Positions 1-64,000 of a DNA stretch of 64,000 nt are shown piece after piece. The DNA is taken from the NCBI GenBank assembly GCA_947561395.2, contig OX387182.1, forward strand, positions 52,351,283 through 52,415,282, written 5' to 3'. Made by a program: the position numbers and the translations under genes. Position 1 is the first letter of the stretch; every line of letters starts with the position of its first letter. The notes under the pieces are model-generated. The model was not told the origin of the DNA. It was given only the letters and a program-made list of their open reading frames with translations, and ran no database searches. The stretch comes from Buxus sempervirens. Its lineage: Eukaryota > Streptophyta > Magnoliopsida > Buxales > Buxaceae.

Positions 1-2087
1 GAGAACCTCGGTCTTCAGGGTGGTTATAGTTCTCTCTGTTTGATTTTTAAATTTATATTATTTTCCCTTCTATTTGTTCACTAGGGAGGCCTGTAGATCT
101 TACCATGGAAGGGGGTTTGTTGAGTGTTTTAGAGATGTTGTGCTTCTTGCAAAAGGAATTTCTTATGATTTTAAGATCATACATTTTTTAATAGATGATG
201 AATATATTATGTATAAGAATTCAAAAAAATGCTACATTAGGCCATGAGCAAAGAATCTCTTGCTCACAACTCTAGGCGTACACAAATACACACACCCCTT
301 CAGGGCCGTCCCTCTCTAGTCAAGACACAAGAAAGACCTCCTATATCATCTCCTCCCTACTAGAGCCTTCTTTTGCGAGAGAGACAGGCCCCTCATTAGT
401 GGATCTAGGAGCTAGGTTGAATGGAGTGTTCAATTCTAGAGCCAAATTAAGTGCACTCCTCATCTGAAGACAACCATTGCATGATAGAAGCACAATCCCC
501 TTCTAACACCAAATCATGAAACCCTTGCTGTTTGGCATATTCAAGGCCTATAAGACAAGCCTGCACCTCTGTGTGAAGTGAGTTCCCAACCCCATGGGCC
601 CTGAGAAGGTGAAAAAGGTGATCCCTGCTGCATTCCTGAATCCCAGATGGCGAGACAGTAAGTGAAGTATGATGCCATCCCCTATCTATGTATGCCATGG
701 ATAGTCCTCTGAAGAGCTTACAGAAGTCACAATGGAATCAAAAATGGAGGCTGAAGGGGTAACCCTCCCTTAAGAAATTCTGAGATTCCTATCTATATCC
801 ATTTTATGGTTTTTGAACAAAGCCTTCTATTATGATATTAGAATGGTACATCTTCTTAATTTCCTCTAGGCCTTGGAGAATGGCCATGGTTACTGATTTG
901 TCAGAATTCCCCATTGCTGGACTTTTGGAACAAAGTTATGCAGGCGTAGGCCTTGAGTTGCTTGGTAACTCGGGTAAGCTGAAGTGTGTGTTCAGAAGGA
1001 TAACAAAGTATTTCAGTGTTTAGTATAAGTTCGTTAAGAATTATTGTTTAATACAAATATTAATATTGTGAAAAGAATGAGATATTTAATAGTGGCAGTA
1101 ATTGTATCTCTTCTGGAATGCCAAGTTATTGCACGAGGGAAAGTTTTCAGTAGGCTAATGGGAAGGTGGTATATGTCCTATTTATGTGATAAATATCAGA
1201 AACTCAGGATTGGAAGGGCATATGGCATTTCTTCCTCATTTTTCAGAGGTAGATGTCTATCAAAAGTGTTATAAATTCTTGTGTAGATTGAAAAACTCAG
1301 CCACTGAATGCCATTATGCTATTGCATTGTGATGAAATGAAGGGAACAGAAGGTGTTTAAAAGTGTCCATAATATATCTTATTTCCTTAATGTCTGTGAT
1401 TGTTATGACCAAGATTTGATTATTCTTGCCAAGTTTTTTCGACCTCCATTTTTGTGACTCACAGGATGTAAAATCTTAATTATGTACATATGAAAAATTC
1501 TTATATAAATTATCTTTGTAATTCTTGTTAATTTAGTCTAGAGAAAACAGATCAAAAGCTGTAGCAAGGCCATTTTTTTTGGTAAGTTTGTATATTGAGA
1601 AGATCCTCAGGATGTTTAATCATGTAATTTGTCAGAATATTTTGTTGATGTCATTGTGATGAAATATTCCTTATTCTATATAAGTGAGATTTTCAGGTGT
1701 GGACATGCAAAATTCCCCTTTCATTATTCTAACAAATTCATGATGTTAGAGCCACTCTGATTTCCAATGCTTGTATTTATGATTCTGAGGCAAAGATGGT
1801 TGTATCCACTGCATTTTGTCCAGGGACGTTGCAGACACTATGTTTTGTCCACTGCCATACTGATTTTATAAGTGTGTATTGGTTTTTAATTAGGACAGTG
1901 AAACTACAATTTGTTATTTTTGCATGGAACATAAACCCTTTTCTGGTGGAACTTACATGGATTTAAATGAAGTATGTGAAAGAAACTTTATATAATTTTC
2001 TTAAATGAAGAAGAACATAACTCTAATTCTTTTGTCTTGTATATTAGTGGGCGTTTCTTGCTCACCGTTAGCTTTTATTTATTACAG
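1..2087. other. Non-coding DNA upstream of the exonuclease gene
   Basis: Apart from a LINE RNase H scrap near 370-698, I see no coding exon here. The first coding exon downstream is preceded by a splice acceptor (CAG at 2085-2087), so an untranslated first exon of the exonuclease gene probably lies in this stretch or left of the window. I cannot place it. Short open frames at 832-1023 and 1044-1274 show no recognisable motif. Confidence 0.5.
370..698 (-). pseudogene. L1-type LINE fragment, RNase H-like domain
   Basis: The minus strand encodes an 83-residue frame with the RNase H-like pattern found at the end of plant L1 LINE polyproteins and in related RVT_3 domains: an HTEVQACLIGLEYAKQQG helix, then the strand LVLEGDC with an acidic residue. 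The upstream beta strands that carry the first catalytic Asp are degraded, and no reverse transcriptase lies next to it. It is an isolated LINE remnant, not a host gene. The family is fairly clear from the motif; the exact limits are not. Confidence 0.6.
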
Positions 2088-2089
2088 AA

Positions 2090-5000
2090 ATGATGCAAAG
2101 GAAATGTGAGGCATCCATAAGATGCCTCCAGAGCAAGGCATACCCTTCCAGTCTGCAATTTAATGGAAATTCTACAGAAGGGTTGCCTGAACTTAAGGAT
2201 GGAGGTGGTATTGTGGAATCTGACAACTCACTAAACAGCAAGTCGTTTGCACATCCAAATGAAGGTAAACTGATATATCAACAAGATTTTGGCATGTGGT
2301 CAGCTTTTCATTCAGAATATCAAAAGGTGCAACAGAATCAATGGAATGGTTTTGAGAGCCATCTCTATTCTACAAATTGCGAGTACCCGTTCCCTATAGA
2401 TAATCAATATCAGTATATGTCTTTCAAGATGTGCACTCAAGGTTATCCATATGAATTCCAATTCCAAGAGTTTCAATACTTTGTGGTCATAGACTTTGAG
2501 GCAACCTGCGATAAAGAAAAGAATCCTCATCCGCAGGAGATCATTGAGTTCCCTTCTGTACTAGTGAATAGCATGACTGGGCAACTCGAAGCTGATTTTC
2601 AAACCTATGTGCGGCCAACATGTAATCAACTCTTGACTGACTTCTGTAAGGAGCTAACTGGAATCCAGCAAATTCAGGTGTGTGTAAAAATTATGCTACT
2701 AGCTTTCTTTGAATGTATGCTTTTGGGCATCAAATGCATGTCACATGCACTTGTAGTGAGCAAAGTTAAGGTTACTGTCTGACATATGGTGAGACTATAC
2801 CGTTGGCATATTCTGTGTGCTTATTTCACCAAGTATCTTCCTTTTCCAGATATATACAGTACGGTTTAAATTAGCTGCATCATGGTCCATTTATGTGGAC
2901 TTATTTTTCCATTTTTGTTCCTTTACCTTTACGAATTATCTTCTATAGTTTACCAGCCATTAAAAAAAATAAAGTAGGTTGAATGGTTACAATGATACAA
3001 TCATTTGGGATGCGAATTCCCATGGTAAAACAATCTCGTGATAGTTCCTGCCAGCAATGTTATTTAGTCAAATATTTTTACATATTCATCCTGGGCATGG
3101 TTCAAAGGATCATTCAGTCTAACTCAAAATTGACCTCTACCAAGAATTTATTACTACACCATAGGGACTATAACCTGGTGTGACTGTGTAAGTCCTGCTG
3201 AAGCATGCTCTTAAGAAGGGTGGAGTGGAGACTGGCAAGAGACCAAACTTTTGGCACGTTTGTGCAAAGTGGACACACTTAGGCTTCAACACGTATTTTT
3301 GGAAGTAGTCTGATCACAATGGTAGAAAATTAAAATTTATACACCATACAAAGAAAATTGAAAAAAAAATTAAAAACTTGGATTAGCTAGGCTTCTTATT
3401 GGTTGTGTCATCTGATTCGACTAGGCTGATCTGTCTCAGTATGGTCAAGACACATTATTCTTCAAAACAGCAGGTGACTCCTTTTAAAACTACTCTAAAG
3501 TGAAAATATTTCATTATCTTCCAGGCTTCTTCTCGTTCATCTCTCATAACTTATTCAGTTATGCTTTCAGTCAGATTTTTGTTTCAAAGTCATTGGAAGG
3601 ACTTGATCCAAGGTTTGCTAGGGGCTCATAAAGATTGAGAAAGGCGTGGGCTCGGTTCAAGCTCTTTAAAATTTTCCAGGCTCGGGATTAACTCTGGCTC
3701 ACTAATATTTCTTTGCCAGAAGATACTGTCAGATTTGACCTACTGCTAGAATCCCATCTGATGTTATTCTCATTGGCGGCTCCCTAGATTGAGGAGTACA
3801 ACTTTCTTTTTTATGCTAGACTGTGGCATATCTGGAAAGGAACAAGTGGATCTTTGAAGACAGGTGCTTTTTAATGTTGGCGGTTATGAATAACATTAAG
3901 ATCTTTGTAGCTTCATGGGGAGTGGTACATCTAGAGTTGTCTATATCAGATCTCTTGAGAGGATGGCAGGGTATTTGCTTCTTCCACCTGTCTATTTCTT
4001 AGATTTCATTATGTTGGTGTTTGCCACCCATTGGGACCATCAACTTTAGTTTTGATGGGCTTCCAATGGGAAACCCAGCACCCGTGGGCTTAGGAGGATT
4101 ATTGAGAGATGCCTATGGTACTATTGTTGAGGCTTTTATGGATCCTAAGGGAGAGTGAGTATCCATTAAAGTGGAATTACTAGCATTTTCTAATGGGATT
4201 GAAAATAGGGTGTCATGGCACGACAGGAGTGGGAGATTGCATTATCATTCTTTTGATGACCGCGGATGAACAAGGCTCGTGTAGGTTGATACACTTGGTC
4301 CATAAGGCAAGATCTTTGGCTCTTGAATTGAACACATCATTCGTGAGACTCATAGATTGGTCAATTCACTTGTAGATCATTTCACTAAGTTGGGAGTTGA
4401 TATGACAAACATGTTTGTTGGCATCTCACCTGAGGTGATGATTGGGTAGTGGGCATGTTCTTTCGGGTGGTGGAGTATTTTTTGGGGACCTTTGGGTATG
4501 AGAAAAATGTTTGATGGTTGCTTGGGTTGGAGTCTTGGTTGCTCGTGGGGATTTATGTTGTAATGCACTTTCTCCTTTATCAATGAAATTGTTTACTTCA
4601 TTTATCAAAAGGAAAAAAAAAACATTTCTTAGTCTTAGGATTCATTGGTATTAGGGAGAGGACTTGTATGTAACTCTGTGTTTGATACTTGCTTGGTTTG
4701 GAGAATCACGGTTGCCCTTGGGGATTCCTTTTTTTTAATGTATTTTCTCCTTTATTTATGAAATTCTTCACTTTATTTATCAAAAGAAAAAAAAATTTTT
4801 AGGCTCAAGCTTGGCTTCTTAAAGCTTAGCTCAATCTGAAACTATAATTGCGCACTTGCGCACACGAAATTAAGGTTTATCTGCAAAATTAATGAGTGTG
4901 ACATATACAAATTAAAAAAATTAAAAATTAATTACCTATTAAATGAATTATAAATATATTTATAGTGAAGTAAATTAAGCAAGCTGAGCTCTAAATGTGT

Positions 5001-8000
5001 CAAGGCCACCTAATCTTGATTCATGCTCATTAACTAAATGAGCATTTTTTAAAGCTCAGTCTTGGCTTATGAATCTAATTATTAAGCTCAAGCTTAGTTC
5101 TTGAGAATTGAAACCCAAGCTTGAGCCGGCTTGGCTCATTGATAGCCTGATCTACACAAAGGTGTTTCTACTTAATTTTATTTATTTTTGTTTTCATAAT
5201 TGCTTTTTAACTATTTATTCTATGTTCCAATATGTATTTCCTTATTTGAGCTGACATTTTCGGAAGATTAGTGTTCCTGAGATGAGGGTGCTAAGGTCGA
5301 CGTGTGGCAAGACTAGAAATGACAAAATAAGAAATGAAGATATTCGAAAGTGCTTAGGCATAGCATGCATTAAGAATAAAATTGAGGAGAGTAGGTTAAG
5401 ATGATTTAGACCTGTAAAGTGGAAACCTAGAGATGCACTAGTAAGTTTTGGGTGGATGCATATTGAAGGGCCTAGCAGATCAAGAGGAAGATCTAAAAAA
5501 AGACATGGATGGAGTTCATAAACAAGCTTTACGTAAACATTCATTAATTGAAGATATGATTTTGATAGAACGGGATGGAGAGACAAGATTTATGTTGCCG
5601 ACCCGACGTTGGTGGGAATTGGCTATTATGATGATGGTTATTATTATTATTATTATTAGTATTCCTTTTTTTTTTTTTTTAACTTCAAACTCTTGATTGA
5701 TGATCAAAATTTGTATTGGATTGGAGTGATCTCCATGCTAATGCCAAATTCTACACTATTGGCCTTGGTTCTGTTCACATGTATGACCTGCGCAGTTGCA
5801 GATATTTAAAGGATAAAGAATCTTAAAGGCCAACAAAAGCAGAGAAGTTAAAAAAAAATTATAGAAATTAAAATACCATAATTGTAAAAAAAAAAAAAAA
5901 AAACTTAATTTTACTTCAATGTTTATTAATTTTCAGCTACAAATTTTAAATATATGATCAAATTAGAAAAGTATGGCATCACATCCAGATGTATGCTGCA
6001 TTTCTACTGCATCTGCCTCCATTGCATATGTAATCCCTTCCTAAAAACTGCTTATCCTGTTTCATTTGGCAACAATGCCCAACGGTGTTGCACATAAAAT
6101 GTGTCTGCACGTTTGTAGTTGGATACAGCATGCTGTCCTTGTGATCCTCATTGTGTGCAGCCTTAGTTTTCTCCTAAATACGTTGTATTTCGTTACTGAC
6201 CTTGATTATCTTTGCACTTATTGCTGTTTATGCCTTATCTTTAATTTTATTTCTTTTGAATTTGATTTTGATACTGTTCTTTGTTCTTGCACATTACATA
6301 TTGTTTTATGTGGAACCTATCAACCAAGGTTCAAAATGTTATATTGATGATGTGTTTTTTTCATTCAAAAAACAGGAACATATGGAGAAACATATTGATA
6401 TGCTTGGAAGCAACAAAAAAATATGGAAAAATTGGACATGATAACTAAAGAAACTAAAGAGATAGCAACAATATAGAAAGGATTGATTCCCACAGTAAAT
6501 TTTCATATCATTAAATCATGAGATCATGGGCATCAATTATCCAACTCATGCTGTACCTTACCAAATATTTATTTTATCTTTGGTTCCCTTGGTTGTGAAA
6601 TGTTACTTTCAAGTATATGTAATCATCCACATTTGCATGTACTGTTCTTCCTCTCTTCTCTCATTTCAGTGAATAACTGCATAAGATTTTATTTGCTCCA
6701 TTTTTATGGTAATCAAAGCTCTCCAAAGTCTATGGTGGAGTTCTTTTTTTTACATACTGTACTAAGTAATCTTCTCAATGGTGTCGTCAGGGAGTCCAAC
6801 CCTCATTATTGTCCTATCTCATAAATTTTTTCGGTGAAGATAATGTGGAAAAATTACATGGTGCATAAAACTAAGTGGTACTTTGATTGGAAGTGTCAAA
6901 TTGTTGGAACACATTACTACTGAGAGTCAAGAACCAAAGCAGGTGATTGTTTTGTCTGATGAATAGGTGGCATGTTACTGCTGAGAATCGAGAACTTTAG
7001 CATGCGATTGCTTTGTCTGATGGAAAGCTGGAAGCAAATCCCTCATAAATAGCATTGTTTGCAATGGAGTCTTTGTTTCAGCCACTCATTTAGAAGAAGC
7101 CTAGATCCTGGTAGTTAACCTCAGTATAGTCAAAGATGCTTGGATGTGAGCTTTCAGATGTACAAAGACAGGAGCTTGATCTCATTCAATAGCTTCAGAC
7201 AACTAGAAAAGGTAATCCCTTTATAGCATAATACATGAAGTTTTAACAATTTGTGTGATCGATTGTCCTCAACAAAAAAACTAACTGGGGGATACAAGTA
7301 AGTGTTTTTTGCTGTTAATTGTCCTCGCTCATAAGCTATAGGGAAGGATATGGTTTAAAAATGCAGATAAACCCTAATCATTGGTTGGTTAGAGGCTCAA
7401 GAAAGGAGGAAAATAGAAAGTGGAAACCCAATTGGACAGAATTCATGCCATAATAGATTTAGCAAAGTTTTACATTGGCTTCCAACCTGATGCAACCCTC
7501 CTTTATCCAGGCTTGGGTCCGGCAATGCCTAGAAGATATAGCAATGTAAACCAATATTGCTGGCTCCAACTAGTTAGAATAAGGTATTTGGCCTTGTCTT
7601 TGGAAGCGGACATTTTTCTTCTAAAGGAAGTGTCTTGATAACAGTTAGACATTTTTCTAAAAGTAATGGTCAGCCACTGTCATACCCCAATCCAGTATAA
7701 TAAATACTGGATTTGAAATGTAACTGCAATTCCTACCTCATGTGACAATTAAGCAATGCACTTTTTCTACACTATCCTATTCAATTTGAATTGTAAAGAA
7801 TAATTCAAATCAAACTTAACACTAGACAATTAAATGTCAGTGAGAGTACAAGAATATGTAAACAAAACCTACATAAACCAACCAAATAGATAGGGCAACT
7901 AAATCACACAAAAATTCAACTTAAATAGTAAATAACAACCTTCATAGAATTGCAATAGCCAAAATAAAACAATAAAATTCAGCAAACTCCTATTAATCAA

Positions 8001-11000
8001 AAGTAAGTCCTATATAGACTAAGTAAACTTATCTCAACGTCTTACCACATCGATTTTGGTAGTCTACTAATCCCATTCTTGATCTTCATCTGTATCTATA
8101 GTTATTCAAAATAGGAGTGAGCAAAGCTCAATAGATAATATTCTATATACTTAGTTCCCACTGGAAATTTTAGACATGTTGGATTCAGCCAATAAAATCG
8201 AACACATGCAATAACTAAATTGAAATCAATCAGATAATGCAACTATGTTTTCATGCAATTAATGCAAACCTAATAAGCATATATGTCCTAAATAAATACC
8301 TTCTAATATGTCATACCATGCAAAGCAAGTAAATAAATGCGCAACTAGTAAAGTGAACATAAAATGCTTTGTTATCATTCCTATTTTTTATAATTTTCAT
8401 AGGTATAGGGTCTGTCGACTGGACTTTCTTTCTTATAATTCAATATAATCTTCTTAAATTAATAACCATCATTTAAATAAGGCCTGTCACCTACGAAATA
8501 ACCATGTACAAAATAAAATTTTAATCTTGTAGCAAATAAATAAATTAAATATTGCATTATCATAATTCATAGGGCCGGTTGTTTGAAGTAGAGATCCTGT
8601 GATAAAACATTATTAAATTAAAATGATTTACTCTTTATTTAAGACCTCTCAAACTAAGCATCTTTATATTAATTAGAATATTCTACCTTGTACACAGGGC
8701 CTATGATAAATTATCTATTTTAAATTACTGATTAAATTGGCTCACATTGGTGATAGGGCATCTAAATAACTACCCTAATTAACTAATTAATCATATAAAA
8801 TATTTTCTTGCAACTAAGTAAGTAGCACTCATAAAAAAAAACTTAGCTAATCATTAAGGAGAATCTCCCAATAAATAACTAATCATCCCTTCTTGTAACA
8901 ATTTTTAACTAATGTTTAACTAATTAACTAACTAATTAATAATCACATTAAGAGAACTAGGGGACTGCACGTGCTACACACGTAGCAAATTACAAAACAC
9001 CTAATTTGTAAATGTTTTTGTGGGGCCCTTTAGAAAAACACTCCACATTAAAATAAATCGCATGTCATTCCATTGGGTTAGTTATGCTGACGTGGCATAA
9101 CAAATCTGTAAAATGGAGAAAAGGACGATTCGGGCATGGAATGTCAGGCCCGAATCTTTCCTTCTCGCTTTATATATTGATATAGATCTTTTAGTAACTA
9201 ACTAATTAATTAACTAATGAATTTATCTGGCTAGCTAATTAATATTTTAACAAACTAATCCTAATGAATAGGCCTTTAATTATTGAACCATTTAAGTAAT
9301 AACTCACTTTTACAGAGACCATAAGTATTATACTTTTTAATAAACTAGTAAATATGCACGTGCGTTGCACGTGGGATTTTTATTTAGAGTAAAAGGTAAA
9401 CTAAAGGTTTTATAATAGGTAAATCAAAGATTGTAGTTTGAGGGAAGATGCATATGTAAACGTTTTAAGAAAATAGTAGGCCGGTAGGAATAGGCTAACG
9501 ATTATTGCTGAGCAAACAGGAACTTTCATGATGCTATATTTCAGAATGGTTTGGGATGCATTATCAATTCTATGTCTGGCTTTTCATTTATTTATTTATT
9601 AATTCTATGTCTGCACCTTCATTGTTATACTATAATATATTGCTTGATGATAGAGCAAAGCTTGAGGAAGTGAATGTGTAAGTTTCCTACCTTGTATGGT
9701 CTCTAATATTCACTTAAATTTCTGTTTTGTCATCTTTTAAACCAAGATTTGTAAGTTTTCTATTAGAGTTAGAACTATATCTATAATTATGGTGTTGAAT
9801 AGATCATAGATGTAAGATTATTCTCAGAGGTTTTCTATTTGGAATAGATCTCTATTATGATAGGAATTATTTATTTAAGAAATGTATGATTTCTATCAGT
9901 GCAAGAAATGTCAACGAGATAAAACTGTGGAAAAGGTAAGATTTTGGGTGGACATTGATGTTAATAGGCTAACGATTATTTCTGCCATATTTTTTTCTTT
10001 CATATTCGTTTATTTAAACAAACAAAGCGCTTAAGATGAGGTTTTGAGATAATCCTATTGGAAATAATCAGACGATAAGAGTAGAAGGGATAATAACCTC
10101 TAATCAATAATATATCAGAATAGTTATTATTTACAATTGATCTTTGAAAGGATAATAACCTCTAATTAAAAGAATAGAGTTATTATTTGTTATGATAATC
10201 CTATTGGAAATAGTAAGACGATAATAACTTTATAAAAGAATTAAAAAATAAAGATTTAAGACAATAATCTTATGTAGTGATTTCACTCAGTCCGATATTT
10301 TTGTAAATGAATTTAAATAATCGAGAGTTTCACTTTAATGAGATTTAAACTAATCTATTGCTTCCATATTTGTTTCTTTCATATTCGTTTATTTAAACAA
10401 AGAGATTAAAATGAGGTTTTGAGATAATCCTATTGGAAATAATCAGATGATAATAGGAAATAAAGAATTGAAAGAAATAGGTAATTCCACTACACCAATT
10501 AAAGCAACGAATCTAATTGGTAATCAGAAGTCTCTATCAATGTCTGTCTGGGAATTAGAAGCCAAAAAGTTCTGCTCCACGTTAATCTTCTTGGCGGCAG
10601 CGAGGTAATCCGATACACTTCTAAGATTCTGAACAGTGAGATTGGCTTGCTGCACAACATAGTCTAATGTGTTCGTTGTGGTACTGTGAAACTTCCCCTG
10701 GCCAGTGTACAGAACAACACATCCAACACTGAAAACAGAGCAAAACATCAATGAAGTCAAATGATCAATAAACTAACAAACAATCAACGGGTAAAGTAAA
10801 ATGAGAAGAGGAACTTACATTGCGGCAACAGTGAATAATATGAGAAAAATGAGAGAGAGGGCATAAGCTATTCGCGAATAGCCATAATGGGGTCTTCGGC
10901 AACAGCAAAAATAGCAGCTCATACACAAAAAGCACAATCCAAAGACCAGGAACCAGACTGCAGCAATGATAAATAATGGAGCCTCTGAAAAACCCACAGA

Positions 11001-14000
11001 CTGTTTTCAAAGTAATTCCAGAAAACACAAAGAAAAGGATAAGTTGATCATGATAAACACAAAACAAACTAATCACGGATAAGAAAAATAAAAAATACGA
11101 CAAGCAAGCCAGAACAAAGGGGAAAAAAAATGCTCAGACACAAATCAACTTCCAAATAAAAACAATCGCTTCAGTGCTCTAGAAAATGACAATCCAATTA
11201 AAAAGTAGAGATAATGGATTATGTACTTTAGACATTCACAAGTCAATTATATAAAAATAGATAAAACCCAGAAGAGATGACCCATCAAAGATCCGGAAAC
11301 TTACAGCCCAGTAATGCTTATTTTTTATATTCCATCCACCGGTGTAACGCTTGAATCCATCTAGAGGGTCTTTCCTATGTGTTCTCCTCGCAGCTAATAT
11401 GAGAGATGAGTTGTATGCAGGGTCACTATTGTTTGCTTCGGCCATGGACCTCCTCGTACCCCATGAAATCACCACATCATGTTCTTCCTCATCAATTACC
11501 CCTGACGGTAAACAGAAAGAGCAAACATTTCAAAAGGAAGAAATGAGAAGGGAAAAATGCTTGTTCAAAGAACAACTCTGTAACTGGAAAAACAAATTCC
11601 TTCGTCAAATTCAAGGATAAAACAAAGCAATAAACACGATGTAGAATGGAAACAAAAACAAAGAGGAAGAAAATCTCTTACTCGTTAAGAAAACAGCACT
11701 GTTCACTGTGGAACAAAAAGAACAAACTTTCCAGGGGAAGGAAAAGAACATAAAGAGAGACTGACAGAATTAATCTTCCAAGATAAAAATAACAATACTA
11801 TTTGGTGGGAACCAATTTCTTCGTCAACCAAAAAACTAAGAAATACCCACTAAGCAGAAGAGAACAGATAATCACTAAAAAAAAGTACATGATACGGGAG
11901 ACGTTTGAAAATGTAACAACTGAGAACCTCCTTGCACGAAGGAAATGACGGCCGAAGAAAAGAAGAGAAGAGTAGGAAGGAGGAGAAATGTTTATCTATT
12001 TCTAATAGTCTCTATCCACTCAACGATCTATCCGCTCAATGATGCAACAAGTTCGTCAATATCCAAGACACAATCATAGAATCGACAATTCTACTCGCAG
12101 TTATTAACGATTTGAAGGGGTACCTCGGTTATTAACTGATATCGTAGTACGTGATTCCAGCAGCACGAACATACACACTCGCCTCATGGTTGTTCCCAAG
12201 AGGTGCGGTGAATCGAAAGGACAACTTCATCCAAATTAGTTTTTACTATGAGGGTATTCTAGGAAGAAAAAAGTGGACAAACATTAAGGGCCTTCTTACT
12301 TTTTATAGTAGTAAAGATAACTACCATTTACTTGGGCTTAACAATTAATTTTCAATGCTCTTACTGATAACAAAAAAACAATTAATTTTCAATGCATATA
12401 ATGAACCAACTACCTAGAGAATATGATTTCTTAAAAACCACCCCAGTTATATAATTAATTAAATAAAAAACTATCAACTAATTATAATGAATAGTGCTTG
12501 GTGATACTTATATATTTATGATAGGACCACTAGCATATTAGGGTTGATAGTGATTTGTTATTTATCACTATAAATTAGAACTCTAAAATTTTTAGTTGAT
12601 AATAAAATGGGGAATAAATGTCCAAGTCTTTCATTTGAACTCTACCCTCTTTTATATTAATTTGGGTTTCCCAAAAATCTTATTAACAATTTTTTATGTT
12701 CTTTTAATTAGATACCAGGGGACTGCACATGCTACACACGTAGCAAATTTGTGGGGCCCATTTAAATAGACATCCCACTCTAAAAATTGATAGAATGCCA
12801 TTCTAAATGGGTGGTTACAGCGTGTTTAAATTTGAATGTGCAAAGAGCACTGACAAAGTTGTTATAGCGAAGGATTGTTTTGTTTGTGGAGGGTAATATT
12901 TGGAAAAAAAATTGGAGGGCCAGAATTTGGGATAATATTCCCCCCTGTTCTCTTTACTAATAGTATAGGTATTGTAAATTTTAGTCCAGATATTTAATCT
13001 TTTCTTAAGAACCTTCAAAATTGATTAATATATGATCTAAGGTCATCTAAGAATCATCCAAGAATGTTAAAAATAAATCTTTAATTATTAAAGATTTAAG
13101 AGCCCCCTTTGGTGTGAATTGGCTTATGATAATGATGATTAAAGGTTTAAGATCCATCATGAATCAACAAAGAGTGTTTAAGAACAATTTTATAATTTCA
13201 AACAATTTTAAGAATTACCTATTTTATTTCAAAATTATATTTTTACATGAAATACTAATATTTTAAAAGTTAAATCATGACTCTAAATACCCTAAATTAA
13301 CTTTATATTTTATAGGATGATAAAACATATAAAAATACAAGGTTACTTTTATTTAATCATGATTCTAGAGGTAATAAAAATTTATTGAAATTTTGAGCAC
13401 GAATTTCCATAATGAAGGTTATCAAGAAACCCTAAACCTCATCAAGAATCAGTCTTGGATACATCCACTAGTCTAATACACTCAAAACCATCAAATTAGG
13501 TTGAATCCACCTATCTCTTGTTTGCTGTATTTTTTCTGCACTTTGATCTCCACCAAGAAACATAATTTTTCTCATTGAAATTACTCCTGGGGCTGGCGTG
13601 TAGTTCTTCTCCTTTTTGTGTCCAGTTTTTATCAATATTAAAAGTTGGTAATGGAACACCACCTCACTGCTTTGGTTCTTTAAATATTGCTTGAATAGGA
13701 CAACTTAATCAAGTACTATTATCAAAACAACCTTTTTTTCCTTCATGGGCTGTACACTTAGCTATTTAGATCTAATCTAGACCCAACTTAAGTCTAATTG
13801 GGTCCTTCATGAGCTCGAGAAGGGTAATTCATTAATTAATTTATCAATTAAGCTAATTGGAGAAAGACAAAATTAGCCCTAGGTTAACTCTAGGTCATTA
13901 GAGCTGTGCTAATTGGTAGAGATGAACGTTGGGTCAGGCCAACCTGAAAACTGACCCAGCCATAATAATTGTATGATTGGGGTGAGGTTCAATAAAGTTT

Positions 14001-17000
14001 GGTTTTATTTGGGTCCCAAATTTGATTTTCAGGTTGGGTTTTGTTGAATTTGGCTTAGCTAAAAAGTCAGCTCAAATCAATTGTATATAAATATATTCAA
14101 CTTATGGTTTGGAGCAAGGTAGACAGTTATAAAGTGAGAAGAATGATGATGGTTAGAGGATATGCATCCCTACCTTTTAGGCATTGTTTCTCAATTATCT
14201 ACCCATGCTTGAACATTATTTTTGACAAATGTGATTAGTTTAGTTGTATAATATCTGTTGAATCTTCTCTGAGTCTAGTTGTCGTGTTTGCCTGTTATGT
14301 TGATATGTTTCTACTCTAGGAAGTCAAAGCTACCGTCGTATATTTTTAGTAATTATGTAGGGCTGGTATTATTTTTAAACTGTCTGTACTACTCTTTCTT
14401 CTATGAAGTAGGACACGGTTAACCTATATAAAATGTACTTGTGTGTGTGTCTTTGCGACTTGCGAGTGATATTGGAACTAGAAATCCTTCTGACTTCTTG
14501 ATGCCAACTTAAGATTATTTTCAGGTTACCTTTGATTTGGTCAATCTGGGCTCAAGGTTCTTTCGTTTGAGTTTTGGACGGGCTATGTTTGTGCCCACCA
14601 AATTCTTACTGTGCTAAGCCTAAAATGATCAGGGCCTGTCCCAACTGCCTGATCTTTAGGTCTTCTCACTGAGCAAGAAAGTTAGATTCAAGCCACTAAA
14701 AAAAGTCCAGATAAAGCCCAATGTCAACCTTGCTGTTACTGGATTTGAAGGATGGGTGCAGTTGATCTCTTTGATATAGGTGTCAGTATGGATACATTAA
14801 AGGGAAGAATAACTTCCACTTGATTGACCATGTTTGTGTGAGGATGGTCTCCATGTCTGTCATCATCAATTCACGTTATTTCAAAACACTCTAGTAAAGT
14901 GTCTGTATGTCCATCGTTTTATGTATCACAAGGCCCACTACAAGTATCAGAAGACTTCATCTCATCATCATCAATATCTTGTGCCATAGCTTTCTCTAGG
15001 TGATGGCTGTGTACTAGATTGGTAGGGCTGTGCGCCTTACTATCGTGTTTAGCAATGTATTTGGCGTCCCCTGTCAGTGGTACATGCTCACTAGCGCCAT
15101 TGCCCAAGGAGGCATTCATACCAGATGATCCACCTGCACCCAATGCCAAAGCACCAGCTTTACTCCCTTGCCTATTAATATCGTTGTTGTCATTGCCATC
15201 ATCATCATCATCAAATGTCTTTTTGCAGGCTTATCTTCTGAATCACTATTGATGATGATAGAATGAAAATGGTCACTGGTTCCTGCATGCTCCTTATCTT
15301 ACCGTAATCAGTTATTGGAAAAGTCATCGAAAAATGACTCACCCCTCCCTTGTGCACTTTTATGGCTTTCTTCTTCAAAATATCGTTGAATTTTTTTTTT
15401 TGGGATCAATAATGAAGTTTGAGTGTGTCTATATATATATATATGTGAGGTAAAATAGAAGTCAAAGTAGTACAATTGATCAGCTAAGAACAAAAATACA
15501 AACAACAATCCCTAGCCATCTTGCAGCCCCCTCAATGCAAAACTAAGAATACCATACTCATAGCTGAATGAAATCAGACCATGAATTGAACAAGACGTTC
15601 ATACTCTCGCTCCATAAAACAATTAGCAAGAGAACTGGAAGCACCCCAACCCCCTAGATAATATCAGATATGCACCCTACATAGATCTCCATCAAGAACT
15701 CAAAGAAATAGAAGCCCAACATCGTCTGACATCACCACTAGAATACCCAGAAAACAGTGGAAGCAAGGCTGCCCAAAAAATATCATTGAAATGGAGGGAC
15801 TTGTAGTAACATACAGTATCCCACAGTATTATTGAATGGACATATACAAGCTTTTGTAACTTTTTGTCCTTCAGATGATTATGAAATCTTGGGTGGATCA
15901 ATGAGAAGATATTCCAGTCCTCTCATCGACAGATTTTTTTTTTGATAATCTCTCATCGACAGATGAGGAGCAAATGACACAACATCTTACGTGCATTTTA
16001 CTTGCGGTGACCAGGATTTGTAATAGGTCCACCATGAACCGACCAATACATGTGGTTTGAGAATTAGAATTGAAAGTTCAAAGGAAGGATTTAACTTAAA
16101 AAAAATTCGGATTCAGAAGTTAATAATGACTATTGGCAGATAGGGCATGGATCCCAAAAATTTTTGCAGTTTCTTGAAATTGCTCAGATCTGGTTCATAG
16201 CGGCATGTATATAAGCAATATGCACAAAAATGGTGGAAGATCTAGTTGAGATAAGCGATATGGTAGGATTTCCTGCAATTTGGACGTCCAGAGAAGAAGA
16301 AACAAGCTTGGGAAGGCCAATAATGGTGTCCCAAGCTCTATTGCTTGTTACCAGTCTATTATGTGCTGCCAAAAAGAGTGGAACCGGTTGTACCAGTCCA
16401 TACCTGCTGGTATAGACCGCTCCATGCCAATGATGGGTGATAGATGGATTTTATTATTTTTATTTTATTTCTATTGTCACGTGAAGGTACTGGACAGGTA
16501 TAAGTAGGAAATCCGTGTTTTGAATTAATTTAACATTGCATATCATGCCAAGGAGATCCTACAGGCCATAGTTGTCATGCTAGTTTGTGATCCGTATCAA
16601 TGGCAGTGAACCTGGGAGCAAGATCATGCATGACAAATAGTCCAGGTATTTTCACATCATGACAACCTCATTGTGGTACAGATGAAATACTGTTGGAGAT
16701 GGAATTTTTTTTTTTTATGATTGAACTACATCAGTAAATATTGTATTCAGCTCACTTTTGTGATTAGAAAGAAAATCTTATATCCATGGGACAACTAAAT
16801 GATGATATGATAATTCCTGTTGAATTTCATTTACAATTGCGGTAGGAATAAAAAATGGAAGCTTATATGGCTGAGGAGGGGAATGAATGGTGATAACTTT
16901 TCTACAAGGGAAAGAAAGTCATCTAAGGAGCTTTGATGTAATCAAGTAGTCTCTTCTCTATGTAGAATAATTTAATCCTATTATAAGTGGAACTAATTTA

Positions 17001-20000
17001 CATCAGTTTGTAGCTTTAGTTGTTAGATGGGAAAAAGCTTCAAGGTTCCATCTATTGTTGATATTATTTGTTCAAATACTGAATAAGATTTATAGGTTCT
17101 TGCTACTATGGCACTGGCTATGATGCATTTTTCATTGATTTTATCCTGTATTCATGGATTTGTCTGGAAGCTTAGCCTGAGTTGGTTGAATCCTTTGTTA
17201 GAGTCTAGATGATGTTTGAAAACATTTCAATTTCAATATAATAAAGGGGAGTGTTTGTCAAGATTGACTTGGTACATTTTCTTGTTGAAAATTGACTTTT
17301 AAGACGAGTAACATGCCTTCCTTAAAAAAGGGGAATACAGAGTAAAAGCACACATCATGTATTTGGGATGGCCAGAATATGTCATTGCTGGGTTCCATGA
17401 AGTCCATGGATTAAGGCATCCTCCACTACTCTTTCGTGATTTACAAGGTCCTATCACAGGTGTATGAAATGAAATAATCTTTCCAGTTATCGCTAGGGAT
17501 TGATTCCAACTACTTGTTTGACTCTGGGCTTGTAGTTGTGGATGCTGCCTGCTTGTAACAAGTTTTCACATTGTTCATTTCCTCATTTATTCATTGGGTG
17601 CCACACAATTCATGAAGGGATATCGGTGTTTGCTTACCATTATTGAGTGTGCCAATATTTCTCATCACATTCCATTTGATGTAAAACTATTGCCTCTTAC
17701 GAACATCTCCTTTTACAATGATGTTCTAATAGTTACCATGGACAATTGTAACAACATTCTCTCAAAGAGAGTAAATTGTTGAGAATTATCAGCCATCATA
17801 CCTGATAACACTCATATTCCCATGTATCATTTAGAGTTACACCATGTCCTTCCTACCATCTCACCTCCTACAATGATGAGGAATTTCCATCTATCCTCTA
17901 GAACTGCACTATCTTATTGCCATCATCTTACCTTCTATAACTATGTCGGGGGAAACAAAAAGTGATATTCTCTATAACTTTGGACCTTGAATGTTACACG
18001 TCCTCCAAATGCTAATGATGCCACCAGAACAGTAGAAGCCACACCTGTCGTGTCAACTATTAAGTGCTAAGTGAAGGATTTAGCAGTCAATTGAAGCACC
18101 ATTTATCATCTCAATGCCATTATGAGATGGTCTAATTATTCCTCTTTAGTGGCACCATTTTTTCAATCTTAATCTAGTAATCAAAATGTAAATATTTCAG
18201 CTTCAGAGACTAGGCTGCCAATTGTCACTTAGTATTCGTTGGATGCAGATTTGTGAAAAGAAGAAGGCTGAACAACTCTAAACTAAAACATCACGAATAT
18301 TGGATGAAATTAAGTCCATAATTGAGCTCTTAACCATCTTGGATGCATTCAAGGTATGAAAGAATATGAACTTCCTCAACAAAAATGACAAAATGCCCTA
18401 TCTCAACAAGTTGGTGTAGGCAACAGTAAATACTGCTCCACCATCCCAATATGCCAAAAGCTATTTCTTTGATTAGGTTATACGTATTTAAATTCTTTTT
18501 GTATGACTTCATCCAGTTCCTTTGTGGTCTTACTCTTGATCTCTTGGATCTTTAATTGTATACACCATGGCACCTCATAGTGCCTCCTTAGGTGTTCAAT
18601 TTACTAACCCAAACCATTTTAACCCATTGTCATTTTTTAGCCCATATGTAGACAATACTTGTATTCTCTTGAATATGTTCATTACTGTCTTTCCTGTTCC
18701 TTTTTTTTTTATCAGTAACTGTCTTTCCTATTCTTCCTACACATCCATCTCATTATAATCATCTTCAGCAATGAATATGACGTGAATACGTTATATCTTT
18801 GTTTTGTAGTATCTTGAGCAATATATCATAGCAGTCTTAGTAGTTGTCTTGTAAAATTTCTTTCTCGCTTCAGTGAAACACATCGGTCACATGACACTCT
18901 GGAAGCATCTTCCCAAATTTTATAGGTAATAGATCCAAAATCACACAAACAATTGCTTTACGAGTCTCTTGGTTCTCAATTCTTATCATCATTCCACCTC
19001 ATCTATCATTTGTTCTAAAGTTAAAATTCCATTTATTCTGTATTCGTTTTAAAACAAAACCATTTGATTCTATGGTATTCCTCCATATTCTAGCTTTAAA
19101 TTTACTCCCTCTCTGGTTTGGTTCTCCAAAATCACATCATCTAGAAATAGAATACGGCAAGACACCTCTTTTATATGATTTGTCATTCCATCCATCATTA
19201 AAGCAAAAAGCTATGACTCATGGTTAACCCTCGATGTCAACCTACTGCCTCTGAAAATTCATTTATCCTACTATCTTAGTTTCTCACCATAGTTATCATT
19301 CCATTATAAATTCACTTGACAACTTCAATGTAGCTGAGTGGTAGTCATTTTCTGTATAAAATCCACCAGGCTGAATCTTTGGATACTTATATGCTTCCTT
19401 GAAATCAATCATATAAATGTTATTTATCATTCTTTTTATTAACTGCTTTACAGAAAAAATGGCATCAAGGATAAAACTTCGTAGCATAAAACCGAACTTG
19501 TATGCTGAAGTTCTGGTTATTTTTCTTTGCTTTTCTACTTTACCCTTACCCCTAGTTTTGTGGTATGACTCAAGCTTGCTTCCTTCATACCTGGTGCAAT
19601 TTTGGAGGTCCTTTTTTTGTTTTTGTATATGGGTGTTAACGTGCTTCTCCTCCAAAGATTTTTGTCTTCGGAATTTCTATCAAATAATTTGGTCAACCAA
19701 AATACATCAATGACTATCATGAATTACCAAATTTAAAATTTTAAATCAATTATCATTTGGTCTCAACTCCCAAGGCCTTCCCTATTTTCATCTTAGCTAA
19801 AGCTCCCTTGACTTCAGTAGTCCTAATCTGCTACATTTAGTTGGGACACAGGATTTTGTTGTTGTTCTTCTTCTTGTTCATGTTGTGTCTTTTGTCTTCA
19901 TGTTAGGCCCTGTATTTTCCTTGATGTATTATTGGTAAGTAGTAGTAAATGTTCTACTGTGTTATGTGGTTCCAGGTTGACAGGGGTGTTTCTCTTAGCG

Positions 20001-20776
20001 AAGCTTTACTTATGCATGATAAGTGGCTTGAAGAGAAGGGAATTAAGCATACCAACTTTGCTGTGGTGACATGGTCGAATTGGGATTGCCGAGTGATGTT
20101 GGAATCTGAGTGCAGATTCAAGAGGATTCGCAAGCCACCTTATTTCAACGGGTGAATTATCTAGAAAGCCAGTTGCCTTGTCTAGTAACCTGATTTAGTT
20201 TTATGATGGTTTCTAAGACTTATAATGCTAATAGAAATTCTTGGATGGATCTATATTTGTTTTTGATTTGTTGCGAGTTTTGTGACTAGGTGGATCAACT
20301 TAAAAGTTCCATTCCATGAGGTATTTGGTGGGGTCCGATGCAATCTGAAGGAGGCAGTCCAACGGGCTGGCCTAGCATGGGAAGGCCGTCCTCACTGCGG
20401 CCTGGATGATGCTAGGAACACTGCCCGTCTGCTCGCTCTCCTCATGCGTACAGGCTTCAGGTTCTCCATAACCAACTCTCTCCTGTGGCAGTCCGGTGAC
20501 CATACATTTACATGGCATCAATCCCCCGAGTGCTCACCTGCCCCAGTCTACCACCCCCACAAACTGAAGCAGCCTCCGGTGTCCCTAATTCAGCTCCAAC
20601 CTGCCAATACAGACCTGGGCAAGGAGCGGCACATGCACTGCTACTGCGGTGTGAAAAGCAGCAAACAGATGATCCGAAAGCCAGGCCCTAAGCAAGGGAG
20701 TTTCTTCTTCGGATGCGGCAACTGGACCATTACTAGAGGTGCCCTGTGCCCGTATTTCGAATGGGCTTCCTCTTAA
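2090..20776 (+). CDS. ERI1-like 3'-5' exoribonuclease with GRF zinc finger
   Basis: Three coding exons, 2090-2677, 19976-20151 and 20290-20776, join in frame (phases 0 and 2) to 416 residues. ATG 2090 is the first in-frame Met after a splice acceptor at 2085-2087, so the 5' UTR is split. Residues 1-125 are low-complexity. A DEDDh exonuclease domain follows: VIDFEAT (Asp135, Glu137), WSNWDC (Asp233), and GRPHCGLDDA (His290, Asp295). These are all five expected catalytic residues. The last 45 residues form a GRF zinc finger (CYCG...FFGCGNW...CPYFEW), which binds single-stranded nucleic acid in other proteins. ERI1-family enzymes trim 3' ends of small RNAs, histone mRNA or 5.8S rRNA; the plant substrate is not shown here. 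The first coding intron is 17.3 kb and full of transposons. Exon calls rest on GT-AG sites and domain continuity. Confidence 0.93.
3790..4621 (+). mobile_element. L1 LINE 3' end (RNase H region, 3' UTR, poly-A)
   Basis: Plus-strand translation in shifting frames gives the L1 C-terminal signature WKERNKWIFED (near 3830) and an RNase H start resembling FNFDG...GNPAPVGLGGLLRD (near 4045-4110). It then has a 3' UTR ending in a poly-A tract at about 4611-4621. Frame changes and stops show it is dead. Only the last part of ORF2 remains, as expected for a 5'-truncated insertion. Confidence 0.7.
4630..4795 (+). mobile_element. Second L1 3' end, tandem to the previous one
   Basis: About 165 bp repeat the 3'-UTR pattern of the preceding LINE: TTGCTTGGTTTGGAG, then CTTGGGGATT, then TTTCTCCTTTAT, then TTTATCAAAAG and an A-run at about 4785-4793. 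It has no coding sequence. It is either a second very short 5'-truncated insertion or a local duplication of the LINE tail. Confidence 0.55.
4796..5160. repeat. AAGCTC-rich imperfect repeat region
   Basis: Variants of AAGCTCAAGCTTGGCTT and its complement recur on both strands (for example near 4802, 5053, 5090 and 5115), separated by AT-rich DNA. A similar string of GGCTC...AAGCTC words occurs at 3620-3710 on the other side of the L1 copies. The LINEs may therefore have landed inside one older dispersed repeat. No coding capacity; family not identified. Confidence 0.35.
5240..5695 (+). mobile_element. RTE-type LINE 3' end
   Basis: The plus strand encodes the conserved C-terminal tail of plant RTE LINEs in broken frames: an IRKCLGIA-like segment, then RDA at the '[10 protein letters not shown]' block, then GPSRSRGRSKK, then WRDKIYVADPT. 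It ends in an ATT/GAT-rich simple repeat (about 5625-5660), typical of RTE 3' ends in place of poly-A. It lacks the endonuclease and reverse transcriptase. A second copy of the same segment lies at about 52,030-52,390. Confidence 0.7.
5700..8956. other. Intronic DNA without recognised genes
   Basis: AT-rich intron sequence. It contains an A-run at 5887-5903, a short tandem duplication at about 6909-7032, and a 72-codon open frame at 7420-7638 with no family match that I recognise. From about 7,650 to 8,950 it is strongly AT-rich with repeated TAACTAATTAA words and no coding pattern. Confidence 0.45.
6909..7032 (+). repeat. 62-bp imperfect tandem duplication
   Basis: The words ATTACTACTGAGAGTCAAGAAC...GATTGTTTTGTCTGATG and GTTACTGCTGAGAATCGAGAAC...GATTGCTTTGTCTGATG are adjacent, with a period of about 62 bp and roughly 80% identity. 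It is possibly derived from a coding repeat, but I recognise no family. Confidence 0.5.
8957..9186 (-). mobile_element. Short non-autonomous Helitron (230 bp)
   Basis: On the minus strand the element starts TCTATATCAATATATAAAGC (TC at 9186-9185), preceded by A. It ends in a GCTAC-GTGT-GTAGC hairpin and GCAGTCCCCTAG (CTAG at 8960-8957), followed by T. This is the Helitron structure: 5' TC, 3' CTRR behind a hairpin, insertion between A and T. A 9-bp inverted repeat (GATTCGGGC at 9127-9135, complement at 9148-9156) sits just inside the 5' end. There is no coding sequence, so mobility would depend on a RepHel helicase encoded elsewhere. Confidence 0.72.
9995..10450. repeat. Direct duplication inside the large Helitron
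   Basis: About 80 bp starting TTTCTTTCATATTCGTTTAT and running through GATAATCCTATTGGAAATAA occurs at about 9996-10079 and again at about 10373-10448. The intervening DNA has further GATAATAACCTCTAAT copies (near 10,089 and 10,148). Local reshuffling of non-coding filler DNA is common in Helitrons. Confidence 0.65.
10530..11501 (-). pseudogene. Captured 5' fragment of a tweety-like/At2g12400-type membrane protein gene
   Basis: Three minus-strand exons are recognisable: 11501-11305, 11000-10819 and 10728 to about 10535, with GT-AG introns at matching phases. The product matches the N-terminal half of a plant multi-pass membrane protein family. It has a Ser/Arg-rich loop ending WNIKNKHYWA, a first TM helix SVGFSEAPLFIIAAVWF, the Cys-rich CYFCCCRRP, a second helix, then GCVVLYTGQGKFHSTTT and a luminal helix. 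Similarity stops abruptly after SNSQTDIDR at about 10,535, and no later exon follows. A hydrophobic ATG frame at 11890 could be the signal-peptide exon, but its splice phase does not fit. The Helitron ends enclose the fragment, so it is a captured copy rather than the family's working gene. Confidence 0.75.
12715..12969 (-). mobile_element. Short non-autonomous Helitron (255 bp), sister of 8957-9186
   Basis: The minus-strand 3' end repeats that of the 230-bp element: GCTACGTGTGTAGC hairpin, then ATGTGCAGTCCCCTGG (CTGG at 12718-12715), followed by T. The 5' end reads CCTATACTATTAGTAAAGAG at 12969, preceded by A. The canonical TC has mutated to CC. Shared words such as TTGTGGGGCCC in both short copies support one family. 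It has no coding capacity. Confidence 0.65.
12970..18780. other. Intronic DNA, no assignable gene
   Basis: AT-rich intron sequence with scattered short open frames. A 76-residue minus-strand frame at 14919-15149 (Gly/Ser/His/Asp-rich, MALGAGGSSGMNASLGNG start) and a 69-residue minus-strand frame at 15692-15901 look more coding-like than their surroundings, but I recognise no domain. 17,590-18,150 is rich in CATCAC-type words. No RNA gene is recognised. Confidence 0.4.
18790..19860 (-). mobile_element. RTE-type LINE remnant, reverse transcriptase region
   Basis: Minus-strand frames in order give WLTKLF...RRSTLTPIYKNK (finger region, about 19,700-19,600), GFMLRSFILDAIFSVKQLI and DFKEAY (about 19,500-19,390), a decayed catalytic FLDDVIL in place of FADDIVL (about 19,150), and a C-terminal block like CDRRVPLKLKGKFYKT (about 18,900). 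This is the RTE reverse transcriptase order with stops, frameshifts and a lost active-site Ala. It lies antisense to the host gene inside its intron. Confidence 0.72.
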
Positions 20777-21642
20777 GCAAAAATGACTGCCCAGATTGAT
20801 ATCCTCAGTTTGGATCAGAACATCTGTAGAAAGTGGGAGTTTAAAAAAAAAAGAGACAATCTAAAGAGCAGTGTGGTCTCTTTTGGAAGCAAATTTGCAT
20901 TAGCTACTTTTCAGGGCTGCTGATGCTTGCCAAAAAGAAAAAAAGAAGAAAAACATATAGTAGTCTCAAGAGGTGTGTCTGCATACTGCCTCTTAAAAAC
21001 AGTTCGAGGGAAAGGGTGCCTTAACCTGTAAAACTGACTTCTTGTTGAGAGAGGAGTAAAGAAGTGTGTGTGTGTGATGTTGGGAATGCTTGCTTAGTAA
21101 AATGCTCAAACATCCTTAATTATCATAAATATCCTTATGAGGAGATAGGGGGTAATTTCTTACTCTATGCTTCTCAATGGGAATCGGCATGTGTTCTTCT
21201 GGTTGATTCAGGGACCCCCATTTTTTGGTCTATAGTTATTTGCTATGCAACAAACAAGCATTGCCTTGTTAATGTCACAGTCTCGGGCTCGGCTTAGGCT
21301 CCTGGATGTGGCCCATTAGTGCTACAGACCTACACTAAATCTGAATGCCTTAAGAGAACTTTGGGTAATGTTTTTTAAAATAGTTTTTTGGTTTTCGATA
21401 AATGGCACTACAGTTTTCAAAATTGTTTTGAAGAAATGAAAAGTAAAGAAATTATTAAAAAGGGTTACTTTTTAATAATATTTATAAAAACAGTGTACTA
21501 AGATGTCAAATTAAAAATTGTAGAAAAGGGCCACTTTTAAAAAATAATTGAATTGAAGGGTAACTTTTCAAAAAAATTACAAGATAGTGTTGTTTTTATT
21601 ATAAGTAAGACACGCTTATGTTCATGTATGAGTAGAATGCGC

Positions 21643-21824
21643 TTGTGTTCCATGTAAGAAGTTTGCATACATTAGCATTCAATGTATGATCCTCAAATTT
21701 AATTATTTTTTGAAATTGATTCTGTAATTATTTTTGTGTTCCATGTAAGAAGTTTGCATACATTAGCATTCAATGTATGATCCTCAAAATTAATTATTTT
21801 TTGAAATTGATTCTGTAATTATTT
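21643..21824. repeat. 91-bp tandem duplication
   Basis: TTGTGTTCCATGTAAGAAG and the following 70 bases occur at 21643 and again at 21734, nearly identical over the whole 91-bp period. It is recent by its low divergence. Confidence 0.85.
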
Positions 21825-22080
21825 TTTTTTTATATACTATGAAAATTGGCCCTTTTTTGCAATTTTACATTTTAGTGGACTGTTTTTATAAATATTTTTA
21901 AAAAGTGATGCTTTTTCATAATTTCCTGTTTTTCATAATCTAAAAAATGTTAGCTTTTAAAAAAAGTTTTTCCATATTTTGATTTGTGTTTTGTAACTTC
22001 TTTTTTTTTCTTTAATCTAATTACTTAAGGGTTCATTAACTACCATCACCAATACATCGACACCATAACTACCATATCAC

Positions 22081-22248
22081 CATCATAACTACCATATCAC
22101 TATCACCGCCACTGTATTCACGAAACTATGCCACCATATCCACCACAACATTACTATCATCAGGCATCATAACTACCATATCACTATCACCGCCACTGTA
22201 TTCACGAAACTACGCCACCATATCCACCACAACATTACTATCATCAGG
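22081..22248. repeat. 84-bp tandem duplication
   Basis: CATCATAACTACCATATCAC and the rest of an 84-bp unit occur at 22081 and 22165 with about one difference. The unit is CAT/CAC-rich, like stretches near 17,600-18,150 and 37,650-38,060. Confidence 0.85.
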
Positions 22249-22411
22249 CAGGAACAATTCTTGTTTTCTAAAAGTCATAATTCATTTTAATAAATTTTCC
22301 AAAATCACAAAACCATTTTGGAAAGTTTAGGAGTTTTAAAATGTTCATTTAAAAAACAATTGCTAACGTTTCCTCTTGTCCCAAAATTTGGCGATATACG
22401 GGATGCATATC

Positions 22412-22726
22412 CAGTGTTTTTGGGGTGTGATGCTGAAATTTTGCTCCAAGACCTCATAATGAGGTGTTTCGCGAGGTAAAAATTGTCGGATTATGTTTTT
22501 GATGATTTTTAGCGGCACGTCGACGAAATGTAGTAGTGTGCTAAGAGAAATGGTTGAAACAGGGAGAAATGTAAATTTATCTAAAATATATATATTTTTT
22601 GTGTGGCAGAAATTTTATTCAAGTTGGATGAAATTTCCCCGAATAAAAAAAAGTTTTCTATTTTTTTCGTTTCTTTCAATTTTCCAGTATTTTGGCAGCA
22701 TGCCGGCACTAAAATGGTAGACCTTG
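22412..22726. mobile_element. Candidate hAT-type MITE (degenerate)
   Basis: It starts CAGTGTTTTTGGGGTG and shares motifs (GTGTGCT, GGCGGCACG/GGCAGCATGCC, ...GGTAGACCTTGG end) with the better-defined hAT-like insertion at 41016-41277. The flanks GCATATC and GCTTATC are a near match for a decayed 8-bp target duplication. Its ends do not form clean inverted repeats, so this is tentative. Confidence 0.3.
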
Positions 22727-22799
22727 GCTTATCTTCTGCACCTATTGTCTTGTGCAGCCTTGCATCCCTTGATGAATTCACATTTTAAAAAAAAATAGG

Positions 22800-23060
22800 A
22801 TAATGATTTTTTTAAACTGAGTGCACCAATCACATTTGGGCGGCGCATTTCGGTTGAAATGCAACCGAAATCCTCTACGGCGTCGTTAAGGAAACGATGT
22901 GTGGATTATGAAGGTCTTGTGCCCCTCACGAGACCTTCGTTCATTTTTTTCGGAGGTCAACAAAGAAGACCTAGTCTTCCAACCCAAAACAGATCGACCA
23001 ACCGGTTGGTCCCAAGCCAAATCACGAGACCAACCGGTTGGTCTGCCTTTTCTCTATTCA
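22800..23060 (+). repeat. Left terminal inverted repeat of the MULE
   Basis: It matches the complement of 32,160-32,380. Shared words include TTTTTTTAAA near the outer edge, CAACCGAAATCCTCTAC, ACGGCGTCGTTAAGGAAACG, GTGGATTATGAAGGTCTT, and two CCAACCGGTTGG cores. The palindrome GACCAACCGGTTGGTC is perfect at 22996-23011 and again at 23028-23043, 32 bp apart. A short insertion or deletion near the CCTCTAC word distinguishes the two arms. Confidence 0.8.
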
Positions 23061-24356
23061 TTCGTACCCGACGATAAACCATTTCATCTTCTGTTCCAAC
23101 GAGTGCAAGAACTAAAGGACTTTAAAAAAACCTTCAACGTTTGCAACCTGAATCCATTTACCTCCTTCCTCTCTAACGAACGAAGGGCACGAAAGTGAGA
23201 GGTTTTCGGATCATACGACTTAATTGGTACGTTTTTCAACCGATTTTTTTTTTATTTTCAAATCGTTTTTTTGCCTTTGCTTGCTTTGAGTAATGAACAT
23301 TGGTGATAATGTCTGATGTGGCTCCATTTTGTTTTGGGGAGTTTGTGAGGGTAGATTGCAGAAAAATGATCTCCTAAACTACCTCCTTTTCTACTCTTGA
23401 CATTGTCTTCTAAAGTCGTAGAATACAATGGTAGCTTTCCTTCGAACCAAAGTATAATGGTAGCTTTCATTTCAAAATCCTGTAAATTTCCAATTCTTTT
23501 ATAATATATATGTTTTTGTCAATGGTAAAAAAAGGGCAAAACTTAGAATTTCATATTTAATAAGTATTTGACTATAATTTAATTTTTTATATTATCTATT
23601 AAATAATGTTTTTATTTACAAAGTAATTTGAATTGTGTCCCATTTATCAAAAAATCATTATTGGCCATAGCATTTGCCGTCGCCCAATAACTTCTACTGG
23701 CAGTAAATTCAATTGCCAATAATAAGAGAAGAACTTGTACTTTGTTTGGTGAGATAAGTGGGCCCCTTCAAGCTTCTTTCCTAATAATATTTAATACCTA
23801 AGAATATTGCCTTGAACCTGTTTTGATCTTTGAACAATGGATAGAGATTAAACTAAATACGTAAGGAGGCCGTTCAACCGCATAATTTACAGCATACAAA
23901 AAGGGGTTATGATCTTTCCTATTGTTAGAAAACAAGGCAGTTCTTCCAAATTATTGTGCCTCAATATCTTTATGAGGCAATTCTTCCAAATTATTGTGCA
24001 ACCATGGTTTAAAGACTTAAGATCCCGCGGAATTTGGCGTAAACATTTGGTTGGTTTCAATTGAAAGAATAGATTATTTTTCTTACATTTAATTAGCGTA
24101 GTTTTATATAACAAAATGGTCCACTAGTTTGGACTTTGTCCTTCTCAATTTGGTAATGAGGATTGATTGATATGACCCCATGTAAACCTTTTCCTAAAAG
24201 GTTGTAAATGCAAATTCTTTAAATGGGAGTTTTGTCTTTATTTGAAAATGCCTCTGTTACGTGGTGTTGTTAGCTTTAATGAGAATTTTTTGCTTGAAGC
24301 TGGAAATTGGAATTGTGAAATTGCCTCTGTTAATGTGTAGGAAAAGTTTGACTACA

Positions 24357-27300
24357 ATGGAAACTGTTGGATCATCATCAACAGGAAGAAAACACCCGCG
24401 CAACAGTTGGCTACACTGCAGGTAAAGTTTCCTTCACTTATTTATTTGTTTTGTTCTACAAGCAAGCATGGAAGCAATCCAATATTTTGGTTTTACTCTT
24501 TGTATAAGTTTGGGTATGGTTGTCAATATGACGGTTATTGTAATTTCTTTTGCATCCTTGCAATTCTTAATATATTATTGGTCATGGTTTTCCTTTTGTT
24601 TTTTCAGGGCGTATTATGTAAATGAAAGAATAAAGAGTTGTATTGAAGGTGAACAAATCCCCACGAAGTAGGAGGCAGGCATTATCAATGGTAACGGTTA
24701 AGGAACATCCTTTATTTTGTTTATTTTGCATTTCGTCGATCCTATTCAAACGAATTTATCTATTTAGTTATTGCGTTTCAATTATTCGTGAATGCTGCTG
24801 GAGCATGGAAGTCAATGAATCAGGCCGAGAGAGAAGAATTTAAGAGAGCGTCACAGCTTGAGTGGGACGAATACAACAGGGCTGTCCCACGACAAGGGCC
24901 ACGAAAAAAACAACAGGTTTGTGAAATTTATTTGAATATAATTGGAATTATTGTGGATAATTATTTGAGACTGATATATTCTTTTGTTCTACCTTTGTTT
25001 TATGTAGGCTCAGATACAGACACGTTGTTCACCTGGACGATTCATTGCGTTGATGAACGCCATTTCATTCATCGCTTCTCAGGAGCGATGCCTTAGATAT
25101 AGTGGTTTTGAGTGCCTGTTGAATTTACGCACGAAAAAGCTTAATCGGAAGCTGTGTCATTGGATTCTTCTGAAGGTAGATACTAAGGACAGATGTATCA
25201 GAGTTGGGGTAGAGAATATTTTCTTTGACACACAACATGTGGAGATGATAATTGGATTACCGATATAGGGGATAGATGTTGATACATCTAAATCAGAAAT
25301 CCCCGATATGACAAAGTTGTATAGCTTTTATGGGGTAGAGAATGGAAGCATCCCTATTAAGAATATTGAGAAGAGCTTGAAGAGCCCAAAGAACGATCAT
25401 GAGTGGATCCGTTCTTTTGTATTGTATTCGTTGTTGACCTTAGTAAATCCATCTCCAAAGATTGATGTGAGTGCATCCTATCTTCCTTACTGGTCGATGT
25501 AGAGAGGATAGGAGGTTACAATTGGGGGAAGTATCTTTTAGACGTATTGATGCATCACATAGCTGAGTTTCAAAAGGGCAAACGAAAATCCCTCAATGGC
25601 TGCTTATTATTTTTACAGGTATGTATAGTATTTAATACATGCATTGGCCAGTTTACTCTAGCGTATATCCATTGAATGGAGTGTTCTAATGATAATTCTC
25701 TGTTGCTTAGTTTTTGTATTACGATCGGATGATTGTTGGTAAAGCAACAACTCCCACTATTCCACATATGGTAGCATGGACGGATGCATTGATTATCCAA
25801 AGGGAGAAGGATGAAATGGTGCTTGGTGGTTATGGAAACGGGAAGCTATAGATATATATATTTGAGTTGAACTGATTATTGTAGGTTTTGTTGTCAATTT
25901 TTCAAATAACGCAACATTTCTATGTACTCACTAATATACACGTTAAATATTGTAGGTGGTTGAGCATCGTGCCGAGTGCCGTATGGAAGATGAGGCATCA
26001 GGCGAAGCACATGAACTAAATTTCATTGATCTTCGGCAATTTCGTGGAGATCCAGATCCTGTAAGATTGGTTTTTCTTTCCTTCATTTCTCAAGTTTTCT
26101 TATTAAGAACAAATCAGCATGGTTTACGATTGCGTGTTGTGTATTCCAGGTTATTCAAGGTCATCTCGCGAAGATATTGGACAAGTATAGCAAAATTCTA
26201 AATCACGTGAAATCAAGGGAAATTATCGACCCCTCTGATATCCACGTGCCATGTGAGAGTCCTGATCATACGGATGCTCCCGACTCTTCCATACCTGATG
26301 TGCCTGATGAAGCAAGGATTGCACCCTCCCATCATAGCACCCACGAGAGCGGTGATCATACCGATGCTCCCGGATCATCAAATATTGCGGAGTTATAGGA
26401 AGATCAAATGCAAATGGATGAGGTGGCTACAGTTCCTGCTCGAAGCAGCACCGGCATTGAGGTAACCAAATCGTGAAGGGGGTCACATAAGAAGTAGCGT
26501 GCGAGACATTGTCGCACTCCATATGTTGCCCATTGTAGGCGTCCTCGATTGGGTCTAGAAGGACGCCTAGTCGTACAATATGTTCGCCGAAACAAACATT
26601 CTGAGTAAGATAATATTTCTAAACTAACTTGTAAATGTTATTTATGTATTTTAATTCGCAGTGAATAATCCCTCATCGTTTTTTTCAGAGAAATTATATT
26701 CAAGTTTGATTCCATTCATGCGTCGGCATCTGAATTGGCATGTTTGTTTGATAACAAACATGTTAATAGTGTTGTATACGAAGCCTATCTTGTGAATAAT
26801 ATATTGGTTGTTCAATTTTACATGTCATCTCGCATGGTAATTTTTTATAGGCTATCAATGCTTTCGGAGCGTGTCTTATAAAGCGCCAACAATTGTCAAG
26901 TAGCCGCACAGTCTGCAGGCATTATTGCAAATCATATTTCCAATTGTTGTTTTTCAAGGCCATACTAATGAATAAAATTTCCTTCAATATATTATGCAGG
27001 ATTGGATAATGAATAGTGATCGTGGTTCCACCGAAGCCTTCCGCCCTTCGATCCGCAACGACTAGGGTATTCAGTGGTTACATGCAATCTCGTAAGTTTC
27101 TTGGGATGAAATGTGCCACCTTCACAAGTCATTTGTTTTAGATTTTTTATGCTTTTATCCTTACTTAGCAGTCTGTAACCGGTTTTTCCTTATAAGGTTG
27201 TCTTACTTGTATGTAGATTTTTGTTCCCATGCATTTCTGCAATCATTGGTTTCTTTTAGTTGTAAACCTAGCATAGTGTAGAGTGGAGGTGCTTGACTCG

Positions 27301-27845
27301 TATGATGGGGCACGTCGTGCGGGAAATCAATCTATAATTGCAACACAGGTAATTTTTATATTAATGAAATTTTCTCATAACATTTACAACACTTATCATA
27401 TTGACACTCGCTTCATCACTTGTAGACCAAGATGTTGGATAACATCTTACGTTCCTTCGGAGGTGGTGATGAATTTCTACTTTTACAGTGGGAGTTGCGT
27501 CATGTGAACATCCCACACCAAAGCAACGGGTAAGCTGTTAGGTTTGTTTCGCTAATTACCTATGTTAGCTTCTTACAAGTCATGTGATTATATACTGTTA
27601 GGTATGATTGTGGTGTCTTCATGATGAAATTCATGGAGGTGTGGGATGGCAACACCTTGTCTACAGCATTTGATCAGGTGCGTATATAACTTAAATGTTT
27701 TTTATAATTATAGTTAGTAAGTACGTTGCTAGTAACACACAAGTACGACTTCTATGAATTCAGAGTAATATCACACACTTTAGGGAAAAGTTCCTTGTTG
27801 ACTTGGTTATGCACCCTTCAAACCAAGTGCGGGCTATCTAAGGCA
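24357..27845 (+). pseudogene. MULE-borne ULP1-like (C48) cysteine protease pseudogene
   Basis: Fragmented plus-strand exons in order: a short N-terminal exon (ATG 24357); a helical segment MNQAEREEFKRASQLEWDEY (about 24,814); the domain that precedes ULP1 in Kaonashi-type MULE proteins (RCSPGRFIALMNAISF...MIIGLPI, 25,020-25,270); an acidic/His linker; then the C48 protease end. All three catalytic positions are visible. His is in CNHWFLLVV (codon 27244), Asp in VEVLDSYDG (codon 27295), and Cys in SNGYDCGVFMMKF (codon 27609), with a plausible oxyanion Gln just before. An in-frame TAG at 27274 lies between His and Asp. More stops (about 25,266, 25,500, 27,840) and missing joins make it non-functional. 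ULP1 enzymes process SUMO-like proteins; in MULEs the role is unknown. Confidence 0.72.
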
Positions 27846-28665
27846 GCAAATACAAACGAGGAGACTGAGGAAGACTATGAATAACTTTTTCTATTGGTCG
27901 GCCACAGATTAGGGGAAGAAGCTGAAGAGGTAAGACCTATCTATCACATGTTCAATAACAAGGTTCTTTGAAACTAATAATATTATAATGCATTGTAAAT
28001 TATATTTTGCATTGTTTATAGGTACAATTCACTACCTACCTCCGCTCAAAAAAGAATTGTAATGTTCGAAACATACAACGTCACCGAAAGAATTGTAATC
28101 CTCTATCATTCCTGCATCCGCCCAAAAAAGACTTGTTATCTGATTTTCCGCGTCGAGCTGAATCGAATAGAAAAATGTTCGATCCTCTACCTGCCTCTGT
28201 AGACACCCCAAAATTGCATGATTTTTTTTATAAATCTTGAAGGAGGGAAATATCTTATTGAAAATTTTAATTCTTGGCATTGGGTTTGAGATCCTTAGCC
28301 TATTTGAATCCAAAACCATAAAGGAAAAAGCCCAAATTCAATCTTTTGCGCAAAGTCAAACTTTTCCGGTTGAATTTTGTTGATTTTTGACCCTAAAAAA
28401 TGAAATATTTTTTAAGGCAAGATTTCAAGATAATTTTTCCCGTTAATAAGGTTTTTAGCAATGTTATTGCATAAATGAATTTTTTGATCCTTTAAATCTT
28501 GACAAATACCTTAGTATTAACATGTTAAATTTTTTTACCGGACCTGAAAAACTGGAATTTAACCTTGAACTAGAAAGTTGACTTTTTATTCACTTGGAAT
28601 TTGGGTCTGGAACTTTTTTTAATGGATTCAAATGGAGAGGGGCGAGGGGGGGGGGGGGTGTTTGT

Positions 28666-28745
28666 TTATTTACATGTAATATCTTAAGTAAATGGAGATT
28701 AAAAAATATGAGGACATTTACTTAAATGATATTACATGTAAATAA
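28666..28745. repeat. 30-bp near-perfect hairpin in the LTR insertion
   Basis: TTATTTACATGTAATATC...AAGTAAATG at 28666-28694 is complementary to 28715-28745 except for a 2-base gap, with a 20-base loop. It lies just after a G12 run and before TATGCG/CGCAT motifs (28,800-28,905). It could form a cruciform or an RNA stem. Confidence 0.8.
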
Positions 28746-28799
28746 GTATTGCCTTTGCAAGACATAACAAAAAGGTTGAAAACTTATCAAACTTGTGTT

Positions 28800-28910
28800 G
28801 CCCGCATTTAGTATGCGGTTTGGTTTTGACCGCATTTTATATGCGATCAAGGCATGACTGCATTTGGTAGGCGGTCAAGGCATGACCGCATTTGATATGC
28901 GATCACGTGT
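28800..28910. repeat. Array of CGCATTTNATATGCG motifs
   Basis: Four imperfect copies of (GA)CCGCATTTGATATGCGATCAAGGCAT, spaced about 30 bp, occur about 200-300 bp upstream of the TATA box in the LTR insertion. Each contains a GCAT...ATGC dyad. The position is that of U3 enhancer repeats in LTR elements, but that function is inferred. Confidence 0.6.
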
Positions 28911-29103
28911 AATTTGGGCATTTTTGCTAATACTCGATTTTTTAGCCATATTTACTATTCTTACCTCTCTCTAGGAGGTGCGTCCTCCCCATTTTACCCT
29001 CCTTTGGTTCTCAAATTTACCCCAACTCAAGTTTTAAAACTTAGTTGGAATATTCTAGAACCTTATTTTGGGATACTCTTGGGACCACCCATGCCCTTGA
29101 GTT

Positions 29104-29122
29104 TTCCTATAAATAGAGGGCC
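29104..29122 (+). promoter_or_regulatory. TATA box of the LTR-type insertion
   Basis: CCTATAAATAGAGGGCC is a strong plant TATA consensus. It sits in the middle of the 2.5-kb insertion, where the U3/R boundary of an LTR would be. Transcription would run rightwards through the decayed transposase (antisense to it) toward PYD2. Confidence 0.5.
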
Positions 29123-29670
29123 TATCTTCAAGCAAATGGCTGAGAATTGAAGACTAGAAGAGCTCCAAGTGAAGAAGAAAACCCCTGCCTTTCTGCTTTC
29201 TCAAGTCCAGGTAAGCCTCTCTCCTCATTTATTTTCTAGTTTTAATCTCTAGGATTATTCTGATCTTCTCCCTTTCTGTAGGATAAGGCCTGTGTATGAT
29301 TGCAACCCCAAACCTAAATCCAAGTACCTCAAGTATCTTCTCTAGCCGTAAAACTTGAAGAGGGTTCTAGGGGAAAAGATTACAGGAATGGATCCGTAGG
29401 GCAAACCCTCATGTGTTGTAATCTTAGAAATGTGTAGTTTTAATATTTTGTTTAGGTTGTGTGATTGTTTATTGATGAAATATGGAGGAATACCATGGAT
29501 CTATGCTGTTCATAGCATTAGATCTCATTTTCCTCCTAGATTTTTGATTTTTTACATTGTTTTCTCTCTTTTATGTTTTTTTTATCATTAGGCTAGGATT
29601 TTGGGTCTGCCATGATCTATATGGTAGATCTGAATCAGAAGCATTAAAGTAACCTCTAGGGTTTCATGAG

Positions 29671-30180
29671 GTGATTTTGGAGTTGTTTGGATTTTTAAGA
29701 GAAGACCTTATGGTCTAAACTCTCCCCTTTTGATGTTTTTCATTAATGTGGGTAAATCTGGTTCAGATCTCTTAATTAATGAGAAACCTAGACCAGATCT
29801 GTACCCTATATGGTTTTGATTTATTCTTCAATATTATGAGCTGATTTTGGAATTGTTTTGAGTTTTGAGAGAAAACCCTATGGTCTAAACTCTCCCCTTT
29901 TGATGTTTTTCATCAATATAGGTGAATCCGGTTCAGATCTCTTAATTAATGAGAAACCTGGACCAGATCTGTACCCTAAATGGTTTTGATACATTTTTCA
30001 ATTTCATGAGGTGATTTTTGGTTTATTTTCAATTTTGAGAGAATACCCTATGGTCTAAACTCTCCCATTTTGATGTTTTTCATCAACATGAGTATATTTG
30101 GTTTAGATTTCTTAATTAATGAGAAATCTGGGTCAAATCTGTACTCATATTGTTCAGGTTCAATTCTTCAAGATTTTGTA
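29671..30180. repeat. Three tandem 170-bp units
   Basis: Units start at 29671, 29841 and 30011. Each contains TATGGTCTAAACTCTCCC, TTGATGTTTTTCAT, CAGATCTCTTAATTAATGAG or a close variant, and CAGATCTGTACCC or a close variant. The third unit is the most diverged. They lie in the 3' part of the LTR-type insertion. Confidence 0.88.
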
Positions 30181-32159
30181 AAAATAATTTTATTATTATT
30201 ATTATGTAATTCCTAGATTTCAAGGATTTAATTCGAAGCTAGATTTTGAAGTTTTTACTTTAGGTTTGTTTTCTTTATCGTGATTTTAGTCAATCATGAA
30301 GCCCAAAAAATGGTGTATTCATAGGAAGGATCCAAAATTAATTGGATTATTCATATGGAAAAAACCATACATCTTGTATTCTTTGATCTTTTACTTTTGA
30401 TTTGATTTTTATTAGCAAGCCTTTTTAAAACATGAACAACACTTGGCAACCACTTCGTGTGGATGAATAGGGGTGTCTAACACCTTCTCCTTCTCCTATT
30501 CATAACCTAATCTTCTCACCCATCTTTGGTTTATTTTTTTTATTAGAGTTATTTTTACTCTAATTTTTTTTTATTATTTATTTTATTTGACTATTTTGGT
30601 GTCCATTCACACCCTAAAAAGGAATGGTTGCGACTCCTTGATTTTAGTTGAGCCCGTGTGATGATTGAGGAAGTCATTGAATTGATTTTTCCCATGTCTC
30701 ATAGCCTCTTAACAAAATATTGAATCAAGGCCCCTGCCTGCCCAGCTTCTATGCCAGTCATGCACTTCTAATGCAAATAGTTCTAACAATCCGTACGCAT
30801 AAATCCAAGAGTATCAACACTGCCAGCTTCTCTCTGCATAAGTTCGACAATTGCTTTCGGAGCAATTCCTGTTTTATCGGCTAAATCGATTTCCGTAGCC
30901 TAGATCTCACTTACTTGCCTATGATATCTTAACGTATGTGCCATCTTAGGCAAAACTAACTAATGATTATGCTTTGGCTCAAATTGCGACACCGCATATT
31001 TTTCCTCCCCGTTCATCAAAATCCTCAATCGTGCCATACAACCAATCCTGGTCTCAACACGGTGCTTTTGGATTTCTCTATCTCTTGTATCATGTCGACG
31101 ATGACCTTCTCTTGAACAGCAAAAATTTTTATCAATAATGACCCCTGTATCCTTCCTTCTGTGAACGGTATCTCTTCTAACACCGAACCCACTGCTTCTG
31201 GCATATTCGTTATAAAACCTAAAAGCGTCCTCTTCAGTGACAAAAACCATGCCAACCATTGGTATCAACTCACTTTCACTGCTTTCTTCTACAACGTCAT
31301 AATGGTCAACCAAATGAACATTGATGTCTGCAATGCTATTTATTGGCTCAAACACCATTTGACTCCCACTTTCCATATTTAAGCAAAATTGTTTTTGTAT
31401 CAACACACAGAGGCATTCACAAAATTTAAATATATATGAAGCAGAAGGGATTACATCTGTAGCTCAAAAGAAGCAAATTACCAGTAAATTTAATAGAGCA
31501 TTCAATACATTCAATAATCAATAATTTTAGTTGTCCCCCATTTATTCATAACATTGACCATCACTACAATTAACAAAATGTAAAGACATATCACTAATTT
31601 TTAAAAAACATCAAATAATACATTTGATGTTAATCAAATCCAAAGATAGTCTATATAATATAAAAATTTTAGTAACGTTTTCTAAAACCTATATCAATCT
31701 ATCATTCGAAAATCAAATTCACCATCAATCCATATATCCGTCAATTCAAAAATTATATAACTTATTTTACAAACAAATGATTTTAAAAATTTTCAGCGGC
31801 ACACGTATGCCCAATCCACATTGTACGATGTGAAATGTGGATTCAAGAATAAAATAAAACAAAATGAAAAAGGGAAAACGAGTACGGATAGGACGAACTT
31901 ACCACGATTTGCAAAACACGCAAAGGTAGAAGAAGGCTCAGAAATCTTCATCCCGATTCAAATTAGTTATACAAGAACAGACGCCTTTTCAAATCTCCTA
32001 CAAATCCACAATGAAATGCCAACGAAACAATAGAGGAAATGAGTTGCTCCACTGTTTCGTTGCTCTAAGAGAAAGTGCTAATGAAATGGTACAGGGAAAC
32101 TTTTTGCAAAGTTTGGCGCTTCAACGTGGAGACGAAAGCCTTTGTCGAGCCGTTCATTC

Positions 32160-32380
32160 TTAGAAACCGGTTGGTCTTGTGATTTGGTTTGGTACCAACC
32201 GGTTGGTCGATCTGTATTGGAAGACCTTCATAATCCACGCGTCGTTTCCTTAACGACGCCGTAGGAAAGGATGGGTAGAGGATTTCGGTTGTAGAAAATG
32301 GGTGCAAACGATTTCTGTCCGTTGGGACGGTGGTACCGTTGGGGTGGTGGGTGTTCGGCGTGTGGGCCCTCGATTTAAAA
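32160..32380 (-). repeat. Right terminal inverted repeat of the MULE
   Basis: Inverted counterpart of 22,800-23,060. It keeps both CCGGTTGG dyads, with one half-site decayed (AGAAACCGGTTGGTC near 32,162) and the other almost intact (TACCAACCGGTTGGTC at 32193-32208), and the word TTTCCTTAACGACGCCGT. Beyond about 32,160 inward, similarity to the left arm fades. Confidence 0.78.
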
Positions 32381-32620
32381 AAATATAAGGCCTGATAATT
32401 TATTTATTTTTTTAAATATATAACGCGCCAGTCATAAGTTTCTTCCATTCACCGTAATACAATTCTCGTTGCAGTGGATCTGCGCCTGGACGGAAGACGG
32501 TTAGATAACATGCTTGAGGAGGAGAAAAAAAGAAACGAAAGAGTGAATTAAGAACGACTTCATTTTTCGTTTACTTCTGCGCAGTGAGGAAGGTCTCTTA
32601 CGCTCTGCGTTTGACTTGTA

Positions 32621-35600
32621 ATGGCGGAGCTTCCTCTCAATCTCTCATGGCGAAGATCGGATAAACGGAGTTTCATCAATTGGAATTTCAGTCTTAAATT
32701 GACAAATATATGCTCCCTCATGTTTCTCATCGCCTTTCTTACGTCCATCTCTGAATCGAACGAGATACCGGGGGTAATCGTCCTTGATTCGATCGTTGGA
32801 TTTGTGTTTGAGTTCTTTTTTTGGTAGGATTTGTGTTTGAGTTCGGTTTCTAAATTTTAGGGCTTTTATTGAAGTGATTTGAGTGTATTTACAGTCCTGT
32901 GCGGCCGGATACGGCGATTTGGAGTGTGGATTGTCGTCTTTAAAGATCTTGATCAAAGGAGGAACTGTCGTGAATGCTCACCATCAGGAAATCGCTGATG
33001 TTTACGTCGAGGATGGGGTTATTGTTTCTGTTCAGCCTAATATCAAGGTGAATCCAGTGTTTCGTAGCAGTGGTATTGGTAGGAGTGATTGGTTTACGGG
33101 TTTGAATTTGAATATGATTATTAAATGAGTTCGTACTACTCTGGAAAGTACTAATATAGATTGGTATTTTTGTAAAATATGAATTGGATAAATGCTTTGT
33201 AGAATGATGTGGAAGGGAAATAGAGAATGTTATGCATTTTAAGCAGTCTATTAGTGGTAACTATACATTTCATATTTGAAGCTTTTTAATTTAATGGCCC
33301 AAAATAGTTGGAGGAAATATTCCAACCATGCCAGACCCTCAATTGGACTGTTAAGGACAGTTTTCCTACTTAAATTACCAGTGGTATCAGCAGTCCAATA
33401 ATACTCTTGTTTGTAAAGGTAATGCTTCTGCTTGTCTTTATCTTCATGGACCCCTTTGGTAATTTACGTAGGTGCCTTAAATCATATGACTGGGAAATTC
33501 CATTATCTTGTGTTCTTTCAAACCTAAGACTTCAACTCATAGTGTGGTTCCTGCAGATGGTAACTTACCTATTATTTGTGGGGCATGAATTGGTCAACCT
33601 AATCCCAATTTGACCTTTCTTCTGTTCTTTTAGTTTCCTGGTTCTATTTAATTTATAGTTAGTTTGTCAACTCACTTTAATTATTTTTTCACCTTGTCTT
33701 ATCATATCTTCTAAGATCTGAAGACGAAGAATAAGGTTGGTGAAGGATATTTTTTTGGTGGCAGTACTACTTGATCGAGGAACTGATACAGATGATTTGT
33801 AGAAGTACTTATGTTTGTACAAATGGCATTGTCGTCTTGGTCACAGAGTCATGACACCCATGGAAGAGCTGAAGAAGTTAGTTCTGTCTGTTGAGTGTGA
33901 GTCACGTTGGTAAAGTGAGCATTACAGGGTGTCTTTTCCTTCTAAAGTTGAGTGTATATAATATAGAACCTTTCTATTGGTTCATTCTGAAGAATAGATC
34001 TATGTCGAATCCCCTTCTTATATGGCATCATTTATGATGCCTCATGTGTATACACCCCACGACACATTGGTGTAACTGAATGCAAGAATAGATACCTTAT
34101 TGATATTGCTGAAGCATTAATAATTCAAAATGCTCCTAGCATCTAATGGAGTGATGTAAACCCATCTTGGACTACTTGATTAACCATATAACTTCACCTT
34201 TCCTTGGAGGAAATCAAGACATTCCATTTTATTTCTTGTTGTTCCTCTTTTTCAAATTAACCCCATTATTTTTCAGCGTGTTTGTGTTTTTCGTTCCAAG
34301 TAATTATCTCCTATACATGCTAAACATTATTCTTGTTGTATTAAATATATTTTTCTTAGTTACTCACTTAATTAAAAAGGCTACAAGTGTTATGGTCCAA
34401 GAATTTATAAGCACTTTATCTCAGCTGATATGCTATTCTTGGAGTCTACCGATTTCTTTTCAGAAGTATGATCCCCTTTTGTGTTCTATCGTTGATTAGT
34501 AATCTTTTTTTGCCTACTGTTTCTGAGTTGTTTTCTAAAAGTTGGACTTAATGTGAGCAGCAATTTGATCTGCAGGTCTATGTTTGTCAGTCTAAGTTTG
34601 AATAAGTTATGCCATTTATCCTACCTCCATAATTATTATTATTATTTTGCAATTGGGGAATTCATGATGTAGAATATTATTTTCTTTTGTTTCTAAATTT
34701 GCTGGGTCTTTGGATGATTAATTGCGTATAGTTCTTTGGTAAAGTTAAACATATTTGTACTAGTCATCCTATTTCTATACTTCTCTTATTCTCATTTGCC
34801 CCATATTATCACTCTTTTATTGCTTCCATGATCGTGGTATCAAATCCTAGCTTTGTAAAAGCACTGGTTTGTTCTAGATGTAGGAAAGCAATGATAGAAG
34901 AAACGATTGCTTTACAATCCAACAGGGCATGGTTCTTGTTTTCTCTTCCAGAAAGCAGAAGTCAGTTGCTATATTCCGATTCGTTTAAAAAATGGCTCAA
35001 TGCTTGCCTTGTTGTCAGCTGTCAATGCTTGCCTTGTTGCTAAGGAATATATGGAACATATGGTATCGATGAATTTGTGATGTTTTCACTTGATGATAAG
35101 ATTTAATCCGGTTGTTGTTAATTGAAATTATACAATTTGTTAGTTGGATGAAGATAAAATGAATTTTTGATACTGGTGAACTGGGAAGCAAATAGCAACC
35201 TCATGGGTTTGTTGCTCAAGGAGTTTGGAAAGTTATGCAGACTATGGAAATTTTTGGGTTGAAGCAGTTGCCTAGGATGTGTCCCATCATAATACGTTGT
35301 TTAGTTGACAGCAAAATGCTCTTTTCTCTATGATATGCCCTAATAGTTCTTTGTTTTATAATATTCTATTTTTGTAAAGTTTTTCAATAATAGAACTTAA
35401 TCAATTCTGATGTATAACTGATTTACTTGATTGCCATCTGCAGGTTGGTGATGATGTCGCTGTAATTGATGCCAGTGGCAAGTATGTCATGCCAGGTGAT
35501 TACTTTGGTTATTTAATAATGAGAAATTCCGTTTATAGTTTCTAAAACACCAATAAAGTGCAAAGATAATGAAACATATAGTCCCATTCGACTGGGATTT

Positions 35601-38600
35601 TCCCCACTTTTTATGACATATAATAGTCTTCCCTCTATATACCAGTTTGAGTTTATGTCGATATGTGTGGGGACACAAGATTGGAGAGCACAATATGTTT
35701 TTCTTAATTTTCTCCAAAAAAGGTGATGGCTGCCACTTTTATTTTGCAGTTTATTTAGCATGGCCTCACAATATAATTATATCTTGGACATATGATAATG
35801 TAATAATCCATAAGATGCATAAGGAAATGCTATGCATATAATTAATTCTGAACTTTCTGTGATCTGATTTCCTTCAAAAGATAAGTTTTAATCTTGTAGA
35901 GGTTTGTACATTCGGTGTCCTGAATAATATGTAATTTGGCCATTGTGTCTGTGTGAGCTGATTGTAGGTTCTTCTCTAAGTATTAGAAGGTTCTTTATTT
36001 ATCTATAGATACTCTCAATATTTGGGGCCAAACTTAATATGTATTTTATTAATTTATACCATTTTATTTAGGGATTGAAACCCGATAATAATTGAGGTTA
36101 TTAATGTTTAATAACTTTCCCGAGTAATTAGTGTTTCTAAAGTACTCAAAAAATACTCCTTGTCCAGTGACCTAAAGCCCTAAAATAATTAAACACTTGA
36201 TATGATAAATACTACAAACGTAGGGTCTGTCAATTAGGACTAAACCATATGATTCTTGGTTATTAAGTAATTCTTATCTGTAGTAGACCTAAGGCATTTG
36301 TTTATTTTATAGATATGTTTCATAGTTTAAGCCCTATAATTAATAAGTCTTTTATTAAGAATTATCATTCTATTTAGGACCCAAAAATCTTTTGAAAATT
36401 TAACTTTTAATAGTTAACCATCACCCCCATTATTAGCAAAATTCTTACGCCAACATTGCCTGTCATCAATACAATGATCCATGATTTCTACAAAAAATTT
36501 TCAATTATCAACATTTTTATTAGAGATGCTATTGACGAGATCAAACCCCTATATTCATTGGTTGTAACCTGGTTACGTGGAAGAGTAAGAAGTAAATTTT
36601 AGTTGCATGATCTAGTGTTGAGGCAGAATACGGGGATATGGCCCATAGAGCTTGTGGATTAATTTGCTGAAAACTCTAAAGAGTGAATTTGGTTTTATTG
36701 ATACATATCCCATGACTATGGTTTTGTGACTACCATGCAACTGTATATTTTGTTAGTAGCTCAGTGTTCCATGAAAGGAAAGGACTAAGAATATAGAAGT
36801 AGATTGTCATTTTGTTAGAGAGGCAAGAAGATCTGTACACCATATATTAAGTCAGAACATCAGTTAGATGATATGTTTATTGGGGCTTTTTGTCAAGGAT
36901 ATTTTCTGCTCTATGTTTCAAGCTGGGCATGGAAGATATATATGGTCCAAATGAGGGGGAGTGTTAAGACCGAGGACATAAATTTGTTTTATTATCTAAA
37001 TTTGCATTCTTTTAGTTAGGTTATTTTGATATTCACATTTTATTCTTACTGAAGGTTGTTTGGCGAAAACACTGATATTTATATTTAGATGAACCTAGGA
37101 ATGACGAATTGAGAAATTTTTCTTTGCTGATTGGCCCTTTTTTTGCTTCTAAAAAAAAACTTTTTTCTGTTTTCTTCTTCTAATACTATGTTCATCATCT
37201 TAATTTTATTTTTATCGCTAGCCTATTAGGATTATTTTGTCTTGACCTGTGAACCTTAAACTTAAAGAGATCCCATAAACACTAAAGGACTTGGTCCAGT
37301 CTAGAACATGATTTAATGCTTCTCAGTACCATCTTATAATCATAATTTAGTCAATCTTGATTATTCTTCCCACCTTATCTCCTAATTCTCTTTTTCTTTT
37401 CTATATCCAGACTTGTTTTGCAATAGCTCTGATCCCTTTACATTCCTTTTACAAGGAGAATTAGAGTTTTGGTTTAATCCCAGCCATAGATCTTATTTAG
37501 TTTTAAAGGTTTATAAATTAGATTGTGTTTATACTCATAATAATACTAAATAAATTTTAATTATCTCAGTAGAAGTCAATATTTATGATATTTAACCAAT
37601 AAAAGTATGCCTAATATGGAAATTGTGCCTAGGCATTGATTGGTTAGCATCACTACAGTAGTATTGCCAACACCACTACGTCTACCTCTGATGGCTACAT
37701 CCTTAATACTACAACCCTTTATTGTGGCATAGCTATTTACAACAAAATTAATTCTTATTGTAACATTCTAGCTTGTATCATTGCTGCCAACCCCCCCCTA
37801 TTTTCAATGCCGGCATCACTACATTGATGGCGGTATACCGCTCTTCAACATGCACATTACCTGTAACAATTGCATTAACATCACATCATTGTCACCAGCA
37901 CCATCATTTGTTGTAGTTATGGAATTAGCACCACTATCTGTTATTATTAGACCATGATCTCTATTGGTGGAGGCATAACACCACTTATAACATGATCATT
38001 GCTTCTAGTAACAATCAACTATAACAAAAATATCACCACCAGATTATCATCAGTACTTTCATGTTTTAGGAATATCTACATTGTTTTTCTAGCTTATCTC
38101 ATTTCCATCCAAACAAATGAAAGGAAAAGTGAAAAGTGCATACTTTCAATTTGTTTTCCTTTCCATGTTTTTCTGAAAATCAAAATACATTGTACAGTTT
38201 GGATTATAAAATCTTTTATGTCCAAACAAGCAAAGCCTATAAGTGATCTTTAAATTTGAAATTGTCTACTCTGTGTTCCCCATGGCACGCATTGTCAATT
38301 TAGTCCCAGCCCGAGGTAGATTGAATCACATTTCTGCACTCCTTTATAGTTCAGGTCAACTTCTCACTTTGTTGTAATCCAAGCTTTTTGAAAGCGCAAG
38401 ATTTACAATCCACTTTAGCTGTCTGGTTAAATTGGTAACCAGCTAACCTTTCCATGTTGGCTCCGGCCTGCTGTTTTTGTTACATAAAACAGGTTCATCG
38501 CCTAAAGAACTAAAAATTGTCATTTCATGATATTTGTATAATAGTCAGGAAGTTTGATGAGAAAAAGAAATTATTATTTTTTCCTGAATTTTTTACATGG

Positions 38601-41600
38601 TAAATCCATTATGGAGGTTATTTCTCTTGTTCTGTACAAAATGGGCTTGATGTTGGACGTGTGAACTAGGTGGTTAGATTTGTTTTACTCTTGTTTTGCT
38701 ATGTCCTGATGGAAATGTGTTCCCTGCAGTATTTTTCTTATCAAGATTTTTATGACTATATTTTGCCATATTTGATGTAGTAAAACTTGTTTTACTGCTT
38801 TTAAGTTTATTTTTATGCTTGATATTGATTGATCTAATGTTTTAAAGTCAAATTCGTCTATTAACATGTGGTACGGGGAATTGGATTTGGGTTCTCTTGT
38901 GAAGGTTAATTCTGTTTGATTGTCATGCACTGATCAAATCAAACTTATATTCACATATATGTAATTATGATGTTCTGCTCAATGACAACTGTTGCTTGTC
39001 TTGGTAACAGGAGGTATTGATCCCCATACGCACCTAGAGGCAGATTTTATGGATACAGTGACCATTGATGACTTCTTCAGTGGTCAGGCTGCTGCATTAG
39101 CAGGTGGAACAACAATGCACATCGACTTTATTTTACCAGTTAATGGAAGTTTGTCTGCTGGTTTTGAAGTCTATACAGAAGAGGCGAAGAAATCATGCAT
39201 GGATTATGGCTTCCATATGGCTATCACTAAATGGAATGAAGTCGTTTCAAAAGAGATGGAAATCATGGTTAATGAGAAAGGTTAGCATTTTTTTATTTGT
39301 ATGTTGTTTGATATGGATCTGTCATAAACTAAAGTTTTTCTAAGTTCTATTATCAAATCCAGTTGAAATCATTCTCAGTTATATATTATGGATTTTTAGG
39401 TATCAACTCTTTCAAGTTTTTCCTAGCCTACAAGGGATTCTTGATGATCAATGACGAGCTTCTACTGCAAGGATTTAAAAAATGCAAATCTCTTGGTGCA
39501 TTGGCCATGGTTCACGCAGAAAATGGTGATGCTGTATTTGAAGGACAAAAAAGAATGATAGAACTTGGTATCACTGGTCCAGAGGGACATGCACTTTCTA
39601 GACCCCCTGTGGTAATGCTTGAAAAGTTATCCTGTTTTATGAATTTTATAATTTGTTTTTATTCATTCCCTACCAGTCACCAACTGTTGTAAGAAATTTC
39701 AGAATCTCATTCTTGGATTCATTTGAAGTTTATTCTTGAGTTTGCACTTTTTACTTTAACTTAAATTTGCATTATTTGGATGGAATGCTCCCTAGTTATC
39801 AGACATTTTGTGAGCTTAGTTCTGGTAACATTTCCTATTTCTAAGGCATGCTGGAATTTGTGTCTAATATATATATATATATATATATATATTTGGATAA
39901 ATAATGAAGATGTATACATATATAAAAATGAAATATGGAATGTACAATTAGCGTATGCCATATGAGAAATAGAAATCAAGATCAAGGAATCTGTATCTAA
40001 TATTGCCCTGAGATACTGGAACATCCACAGCTCTGCTCAGCTTCTTCTCATAGATGCTGCCTAAATCTCCAAACTTCATATTTCTTAGAGTCCAATCGTA
40101 CAAGCTGATCTGAGATGACTGGAATTTCCACATTTGCTACACTAAAGAGGCACAAAGGTGAAGCTGAAAATAACTCAGCTTGTTCTACATTTTTTTGTAG
40201 TCCATCCTTTAGAGGAGTGATCAAGATTTTGCTTTGGAGCCATATTTATAATATTTATTTTCTTATACAATTTTCATTGGGACAACAGGTAATAAAAATT
40301 TGGAAGCTTCATAGTATTCCTTTTCCATGAATAGGAACAATAGAAAGAAGAGTACCATATTTTGCAAGTTGGATATTGAAAAAGCATATGACTAGGTCAA
40401 TTGGAATTTCTTGTGGTACATCCTGCGTCGGATAGGTTTTGGAGCCAAGTGGTGTAGATGGATGCGCACTTGTATAACTTCAGCATCCTTTTTAATTTTG
40501 GTTAACGGTGTGGCGGTAGGTTTCTTTCACGCCTCAAGAGAATTGAGGCAAGGGGACTCCCTCTTCCATCTTTTGTTCGTAATAGTAATGGAGGCATTCA
40601 ATCTGTTAGTGAGGAGAGCCAATGACTTGGGGTTGTTGGAAGGTGTAAGTTTTGATGGATGGAATCCGTCTATCTCTCATCTGCTGTTTGCTGACGATGC
40701 TGTGATTTCTGCAGGGCCCATGCTTCCTAGATCCTCATTATTACATCTCTTTTAACATGCTTTGAAGCAATTTTGATTTTGATGGTAAATTTACAAAAGA
40801 AGGCAGGATTTTCAATTTGGGTGGAAGCTATATAGTAGCGGATTTGTGCAGAATTTTGGGTTATCGATTGGGCTATCTTCCAACGCCATATCTAGGAATC
40901 CCAATTGGTGCTCCTTTTAAGGCCAAGGCAGTTCGGGAACTGGTGGTAGCTCAGATAAAGAGGAAGTTAGCTTCATGGAAAGGCAATTTTTTGTTAGAAT
41001 GAGGTAAGTTAGCCCCAGTGTTTATAGTTTTGGCCAAAATTTTGTTTTTTTGAGGTTTGTGATGTGTTTCAGAGGTTGAAAATCAACGATTTGCATTTCT
41101 GGTGGTGTGCTGGCGAAATGAGGCGGTGTGCTGGCGAAATTTTCCCAAAATCTAAAAAATCCAGTTTTGTCCATTTTTTGCCCTCTTTGATTTTTCCACC
41201 ATTTCGGCGGCGTGTCGTCAAAATTTTGTTTCGTGCGATGGGCGGCATGCCCATCGGCACCGAAACGGTAAACTGTGGTTAGCCCTCATAGAAAGTGCAA
41301 TTTTCCAATCTTCCAACTTAATTGCTCTCTTCCTTGCTTGTTCCAGCATCAGTTATCAAAAGCCTCGAGAAAATCCAAAGAGATTTCTTGTGGCTAGGTT
41401 GGGATGAGTCTCAAAAGTATCACCTTGTTAATTGGAAAGAAGTTTGTAGGGTAAAAGTGAAGGTGGCTTGGGTATTAGAAATATGCACCTTTTCAATTAG
41501 GCTTTGCTATCGAAATGGTGTTGGAGGTTTGGTTGTGATGTGTCAAGCTTATGGAGAAATTTGATCATAATAAAATATGGCTACAATGTAGCTTCTTGGA

Positions 41601-44600
41601 TGCCAGCTCCGGTGAATGGTTACATAGGCTGTAGCTTAAGGACGCCAATTTGTTTCTTCTTGGTTTGCGGTTTCTGTTGGGAAAAGGAGACCGGAAAAGA
41701 TTTTGGGAAGACCCTTGGTGTGGAGAGGATTCTCTAAAGGATGCACTTCCAGACTTATATAGTATTACCACATCTTCTCAATCATGCATTGCTGATCTAT
41801 GCTTTCAAGGAGAAGGAAGGATTACTTGGAACTTGAAATTTAGGAGATGTATGTTTGATTGGGAGTTAGACTACCTTTCATACCTCCTGGGGAGAATCAG
41901 TGGACAAGTACCTAGTAGTGATCAAGATAGTATGAATTGGAGGTGGGGAAGAGCCACTGAGTTTCATTTAAGAGTCTTTATAGCCAACTAAGTGAGCAAG
42001 TACTCAGTTTTAACTTATCGAGAATTCTATGGCTACCGCACATACCATTGAAAGTTGGCTTTTTCATGTGGACTGCGGTAATGGAGAAGCTATTAACGGT
42101 GAACAATCTCATGAAAAGAGGATGGCAACTTCCCAATAGATGTGTTTTATGCAAATCTCAACTGAAAACATTGAACCATGTGTTGGTTCATTGTAGGGTG
42201 ATGCATGAGATTTGGAATGCTTTCCTATCAAGATTCGGAATGGAATAGTGGCAAAGGGACATCTCGTCTTCAGGTGATGTGGAATTTGACACAGGCAGCA
42301 ATTTTATGGATATTATGGAAAGAGAGGAACAAGAGAATTTTTGAAGATAATTCTAGAACCCCACGGGCCTTATTTGAGTCTTTTCTCAGTTGTATCCTGT
42401 TTTGAGCATCAACTAGGGATTCTTGCAATGGGCTCTACCTTTAGGATATCTTAATGTGTGAGGATTTTAGGGACCTGTAGAAGCTTTGTTCCCCTTCCTT
42501 TCTGTACACTATTGGTGTACATGTTCTCTCTCCCTTCTTTTAGTTAATACAATTCATATTACTGCCAGTAAAAAAAAAATAACAATTGTACCCATGAGAA
42601 TTGCCACCTAAACAGATAAAACAATACTTAAAATCAAGCAAGCTTGAGAAGGTTTTAAATATAGCCTAGACCTGTACCCTATTAAGAAAACACTGCTACA
42701 TTCATAAGATTAGGTTTTTTGAATTGAAAAAGGCCTTGTCTAAGATTAAAATAAGAAAGGCCTAGGACTAGATAATATTTCTATTGAAGTGTGCTGGCAC
42801 ATGGGAGAGATTGGTTAACTGTGGTTGACCAAATTCTTTAGTGGAATTTTTAGGACTTGAAAATGTTAAATGATTGGAGGAAGATCATGGTAATACCTAT
42901 ATATTATTTTATAGGAAATATTTAGAACCAAACCAATTACTACTGAATCAAGATTAAGAATGTTTTTTAGAGCTATATGAAAGATTGACGGAGCCGAGGC
43001 TAAGAAAAATAGTCCAATGCTTGAACAGTAGTTTGCATTTATGACCGTCTACCCTCAAGACAATCTCCTTATTTAGGCAATTAGTGGAGAATTTTGCATT
43101 TAATGGACCTATGAATAGCTCTGTTAACATAAACATACAACAATAAACTTCAAGAACATTATTGTTGTTCTGTTCTGTGTGCGCTATAACCAAAATATTA
43201 TGGAGACCTTACGTTCAAAATTGAGCCAGTGTGTTGTTGATGGCTTAATATATTTACCTTTCGTGGATTGGTTCTGCTTCATTTATTATTAAAGGATTGT
43301 GGTGGATTATATTGTTGAATCATTCAATTGCCATGGTTTAAATTTTTAGCCCATTCGAATGGAGGATTCTCTCACAGTCATTTGTGTTGATGCATGCACA
43401 GGCAGGGGAAATAATTTGTGCCTGCTTCTTATTCTTGTGCAAGTATTAGTTAATATGGCATAGTTAATTTTGATAGTGGGAATTTTTTAGCAAGGTGTGC
43501 TGCTGTTGTGAGGTCAGGTTGAAAATTGCATAATTGATTTCAACATTTATTCCACTTCTGTGGTTCTTATAATGTTCTTTTCTTAATATATATCTTGCTC
43601 TTTAATATTTACAAGATTTCTTTTTCGTTATAAATTTTTATATATTTCTATGTTTCATGCAGCTGGAAGGAGAGGCAACTGGTAGAGCCATTCGTTTGGC
43701 AGGTTTTGTGAATGTACCACTCTATATAGTTCATGTGATGAGCATTGATGCAATGGAAGAGATCGCCAAAGCTCAAAAGTCAGGTCTAGAACTCATTGCC
43801 CTATAAATTTTCCTCTTGGCAGGTTAACAAATGCTATTAATTATGTACAGTGTTGGAAATATATCAGATTGTCATTGATGGAACATCACCTATTCTGATT
43901 TATTCTTTAGCTGCTTGCATAATGTGCACAGTATTCTATGGTTAGAAGGTTAATGAAATTTTAGGCCTAGTTTTGGTCTGTGGTTCTGTTGAAGAGTTGT
44001 CACTGACTGCACATTGGCACTCCTGGCTGATGGTTATTATTGGACTTGGATGAATATATCATTGCAAGGTGATGGTGAATTAGTGATTGCTGCAAGATAT
44101 CATATATACTCTGGCGGTCTGACATATGCCTTAAGTTCTTAGTAAATTGGTATATATTGTCATCATTTGTCATTTATTTTTTATATTTGGGTCTCATTTA
44201 GGGAAGATATGCACAATGGATTGGTTAGGTAGAGATAGAGTAGGATTAAGTGATAACACATTTCACTTAAGGAGTTGCACTTACCTATCTTCAAATTATG
44301 AGATTTACATCAACTTCTAATGCATTGCACTGAAGATTTTATGATTTAGACGAGGGCAATAATGCATTATCTTTTAATCCAAACTGCAGGACAGAGGGTT
44401 ATTGGAGAGCCAGTAGTTTCTGGATTGGTTCTTGATGATTCTGGACTTTGGGACCCTGACTTCACCATTGCTGCAAAGAAAGAATTCTGATCCATTTGCT
44501 CTGCTCCCCCACCCCATCCTCCCAGTTACCTTTGACTTGGTTTTTTTCTCTTTTCACTCTGATACATCTTGTTCTTTTCTTGTTCCAGGTATGTCATGAG

Positions 44601-47600
44601 TCCTCCTATAAGGAAATCTGGTCATAATAAAGCTCTTCAGTCTGCACTTTCGACAGGGATTCTGCAGGTATCTCTCTCTCTCTCTCCCCCTCCCTCCCTC
44701 CCTCCCTTTTTCATGCTAATTCTGGATAGACTTGAATTTACCTTTACCAAAAGAAAACCTGTAAGGTGGGTCCTCGATTTTATTGGAGAAAGTTCAATTC
44801 TCTTTGGAACCTTAGGTGCTCTAGGTGTCTGAATGATTGCAAATGTAAAATCTTGAGAAAAGGTTTCTCTGAGCATGGAATATCACAGTTAATCATATGA
44901 ATTTCAGTAGACAAATATCTCCTCCAGATCCATTTCCCCAAGCTATATTTGCACAGAGCACGTCTTTATCTAAATAATGTCCTCTGTGTTCTCCTTTTTG
45001 ATAATTTTATTCCTCATATCACCTTGGCACACATCAAAAGCAAGACCAAGAACAACTACAACGAAACACCCTGTCCCTACTTGTTGAGGTCACAATGTGA
45101 ATCCTGTTCTGCCTTCTCATCTGTCAATCATTTCTGACAATTCCAGCTTGGACCTTCTTGATGTTCCTCTTGCCCTTATGGGTGCTTTAATAAGTAGCCT
45201 CTTGTACCTTCTCACTGGCTTCTCCCTAGGTATCCTGCTCCTCCCTAGGTATCCTTCTTATTTGTCCATGTTAATCTACTTTCTTGTACCTTTATTACAA
45301 CTAGAGCTACTTCTAGACAGATATACATCTCAATTTCCTCATCTTAGAAACACTTATCATATTCATTTATTACTTCCTTGTTACCCAATATTTTGCTCTG
45401 TGCATTATGTAAGGGCTAATAACTGTCCTATAAAGATTCCTTTTAAGTCAACTGGAATATGTTAATCACATAACACTTTAGAAGCATCTCTCTATTTAAT
45501 TCTTTCATCTCCAGTTCAATGAATTACATTGCCGTCAATTCCCTCAACTTAACACTTTAATGTTGTTCTTGTAAACAAATTGTTTTTCCAAATATCAGTT
45601 ACTTATTGAATTGTACTCTAACAAATTAGTTTCAGATTTTGCTCTCTATAATATTTTAATGCTGATTTTGTTGGTTAAAGAATGCAACCAGTAAAATGGA
45701 TAATATTGTGCTGGTAGTTATTTGATAGTTTTCTTTGCCTCACCTGTGGCAACTTATCTGAAAAATCAGTCAGAAAATAGGACGTTCACTGTCCAATTCA
45801 CCACATTTTTTCACATAACGTATAGAAATAATGTAAAGGGTTAAAAGGACAAGTTAGTAGAATTGGCTTGAATGACCATGCTGCAGATTTTCTAGAAGAT
45901 TCTCTAGAAGTTTTGGATGGTGGCTTCTGGTAAAATTTGCTTTACAAACTATTGTGGTTTTGGTATACTGCCTTTTCATGTCTATCCAATAGGAATCTTA
46001 GATTTCCTCATGGTATTATTCTCTAAAGTATACTGCACTGTGCAATATGCTAGGCAGTTGTAGAAACGATAGAAATTTCATCCTGTTGATTTTTTTTTTG
46101 GGTCACACTGCAGCTTGTAGGAACCGATCATTGTTCATTTAATTCAACACAGAAAGCTGTTGGAATTGATGATTTTCGAAGGATTCCAAATGGTGTAAAT
46201 GGTAACCACACGTTTTGGTACTGTCTTTAAGATTTTGGAGCTGATATACATGTTATGTGTTAGTAAATGGATTTTTATCTGGTCTACTCTTTACTTGGGC
46301 TTTATTTTTATTTATTTATTTGTTTTTCAGGTATTGAAGAGAGGATGCATCTTGTCTGGGATACAATGGTGGTGAGCTGATATGGGATTTATGGATAACT
46401 TCATGAGAAATTTAACTGGAGTTGGAATCTTATTTCACATCATGGCACCTCTTTACTCATTTTTCATTTTCCTGCAGGAGTCTGGCCAGATATCTGTTAC
46501 TGATTATGTCCGGATAACGAGCACCACAAGGTATATTTCTGTTTGGACTATAAATAGCTTTGTTGATTTTCTCTCTGTTATTGTATTTATTGGTGTTTTG
46601 GATATGACCATTGTTGAGAGTGATGCTCATTGTTTCATTGTTATTGAATTCCCACTTCCCAGCATAACCCCCCTCCCCCCTTTCCCCTCCCCGCACTCCT
46701 TTTTTTTTTCTTTCTCATTGTAAGACAATTCTGGTGTTCATTCATCGTATTGGAGCTATTGGAGTTCATTAAAAATGTTGTTATTGTAGCAGAGTAACAA
46801 CATCCCGCATCCCTGTCTGGTGAGAGAACTTGATTTTCCAAGCTTTCTTGTGTTCTTTTATGAATTTTCGATAACCATGGGTGCATTTAAGGGCTAGGTT
46901 ATGAAAAACATCTGAAACAAAGAGACTGTTTGGAAGGTGTGACTGGTACAATCGGATCAATTGACGAATTGGGAAGAGAGACCTGTTTCTGATGGACCTG
47001 AGAAAAACAGTTTCTCAAATGAATAATTAAATCTGTTTCGTGCCATTGTTCGTATTATTGTAGTCTGGGTTAGCTTTTGCTCTTGGTCTCTGCTACTTCA
47101 TTTGAAGTGGGCCCCATGTTGTATTCTCTCCTTAGTTGTTGGTGTGTCAGTTGATTTGATTTTGGTGGGTTCCTAGAGAACTTGTGACTGATTTCTATGA
47201 ATTTCTTTGTGTGAACAATAGTCTGTAGTTTTTGTTTTGGAGTTGCAGGGGCTGTTCTGTGGAAAACAATCCTCCAATTTTGCTTTTTAATTGCCTACCA
47301 AGTGTCTATTATCTTTCTGGCTTGCCTAATTATCAGCATGTTAATCAGTAATTAGGTACCACTCAGAATTCTAGGATTTTTAGAGGTATTGACAATGCAA
47401 TTCTCTTTTAGATAATCTGAATGCTCTTTGCTACCGTAAAGTTTAATGAGAGTGCCAAGAAAATGTAGATTAGGAAAAATTGAGGTACAATCACTGCCAT
47501 GGCTAGGAAAACTGTGGATATTGATGGATGTAATACTCAAAATATTGCAATAGTTTGGTAATCTACGCTCATCCTTACACCATAAGACTTTTGAGAGTTT

Positions 47601-50600
47601 TTCTATTGGTCAAATGACTCTTTTGGTCAACCTCGCTAATCAGGATTCCTCTTTTTTCTACTATTGCATCCTCTTGGAGTTCATCTCTAATTCATAGGGG
47701 GTCAAAAGGGCTTGTTTCATATGATGTCTTACTTGGTATGCACCCTTTCCTTTGTTTTTTCATACTCAAGGACATGTGCCTATATATGCTTTTGCATCAT
47801 CCCACAGTTTCTTTGACTCTGTCTCATCATAGTTTAAAGTTTCAGGATTGCATTTCCAAGTCATCGCCCAAGCCTGAATATCCTGTCAAGTCTGCTGCTT
47901 GCTTAGAGATTATTTGGCTTCGCGGCCTACTTGATCAGCTTGGATTTCCTTAATTTGATTCCACTCCTTTTCACGCTGACAACATTAGTACGATTCAGAT
48001 TGCTGCTAATCCTGTTATCATGAGCATATGAAGCATATCGAAGTGCATTTCCATTCTATTCGAGAAGCCGTGGATACTTGTGCCATTTCTCTTGCACATG
48101 TTTCCGCCAACCTTTAGATAGCTGATGTGTTTACTAAGGCTATGACTTGGTAGCAACATCAGTTTCTTGTTGGCAAATTGATGCTTCTTGATGAACTAGC
48201 ATCAATTTGCGAGGGATTTAAGTCAGATGTGCATGTATGCTGGCCTAACCTTTCAAGAATTTGGTCACATGCATGTCAGCTGCATATACCCCATCTATTG
48301 GCGGCATATATCTTTGTATAATGTGCATATTTGTGTAAATAGTAGGATACATAGGTTTACATATTTAGATACGGTAGCTGTCGTAGCTGTACTTATGTAA
48401 TAGTAGGGTACATAGGATACCATGTTTAGATAGATTTGTGACATCTGCAGGTGTATTTCCCCTGCCCGTAGGACTATGATGTACATATAGAATGATATAG
48501 ATTTACTGAAAGGCCAAGAACTTGGAGTCTATGTTTGGAACATGTGCTGTCTCATGTATCAGTAAACTTCACATTGCATTTGTGTAATAATTAAAAACCG
48601 ATGAATTAGTTCCTAGCAGTCTTACTAATTACTAACATAATTTTTGCAACTCAACACAGTGATACACCATTAAGGTCCATTTTATTAACTATATAAACTG
48701 ATAATTTAACGCAGAAAGAGTTTCTAATAGTTAATCTTGAAAATATATGGTTTATGCCAAGAATTGCTTCCTATAACCCCCTTGCACTGAGATTTGCTAT
48801 AGGTTTTTCCTTTCCCTTCTCCTTCCTTTCTCCTCCTCCTCCCTTCTCCTTTCTCCTTTATTCCTTCTCAGTTAGTCTCTCCTCCAAATAACGTATTTAG
48901 CAGTAAGAAATCAACTAATTACTTCCTGGTTTACTGTCTCACTGAAATTGTAAGTATCCTTAATAATGCAATTGGTCTCTTAACCTAAGTATGCTTGTTA
49001 AAGAAGCTCATTAGACATTCACGTGGGTTCCATCTCTTCTCTCTGAGGGTGGCACTTGGTGCCATTTCATCCTTAGAGTACGCATATCTCTGAAGGCAAC
49101 ACTTCTCAGTGTGCTCCTCTTTGAAAGTTTAAATCTTCAGCCATTCAGGTGGGGTCAAGTTCTGCTAGGTCAATGCGTAATCATGTTACCAAGGGTTAAA
49201 TATAATCCTTGCCTAATTTATCATACCTCCTTCTTATCTGTAATTAGGTGCATAGAAATGTGTGCCTTGTGAGTATTTTCTTTAATTACCATTAGGAGAA
49301 ATGTTGACCAGTGTCAGGAAGTTCAAGACGTAGTTCCATTAGATTTGCATGCTGAAGGTATGGAAGGAAAGTTTTTAATTTTAAATTTTATTTCACTTAT
49401 ATCTTAATTTTCTCAGCTGATAAATTGTGCACAATATAACTCACATTTTGGGACGTACTTCCTTGTAAGAGTTGAAGACAGTGGGCGTACCAGTCATATG
49501 GTCAAGAGACTTTGGATCTATAATTCCAGGACAATCATATTTAGAAGCTAAATTAGCAGACAGTATTTGACACAGAAAAATAAGTGAGCTGTGAAATTTG
49601 GAAGGAACAACCCGCTGGTTGTCAAATGAGACCATATAAACTAGAATTTTGAGGTTGGCTGGCTATTAGGGCATAGGGCTGAAGAACTTCCAAAATTGGA
49701 CTTGTGTAGACTGAAGGTTTTGGGGATTTGTTGTTCCCTCTAGGAAGCTTAGTGCAGTAAACATTCCTGCGTGGAGTTCTGAAGACATCTTTATGGTTTG
49801 TCAAGTCCATTTGCTATGAGTTTGTTTCAATTTATCCTTGTTCATTCTTCTACATTTTACTATTTTTCTCTTCTGAGAGAGCATAAGTGCTGAATGATCT
49901 CCAGAAATAGCTGTAAGTTGTAGCATTATGATCAGTGTGCATATTCCACCCCAAAATCTGATTGTAATCCGACTTTTCTCAAATCCTTTGAAAAGTTGTG
50001 AAATACATAAATATTTCTCCGCTGTACATATGTTCAAAATGCCTTTTCCCAATTGAATTGTTCCATCTTCAATAACATGAACGTTTGGCTTCTTTGTGAT
50101 TGCATTAAGTGGAGCCACTGTGATATTTCCATCATTTTGTCTTGACCCACTCCCACCACTAGGGAGGCATTACATTCATGTTTGGGAAATTTTGTGATGC
50201 TTCGAGGCATTATGCGGCCAAAAGATCAATTTGGAGAGCATTTACAGTTGGGGATGTTGTGAACATTTGAAAGAGCTTACACCTCTTAGCTAGGGAAGAT
50301 CACATCCTTGTGTGCTCCGTATGATTGTAAAAAACAATCAATGATTTCAAAAACTTCAAGGTTGTGCAGCTGTGATTTTTAATTTATTTATTTTTTGTCA
50401 AGAACAGTGAAAATTATACTGGACCATTTTCATGGATATTCTTCATGCTCTACTAGCAAGTTGTGGTTCCTTCAAAAGATAGCATACAAAAACAAATGAA
50501 GAAGAGCAAACAGAGGAGGAGGAAGAGGGGAGGGGGCGAGGTGGTAGGAGTGCGGAGTGTTGGGGAAAAGAAAGTTCTAGGGCTGATGGCCCCATTGAAT

Positions 50601-53600
50601 GTTATATAAAATATCATAGCACACATCCTAAACTAATCATTGTTATATGCCAAATTTACATCATGAACAAAATTAAAAACGATAGATATGCTGCTGTGAA
50701 AAACCACAAACAAATAGTATTTTTATTTTCTAGCCAATTATACTCATATGGAGAGCATGGGCACCGTGTTGGAGTAATGAACAAATTAAGTGAACTTCCC
50801 CACTGATTAGATGGCCACAATACATCTCCAAAATTGTGACTTCGGAGAAGATAAACGGTGTAACATTATGTGGATTTTTATGTCATGAATCCAGTCTGAA
50901 AACCCTTTTTTACGGTATGAGTTCCTTAAACCACCATGAAATTATACATCTTTTATGTAGCTTTTCTCTTCTCTCTAAACAGGAGTTGCAAAAAGTGAAC
51001 CGAATCAAAGGTGTGTAGAGAAAATGGGCTACTTGCTGACCAAGACAACATGCATCATTTAAAATGAAAATCAAAAAATTATTAAGCCTCTTCACCAGCC
51101 CAACCAACTTAAGAACAAAAAATAAATAAATAAATGAAGTTACATGATGAGTGGTCCACAACCTCATAAGGGAATCCCAATATTAAGGCTATATAGTTGA
51201 TGCTTACTTTTACATTTTAACGGAGAAAGGACAAGGAAACAGGAATATCCTTTAGTGCCTTATTTGCAATTGCATTCCACCCTCTTGTTTCAATTGGAAC
51301 TGTCAAGTTTAAATCAACTGACAAGTTGCATTGGAATATATTGGATAAATTCAATTATGAGTTTGTTTTTTAATAGGCCATAAGAAAGCGTCTTTGCATT
51401 GGGTATTGAGGCATACAGGTTAATTTCTATATTTACCGATTTTTCTGTTTTTACCCTTTCAAGTTAATTTGAACTCTGCCACTAGCATAACTCAGTGTGA
51501 ATTTTTTTGTAGTGCCCGAGTGTTCAATATATACCCCAGAAAAGGAGTAATATGTGCTGGATCTGATGCTGATATAATCATCCTCAACCCAAATTCAAGC
51601 TTTGAAGTAACTGCTCAGTCCCATCACTCTAGATCAGACACAAATGTTTTTGAAGGGAGGAAAGGAAAGGTAATAATTCTCTTTAAAATTTCGTTCATAT
51701 GTAACTATGGCTAAGTAAATATCTAATTGTTGATGGCATTCACATATGGGTTGATTGGAAGTTTCACTCCTACTTTATGAATGGTAGCATAGTTGTCTTG
51801 TACTAACTGCAGTTACAGATTGTCGTCTAAGCTTGAACTATCTTGATTTAGCCCCTTAAGCATCGGTGGAAAAAAGAAAAGAAAAGAAAAAAAAAGTCCT
51901 CTCACACTAGCAAATGATGATTTGGAGGATACACAACATGTGACAATTACAATTTGATATCTTTAATGGTACAGAATGCTGGGCGACAAAGAAACATGTT
52001 CAAAAGATGTGTGTAGCACATATAATTGTCACATGTTGTGTCTGGTAAAACTAGAAAAGACAAAAAGTAAGAAAATGAAGACATTTGAAAGTAGTTAGGC
52101 ATAGCACACATTGAGGAAAAATTGAGGAGAGTAGGTTAATGCGGTTTAGTCATGTTAAGCAGAGACCTAGAGATGCACCTGTAAGAAGGTGCAAGAGGAT
52201 GCATATCAAAGAGCCTAAGATATCAAGAGGAAGACTAAGTGGATGGAGTTAATAAAACAAGAGTTACATAGATATAAACTAATTGAAGATATGACTTTTT
52301 TTAGAGCAGGATGGAGAGACAGGATTCATATCGCCAATCCTATTTTCGTGGGAACTAGCTTATGTTGATGATGATGATTTTTTATGACATTGGCATAAGT
52401 TTTGTGAGAATCTTATAGAACTGGCAATAACATTCATTTTGGCACTCCTTGTTTTGCTTGTGTATATCTTCGATCCATGGCATCTACAATGTGATCATCT
52501 TTAGTATGAACCATATACCTGATCATCCAGTAACTTATGTAATATCTGAAAGTCAAAGCCAAGGAAGCAAGAGCAAATAGAGTTTATATTTGAATAAAGA
52601 TAATTAACAGTTGCAATTTGAATGTGTTGGAACATTCAAAATCTTTGCTGTTAATTGAATGCCCCAGATTGATGGCACATGAAACTATTTTATGGAGGAC
52701 TGCTGACTAGAAATTAGAACTTGTGTTAACTATCACCTATAATATAATGCAGACAATCTTGGATGCACACTCAGCAGGAAAATCCCTGCTTTTCTTTTTG
52801 AGAAAATTACTCTTACCTCCATTCTAGTTTGTAACAACTGCATATACCTCTCCTGAGGTTTTTGAAATGACACTAACCTCCCTCCTGGTTTTGTTATCAG
52901 TTGCATGTCCCTTCCTTCTGTATTAATGTTATTAAAATTTGAATATTCTTTGATGAATTTAACCTTCTCTCAGAACAAAAAGTTCAAGATTTTGAGATTT
53001 TTAATAATGAAAAATGTTTTTCCTAAGGTTTAAAGAAGATAATAATAATAATAATAATCAATTTAAAAACATGGGTGATTTAATCATTTAGATTTTTTTA
53101 GAGTTTTATTATTTTAAATAAAAAATTAATAAAGGATAAAATGGTCAAAGTACTAGTGTTTTTGATTTTACTATTCTAACAGGGAATTAGTATCGATTTA
53201 GAAACCTCAGGGGAAGTACTGACAGTTGTTAGAAACCAGAAGGGAGATTAGTATAATTTGCTATTTCTTTTTCTTAGTTTTTTTGTTCTTATTTGTTGGG
53301 AGGTGGGAGAAGAGTGACTGATGTCTTTCCACATTATAGTTTCCGTTTTTTTTGGGTTTTATTGACTTCATGATCAAATGTTTGGGACATATGAAGATGA
53401 TCTTAGCCTTTTTGAGCAGAAAAACGTTGAACAATTGATTTTTAGGGATCTGTGCAGAATTTCATATTAAACCATAAGACTAAAAGAAAACATTATCTGA
53501 ACAAAAGTTACACTATCTTTTTAAAATGTATAGCATGAAGTTCTATCGGACCCTTCATGTATTGCCATAGGCATGATCCGTTGTTCTGGCTGTGCTTCTT

Positions 53601-54372
53601 TATTTCATCTCCTTTTAGGCTGCATCCCAATGTTTCTGCAAGTTCTAAAACTATATTTGGTCATTTATATTTTTACTGGCTTCAAGTCTATCAATGCTTT
53701 TAGTTGATCAGAGGCTTAGGACTACCCAATTGGTGCAACCACTGTCGACATCAAATCTGGGTGGCTCAACTTGTGGACTTTTCTCAAAATGTTGTTACTA
53801 AATGTCCTCCAAAGTGGAGGGATCTCTAAGGATGGAGCTATAGATCTCCAATGAATTAGGCACCAAGAGAATAACAGTAGAATCTAAGTTTCCATCAAAC
53901 AAGCCTTCTCCATTATTTTTCAGGAAACTTTAAGCGCTATTAATGTAAGAATGATCAGTGCTATGCTATAAAAGTTCAAATTCCAGTCTTTTATGTTTAT
54001 GTATATTAGCTTCCATGGGTGTTATACTACTGAGCTTATGGCAATAATTTATTTAAATTTAATTGGCAAGCTTTTCATATGGAATTTAAGAGTTTCTTTA
54101 ATTTGTCACCAGCTGTTAAACACCTTGAAGATTACTCTATGATGTTATTTTCTGAACAATCCATGCTACTTTTTTTACAGGGAAAGGTTGAAACAACAAT
54201 TGCGGGAGGAAGAATTGTATGGCAAGATGGCAAACTCAATGTTGTGCCTGGTTCTGGAAGGTACATCAAAATGCCTCCTTTTAGTTATCTTTTCAGTGGC
54301 ACTGACAAGGTTGATGCCACATACCTTTCCTCCCTGCATGCTCCAGTTCAGCGCTTCAGATCAGACGCTTGA
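32621..54372 (+). CDS. PYD2: Dihydropyrimidinase (pyrimidine catabolism, step 2)
   Basis: Thirteen exons: 32621-32773, 32895-33047, 35444-35495, 39011-39280, 39400-39611, 43663-43783, 44390-44477, 44589-44667, 46114-46201, 46331-46371, 46478-46530, 51513-51669 and 54181-54372. They join in frame to 552 residues, the usual plant length. The enzyme hydrolyses dihydrouracil/dihydrothymine to N-carbamoyl-beta-amino acids. Metal ligands are all present: HTH (His125, His127), the carbamylated Lys in FFLAYK (Lys221), VHAENGD (His248), YIVHVMS (His304) and GTDHC (Asp381). A hydrophobic N-terminal stretch ([19 protein letters not shown]) suggests a signal or membrane anchor, as reported for the plant enzyme. 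All introns are GT-AG except intron 7, whose donor reads GA (44478-44479). Large introns hold Copia, L1, RTE and MITE copies. A MULE end lies about 240 bp upstream. Confidence 0.95.
33440..34185 (+). mobile_element. Copia remnant: protease to integrase (PYD2 intron 2)
   Basis: Plus-strand frames in order show the Copia aspartic-protease spacer [13 protein letters not shown] (about 33,470), the GAG-pre-integrase block [13 protein letters not shown]...[11 protein letters not shown] (about 33,820-33,960), and the integrase core end [19 protein letters not shown] (about 34,062-34,120) followed by a WSD word. It has frameshifts and stops, and no RT or LTRs recognised. This is a dead fragment. Confidence 0.7.
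36540..36965 (+). mobile_element. Copia remnant: RNase H end and polypurine tract (PYD2 intron 3)
   Basis: The frame reads LVTW...[16 protein letters not shown] (about 36,565-36,655). After decayed DNA it gives [20 protein letters not shown] (about 36,783-36,840) and [20 protein letters not shown]. It ends in ATGAGGGGGAGTGTTAAGA, a polypurine tract next to the expected 3' LTR start (TGTTAAGACC, about 36,963). The rest of the element is absent or unrecognisable. Confidence 0.72.
37640..38060. repeat. CAC/CAT-rich low-complexity stretch in PYD2 intron 3
   Basis: Repeated words such as ACCACTA, CATCACTACA and AACACCACT over about 400 bp, without a fixed period. It resembles 22,030-22,250 and 17,600-18,150. 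No coding frame. Confidence 0.4.
39866..39892. repeat. (AT)n microsatellite
   Basis: About 13 uninterrupted AT units in PYD2 intron 5. Confidence 0.9.
40330..42577 (+). mobile_element. 5'-truncated L1 LINE in PYD2 intron 5
   Basis: The L1 ORF2 order is clear: [16 protein letters not shown] (finger/palm start with a TAG), [14 protein letters not shown] (catalytic YADD-type motif), [23 protein letters not shown], a zinc-binding zf-RVT block ([21 protein letters not shown]), then [14 protein letters not shown]. It ends at a poly-A run at about 42,568-42,577. Stops, frameshifts and an hAT-like insertion at 41016-41277 show it is dead. The endonuclease and the RT fingers are missing by 5' truncation. 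Confidence 0.85.
41016..41277. mobile_element. 262-bp hAT-type MITE inside the L1
   Basis: GTTAGCCC flanks the insert at 41008-41015 and 41278-41285, an exact 8-bp target duplication. The L1 reading (GKLA then LIESAIF) continues across it. The ends CAGTGTTTATAGTTTTGG and, inverted, CACAGTTTACCGTTTCGG are imperfect 18-bp terminal repeats. The 8-bp duplication and CA(G/C) ends fit hAT. There is no coding capacity, though a 72-codon frame crosses it by chance. Confidence 0.75.
42640..43010 (+). mobile_element. RTE-type LINE remnant (RT finger region)
   Basis: Broken plus-strand frames resemble the RTE reverse transcriptase start: ...KIKIRKA-G-D-NISIEV...MGEIG..., then NDWRK corresponding to the EWRKSTLVPIYKNKG block, then YLEPNQ. 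It lies right after the L1 poly-A. It is short and heavily decayed. Confidence 0.5.
44950..45560 (-). mobile_element. RTE-type LINE 3' region in PYD2 intron 8
   Basis: The minus strand contains [19 protein letters not shown], matching the RTE block CDRRVPLKLKGKFYRT...RPAML. It is followed downstream by [10 protein letters not shown] and NRIHIV, the RGRPK and RIHVAD blocks. Open frames on the plus strand here (for example 45097-45465) are shadows of this element. Confidence 0.55.
46887..47720. other. PYD2 intron 11, unassigned segment
   Basis: No coding pattern, terminal repeats or RNA gene recognised. Confidence 0.4.
47730..48215 (+). mobile_element. Copia remnant: RNase H end (PYD2 intron 11)
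   Basis: The frame reads [20 protein letters not shown]...[32 protein letters not shown], the standard Copia RNase H C-terminus with stops, ending near 48,215. AT-rich DNA with repeated TAGTAGGATACATAGG words to about 48,600 may be the 3' LTR, but no partner LTR is found. Confidence 0.7.
49441..49640 (-). mobile_element. Copia gag-protease fragment (PYD2 intron 11)
   Basis: The minus strand gives [20 protein letters not shown] then NSYKEV. This matches the WIIDSGATDHMTG...FNSYKP block of Copia proteases, with the catalytic DSGA decayed to DPKS. It is opposite in orientation to the Copia piece at 47,730, so it is a separate insertion. Confidence 0.62.
52030..52390 (+). mobile_element. RTE-type LINE 3' end in PYD2 intron 12
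   Basis: A relative of 5,240-5,695 at the nucleotide level: CATTGAGGAAAAATTGAGGAG, then GCGGTTTAGTCATGTTAAG, then AGACCTAGAGATGCACC, then AGATATCAAGAGGAAGAC, then AGGATGGAGAGACAGGATTC, ending in GATGATGATGAT. It carries the C-terminal RTE tail ([20 protein letters not shown]-like) with frame breaks. Confidence 0.72.
52800..53263. mobile_element. 464-bp Mutator-type MITE
   Basis: About 60-bp terminal inverted repeats are visible. The left arm reads AAAATTACTCTTACCTCC...CTCCTGAGGTTT. The right arm read in complement is AAATTATACTAATCTCC...CCCCTGAGGTTT. TTTCTTTTT flanks both sides (52791-52799 and 53264-53272), a possible 9-bp target duplication, though this word is low-complexity. No coding capacity. 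Confidence 0.65.
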
Positions 54373-55259
54373 GTTACGTTACTATTTTCTTGTGAAAAAA
54401 CCCAAAAAGAAAAAAGGAAATACATGCAATGTGTACTCTATTTATAGCTGAGTTCAGGGAAAAATAATGTGAAAATATTAAATGGATGTTGACCCCAAGA
54501 TGTAAAATATATTTGAGTGCATTCTGAAGTGAAAAATAATGACATAAAGTTCTACATAAAGTACAGGTTATAATTTCTAGTGTGTCTTGTTATTCAATTA
54601 TCATATTTCTATAAAATGCGCAGGACAGAGTTTCTAGTTGATCATGTTATTAATTATCATAGTTTGAATTTTAAGCAACACGTTTGGCTTTAAATCAATA
54701 CATCATCTCATTATTTCTCTCTCTTTTTCCCCTTTTTCATCTTTTTAAATGTCTTTCCTTTCCCTGATTGGGATGTCAATTGAATGAGCCTTGAATAAGT
54801 ACTAAAAGAGAATACATCACTATAGACCCCACAATACAATGTTGAAGAGAGAGTGGTATCAATATAGTTCAAATACTCTCCTGCATGATCAAATCTGAGA
54901 CGCCATGAGATCTTAATGTGGCCATTCAGGGAACCTAGATGCATGCATGATATACCTTTAGATATTGATCTTGTTGCAGTGTTGCTCAGTGATTGTCTTA
55001 CTTTAGGATCTTTTCTCCTACCATTTTCAAACTTACGAGTTAAAATACACTAAAAAAGAAGAAAAAAAAACGGTTTATTAATTAGCAAGAATATATATGT
55101 AGTCTGTTTAAGGATTACAGAAACCTTTTATCAGGCCTTTGATGATGAATGTCTCGTCTATAGATTTACAGGCTGCAGAAGCAATCAATGGAGCTTGATA
55201 CACATTCGATACATAAAAAAGTACCAGAAATTTGAAGATCTGATCAAATTTTTACAAAA
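54373..55259. other. Convergent intergenic region, PYD2 / NOI-like gene
   Basis: 887 bp between the PYD2 stop and the stop of the minus-strand NOI-like gene. It must hold both 3' UTRs. AATAAT/AAAATATT words near 54,462 are possible PYD2 polyadenylation elements. No gene recognised. Confidence 0.6.
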
Positions 55260-57314
55260 TCAGGCCTTTATACAACAAAAGTAGCTCAAAATCTTCTTTT
55301 TCTTCTGCACAGAATAGATTCGATGGGTTAGACAAGAGAATTAAAAGACTATCTAGAACTATTTCATTCTCTCTTTAGAAGCGCAGGATCCTGTTAGTTG
55401 CTCATGAGGGGATATACTCTGGCTTGTAATGATCCATGTGCGTTGACCAAGGAGATATGAATCAATACAAGGCCAAGTATGGTTTTTCAGTTGCTCATTT
55501 TAATGAGGGAATCATTTTGCCAAAGCTTAACATGCATAAACATGGTATAGTCATATAAATCTTAACCTTGGTGATAAAGAGCAAATGATAGGTAAAAACA
55601 CTTAGCAGTTTATATGTGCATAGTTATATCTCAAAAGTTAAGACATTTAGATTTAGTAAAAACTGGGGTCTCACCATGACTGAATCTTCATGTTGTGCCA
55701 TAAGCTCCTGTTCCTGTCCACCGCTGGTATGGTTGAAGTCAGTTTTTTTCTGCTTCCTATTTGCTCGAGCTCGGGAAAAAACCATAGAGTAGTCAGTAGC
55801 TCCACCGGCCTTTTGATCCCACCCTCCGAATTGAGGAACAGACATCCAACCATTTTTCTGTGAAGTAATATTTCCAAGTCAATATATAACATTCAATAAG
55901 ATCAAAATCCCTATAACTTCTTTCCTAGCCTCAGAGTTTATGTATTTAGAACATTAAGAAATAGCTTATGTAGATATAATTAGAGAATTTATTCTCTTTT
56001 GGAGAAAGCAAAACTGAATTACCACACTTGATCTTGTACTGGTTAACATCCCCTTGGTCAACGCACATTAACCAGTACAGGCTCAAGTGCTCCCTCATTT
56101 GAGTGATGCAAAGTTATTTCTGTTCTTATTGCATAATTACCAATACTAATTAGCAGAAAGATTCCATATTAATCAGGTTTACAGCATTTCTCAGATATTT
56201 TCCTATGCCATTCTTATTTTTTTCGTCATCTTCTTATTTCTGAGTCATTTTATGTTAACAATTGGTGTAATTGATTTTTTGAATTCATCTTTGGGTGTAA
56301 AAAGAGAAAGAAAAAGAAAAGACAGGAAAAGGAAGAAGTAAAAGACAGAAATATAGAATCTGAATATGAAAGCATAAACAGAAAGAAACAAATAAAGTGA
56401 TACCTTGTTGATAAAGCAAAAAGAAAAGATTTTACTGTATTTTATATGATAACTGCCCCTTATGTGATGATCTTTGTTCTCTTTTACTGGCACTTCAAAT
56501 GCTTTTAATATGTCTAATGTGTTAAAAGCTACGTTAGTTTTGGCTATGCTCAGCACATCTGACACATTAATTATGGGATCTCTTTATCCATTTTCCTTTG
56601 CATTTAAAGGTCTGCCTGTATAGATCATCTTACATTCCCTCTGTTTAAAAAAAAATGCAAATTTTGGGGGGTTCTTGAATCAAATAATATTGCATTTTGG
56701 AAATTTTAAAATTAAAAAAAAAAATTTTCCTACCCAAAGCCTTTGTGAAAAAATGAAAAAAGAAAAAAGCAAAGAGGTAACGACAAGAAGAAAACAAACT
56801 CCACCATTTGTTATAGAATTCTCTACTTTGTTTCCTCTGCGACTCTGGTCTGCCACCAATTAAAACATATGATAAGGCATGTTTTGACAAGCTTTTTGTA
56901 ATATGACATTTCAAAGCGTGGCACATGAAATGTTTTGATTGGTGGCAAACCGAAGATACAAAGGAAATGGGTAGAGGATTTGCAGTAGTCTCAAAGTACC
57001 TCCATTCAGAAAGACATTTATCAGTATTACATAAATAACTATCCCCTAAGCAAAACAAGGCAATCCATGTTCAGAAATTCTGAATCAAAAGGAAAAATGG
57101 ATTAAAAAATCTAGAACATACAATAAAAACTTTAGTAGGACATAATTCTACCAACAAAAAAAATTTTCAAACTGCTCAAATAATAAATGAAAAAAGGAAA
57201 ACGGATTTGATGAGAAAATTGTATGAATCAAGCACTTGGAAGAAAGCAGAAGGATTTGCTCAGAAATGTTTTCAATTTTAGTTGATGTGGGCTTACCTCC
57301 TTGCGGTTTTCCAT
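55260..57314 (-). CDS. NOI/RIN4-like protein (81 residues)
   Basis: Minus-strand exons 57314-57297 (MENRKE), 55857-55675 and 55304-55260 join with phase-0 GT-AG introns. The middle exon holds the NOI/RIN4 (AvrRpt2-cleavage) motif VPQFGGWDQKAGGATDYSMV then FSRARANRKQKK: the PxFGxW core, the Tyr-rich strand and the basic FxxAR helix. The last exon, KKKKILSYFCCIKA, gives a basic patch and a C-terminal Cys pair for S-acylation, as in the small NOI proteins that sit on the inner plasma membrane. RIN4 relatives regulate immune receptors and exocytosis; the role of this member is inferred only from family. The gene is complete and convergent with PYD2. A complementary 19-nt repeat lies in the introns on each side of exon 2. 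Confidence 0.9.
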
Positions 57315-58787
57315 GGTGGCGTTGAAGAAGAATGGTGAAAAGGGGGGAGACGAGAGGAGGGACTTGGGACAATCCAAACCCCCGTCCTAACCATCATCCA
57401 TATATAACCGTCCATGAACGTCATTGGACTTAAAGGACAGCCGACCGTTTACAAGCGACGGCCTTAAACGGGCGTGTTTTCCGTTGAAAGATAAAAAAAG
57501 GATATGAGCATTGCTATGATCTCGTCAGAGGGCTTATAGTTTCTATGCTGTCAGCTTATCAGTGGCGAGTTTGATGGTGATATTTCCATATTTTGAGATG
57601 GGAAACAAGGATAGCTATGATTTAGACCTTAGATTTAGGAAAAAAAAGAAAAAAAAAAAAAAAAGAAGCCAAACTAAAGAAAAGAAGTGATTTATATTTG
57701 CTTTGTAATGTTTGGATATATAGGATGAGAAATACAGAGAAAAGATAAGTAAATTTTGATGATTTTGGTGACTTCTGGTTAAGATTTCAACAATAACGAT
57801 AGTTTCTCATTTTTATGGATTTTAATGTATATAAATAATATTTGTTTTTGTAAGGAATGTCAATTAATTATTAAAAGTTTAGAAAAGCAAGGTATATTTT
57901 TTTAATTCAAATTCCTTCTCTTCCACCAACCAGAAAATTGATAATTCTTCATCCCAATTCCAATTCCTAGTATGAACTAGTTGTTTTATACATGCCGGAA
58001 AGGTATATTTTTCATACATACTATTTTATTAAATAATATAAGATATATATTACTTTCTTTAAATTTATGGATAGGACATTTTGATGGTATATATGTTAAA
58101 TAATGGACCAATAATTCAAAAAAACACAAAACATAGAAAAAAGTAATAAGAAAAAAATATTTTGGATTTAAAAATTTTGACAATAGACATATATTTTTGG
58201 ACGAAATATTATTAATTTGGCTGAGGATTGAGAATGAGTATACATATATTTAATTTAAATAATGGGTTACTTTTTGATAATTATAAATTAATGATATTTT
58301 TTGAAAATATTTGAGAATTAGTCTTATGATGGAGTAATCTCTGTCAATTTAAATTAATGATACTTGTTTATAATTAAACTGATTAAAATAATAATGAGGG
58401 CATTTTTTTGGAAGAGATTCTTTTAAACAATGATACTCATTCTTAATTATTTAGAAAATGTATCATTGCCTTCAAATTATCAGGAATTAGGTGATTGAAT
58501 ATGGATTATTTTTTAAGAATATCACGAAAACCAATTTTCCTCCTTATCGTTTTAAGTGGGGAGTAAATCATTTATCGTTTTTTCAGTGTTATAGAATAAT
58601 TACCAAGAGACACGGAAATACTAGATTCAGCAAAATTTTTTAATTATTTTGAAAATAGAGAAGTTTTGGGTTTCTATAGGAGTCTGAGAAGATAAGGATT
58701 AATTAATTATATAATTTTAATTTAGCCAAAGATAATATTAGAGAAAGATATCATGTCTACTTAGAGGTAAGATATATATATTTTAAG

Positions 58788-58955
58788 AAATTATTTTAAT
58801 GTGGAGCCCAAAAGAGCCATTGGAAAAAGAAAGAGATGTCCACGTGGAGGAGAGAAGGAAATTATTTATTTTAAACAAATTATTTTAATGTGGGGTCCAA
58901 AAGGACTACTGGAAAAATAAGGGGATATCAATGTAGAGAAGAGAGAAGGTGGTAT
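58788..58955. repeat. 89-bp imperfect tandem duplication
   Basis: AAATTATTTTAATGTGGAGC and AAATTATTTTAATGTGGGGT start adjacent units at 58788 and 58877. Both continue CCAAAAG...CTGGAAAAA/TTGGAAAAA and GAGAAG. Confidence 0.75.
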
Positions 58956-59254
58956 TTCAAGACTCTACTTTAGTGTGTGTGTATATATATATATATGATT
59001 CCTAGCCCAATTCCTTCCATCAAAAACACTATTATGGTGCAGTGTAAGGATGCCAAATATGACATGAAATATTCTCCTATGTTTGCGTAAATTAGCGGGA
59101 CCATATTACTGTGTTATTTCATATGAGCCCCAATTGAAACATTTGTAATGATAAAAAAACATTAACCGTTAAATGCTCCATCTGATAGCATCCCACGATC
59201 TTGGTAAAAATAACTCTTTAGGACTCATATAAAACGGAACGCTATGCTCTCTAA

Positions 59255-59500
59255 TCCAACCGTGAGATGCTATGTCGTGCATCTCGCCGCTGGTATTTTG
59301 TCATGTGGTCCCACTCGAAAACATTTAAAACACTGGCGGTGCGATGGCGGCATCTCACGGTTGGAATCGTCTACCGCATGAAAATGAGGCACACGATACC
59401 GCCGCAATGTGAGCCGTGAGATGGGAGCATCTCACGGTTCACATATTTCACATTTTTTAATGTAAAAAAACAGCTGTGAGAGGCCGGTATCGTCAGATGC
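59255..59500. repeat. Cluster of ACCGTGAGATGC motifs in both orientations
   Basis: (A)CCGTGAGATG occurs forward near 59,261 and 59,414 and inverted (CATCTCACGG) at 59351-59360 and 59428-59437. Related GCATCTCGCCG and GTGAGAGGCC words lie around them. 59414-59437 is a perfect 10-bp stem with a GGAG loop. Words such as GTATCGTC, CAGACGAT and CACGATACCGCC recur too. It is probably a MITE or a diverged inverted-repeat element just upstream of SF3B6. Confidence 0.55.
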
Positions 59501-59676
59501 GGCAGACGATATCATCCCGCATCAGGAATATTTCAGGGAAAGGCGACGGACGTAACCAAACTCCTTAATCAAGGCGTTCATTCGAATTTTGAACTCTGGA
59601 ACGAACGCAGCTGGTTCTGTTATCTTCAATCGAAACCCTAGTTTTGTTGTAGCAGATCAGAGTACAAGCTGTAAAA

Positions 59677-60051
59677 ATGGCAACTATCAGCCTGCGAAAG
59701 GGGAATACTCGTCTCCCACCGGAAGTAAACCGAGTTCTCTATGTCCGAAACCTTCCCTTCAACATCTCTAGCGAAGAGATGTACGATATCTTTGGCAAAT
59801 ACGGCGCGATTCGTCAGATACGTCTAGGTACGAACAAGGATACAAGGGGAACTGCCTTCGTTGTCTATGAAGATATCTACGATGCCAAGACGGCCGTCGA
59901 CCACCTGTCGGGGTTCAACGTTGCGAACCGGTATTTGATTGTGCTGTACTATCAGCAAGCAAAGATGGGCAAGAAGGCTGATCAGAAGAAGAAGGAGGAC
60001 GAGCTCGCCAAGATGCAGGAGAAGTACGGTGTGTCCACCAAAGATAAGTAG
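59677..60051 (+). CDS. SF3B6: Splicing factor 3B subunit 6 (SF3B6/p14)
   Basis: A single-exon 124-residue protein, the standard length for plant and animal p14. One RRM spans about residues 18-95: RNP2 LYVRNL (21-26, with Tyr22, which lies near the branch adenosine in the human protein) and RNP1 RGTAFVVY (57-64). A basic Lys-rich tail follows ([21 protein letters not shown]). As part of SF3b in U2 snRNP, p14 touches the branch-point region and binds SF3B1. The start sits in a good plant context (AAAAATGGCA). The GC-richer coding sequence contrasts with its AT-rich flanks. PYD2 lies about 5 kb upstream with the NOI-like gene between. Confidence 0.96.
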
Positions 60052-60770
60052 AGATTAAGGTAAAATTAACTGTTATAGTATACTAGTTAGGGTTTTCCTG
60101 CTTAATATGTAAACGATTTTTGTTATTTTCAGTTGATGTTTATGGATTGACTGGTGCTATGTTTTGTATCAAAGTAAGAGATTCTCGGAGTAGTCTCGTA
60201 CGATTTACTCTTTGGTGAATTTGCGATTCTTTTGTTCGAATGAAGGGTTTTTGAGTTGTTTTAAGTTTTGGTTTTTGAGGTTTTTATGGAGATTGAGATA
60301 GAATTAACTGCTTTAGCATTCTAACTTGGGGTTTACGAATCAGATTAGAAATTGGTTTTATTGTACCCGTTGGTGGATTACATTGAATAAAATTGTAAAT
60401 CTTTTTGAGCCATATTTTTTTTTATGAATTTTTGGATTAGTATCTTCAGACTCATAGGGGCCATAGCTGGATGTAATGGTGTAAGCCTCAGGCTGTCAAT
60501 GGGAGAATGAGGGTTGAACTTTGAGCAGAGTTACTCTGTAAAAAATTGTTGAAGTGTTAGTCTGTTGCTAGTTCACCTCTCCTAGTACCTTACTTTGGCG
60601 GGACCAACACGGACACAATCATAGACTTTTTATAGGTCGTGGTTCTTTTCTGTGATGTATTGGTTTTCAAAATTGTTTGGGTTGTCAGTTATTATAGGTT
60701 TGGGTAGGTTTTCCTTTGTTCTCTTTATAGTGTTATATTTTTTAAGATCACAACCTGCACATATAAACTA
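60052..60770 (+). other. 3' flank of SF3B6
   Basis: T-rich sequence holding the 3' UTR. AATAAAATTGTAAATC near 60,386 is the best polyadenylation-signal candidate. No gene seen. Confidence 0.5.
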
Positions 60771-60789
60771 AATGAATGAGAAATAAAAG

Positions 60790-61900
60790 AAATGATGGGG
60801 AAAGTTAATTTTTATCAGTAATCAAAGGGTAATGTTATAAATATTTAGAAAAGATTTCATAGCACACAAACTCTGTATCAGGAGAAGAACTAATTACGGG
60901 CCCAGCACTACAGAAAACAGCCGAATAAGAACATTGGCCAGAACTCGACCCCCCTCCCATCCAAAAAACCCGTTGTACCCCAGAATTCTTCAATGGGAAT
61001 GTTAGCAACCAGGCTTGACACCCAGCTATGTATTAATCTCCTAACAGCTTGTTCCAATGTTGTCCCCTTCCTTTCTATATTCTGAGAAATCCTCCTATTT
61101 CTTTCCCTCCAGATCACCCAAGCAACGAAGGGATTGAGTTCCATATTAAGTCTCCACAAGATTTACCTTTCAATTCCAGCAACTATAGCTTGGGTAACTT
61201 GGGGAGGGAGAAACCACAGGATTTTTAAGGACTCTGAAAGAAGTTGGTTCTACCTAGAAAGAAGGGTCCTGAAAATAATCCACAGTTGGATTGGCAACCA
61301 AGCATCAATGAAAGGCATTCTGTTAGAAGATTTTCTAAATTGTACTCATTTTTCTGATTGGTAGAAAGCATCTTAAAGAGTAGGATGGGTTGTCTTGGTA
61401 CACTGTTTGTGTACCTGTACCTCTTTATTTCTACTCTTAATTATAATACAAGCCTTATTACTTATCAAAAAAAAGATTTACCTTTCCTCCTCCCCCACGC
61501 TTCAAGAACTTGTCTTACCTCTTTAGGTTGAACCTATGATATTCCTAGCTTTTGGTAGATCAACCCCCATAACCTTGTAGCACCTTTACAATGGACTAAT
61601 AAGTGTGCTACATTTTCTTCTTCTTCTTTATAAATACAACACCTATTTGGGAGTTGTCATCCCCGACTTTACAAGTGATCCAACGATAGTATCTTATCGA
61701 GGGCAGCAGTCCACATAAAGAATGACACTTTGCTGGGTATTAGGTTTGACCAGATTCCTTCAAACACCCGGGACTCTATACCTGAAGCGTTAAGGTCTAC
61801 AAAAGCTAATTTAACTGAAAACACTCTAGACTTCCCTTCTGATCATATCCTTGAAACGATGGGGAAACTTGATGAGTTATTATATCAGTTTTAGGGTCTA
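60790..61900 (-). mobile_element. L1 LINE 3' part, interrupted by a second L1
   Basis: The minus strand encodes the zf-RVT block (VSFFMWTAALDKIL, LPNRCCIYKEEEENVAHLLVHC) at about 61,740-61,560. After the interruption it gives MELNPFVAWVIWRERNRRIS and a tail to about 60,910, then a 3' UTR to about 60,800. Stops are frequent. The opposite-strand insertion at 61172-61472 splits it. Confidence 0.75.
61172..61472 (+). mobile_element. Very short L1 insertion (301 bp) nested in the older L1
   Basis: Encodes only the L1 C-terminus (TIAWVTWGGRNHRIFKDSER, then RRVLKIIHSWIGNQ, ending FSDW) plus a 3' UTR and A-tail (61,467-61,474). AAGATTTACCTTTC occurs on both sides (61158-61171 and 61473-61486), an exact 13-14-bp target duplication that defines the insertion. 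Confidence 0.85.
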
Positions 61901-62550
61901 CTCTATTGGTTTACTTTTTTTCCCTTTTCTTTTTGTGGTGAACAAAAATTAAAGAGAAGAACCTTACAGTTTCCCCCATTTTTTTCTTAGTTAAGAGTTA
62001 GTGAAGTTGTATGATTTTGTTTATTGATCCAGGACTGTCATGTAATTATAGTCGCATCTATATACCCGTTTGAACTACAACTTCTCAGTGAGTTCTTGGT
62101 TACTCAATCAGTAGGGCGCCCACCCTTTCCTCAGTTTGGAGGCTTCTACTGCATTCGATTTGCTCCTTTGCTTTGGCTGATTTTAATGGGGATCCTTTTA
62201 TATGATCAGACCATCTTTGGCTGCTTCCCCTTTTTTTTTAATTTCATCCTTCTTATTTGTGCTAGTTTTCCTTTACAACAGTTTTGTTGTGTCCTGGTGT
62301 ATTTTAGATAGAATTCCAGCATTGCTACTAGTAAGGTTTAACTTGTCATCTTGGTACCTAGGTTTTTTCCATTTCAAGTCTCAATTAGGGACCCAATTAT
62401 CATTCTAAATGTTAATGGATGTCCCATCTCCTACTCTCCACCTTGTACTTTCAAAAAAACATCCGTTCACCTGAGGATATGCCATGCCTGAGATTTTTAA
62501 TTTTAGTTTAAAAAAAAAGGCATTGATTTTCTAGTTACGCTAAGGGTTTT
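61901..62550. other. Unassigned intergenic DNA
   Basis: T-rich sequence with a few open frames (62024-62311, 62202-62408) that look like chance hydrophobic translations. No domain or repeat structure recognised. Confidence 0.4.
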
Positions 62551-62888
62551 CACCTACAAGTGATCTGTTTCTTTGGAAGAACACTTCTTGCATTTCCCCA
62601 CTCATTCTGATGTCCACCCTTACCATCTTTATTGGTCTGAAGACTATTCCAACTAACATTATCAAGTTTAGAGCCTCGATCCTTTTGGCCCCATAGAAGC
62701 TTTCTGTTTCACCTACAAGAGACCTGTTTCTTTCATAAACTGCCATCCTGATCTAGGAAGAAGACTTGCATATCCCCACTCATTCTGGTGCCCACCCTTA
62801 CCATCTTTTTTGGTCTGAAGAGACTATTCCAACTAACATTATCAAGTTTAGAGCCTCCATCCTTTTGGCCCCGCAGAAGCTTTCTGTT
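62551..62888. repeat. 159-bp tandem duplication
   Basis: CACCTACAAG starts units at 62551 and 62710. Both continue through CCCCACTCATTCTG, CCCACCCTTACCATCTTT, AACTAACATTATCAAGTTTA and CTTTTGGCCCC to GAAGCTTTCTGTTT. The second unit has about 20 extra bases near its start. Confidence 0.88.
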
Positions 62889-63134
62889 TAGTTTGTTGAT
62901 CTCTTCATAGGTTTTCTTCTGAACCCAAGCAGTCTGTTGCATATTGACGGGTATGCTGGATGTTTCAGGTTTTCCTGCCAACGATCTCAAGACGAATGAG
63001 AGAGACTTTCTTGTGGGGAAATGTGGGGAAACGAAATTGTTTTGATTTCGGTTTGGTGGCTTGCAGCACCATGTCCTATGGATGGGTCTGCTTATACATG
63101 ACAGTAAATTGGAAAAACTGAACACAGGTGGCAC
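62733..63134 (-). other. Unidentified 133-codon open frame
   Basis: A minus-strand open frame from Met at 63134 reads into the 159-bp tandem repeat. It has a Lys/Asn-rich middle (KKTYEEINKLNRKLLRGQKD) that looks coding-like, and the upstream part is Pro/Ser/Arg-rich. I recognise no domain. It may be part of an old transposon ORF or a decayed gene exon; the overlap with a tandem repeat argues against a conserved host gene. Confidence 0.25.
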
Positions 63135-63749
63135 ATTAAAGGTCCATTTTTGAAATCCTTAGGAGGAGGTTGGTGGAATTGCAGTGGGACTGTCCAGTTT
63201 AGTGTCCTAGGTTGTTCACTTGAAGTAGAATCCTTGATCCATCATTACAGCATCAGAGGAGAGTGGTAAAGGAGGCACAAGAATTTGTTATCTGTGTGTG
63301 ATTTCATTCAGCCTCTCACAAGCACCACTCTTAGGGTCAACCATACATTGACAGCTACACTAAGGTAGGAGTCTCTCTTTGGGAAAAAATTTTCTGTGAA
63401 GATAAAAGACCCATGTTGTAGATTACCAGGAAGATCAGTTGGCTATGGTAGAATACAGAAATTGTATTTGTTTTTAATAAAAATACCTATGTTCTGCATT
63501 TGTTGAAGAAATCTTACAATAAGATCCATTGCTCTCTTGCTTATTTTTGGGGTTCCAAAGGAAAATATAACAGTTGATATAACGGTTGATAAGGAGTACT
63601 TGAAAAGCTGGTGCATTTTGGGAAATGCTTTCCTCTCTGTAAATATTGAAGGGTTATAAAACTAGGGAATGAATTTGAATAACTCTTATATTTCAAAATT
63701 TATTGTCAAAATAACTTGTCAAAATACAAAAACTGCTTCGAATTTAAAT

Positions 63750-63991
63750 TCTGAACACCTTTTCAAACATCTGTTTAGTTGATTTATAATTTAATCATAA
63801 AATTTTTATGGCGTTTACAGTGCTTAGATTGGCAGCGGGTTTTTGAGTGCTTCATAGCCAGTTGAACAGTTTCAGTAGTTTTTTCTGAAGAAAATGATCA
63901 ATAGGAAACTGTTGTCATTAAATTAAAAAGCGAGTTTTTTGAAGAAAGAACAGCTTTTCATAAAACTGTTCTGAACACCTTTTCAAACATC
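63750..63991. repeat. 22-bp direct repeat at the window end
   Basis: TCTGAACACCTTTTCAAACATC occurs exactly at 63750-63771 and 63970-63991. Related words (CAGTTTTATGAAAAG-like, AACTGTT) lie between. It is possibly part of a MITE whose right end is beyond or at the window border. Confidence 0.6.
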
Positions 63992-64000
63992 CTCAGCTTT

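Follow-up and report, generated by a model that had tools for sequence, protein, structure and literature searches.

The window, a 64-kb stretch at C1:52351283-52415282 of a 676.5-Mb plant genome in 247 contigs, carries an RNase_T exonuclease gene on its plus strand. An open reading frame at 2072-2782 encodes the RNase_T domain (E = 1.2e-11), and the gene is interrupted by an intron of 17,298 bp (2678..19975, plus strand), with borders CAG/GTGTGTG at 2678 and TTCCAG/GTTGACAG at 19975, across which the host protein continues from ...GIQQIQ to VDRGVSL.... The last exon, encoding the C terminus, aligns weakly with the end of RNase_T (E = 0.039) and falls below threshold for the GRF zinc ribbon (22.5 bits vs 25.9). 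We take the host gene to be ERI1-like and assume that it has no exon between 2678 and 19975; ERI1-type enzymes form a small-RNA-degrading family. It is within this intron, as the first-pass annotation had placed it, that a Helitron resides.

The element is a non-autonomous Helitron of 2,973 bp (9345..12317, minus strand), lying between an A (complement of 12318) and a T (complement of 9344). Its 5' part (11992..12317, minus strand) starts with TC at 12317-12316 and reads A/TCTTTACTACTATAAAAAG across the border. Its 3' part (9345..10516, minus strand) closes with a subterminal hairpin, CACGTGC-AAC-GCACGTG (9357..9373, minus strand), then CATATTTA, and finally CTAG/T, with CTAG at 9345..9348 on the same strand. 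The hairpin has a 7-bp stem and a 3-nt loop, and its last base lies 8 nt before CTAG. Folding of this region yielded -7.5 kcal/mol (z = -4.55), with none of 200 shuffled sequences (0/200) folding equally well. A scan for G+C-rich perfect stems of at least 7 bp before CTRR/T returned this stem as the only one in the 64 kb; such a stem was found in 1 of 20 shuffled windows. The element thereby shows the features by which Helitrons are recognized, i.e., TC/CTRR termini, a G+C-rich hairpin near the 3' end, and an A/T insertion site that is not duplicated. The earlier reading of a TC start preceded by A and of a hairpin with CTAG followed by T proved exact to the base at 12317 and 9345. No convincing further copy of the element was found within the 64-kb window, and an Rfam scan of the window at gathering scores gave no matches.

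Elsewhere in the genome, the two end parts recur many times. At least 43 matches were listed for the 5' part and at least 44 for the 3' part, both being lower bounds with the best 40 candidates scored per search. Among the loci that we retrieved, an A preceded 27 of 29 distinct 5' ends and a T followed 21 of 22 distinct 3' ends, four of the latter having one flank in common and hence not all being independent. We also queried the genome with the joined flanks of a copy of the element on C8 and obtained 45 matches, comprising its 2 own flanks, 35 that crossed the site unbroken, and 8 to other parts. Two of the 35 were retrieved (on C15 and C1), and both were uninterrupted at A/T; at C15, CAGAGTATAA/TATTTAACACAAG stands opposite CAGGGTATAA/TATTAAATAAAAG at the C8 copy. 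Since the C15 and C1 sequences run through, the C8 element was inserted between A and T and the target was not duplicated. These exact empty sites belong to the repeat hosting the C8 copy, and not to the window locus. Overall, termini, hairpin, copies in other flanks and A/T sites together uphold the initial identification of a Helitron.

Between its two end parts, the element contains a genomic segment of 1,458 bp (10534..11991, minus strand), delimited by the start and end of its homology to a gene on C11 (L010). Comparison with that gene resolves part of exon 1 beginning at codon 8, in the signal-peptide region (11889..11991), exon 2 (11305..11501), exon 3 (10819..11000), and part of exon 4, which breaks off mid-exon (10534..10728), all on the minus strand. 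The segment spans codons 8-233, i.e., all or part of four exons and three complete introns, and holds 677 of the 1,659 coding nucleotides (41%). It starts 21 nt past the A of the ATG, within exon 1, and lacks the start codon, the first 7 codons, the 5' UTR and the promoter of the parent. The three introns can be aligned to the parent, indicating that the segment was captured from genomic DNA, and the idea of an intron-bearing gene fragment within a Helitron is thus borne out. The first-pass annotation had correctly predicted the joins 11305 to 11000 and 10819 to 10728 but counted three spliced exons, where there are four once 11991-11889 is included; its abrupt mid-exon end near 10,535 agrees with parent homology stopping at 10534. 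Its description of the fragment as the 5' half of the gene is approximate, given the 41% of coding nucleotides and the missing first 7 codons. A suspected ATG-led exon at 11751-11682 turned out to be parent intron 1.

The predicted full-length parent was located by searching the genome. A DNA query of window positions 10535-11305 had six matches: the window copy, three further copies of the enlarged element, L010, and a paralog on C21 (75% over part of the query). Among matches above 60 bits, L010 matches element positions 327-1784 only. Our hand-built model of L010 has nine exons with GT/AG introns and an open frame of 553 codons, and the C21 paralog aligns to regions along the whole of L010. 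This open nine-exon model, together with the alignment to the paralog, leads us to conclude on sequence comparison that L010 is the parent of the captured segment, or very close to it. By hand count, parent and carriers of the segment differ by 26-29 transversions over 1,430-1,446 sites, as against 9-11 over 1,157 sites between carriers and a capture-free relative on C6 (sister B below). The former is somewhat above expectation beside the latter; the actual donor might therefore be a different allele or a closely related paralog that has since been lost.

We take the captured gene and its parent to belong to the DAR/At2g12400-type membrane-protein family, a name drawn from the first-pass annotation, recall and a published description. 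In Pfam, the parent matched Tetraspanin and the captured fragment Tweety, both below threshold, and no PDB sequence matched the parent protein. The family member described in the published account, of 528 aa, has a signal sequence and five membrane spans (PMC11316349). The L010 protein resembles it in its length (553 aa), its hydrophobic start and the layout of its hydrophobic segments (PMC11316349).

The enlarged element is present in four copies. In addition to the window copy (minus strand, 12317-9345), a C1 copy lies 54.7 kb upstream, where the flanks match too (99.2% over 8.9 kb). It is, judging from these alignments, a segmental duplicate of the window locus that includes the exonuclease gene and the Helitron. 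Probes placed the duplication over window positions 1932-2832, 19802-20904 and 30017-30617, and the two probes about 40 and 50 kb in had no match to the window. The remaining two copies, on C8 and C22, are full elements (A/TC...CTAG/T) in unrelated flanks. The same enlarged element is thereby found at three unrelated sites (i.e., the host intron, C8 and C22). As the first-pass annotation had anticipated, there are copies with the same ends elsewhere, the flanks of the C8 and C22 copies changing exactly at those ends. Homology past the element's ends, named there as evidence against the proposed borders, occurs only in the C1 duplicate, whose host locus is itself duplicated.

Two relatives share both Helitron parts and have no capture: sister A, of 1,667 bp (C11:55695-57361), and sister B (C6:54421614-54425668). 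In the corresponding search for sister A, six of ten matches ran through the insertion point in further copies of the repeat that hosts it; the one that was aligned shows a 4-nt gap, and this empty site is hence less exact. Where the carriers hold the gene segment, both sisters hold about 200 bp of common Helitron sequence surrounding two imperfect repeats (GTGGATAGAG...). The 5' capture joint (11990..11991, minus strand) falls in the first of these repeats, at ...AATAGATAAA(C), with an overlap of 2 bp (AC) with sister A and 1 bp with sister B. The 3' joint (10534..10538, minus strand) falls at GATAG of the second repeat, a 5-bp overlap between the parent and the capture-free elements. Just past it, a 12-nt filler (10517..10528, minus strand) stands in place of Helitron sequence kept by both sisters, about 50 nt by eye. 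An overlap of 5 bp has a probability of 0.0075 at a random joint of the two sequences, while one of 2 bp is unremarkable (0.186). A 2.4-kb insert in sister B was considered as a second gene capture and rejected; its ends (TG...CA) and a repeat of 5 bp (AGTAG) lead us to read it as an LTR-type insertion.

Joints and filler are identical in all four carriers. A tree of the Helitron parts set the carriers apart from both sisters, with ultrafast bootstrap values of 94 for the right part and 81 for left and right parts combined. In the right part, four sites support the carrier clade and zero oppose it; in the left part, two sites support it, whereas three group the C8 and C22 copies with sister B against the window copy and its duplicate. 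A single capture on the carrier stem is the best reading of these data.

We consider it probable, with good confidence, that one gene segment was captured inside the element via break repair or template switching, that the element moved with RepHel supplied in trans, and that it has decayed neutrally in the intron. The capture-free sister A is about 1.7 kb long, and the enlarged element carries about 1.45 kb of gene sequence. Break repair or template switching within the Helitron would have brought in a segment of the nine-exon membrane-protein gene, with Helitron and gene joined through matches of 1-2 bp and 5 bp. In the process, the Helitron sequence around the two imperfect internal repeats would have been lost and 12 nt of filler added, as envisaged in the 'filler DNA' route. 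The enlarged element would be mobile only with RepHel provided in trans by longer relatives, and within the host gene it would presumably be removed with intron splicing and drift neutrally.

Such longer relatives may be present in this genome. By eye, four of the 142 Helitron_like_N matches listed in the genome (on C8, C21, C9 and C1) share their strand with a family 5' end located 6.9-13.1 kb upstream. Their frames run for 636 aa on C8 and 967 aa on C21 without a stop, and contain one stop on C9 and two on C1. Only the C8 candidate has both family ends, with the 5' part at C8:49470639, Helitron_like_N at 49477558-49478103 (frame of 636 aa) and the 3' end at 49483611, all on the plus strand and spanning about 13 kb. 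Autonomous partners, here paired with the family by coordinates alone, therefore likely exist. Another C8 locus (L079) combines both family ends with a WD40-like frame that is sub-threshold in Pfam; among PDB sequences, RUP2 (75 bits) is the plant protein that matches it best, and designed propellers have higher scores. Its sequence suggests a likely second gene capture in the same end-family.

An alternative route to gene capture is end bypass, in which the 3' terminator is missed, a neighbouring gene is copied and a new 3' end is gained, a process demonstrated for Helraiser, a reconstructed bat Helitron (PMC4778049). We consider it unlikely here. The captured segment sits between Helitron parts that in both sisters are only about 200 bp of shared sequence apart, and carriers and non-carriers have an identical 3' end, so that end bypass would require a second event restoring the old 3' end. 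Internal capture with retention of the old 3' end thus argues against it, and the filler-DNA route would be the better fit, from one event.

The captured fragment shows no visible constraint after capture, as exons and introns diverge to a similar degree. Parent and window copy differ at 29 of 677 exonic sites (4.3%) and 29 of 766 intronic sites (3.8%), and divergence between the window and C8 copies is 3.3% in both; slower divergence of exons was found in neither comparison. The parent-window dN/dS (0.035/0.070) falls under 1, but change on the branch of the parent is counted in it. The reading frame has four stops in the C8 copy and a frameshift in the C22 copy; the window copy and its segmental duplicate (the C1 pair) keep it open. 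Given that exons and introns diverge alike and that neither the C8 nor the C22 copy has an intact frame, the fragment is most likely neutral cargo, though the open frame of the C1 pair might have a function.

Substitutions in the captured segment comprise 11 confined to the C1 pair, 25 unique to the C8 copy, 33 unique to the C22 copy, and 36 that separate the parent from all carriers; the C1 pair differs internally at 10 sites, and 7 sites conflict. Changes of C-to-T type account for 5 of the 11 common to the C1 pair, for 16 of those unique to C8 and for 23 of those unique to C22. In the C22 copy, 11 of 23 such changes fall in CHG context (compared with 101 of 557 background cytosines), but in the C8 copy only 3 of 16. 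The C8 and C22 copies may have been more heavily methylated than the copy in the gene. The carriers are farther from the parent than from sister B, a seeming conflict in age. The captured region varies more among carriers than the right part (48/1,457 vs 13/1,172 differences between the window and C8 copies), much of it C-to-T-type, so the conflict shrinks when like regions are compared, with a mild excess remaining.

It is conceivable that the element acquired a regulatory role. The first-pass annotation had proposed that the fragment could be transcribed antisense to the host gene. Conversely, the host gene lies on the plus strand and the captured exons lie antisense to it on the minus strand, so that the host pre-mRNA bears the complement of parent exons 1-4; about 1.46 kb antisense to the first exons of the parent could lower parent expression via dsRNA or siRNA. 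In favour of this, the segment differs from the parent at 58 of 1,443 sites, its frame is uninterrupted in the window copy, and C-to-T-type changes are less numerous in the C1 pair than on C8 and C22. However, exons diverge as fast as introns, and any element sitting in transcribed, less methylated DNA should show fewer C-to-T changes. We regard such a role as very unlikely, and give even less credence to the specific version in which the Helitron would have turned the pre-mRNA of the duplicated ERI1-type exonuclease into an antisense RNA directed at the DAR-type parent gene. That the locus is an ordinary pseudogene or segmental duplicate with Helitron-like ends by chance, as its place in a recent segmental duplication might suggest, is scarcely credible, being refuted by the independent copies on C8 and C22, whose ends are the same although their flanks are unrelated, and opposed by the exact empty sites matching the C8 insertion and more than 1 kb of non-gene Helitron sequence in common with capture-free elements.

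Taken together, neutral internal capture being our preferred reading, the window element is a genuine, well-resolved Helitron gene capture of a type already well known. Whether Helitrons gain genes by end bypass or by filler DNA is a matter of continuing debate. Here, one genome keeps the donor, two capture-free sisters, three independently placed carriers, the joints, the C8 empty sites and putative autonomous relatives. The steps can be followed fairly directly, and other family members lend themselves to the same kind of comparison.

Gene capture by Helitrons has precedents, with thousands of capture events reported in Brassica napus (PMC11986588). One close likeness is a Lolium perenne Helitron with GIGANTEA exons 1-5, TC/CTAG borders, a hairpin and an A/T site (PMC2702305). 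Like the Buxus element, it is non-autonomous, carries a multi-exon fragment with introns and exists in several copies (PMC2702305). Its authors suggested growth at the 5' border, and the passages considered here describe no sister with both parts minus GIGANTEA; in contrast, the Buxus fragment is internal, has capture-free sisters and leaves both joints readable (PMC2702305). In maize, related elements likewise point to stepwise acquisition of gene fragments, and the words 'junction', 'microhomology' and 'filler' are absent from the main text of that paper (PMC3288121). Filler-DNA captures by insect Hel1 are likewise internal in sister elements, with end junctions of 2-13 bp at the source loci (PMC6544945). 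Hel1 captured genomic source pieces in insects (PMC6544945), while the Buxus element holds all or part of four exons of a plant gene.

The exonuclease locus that hosts the Helitron is present twice on contig C1. Sequence matches of our probes placed a second copy, with the Helitron within it, 54.7 kb upstream (C1:52298500-52327100, corresponding to window 1932-30617), with an identity of ~97-99% across the probed parts, to which both the identity and the window interval refer. The doubling may reflect a true segmental duplication, or it may have arisen in the assembly as a haplotype artefact. Elsewhere in the window, a 170-bp unit is repeated in tandem at 29664-30144 (~2.8 copies), and an open frame at 40396-40755 contains a motif that we take to be LINE reverse transcriptase-like.

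Sister Helitron B, a capture-free relative on C6, carries a 2,397-bp insert (L073:442-2838) whose ends are TG...CA and which shows AGTAG as a 5-bp repeat; the insert is probably a nested LTR-type element. Another related Helitron of ~4.5 kb (C8:43624366-43628881; locus L079, with a feature noted at L079:300-524, minus strand) contains two frames, one of them WD40-like (RUP2/COP1-like) and the other a zf-RVT frame of LINE type.

Many 5' ends of the Helitron family, in fetched loci such as L053, L057 and L065, read ATCTTTA|TCTTTACTAC, as if the initial bases of the end had been doubled, or as if the element had hit a similar target.
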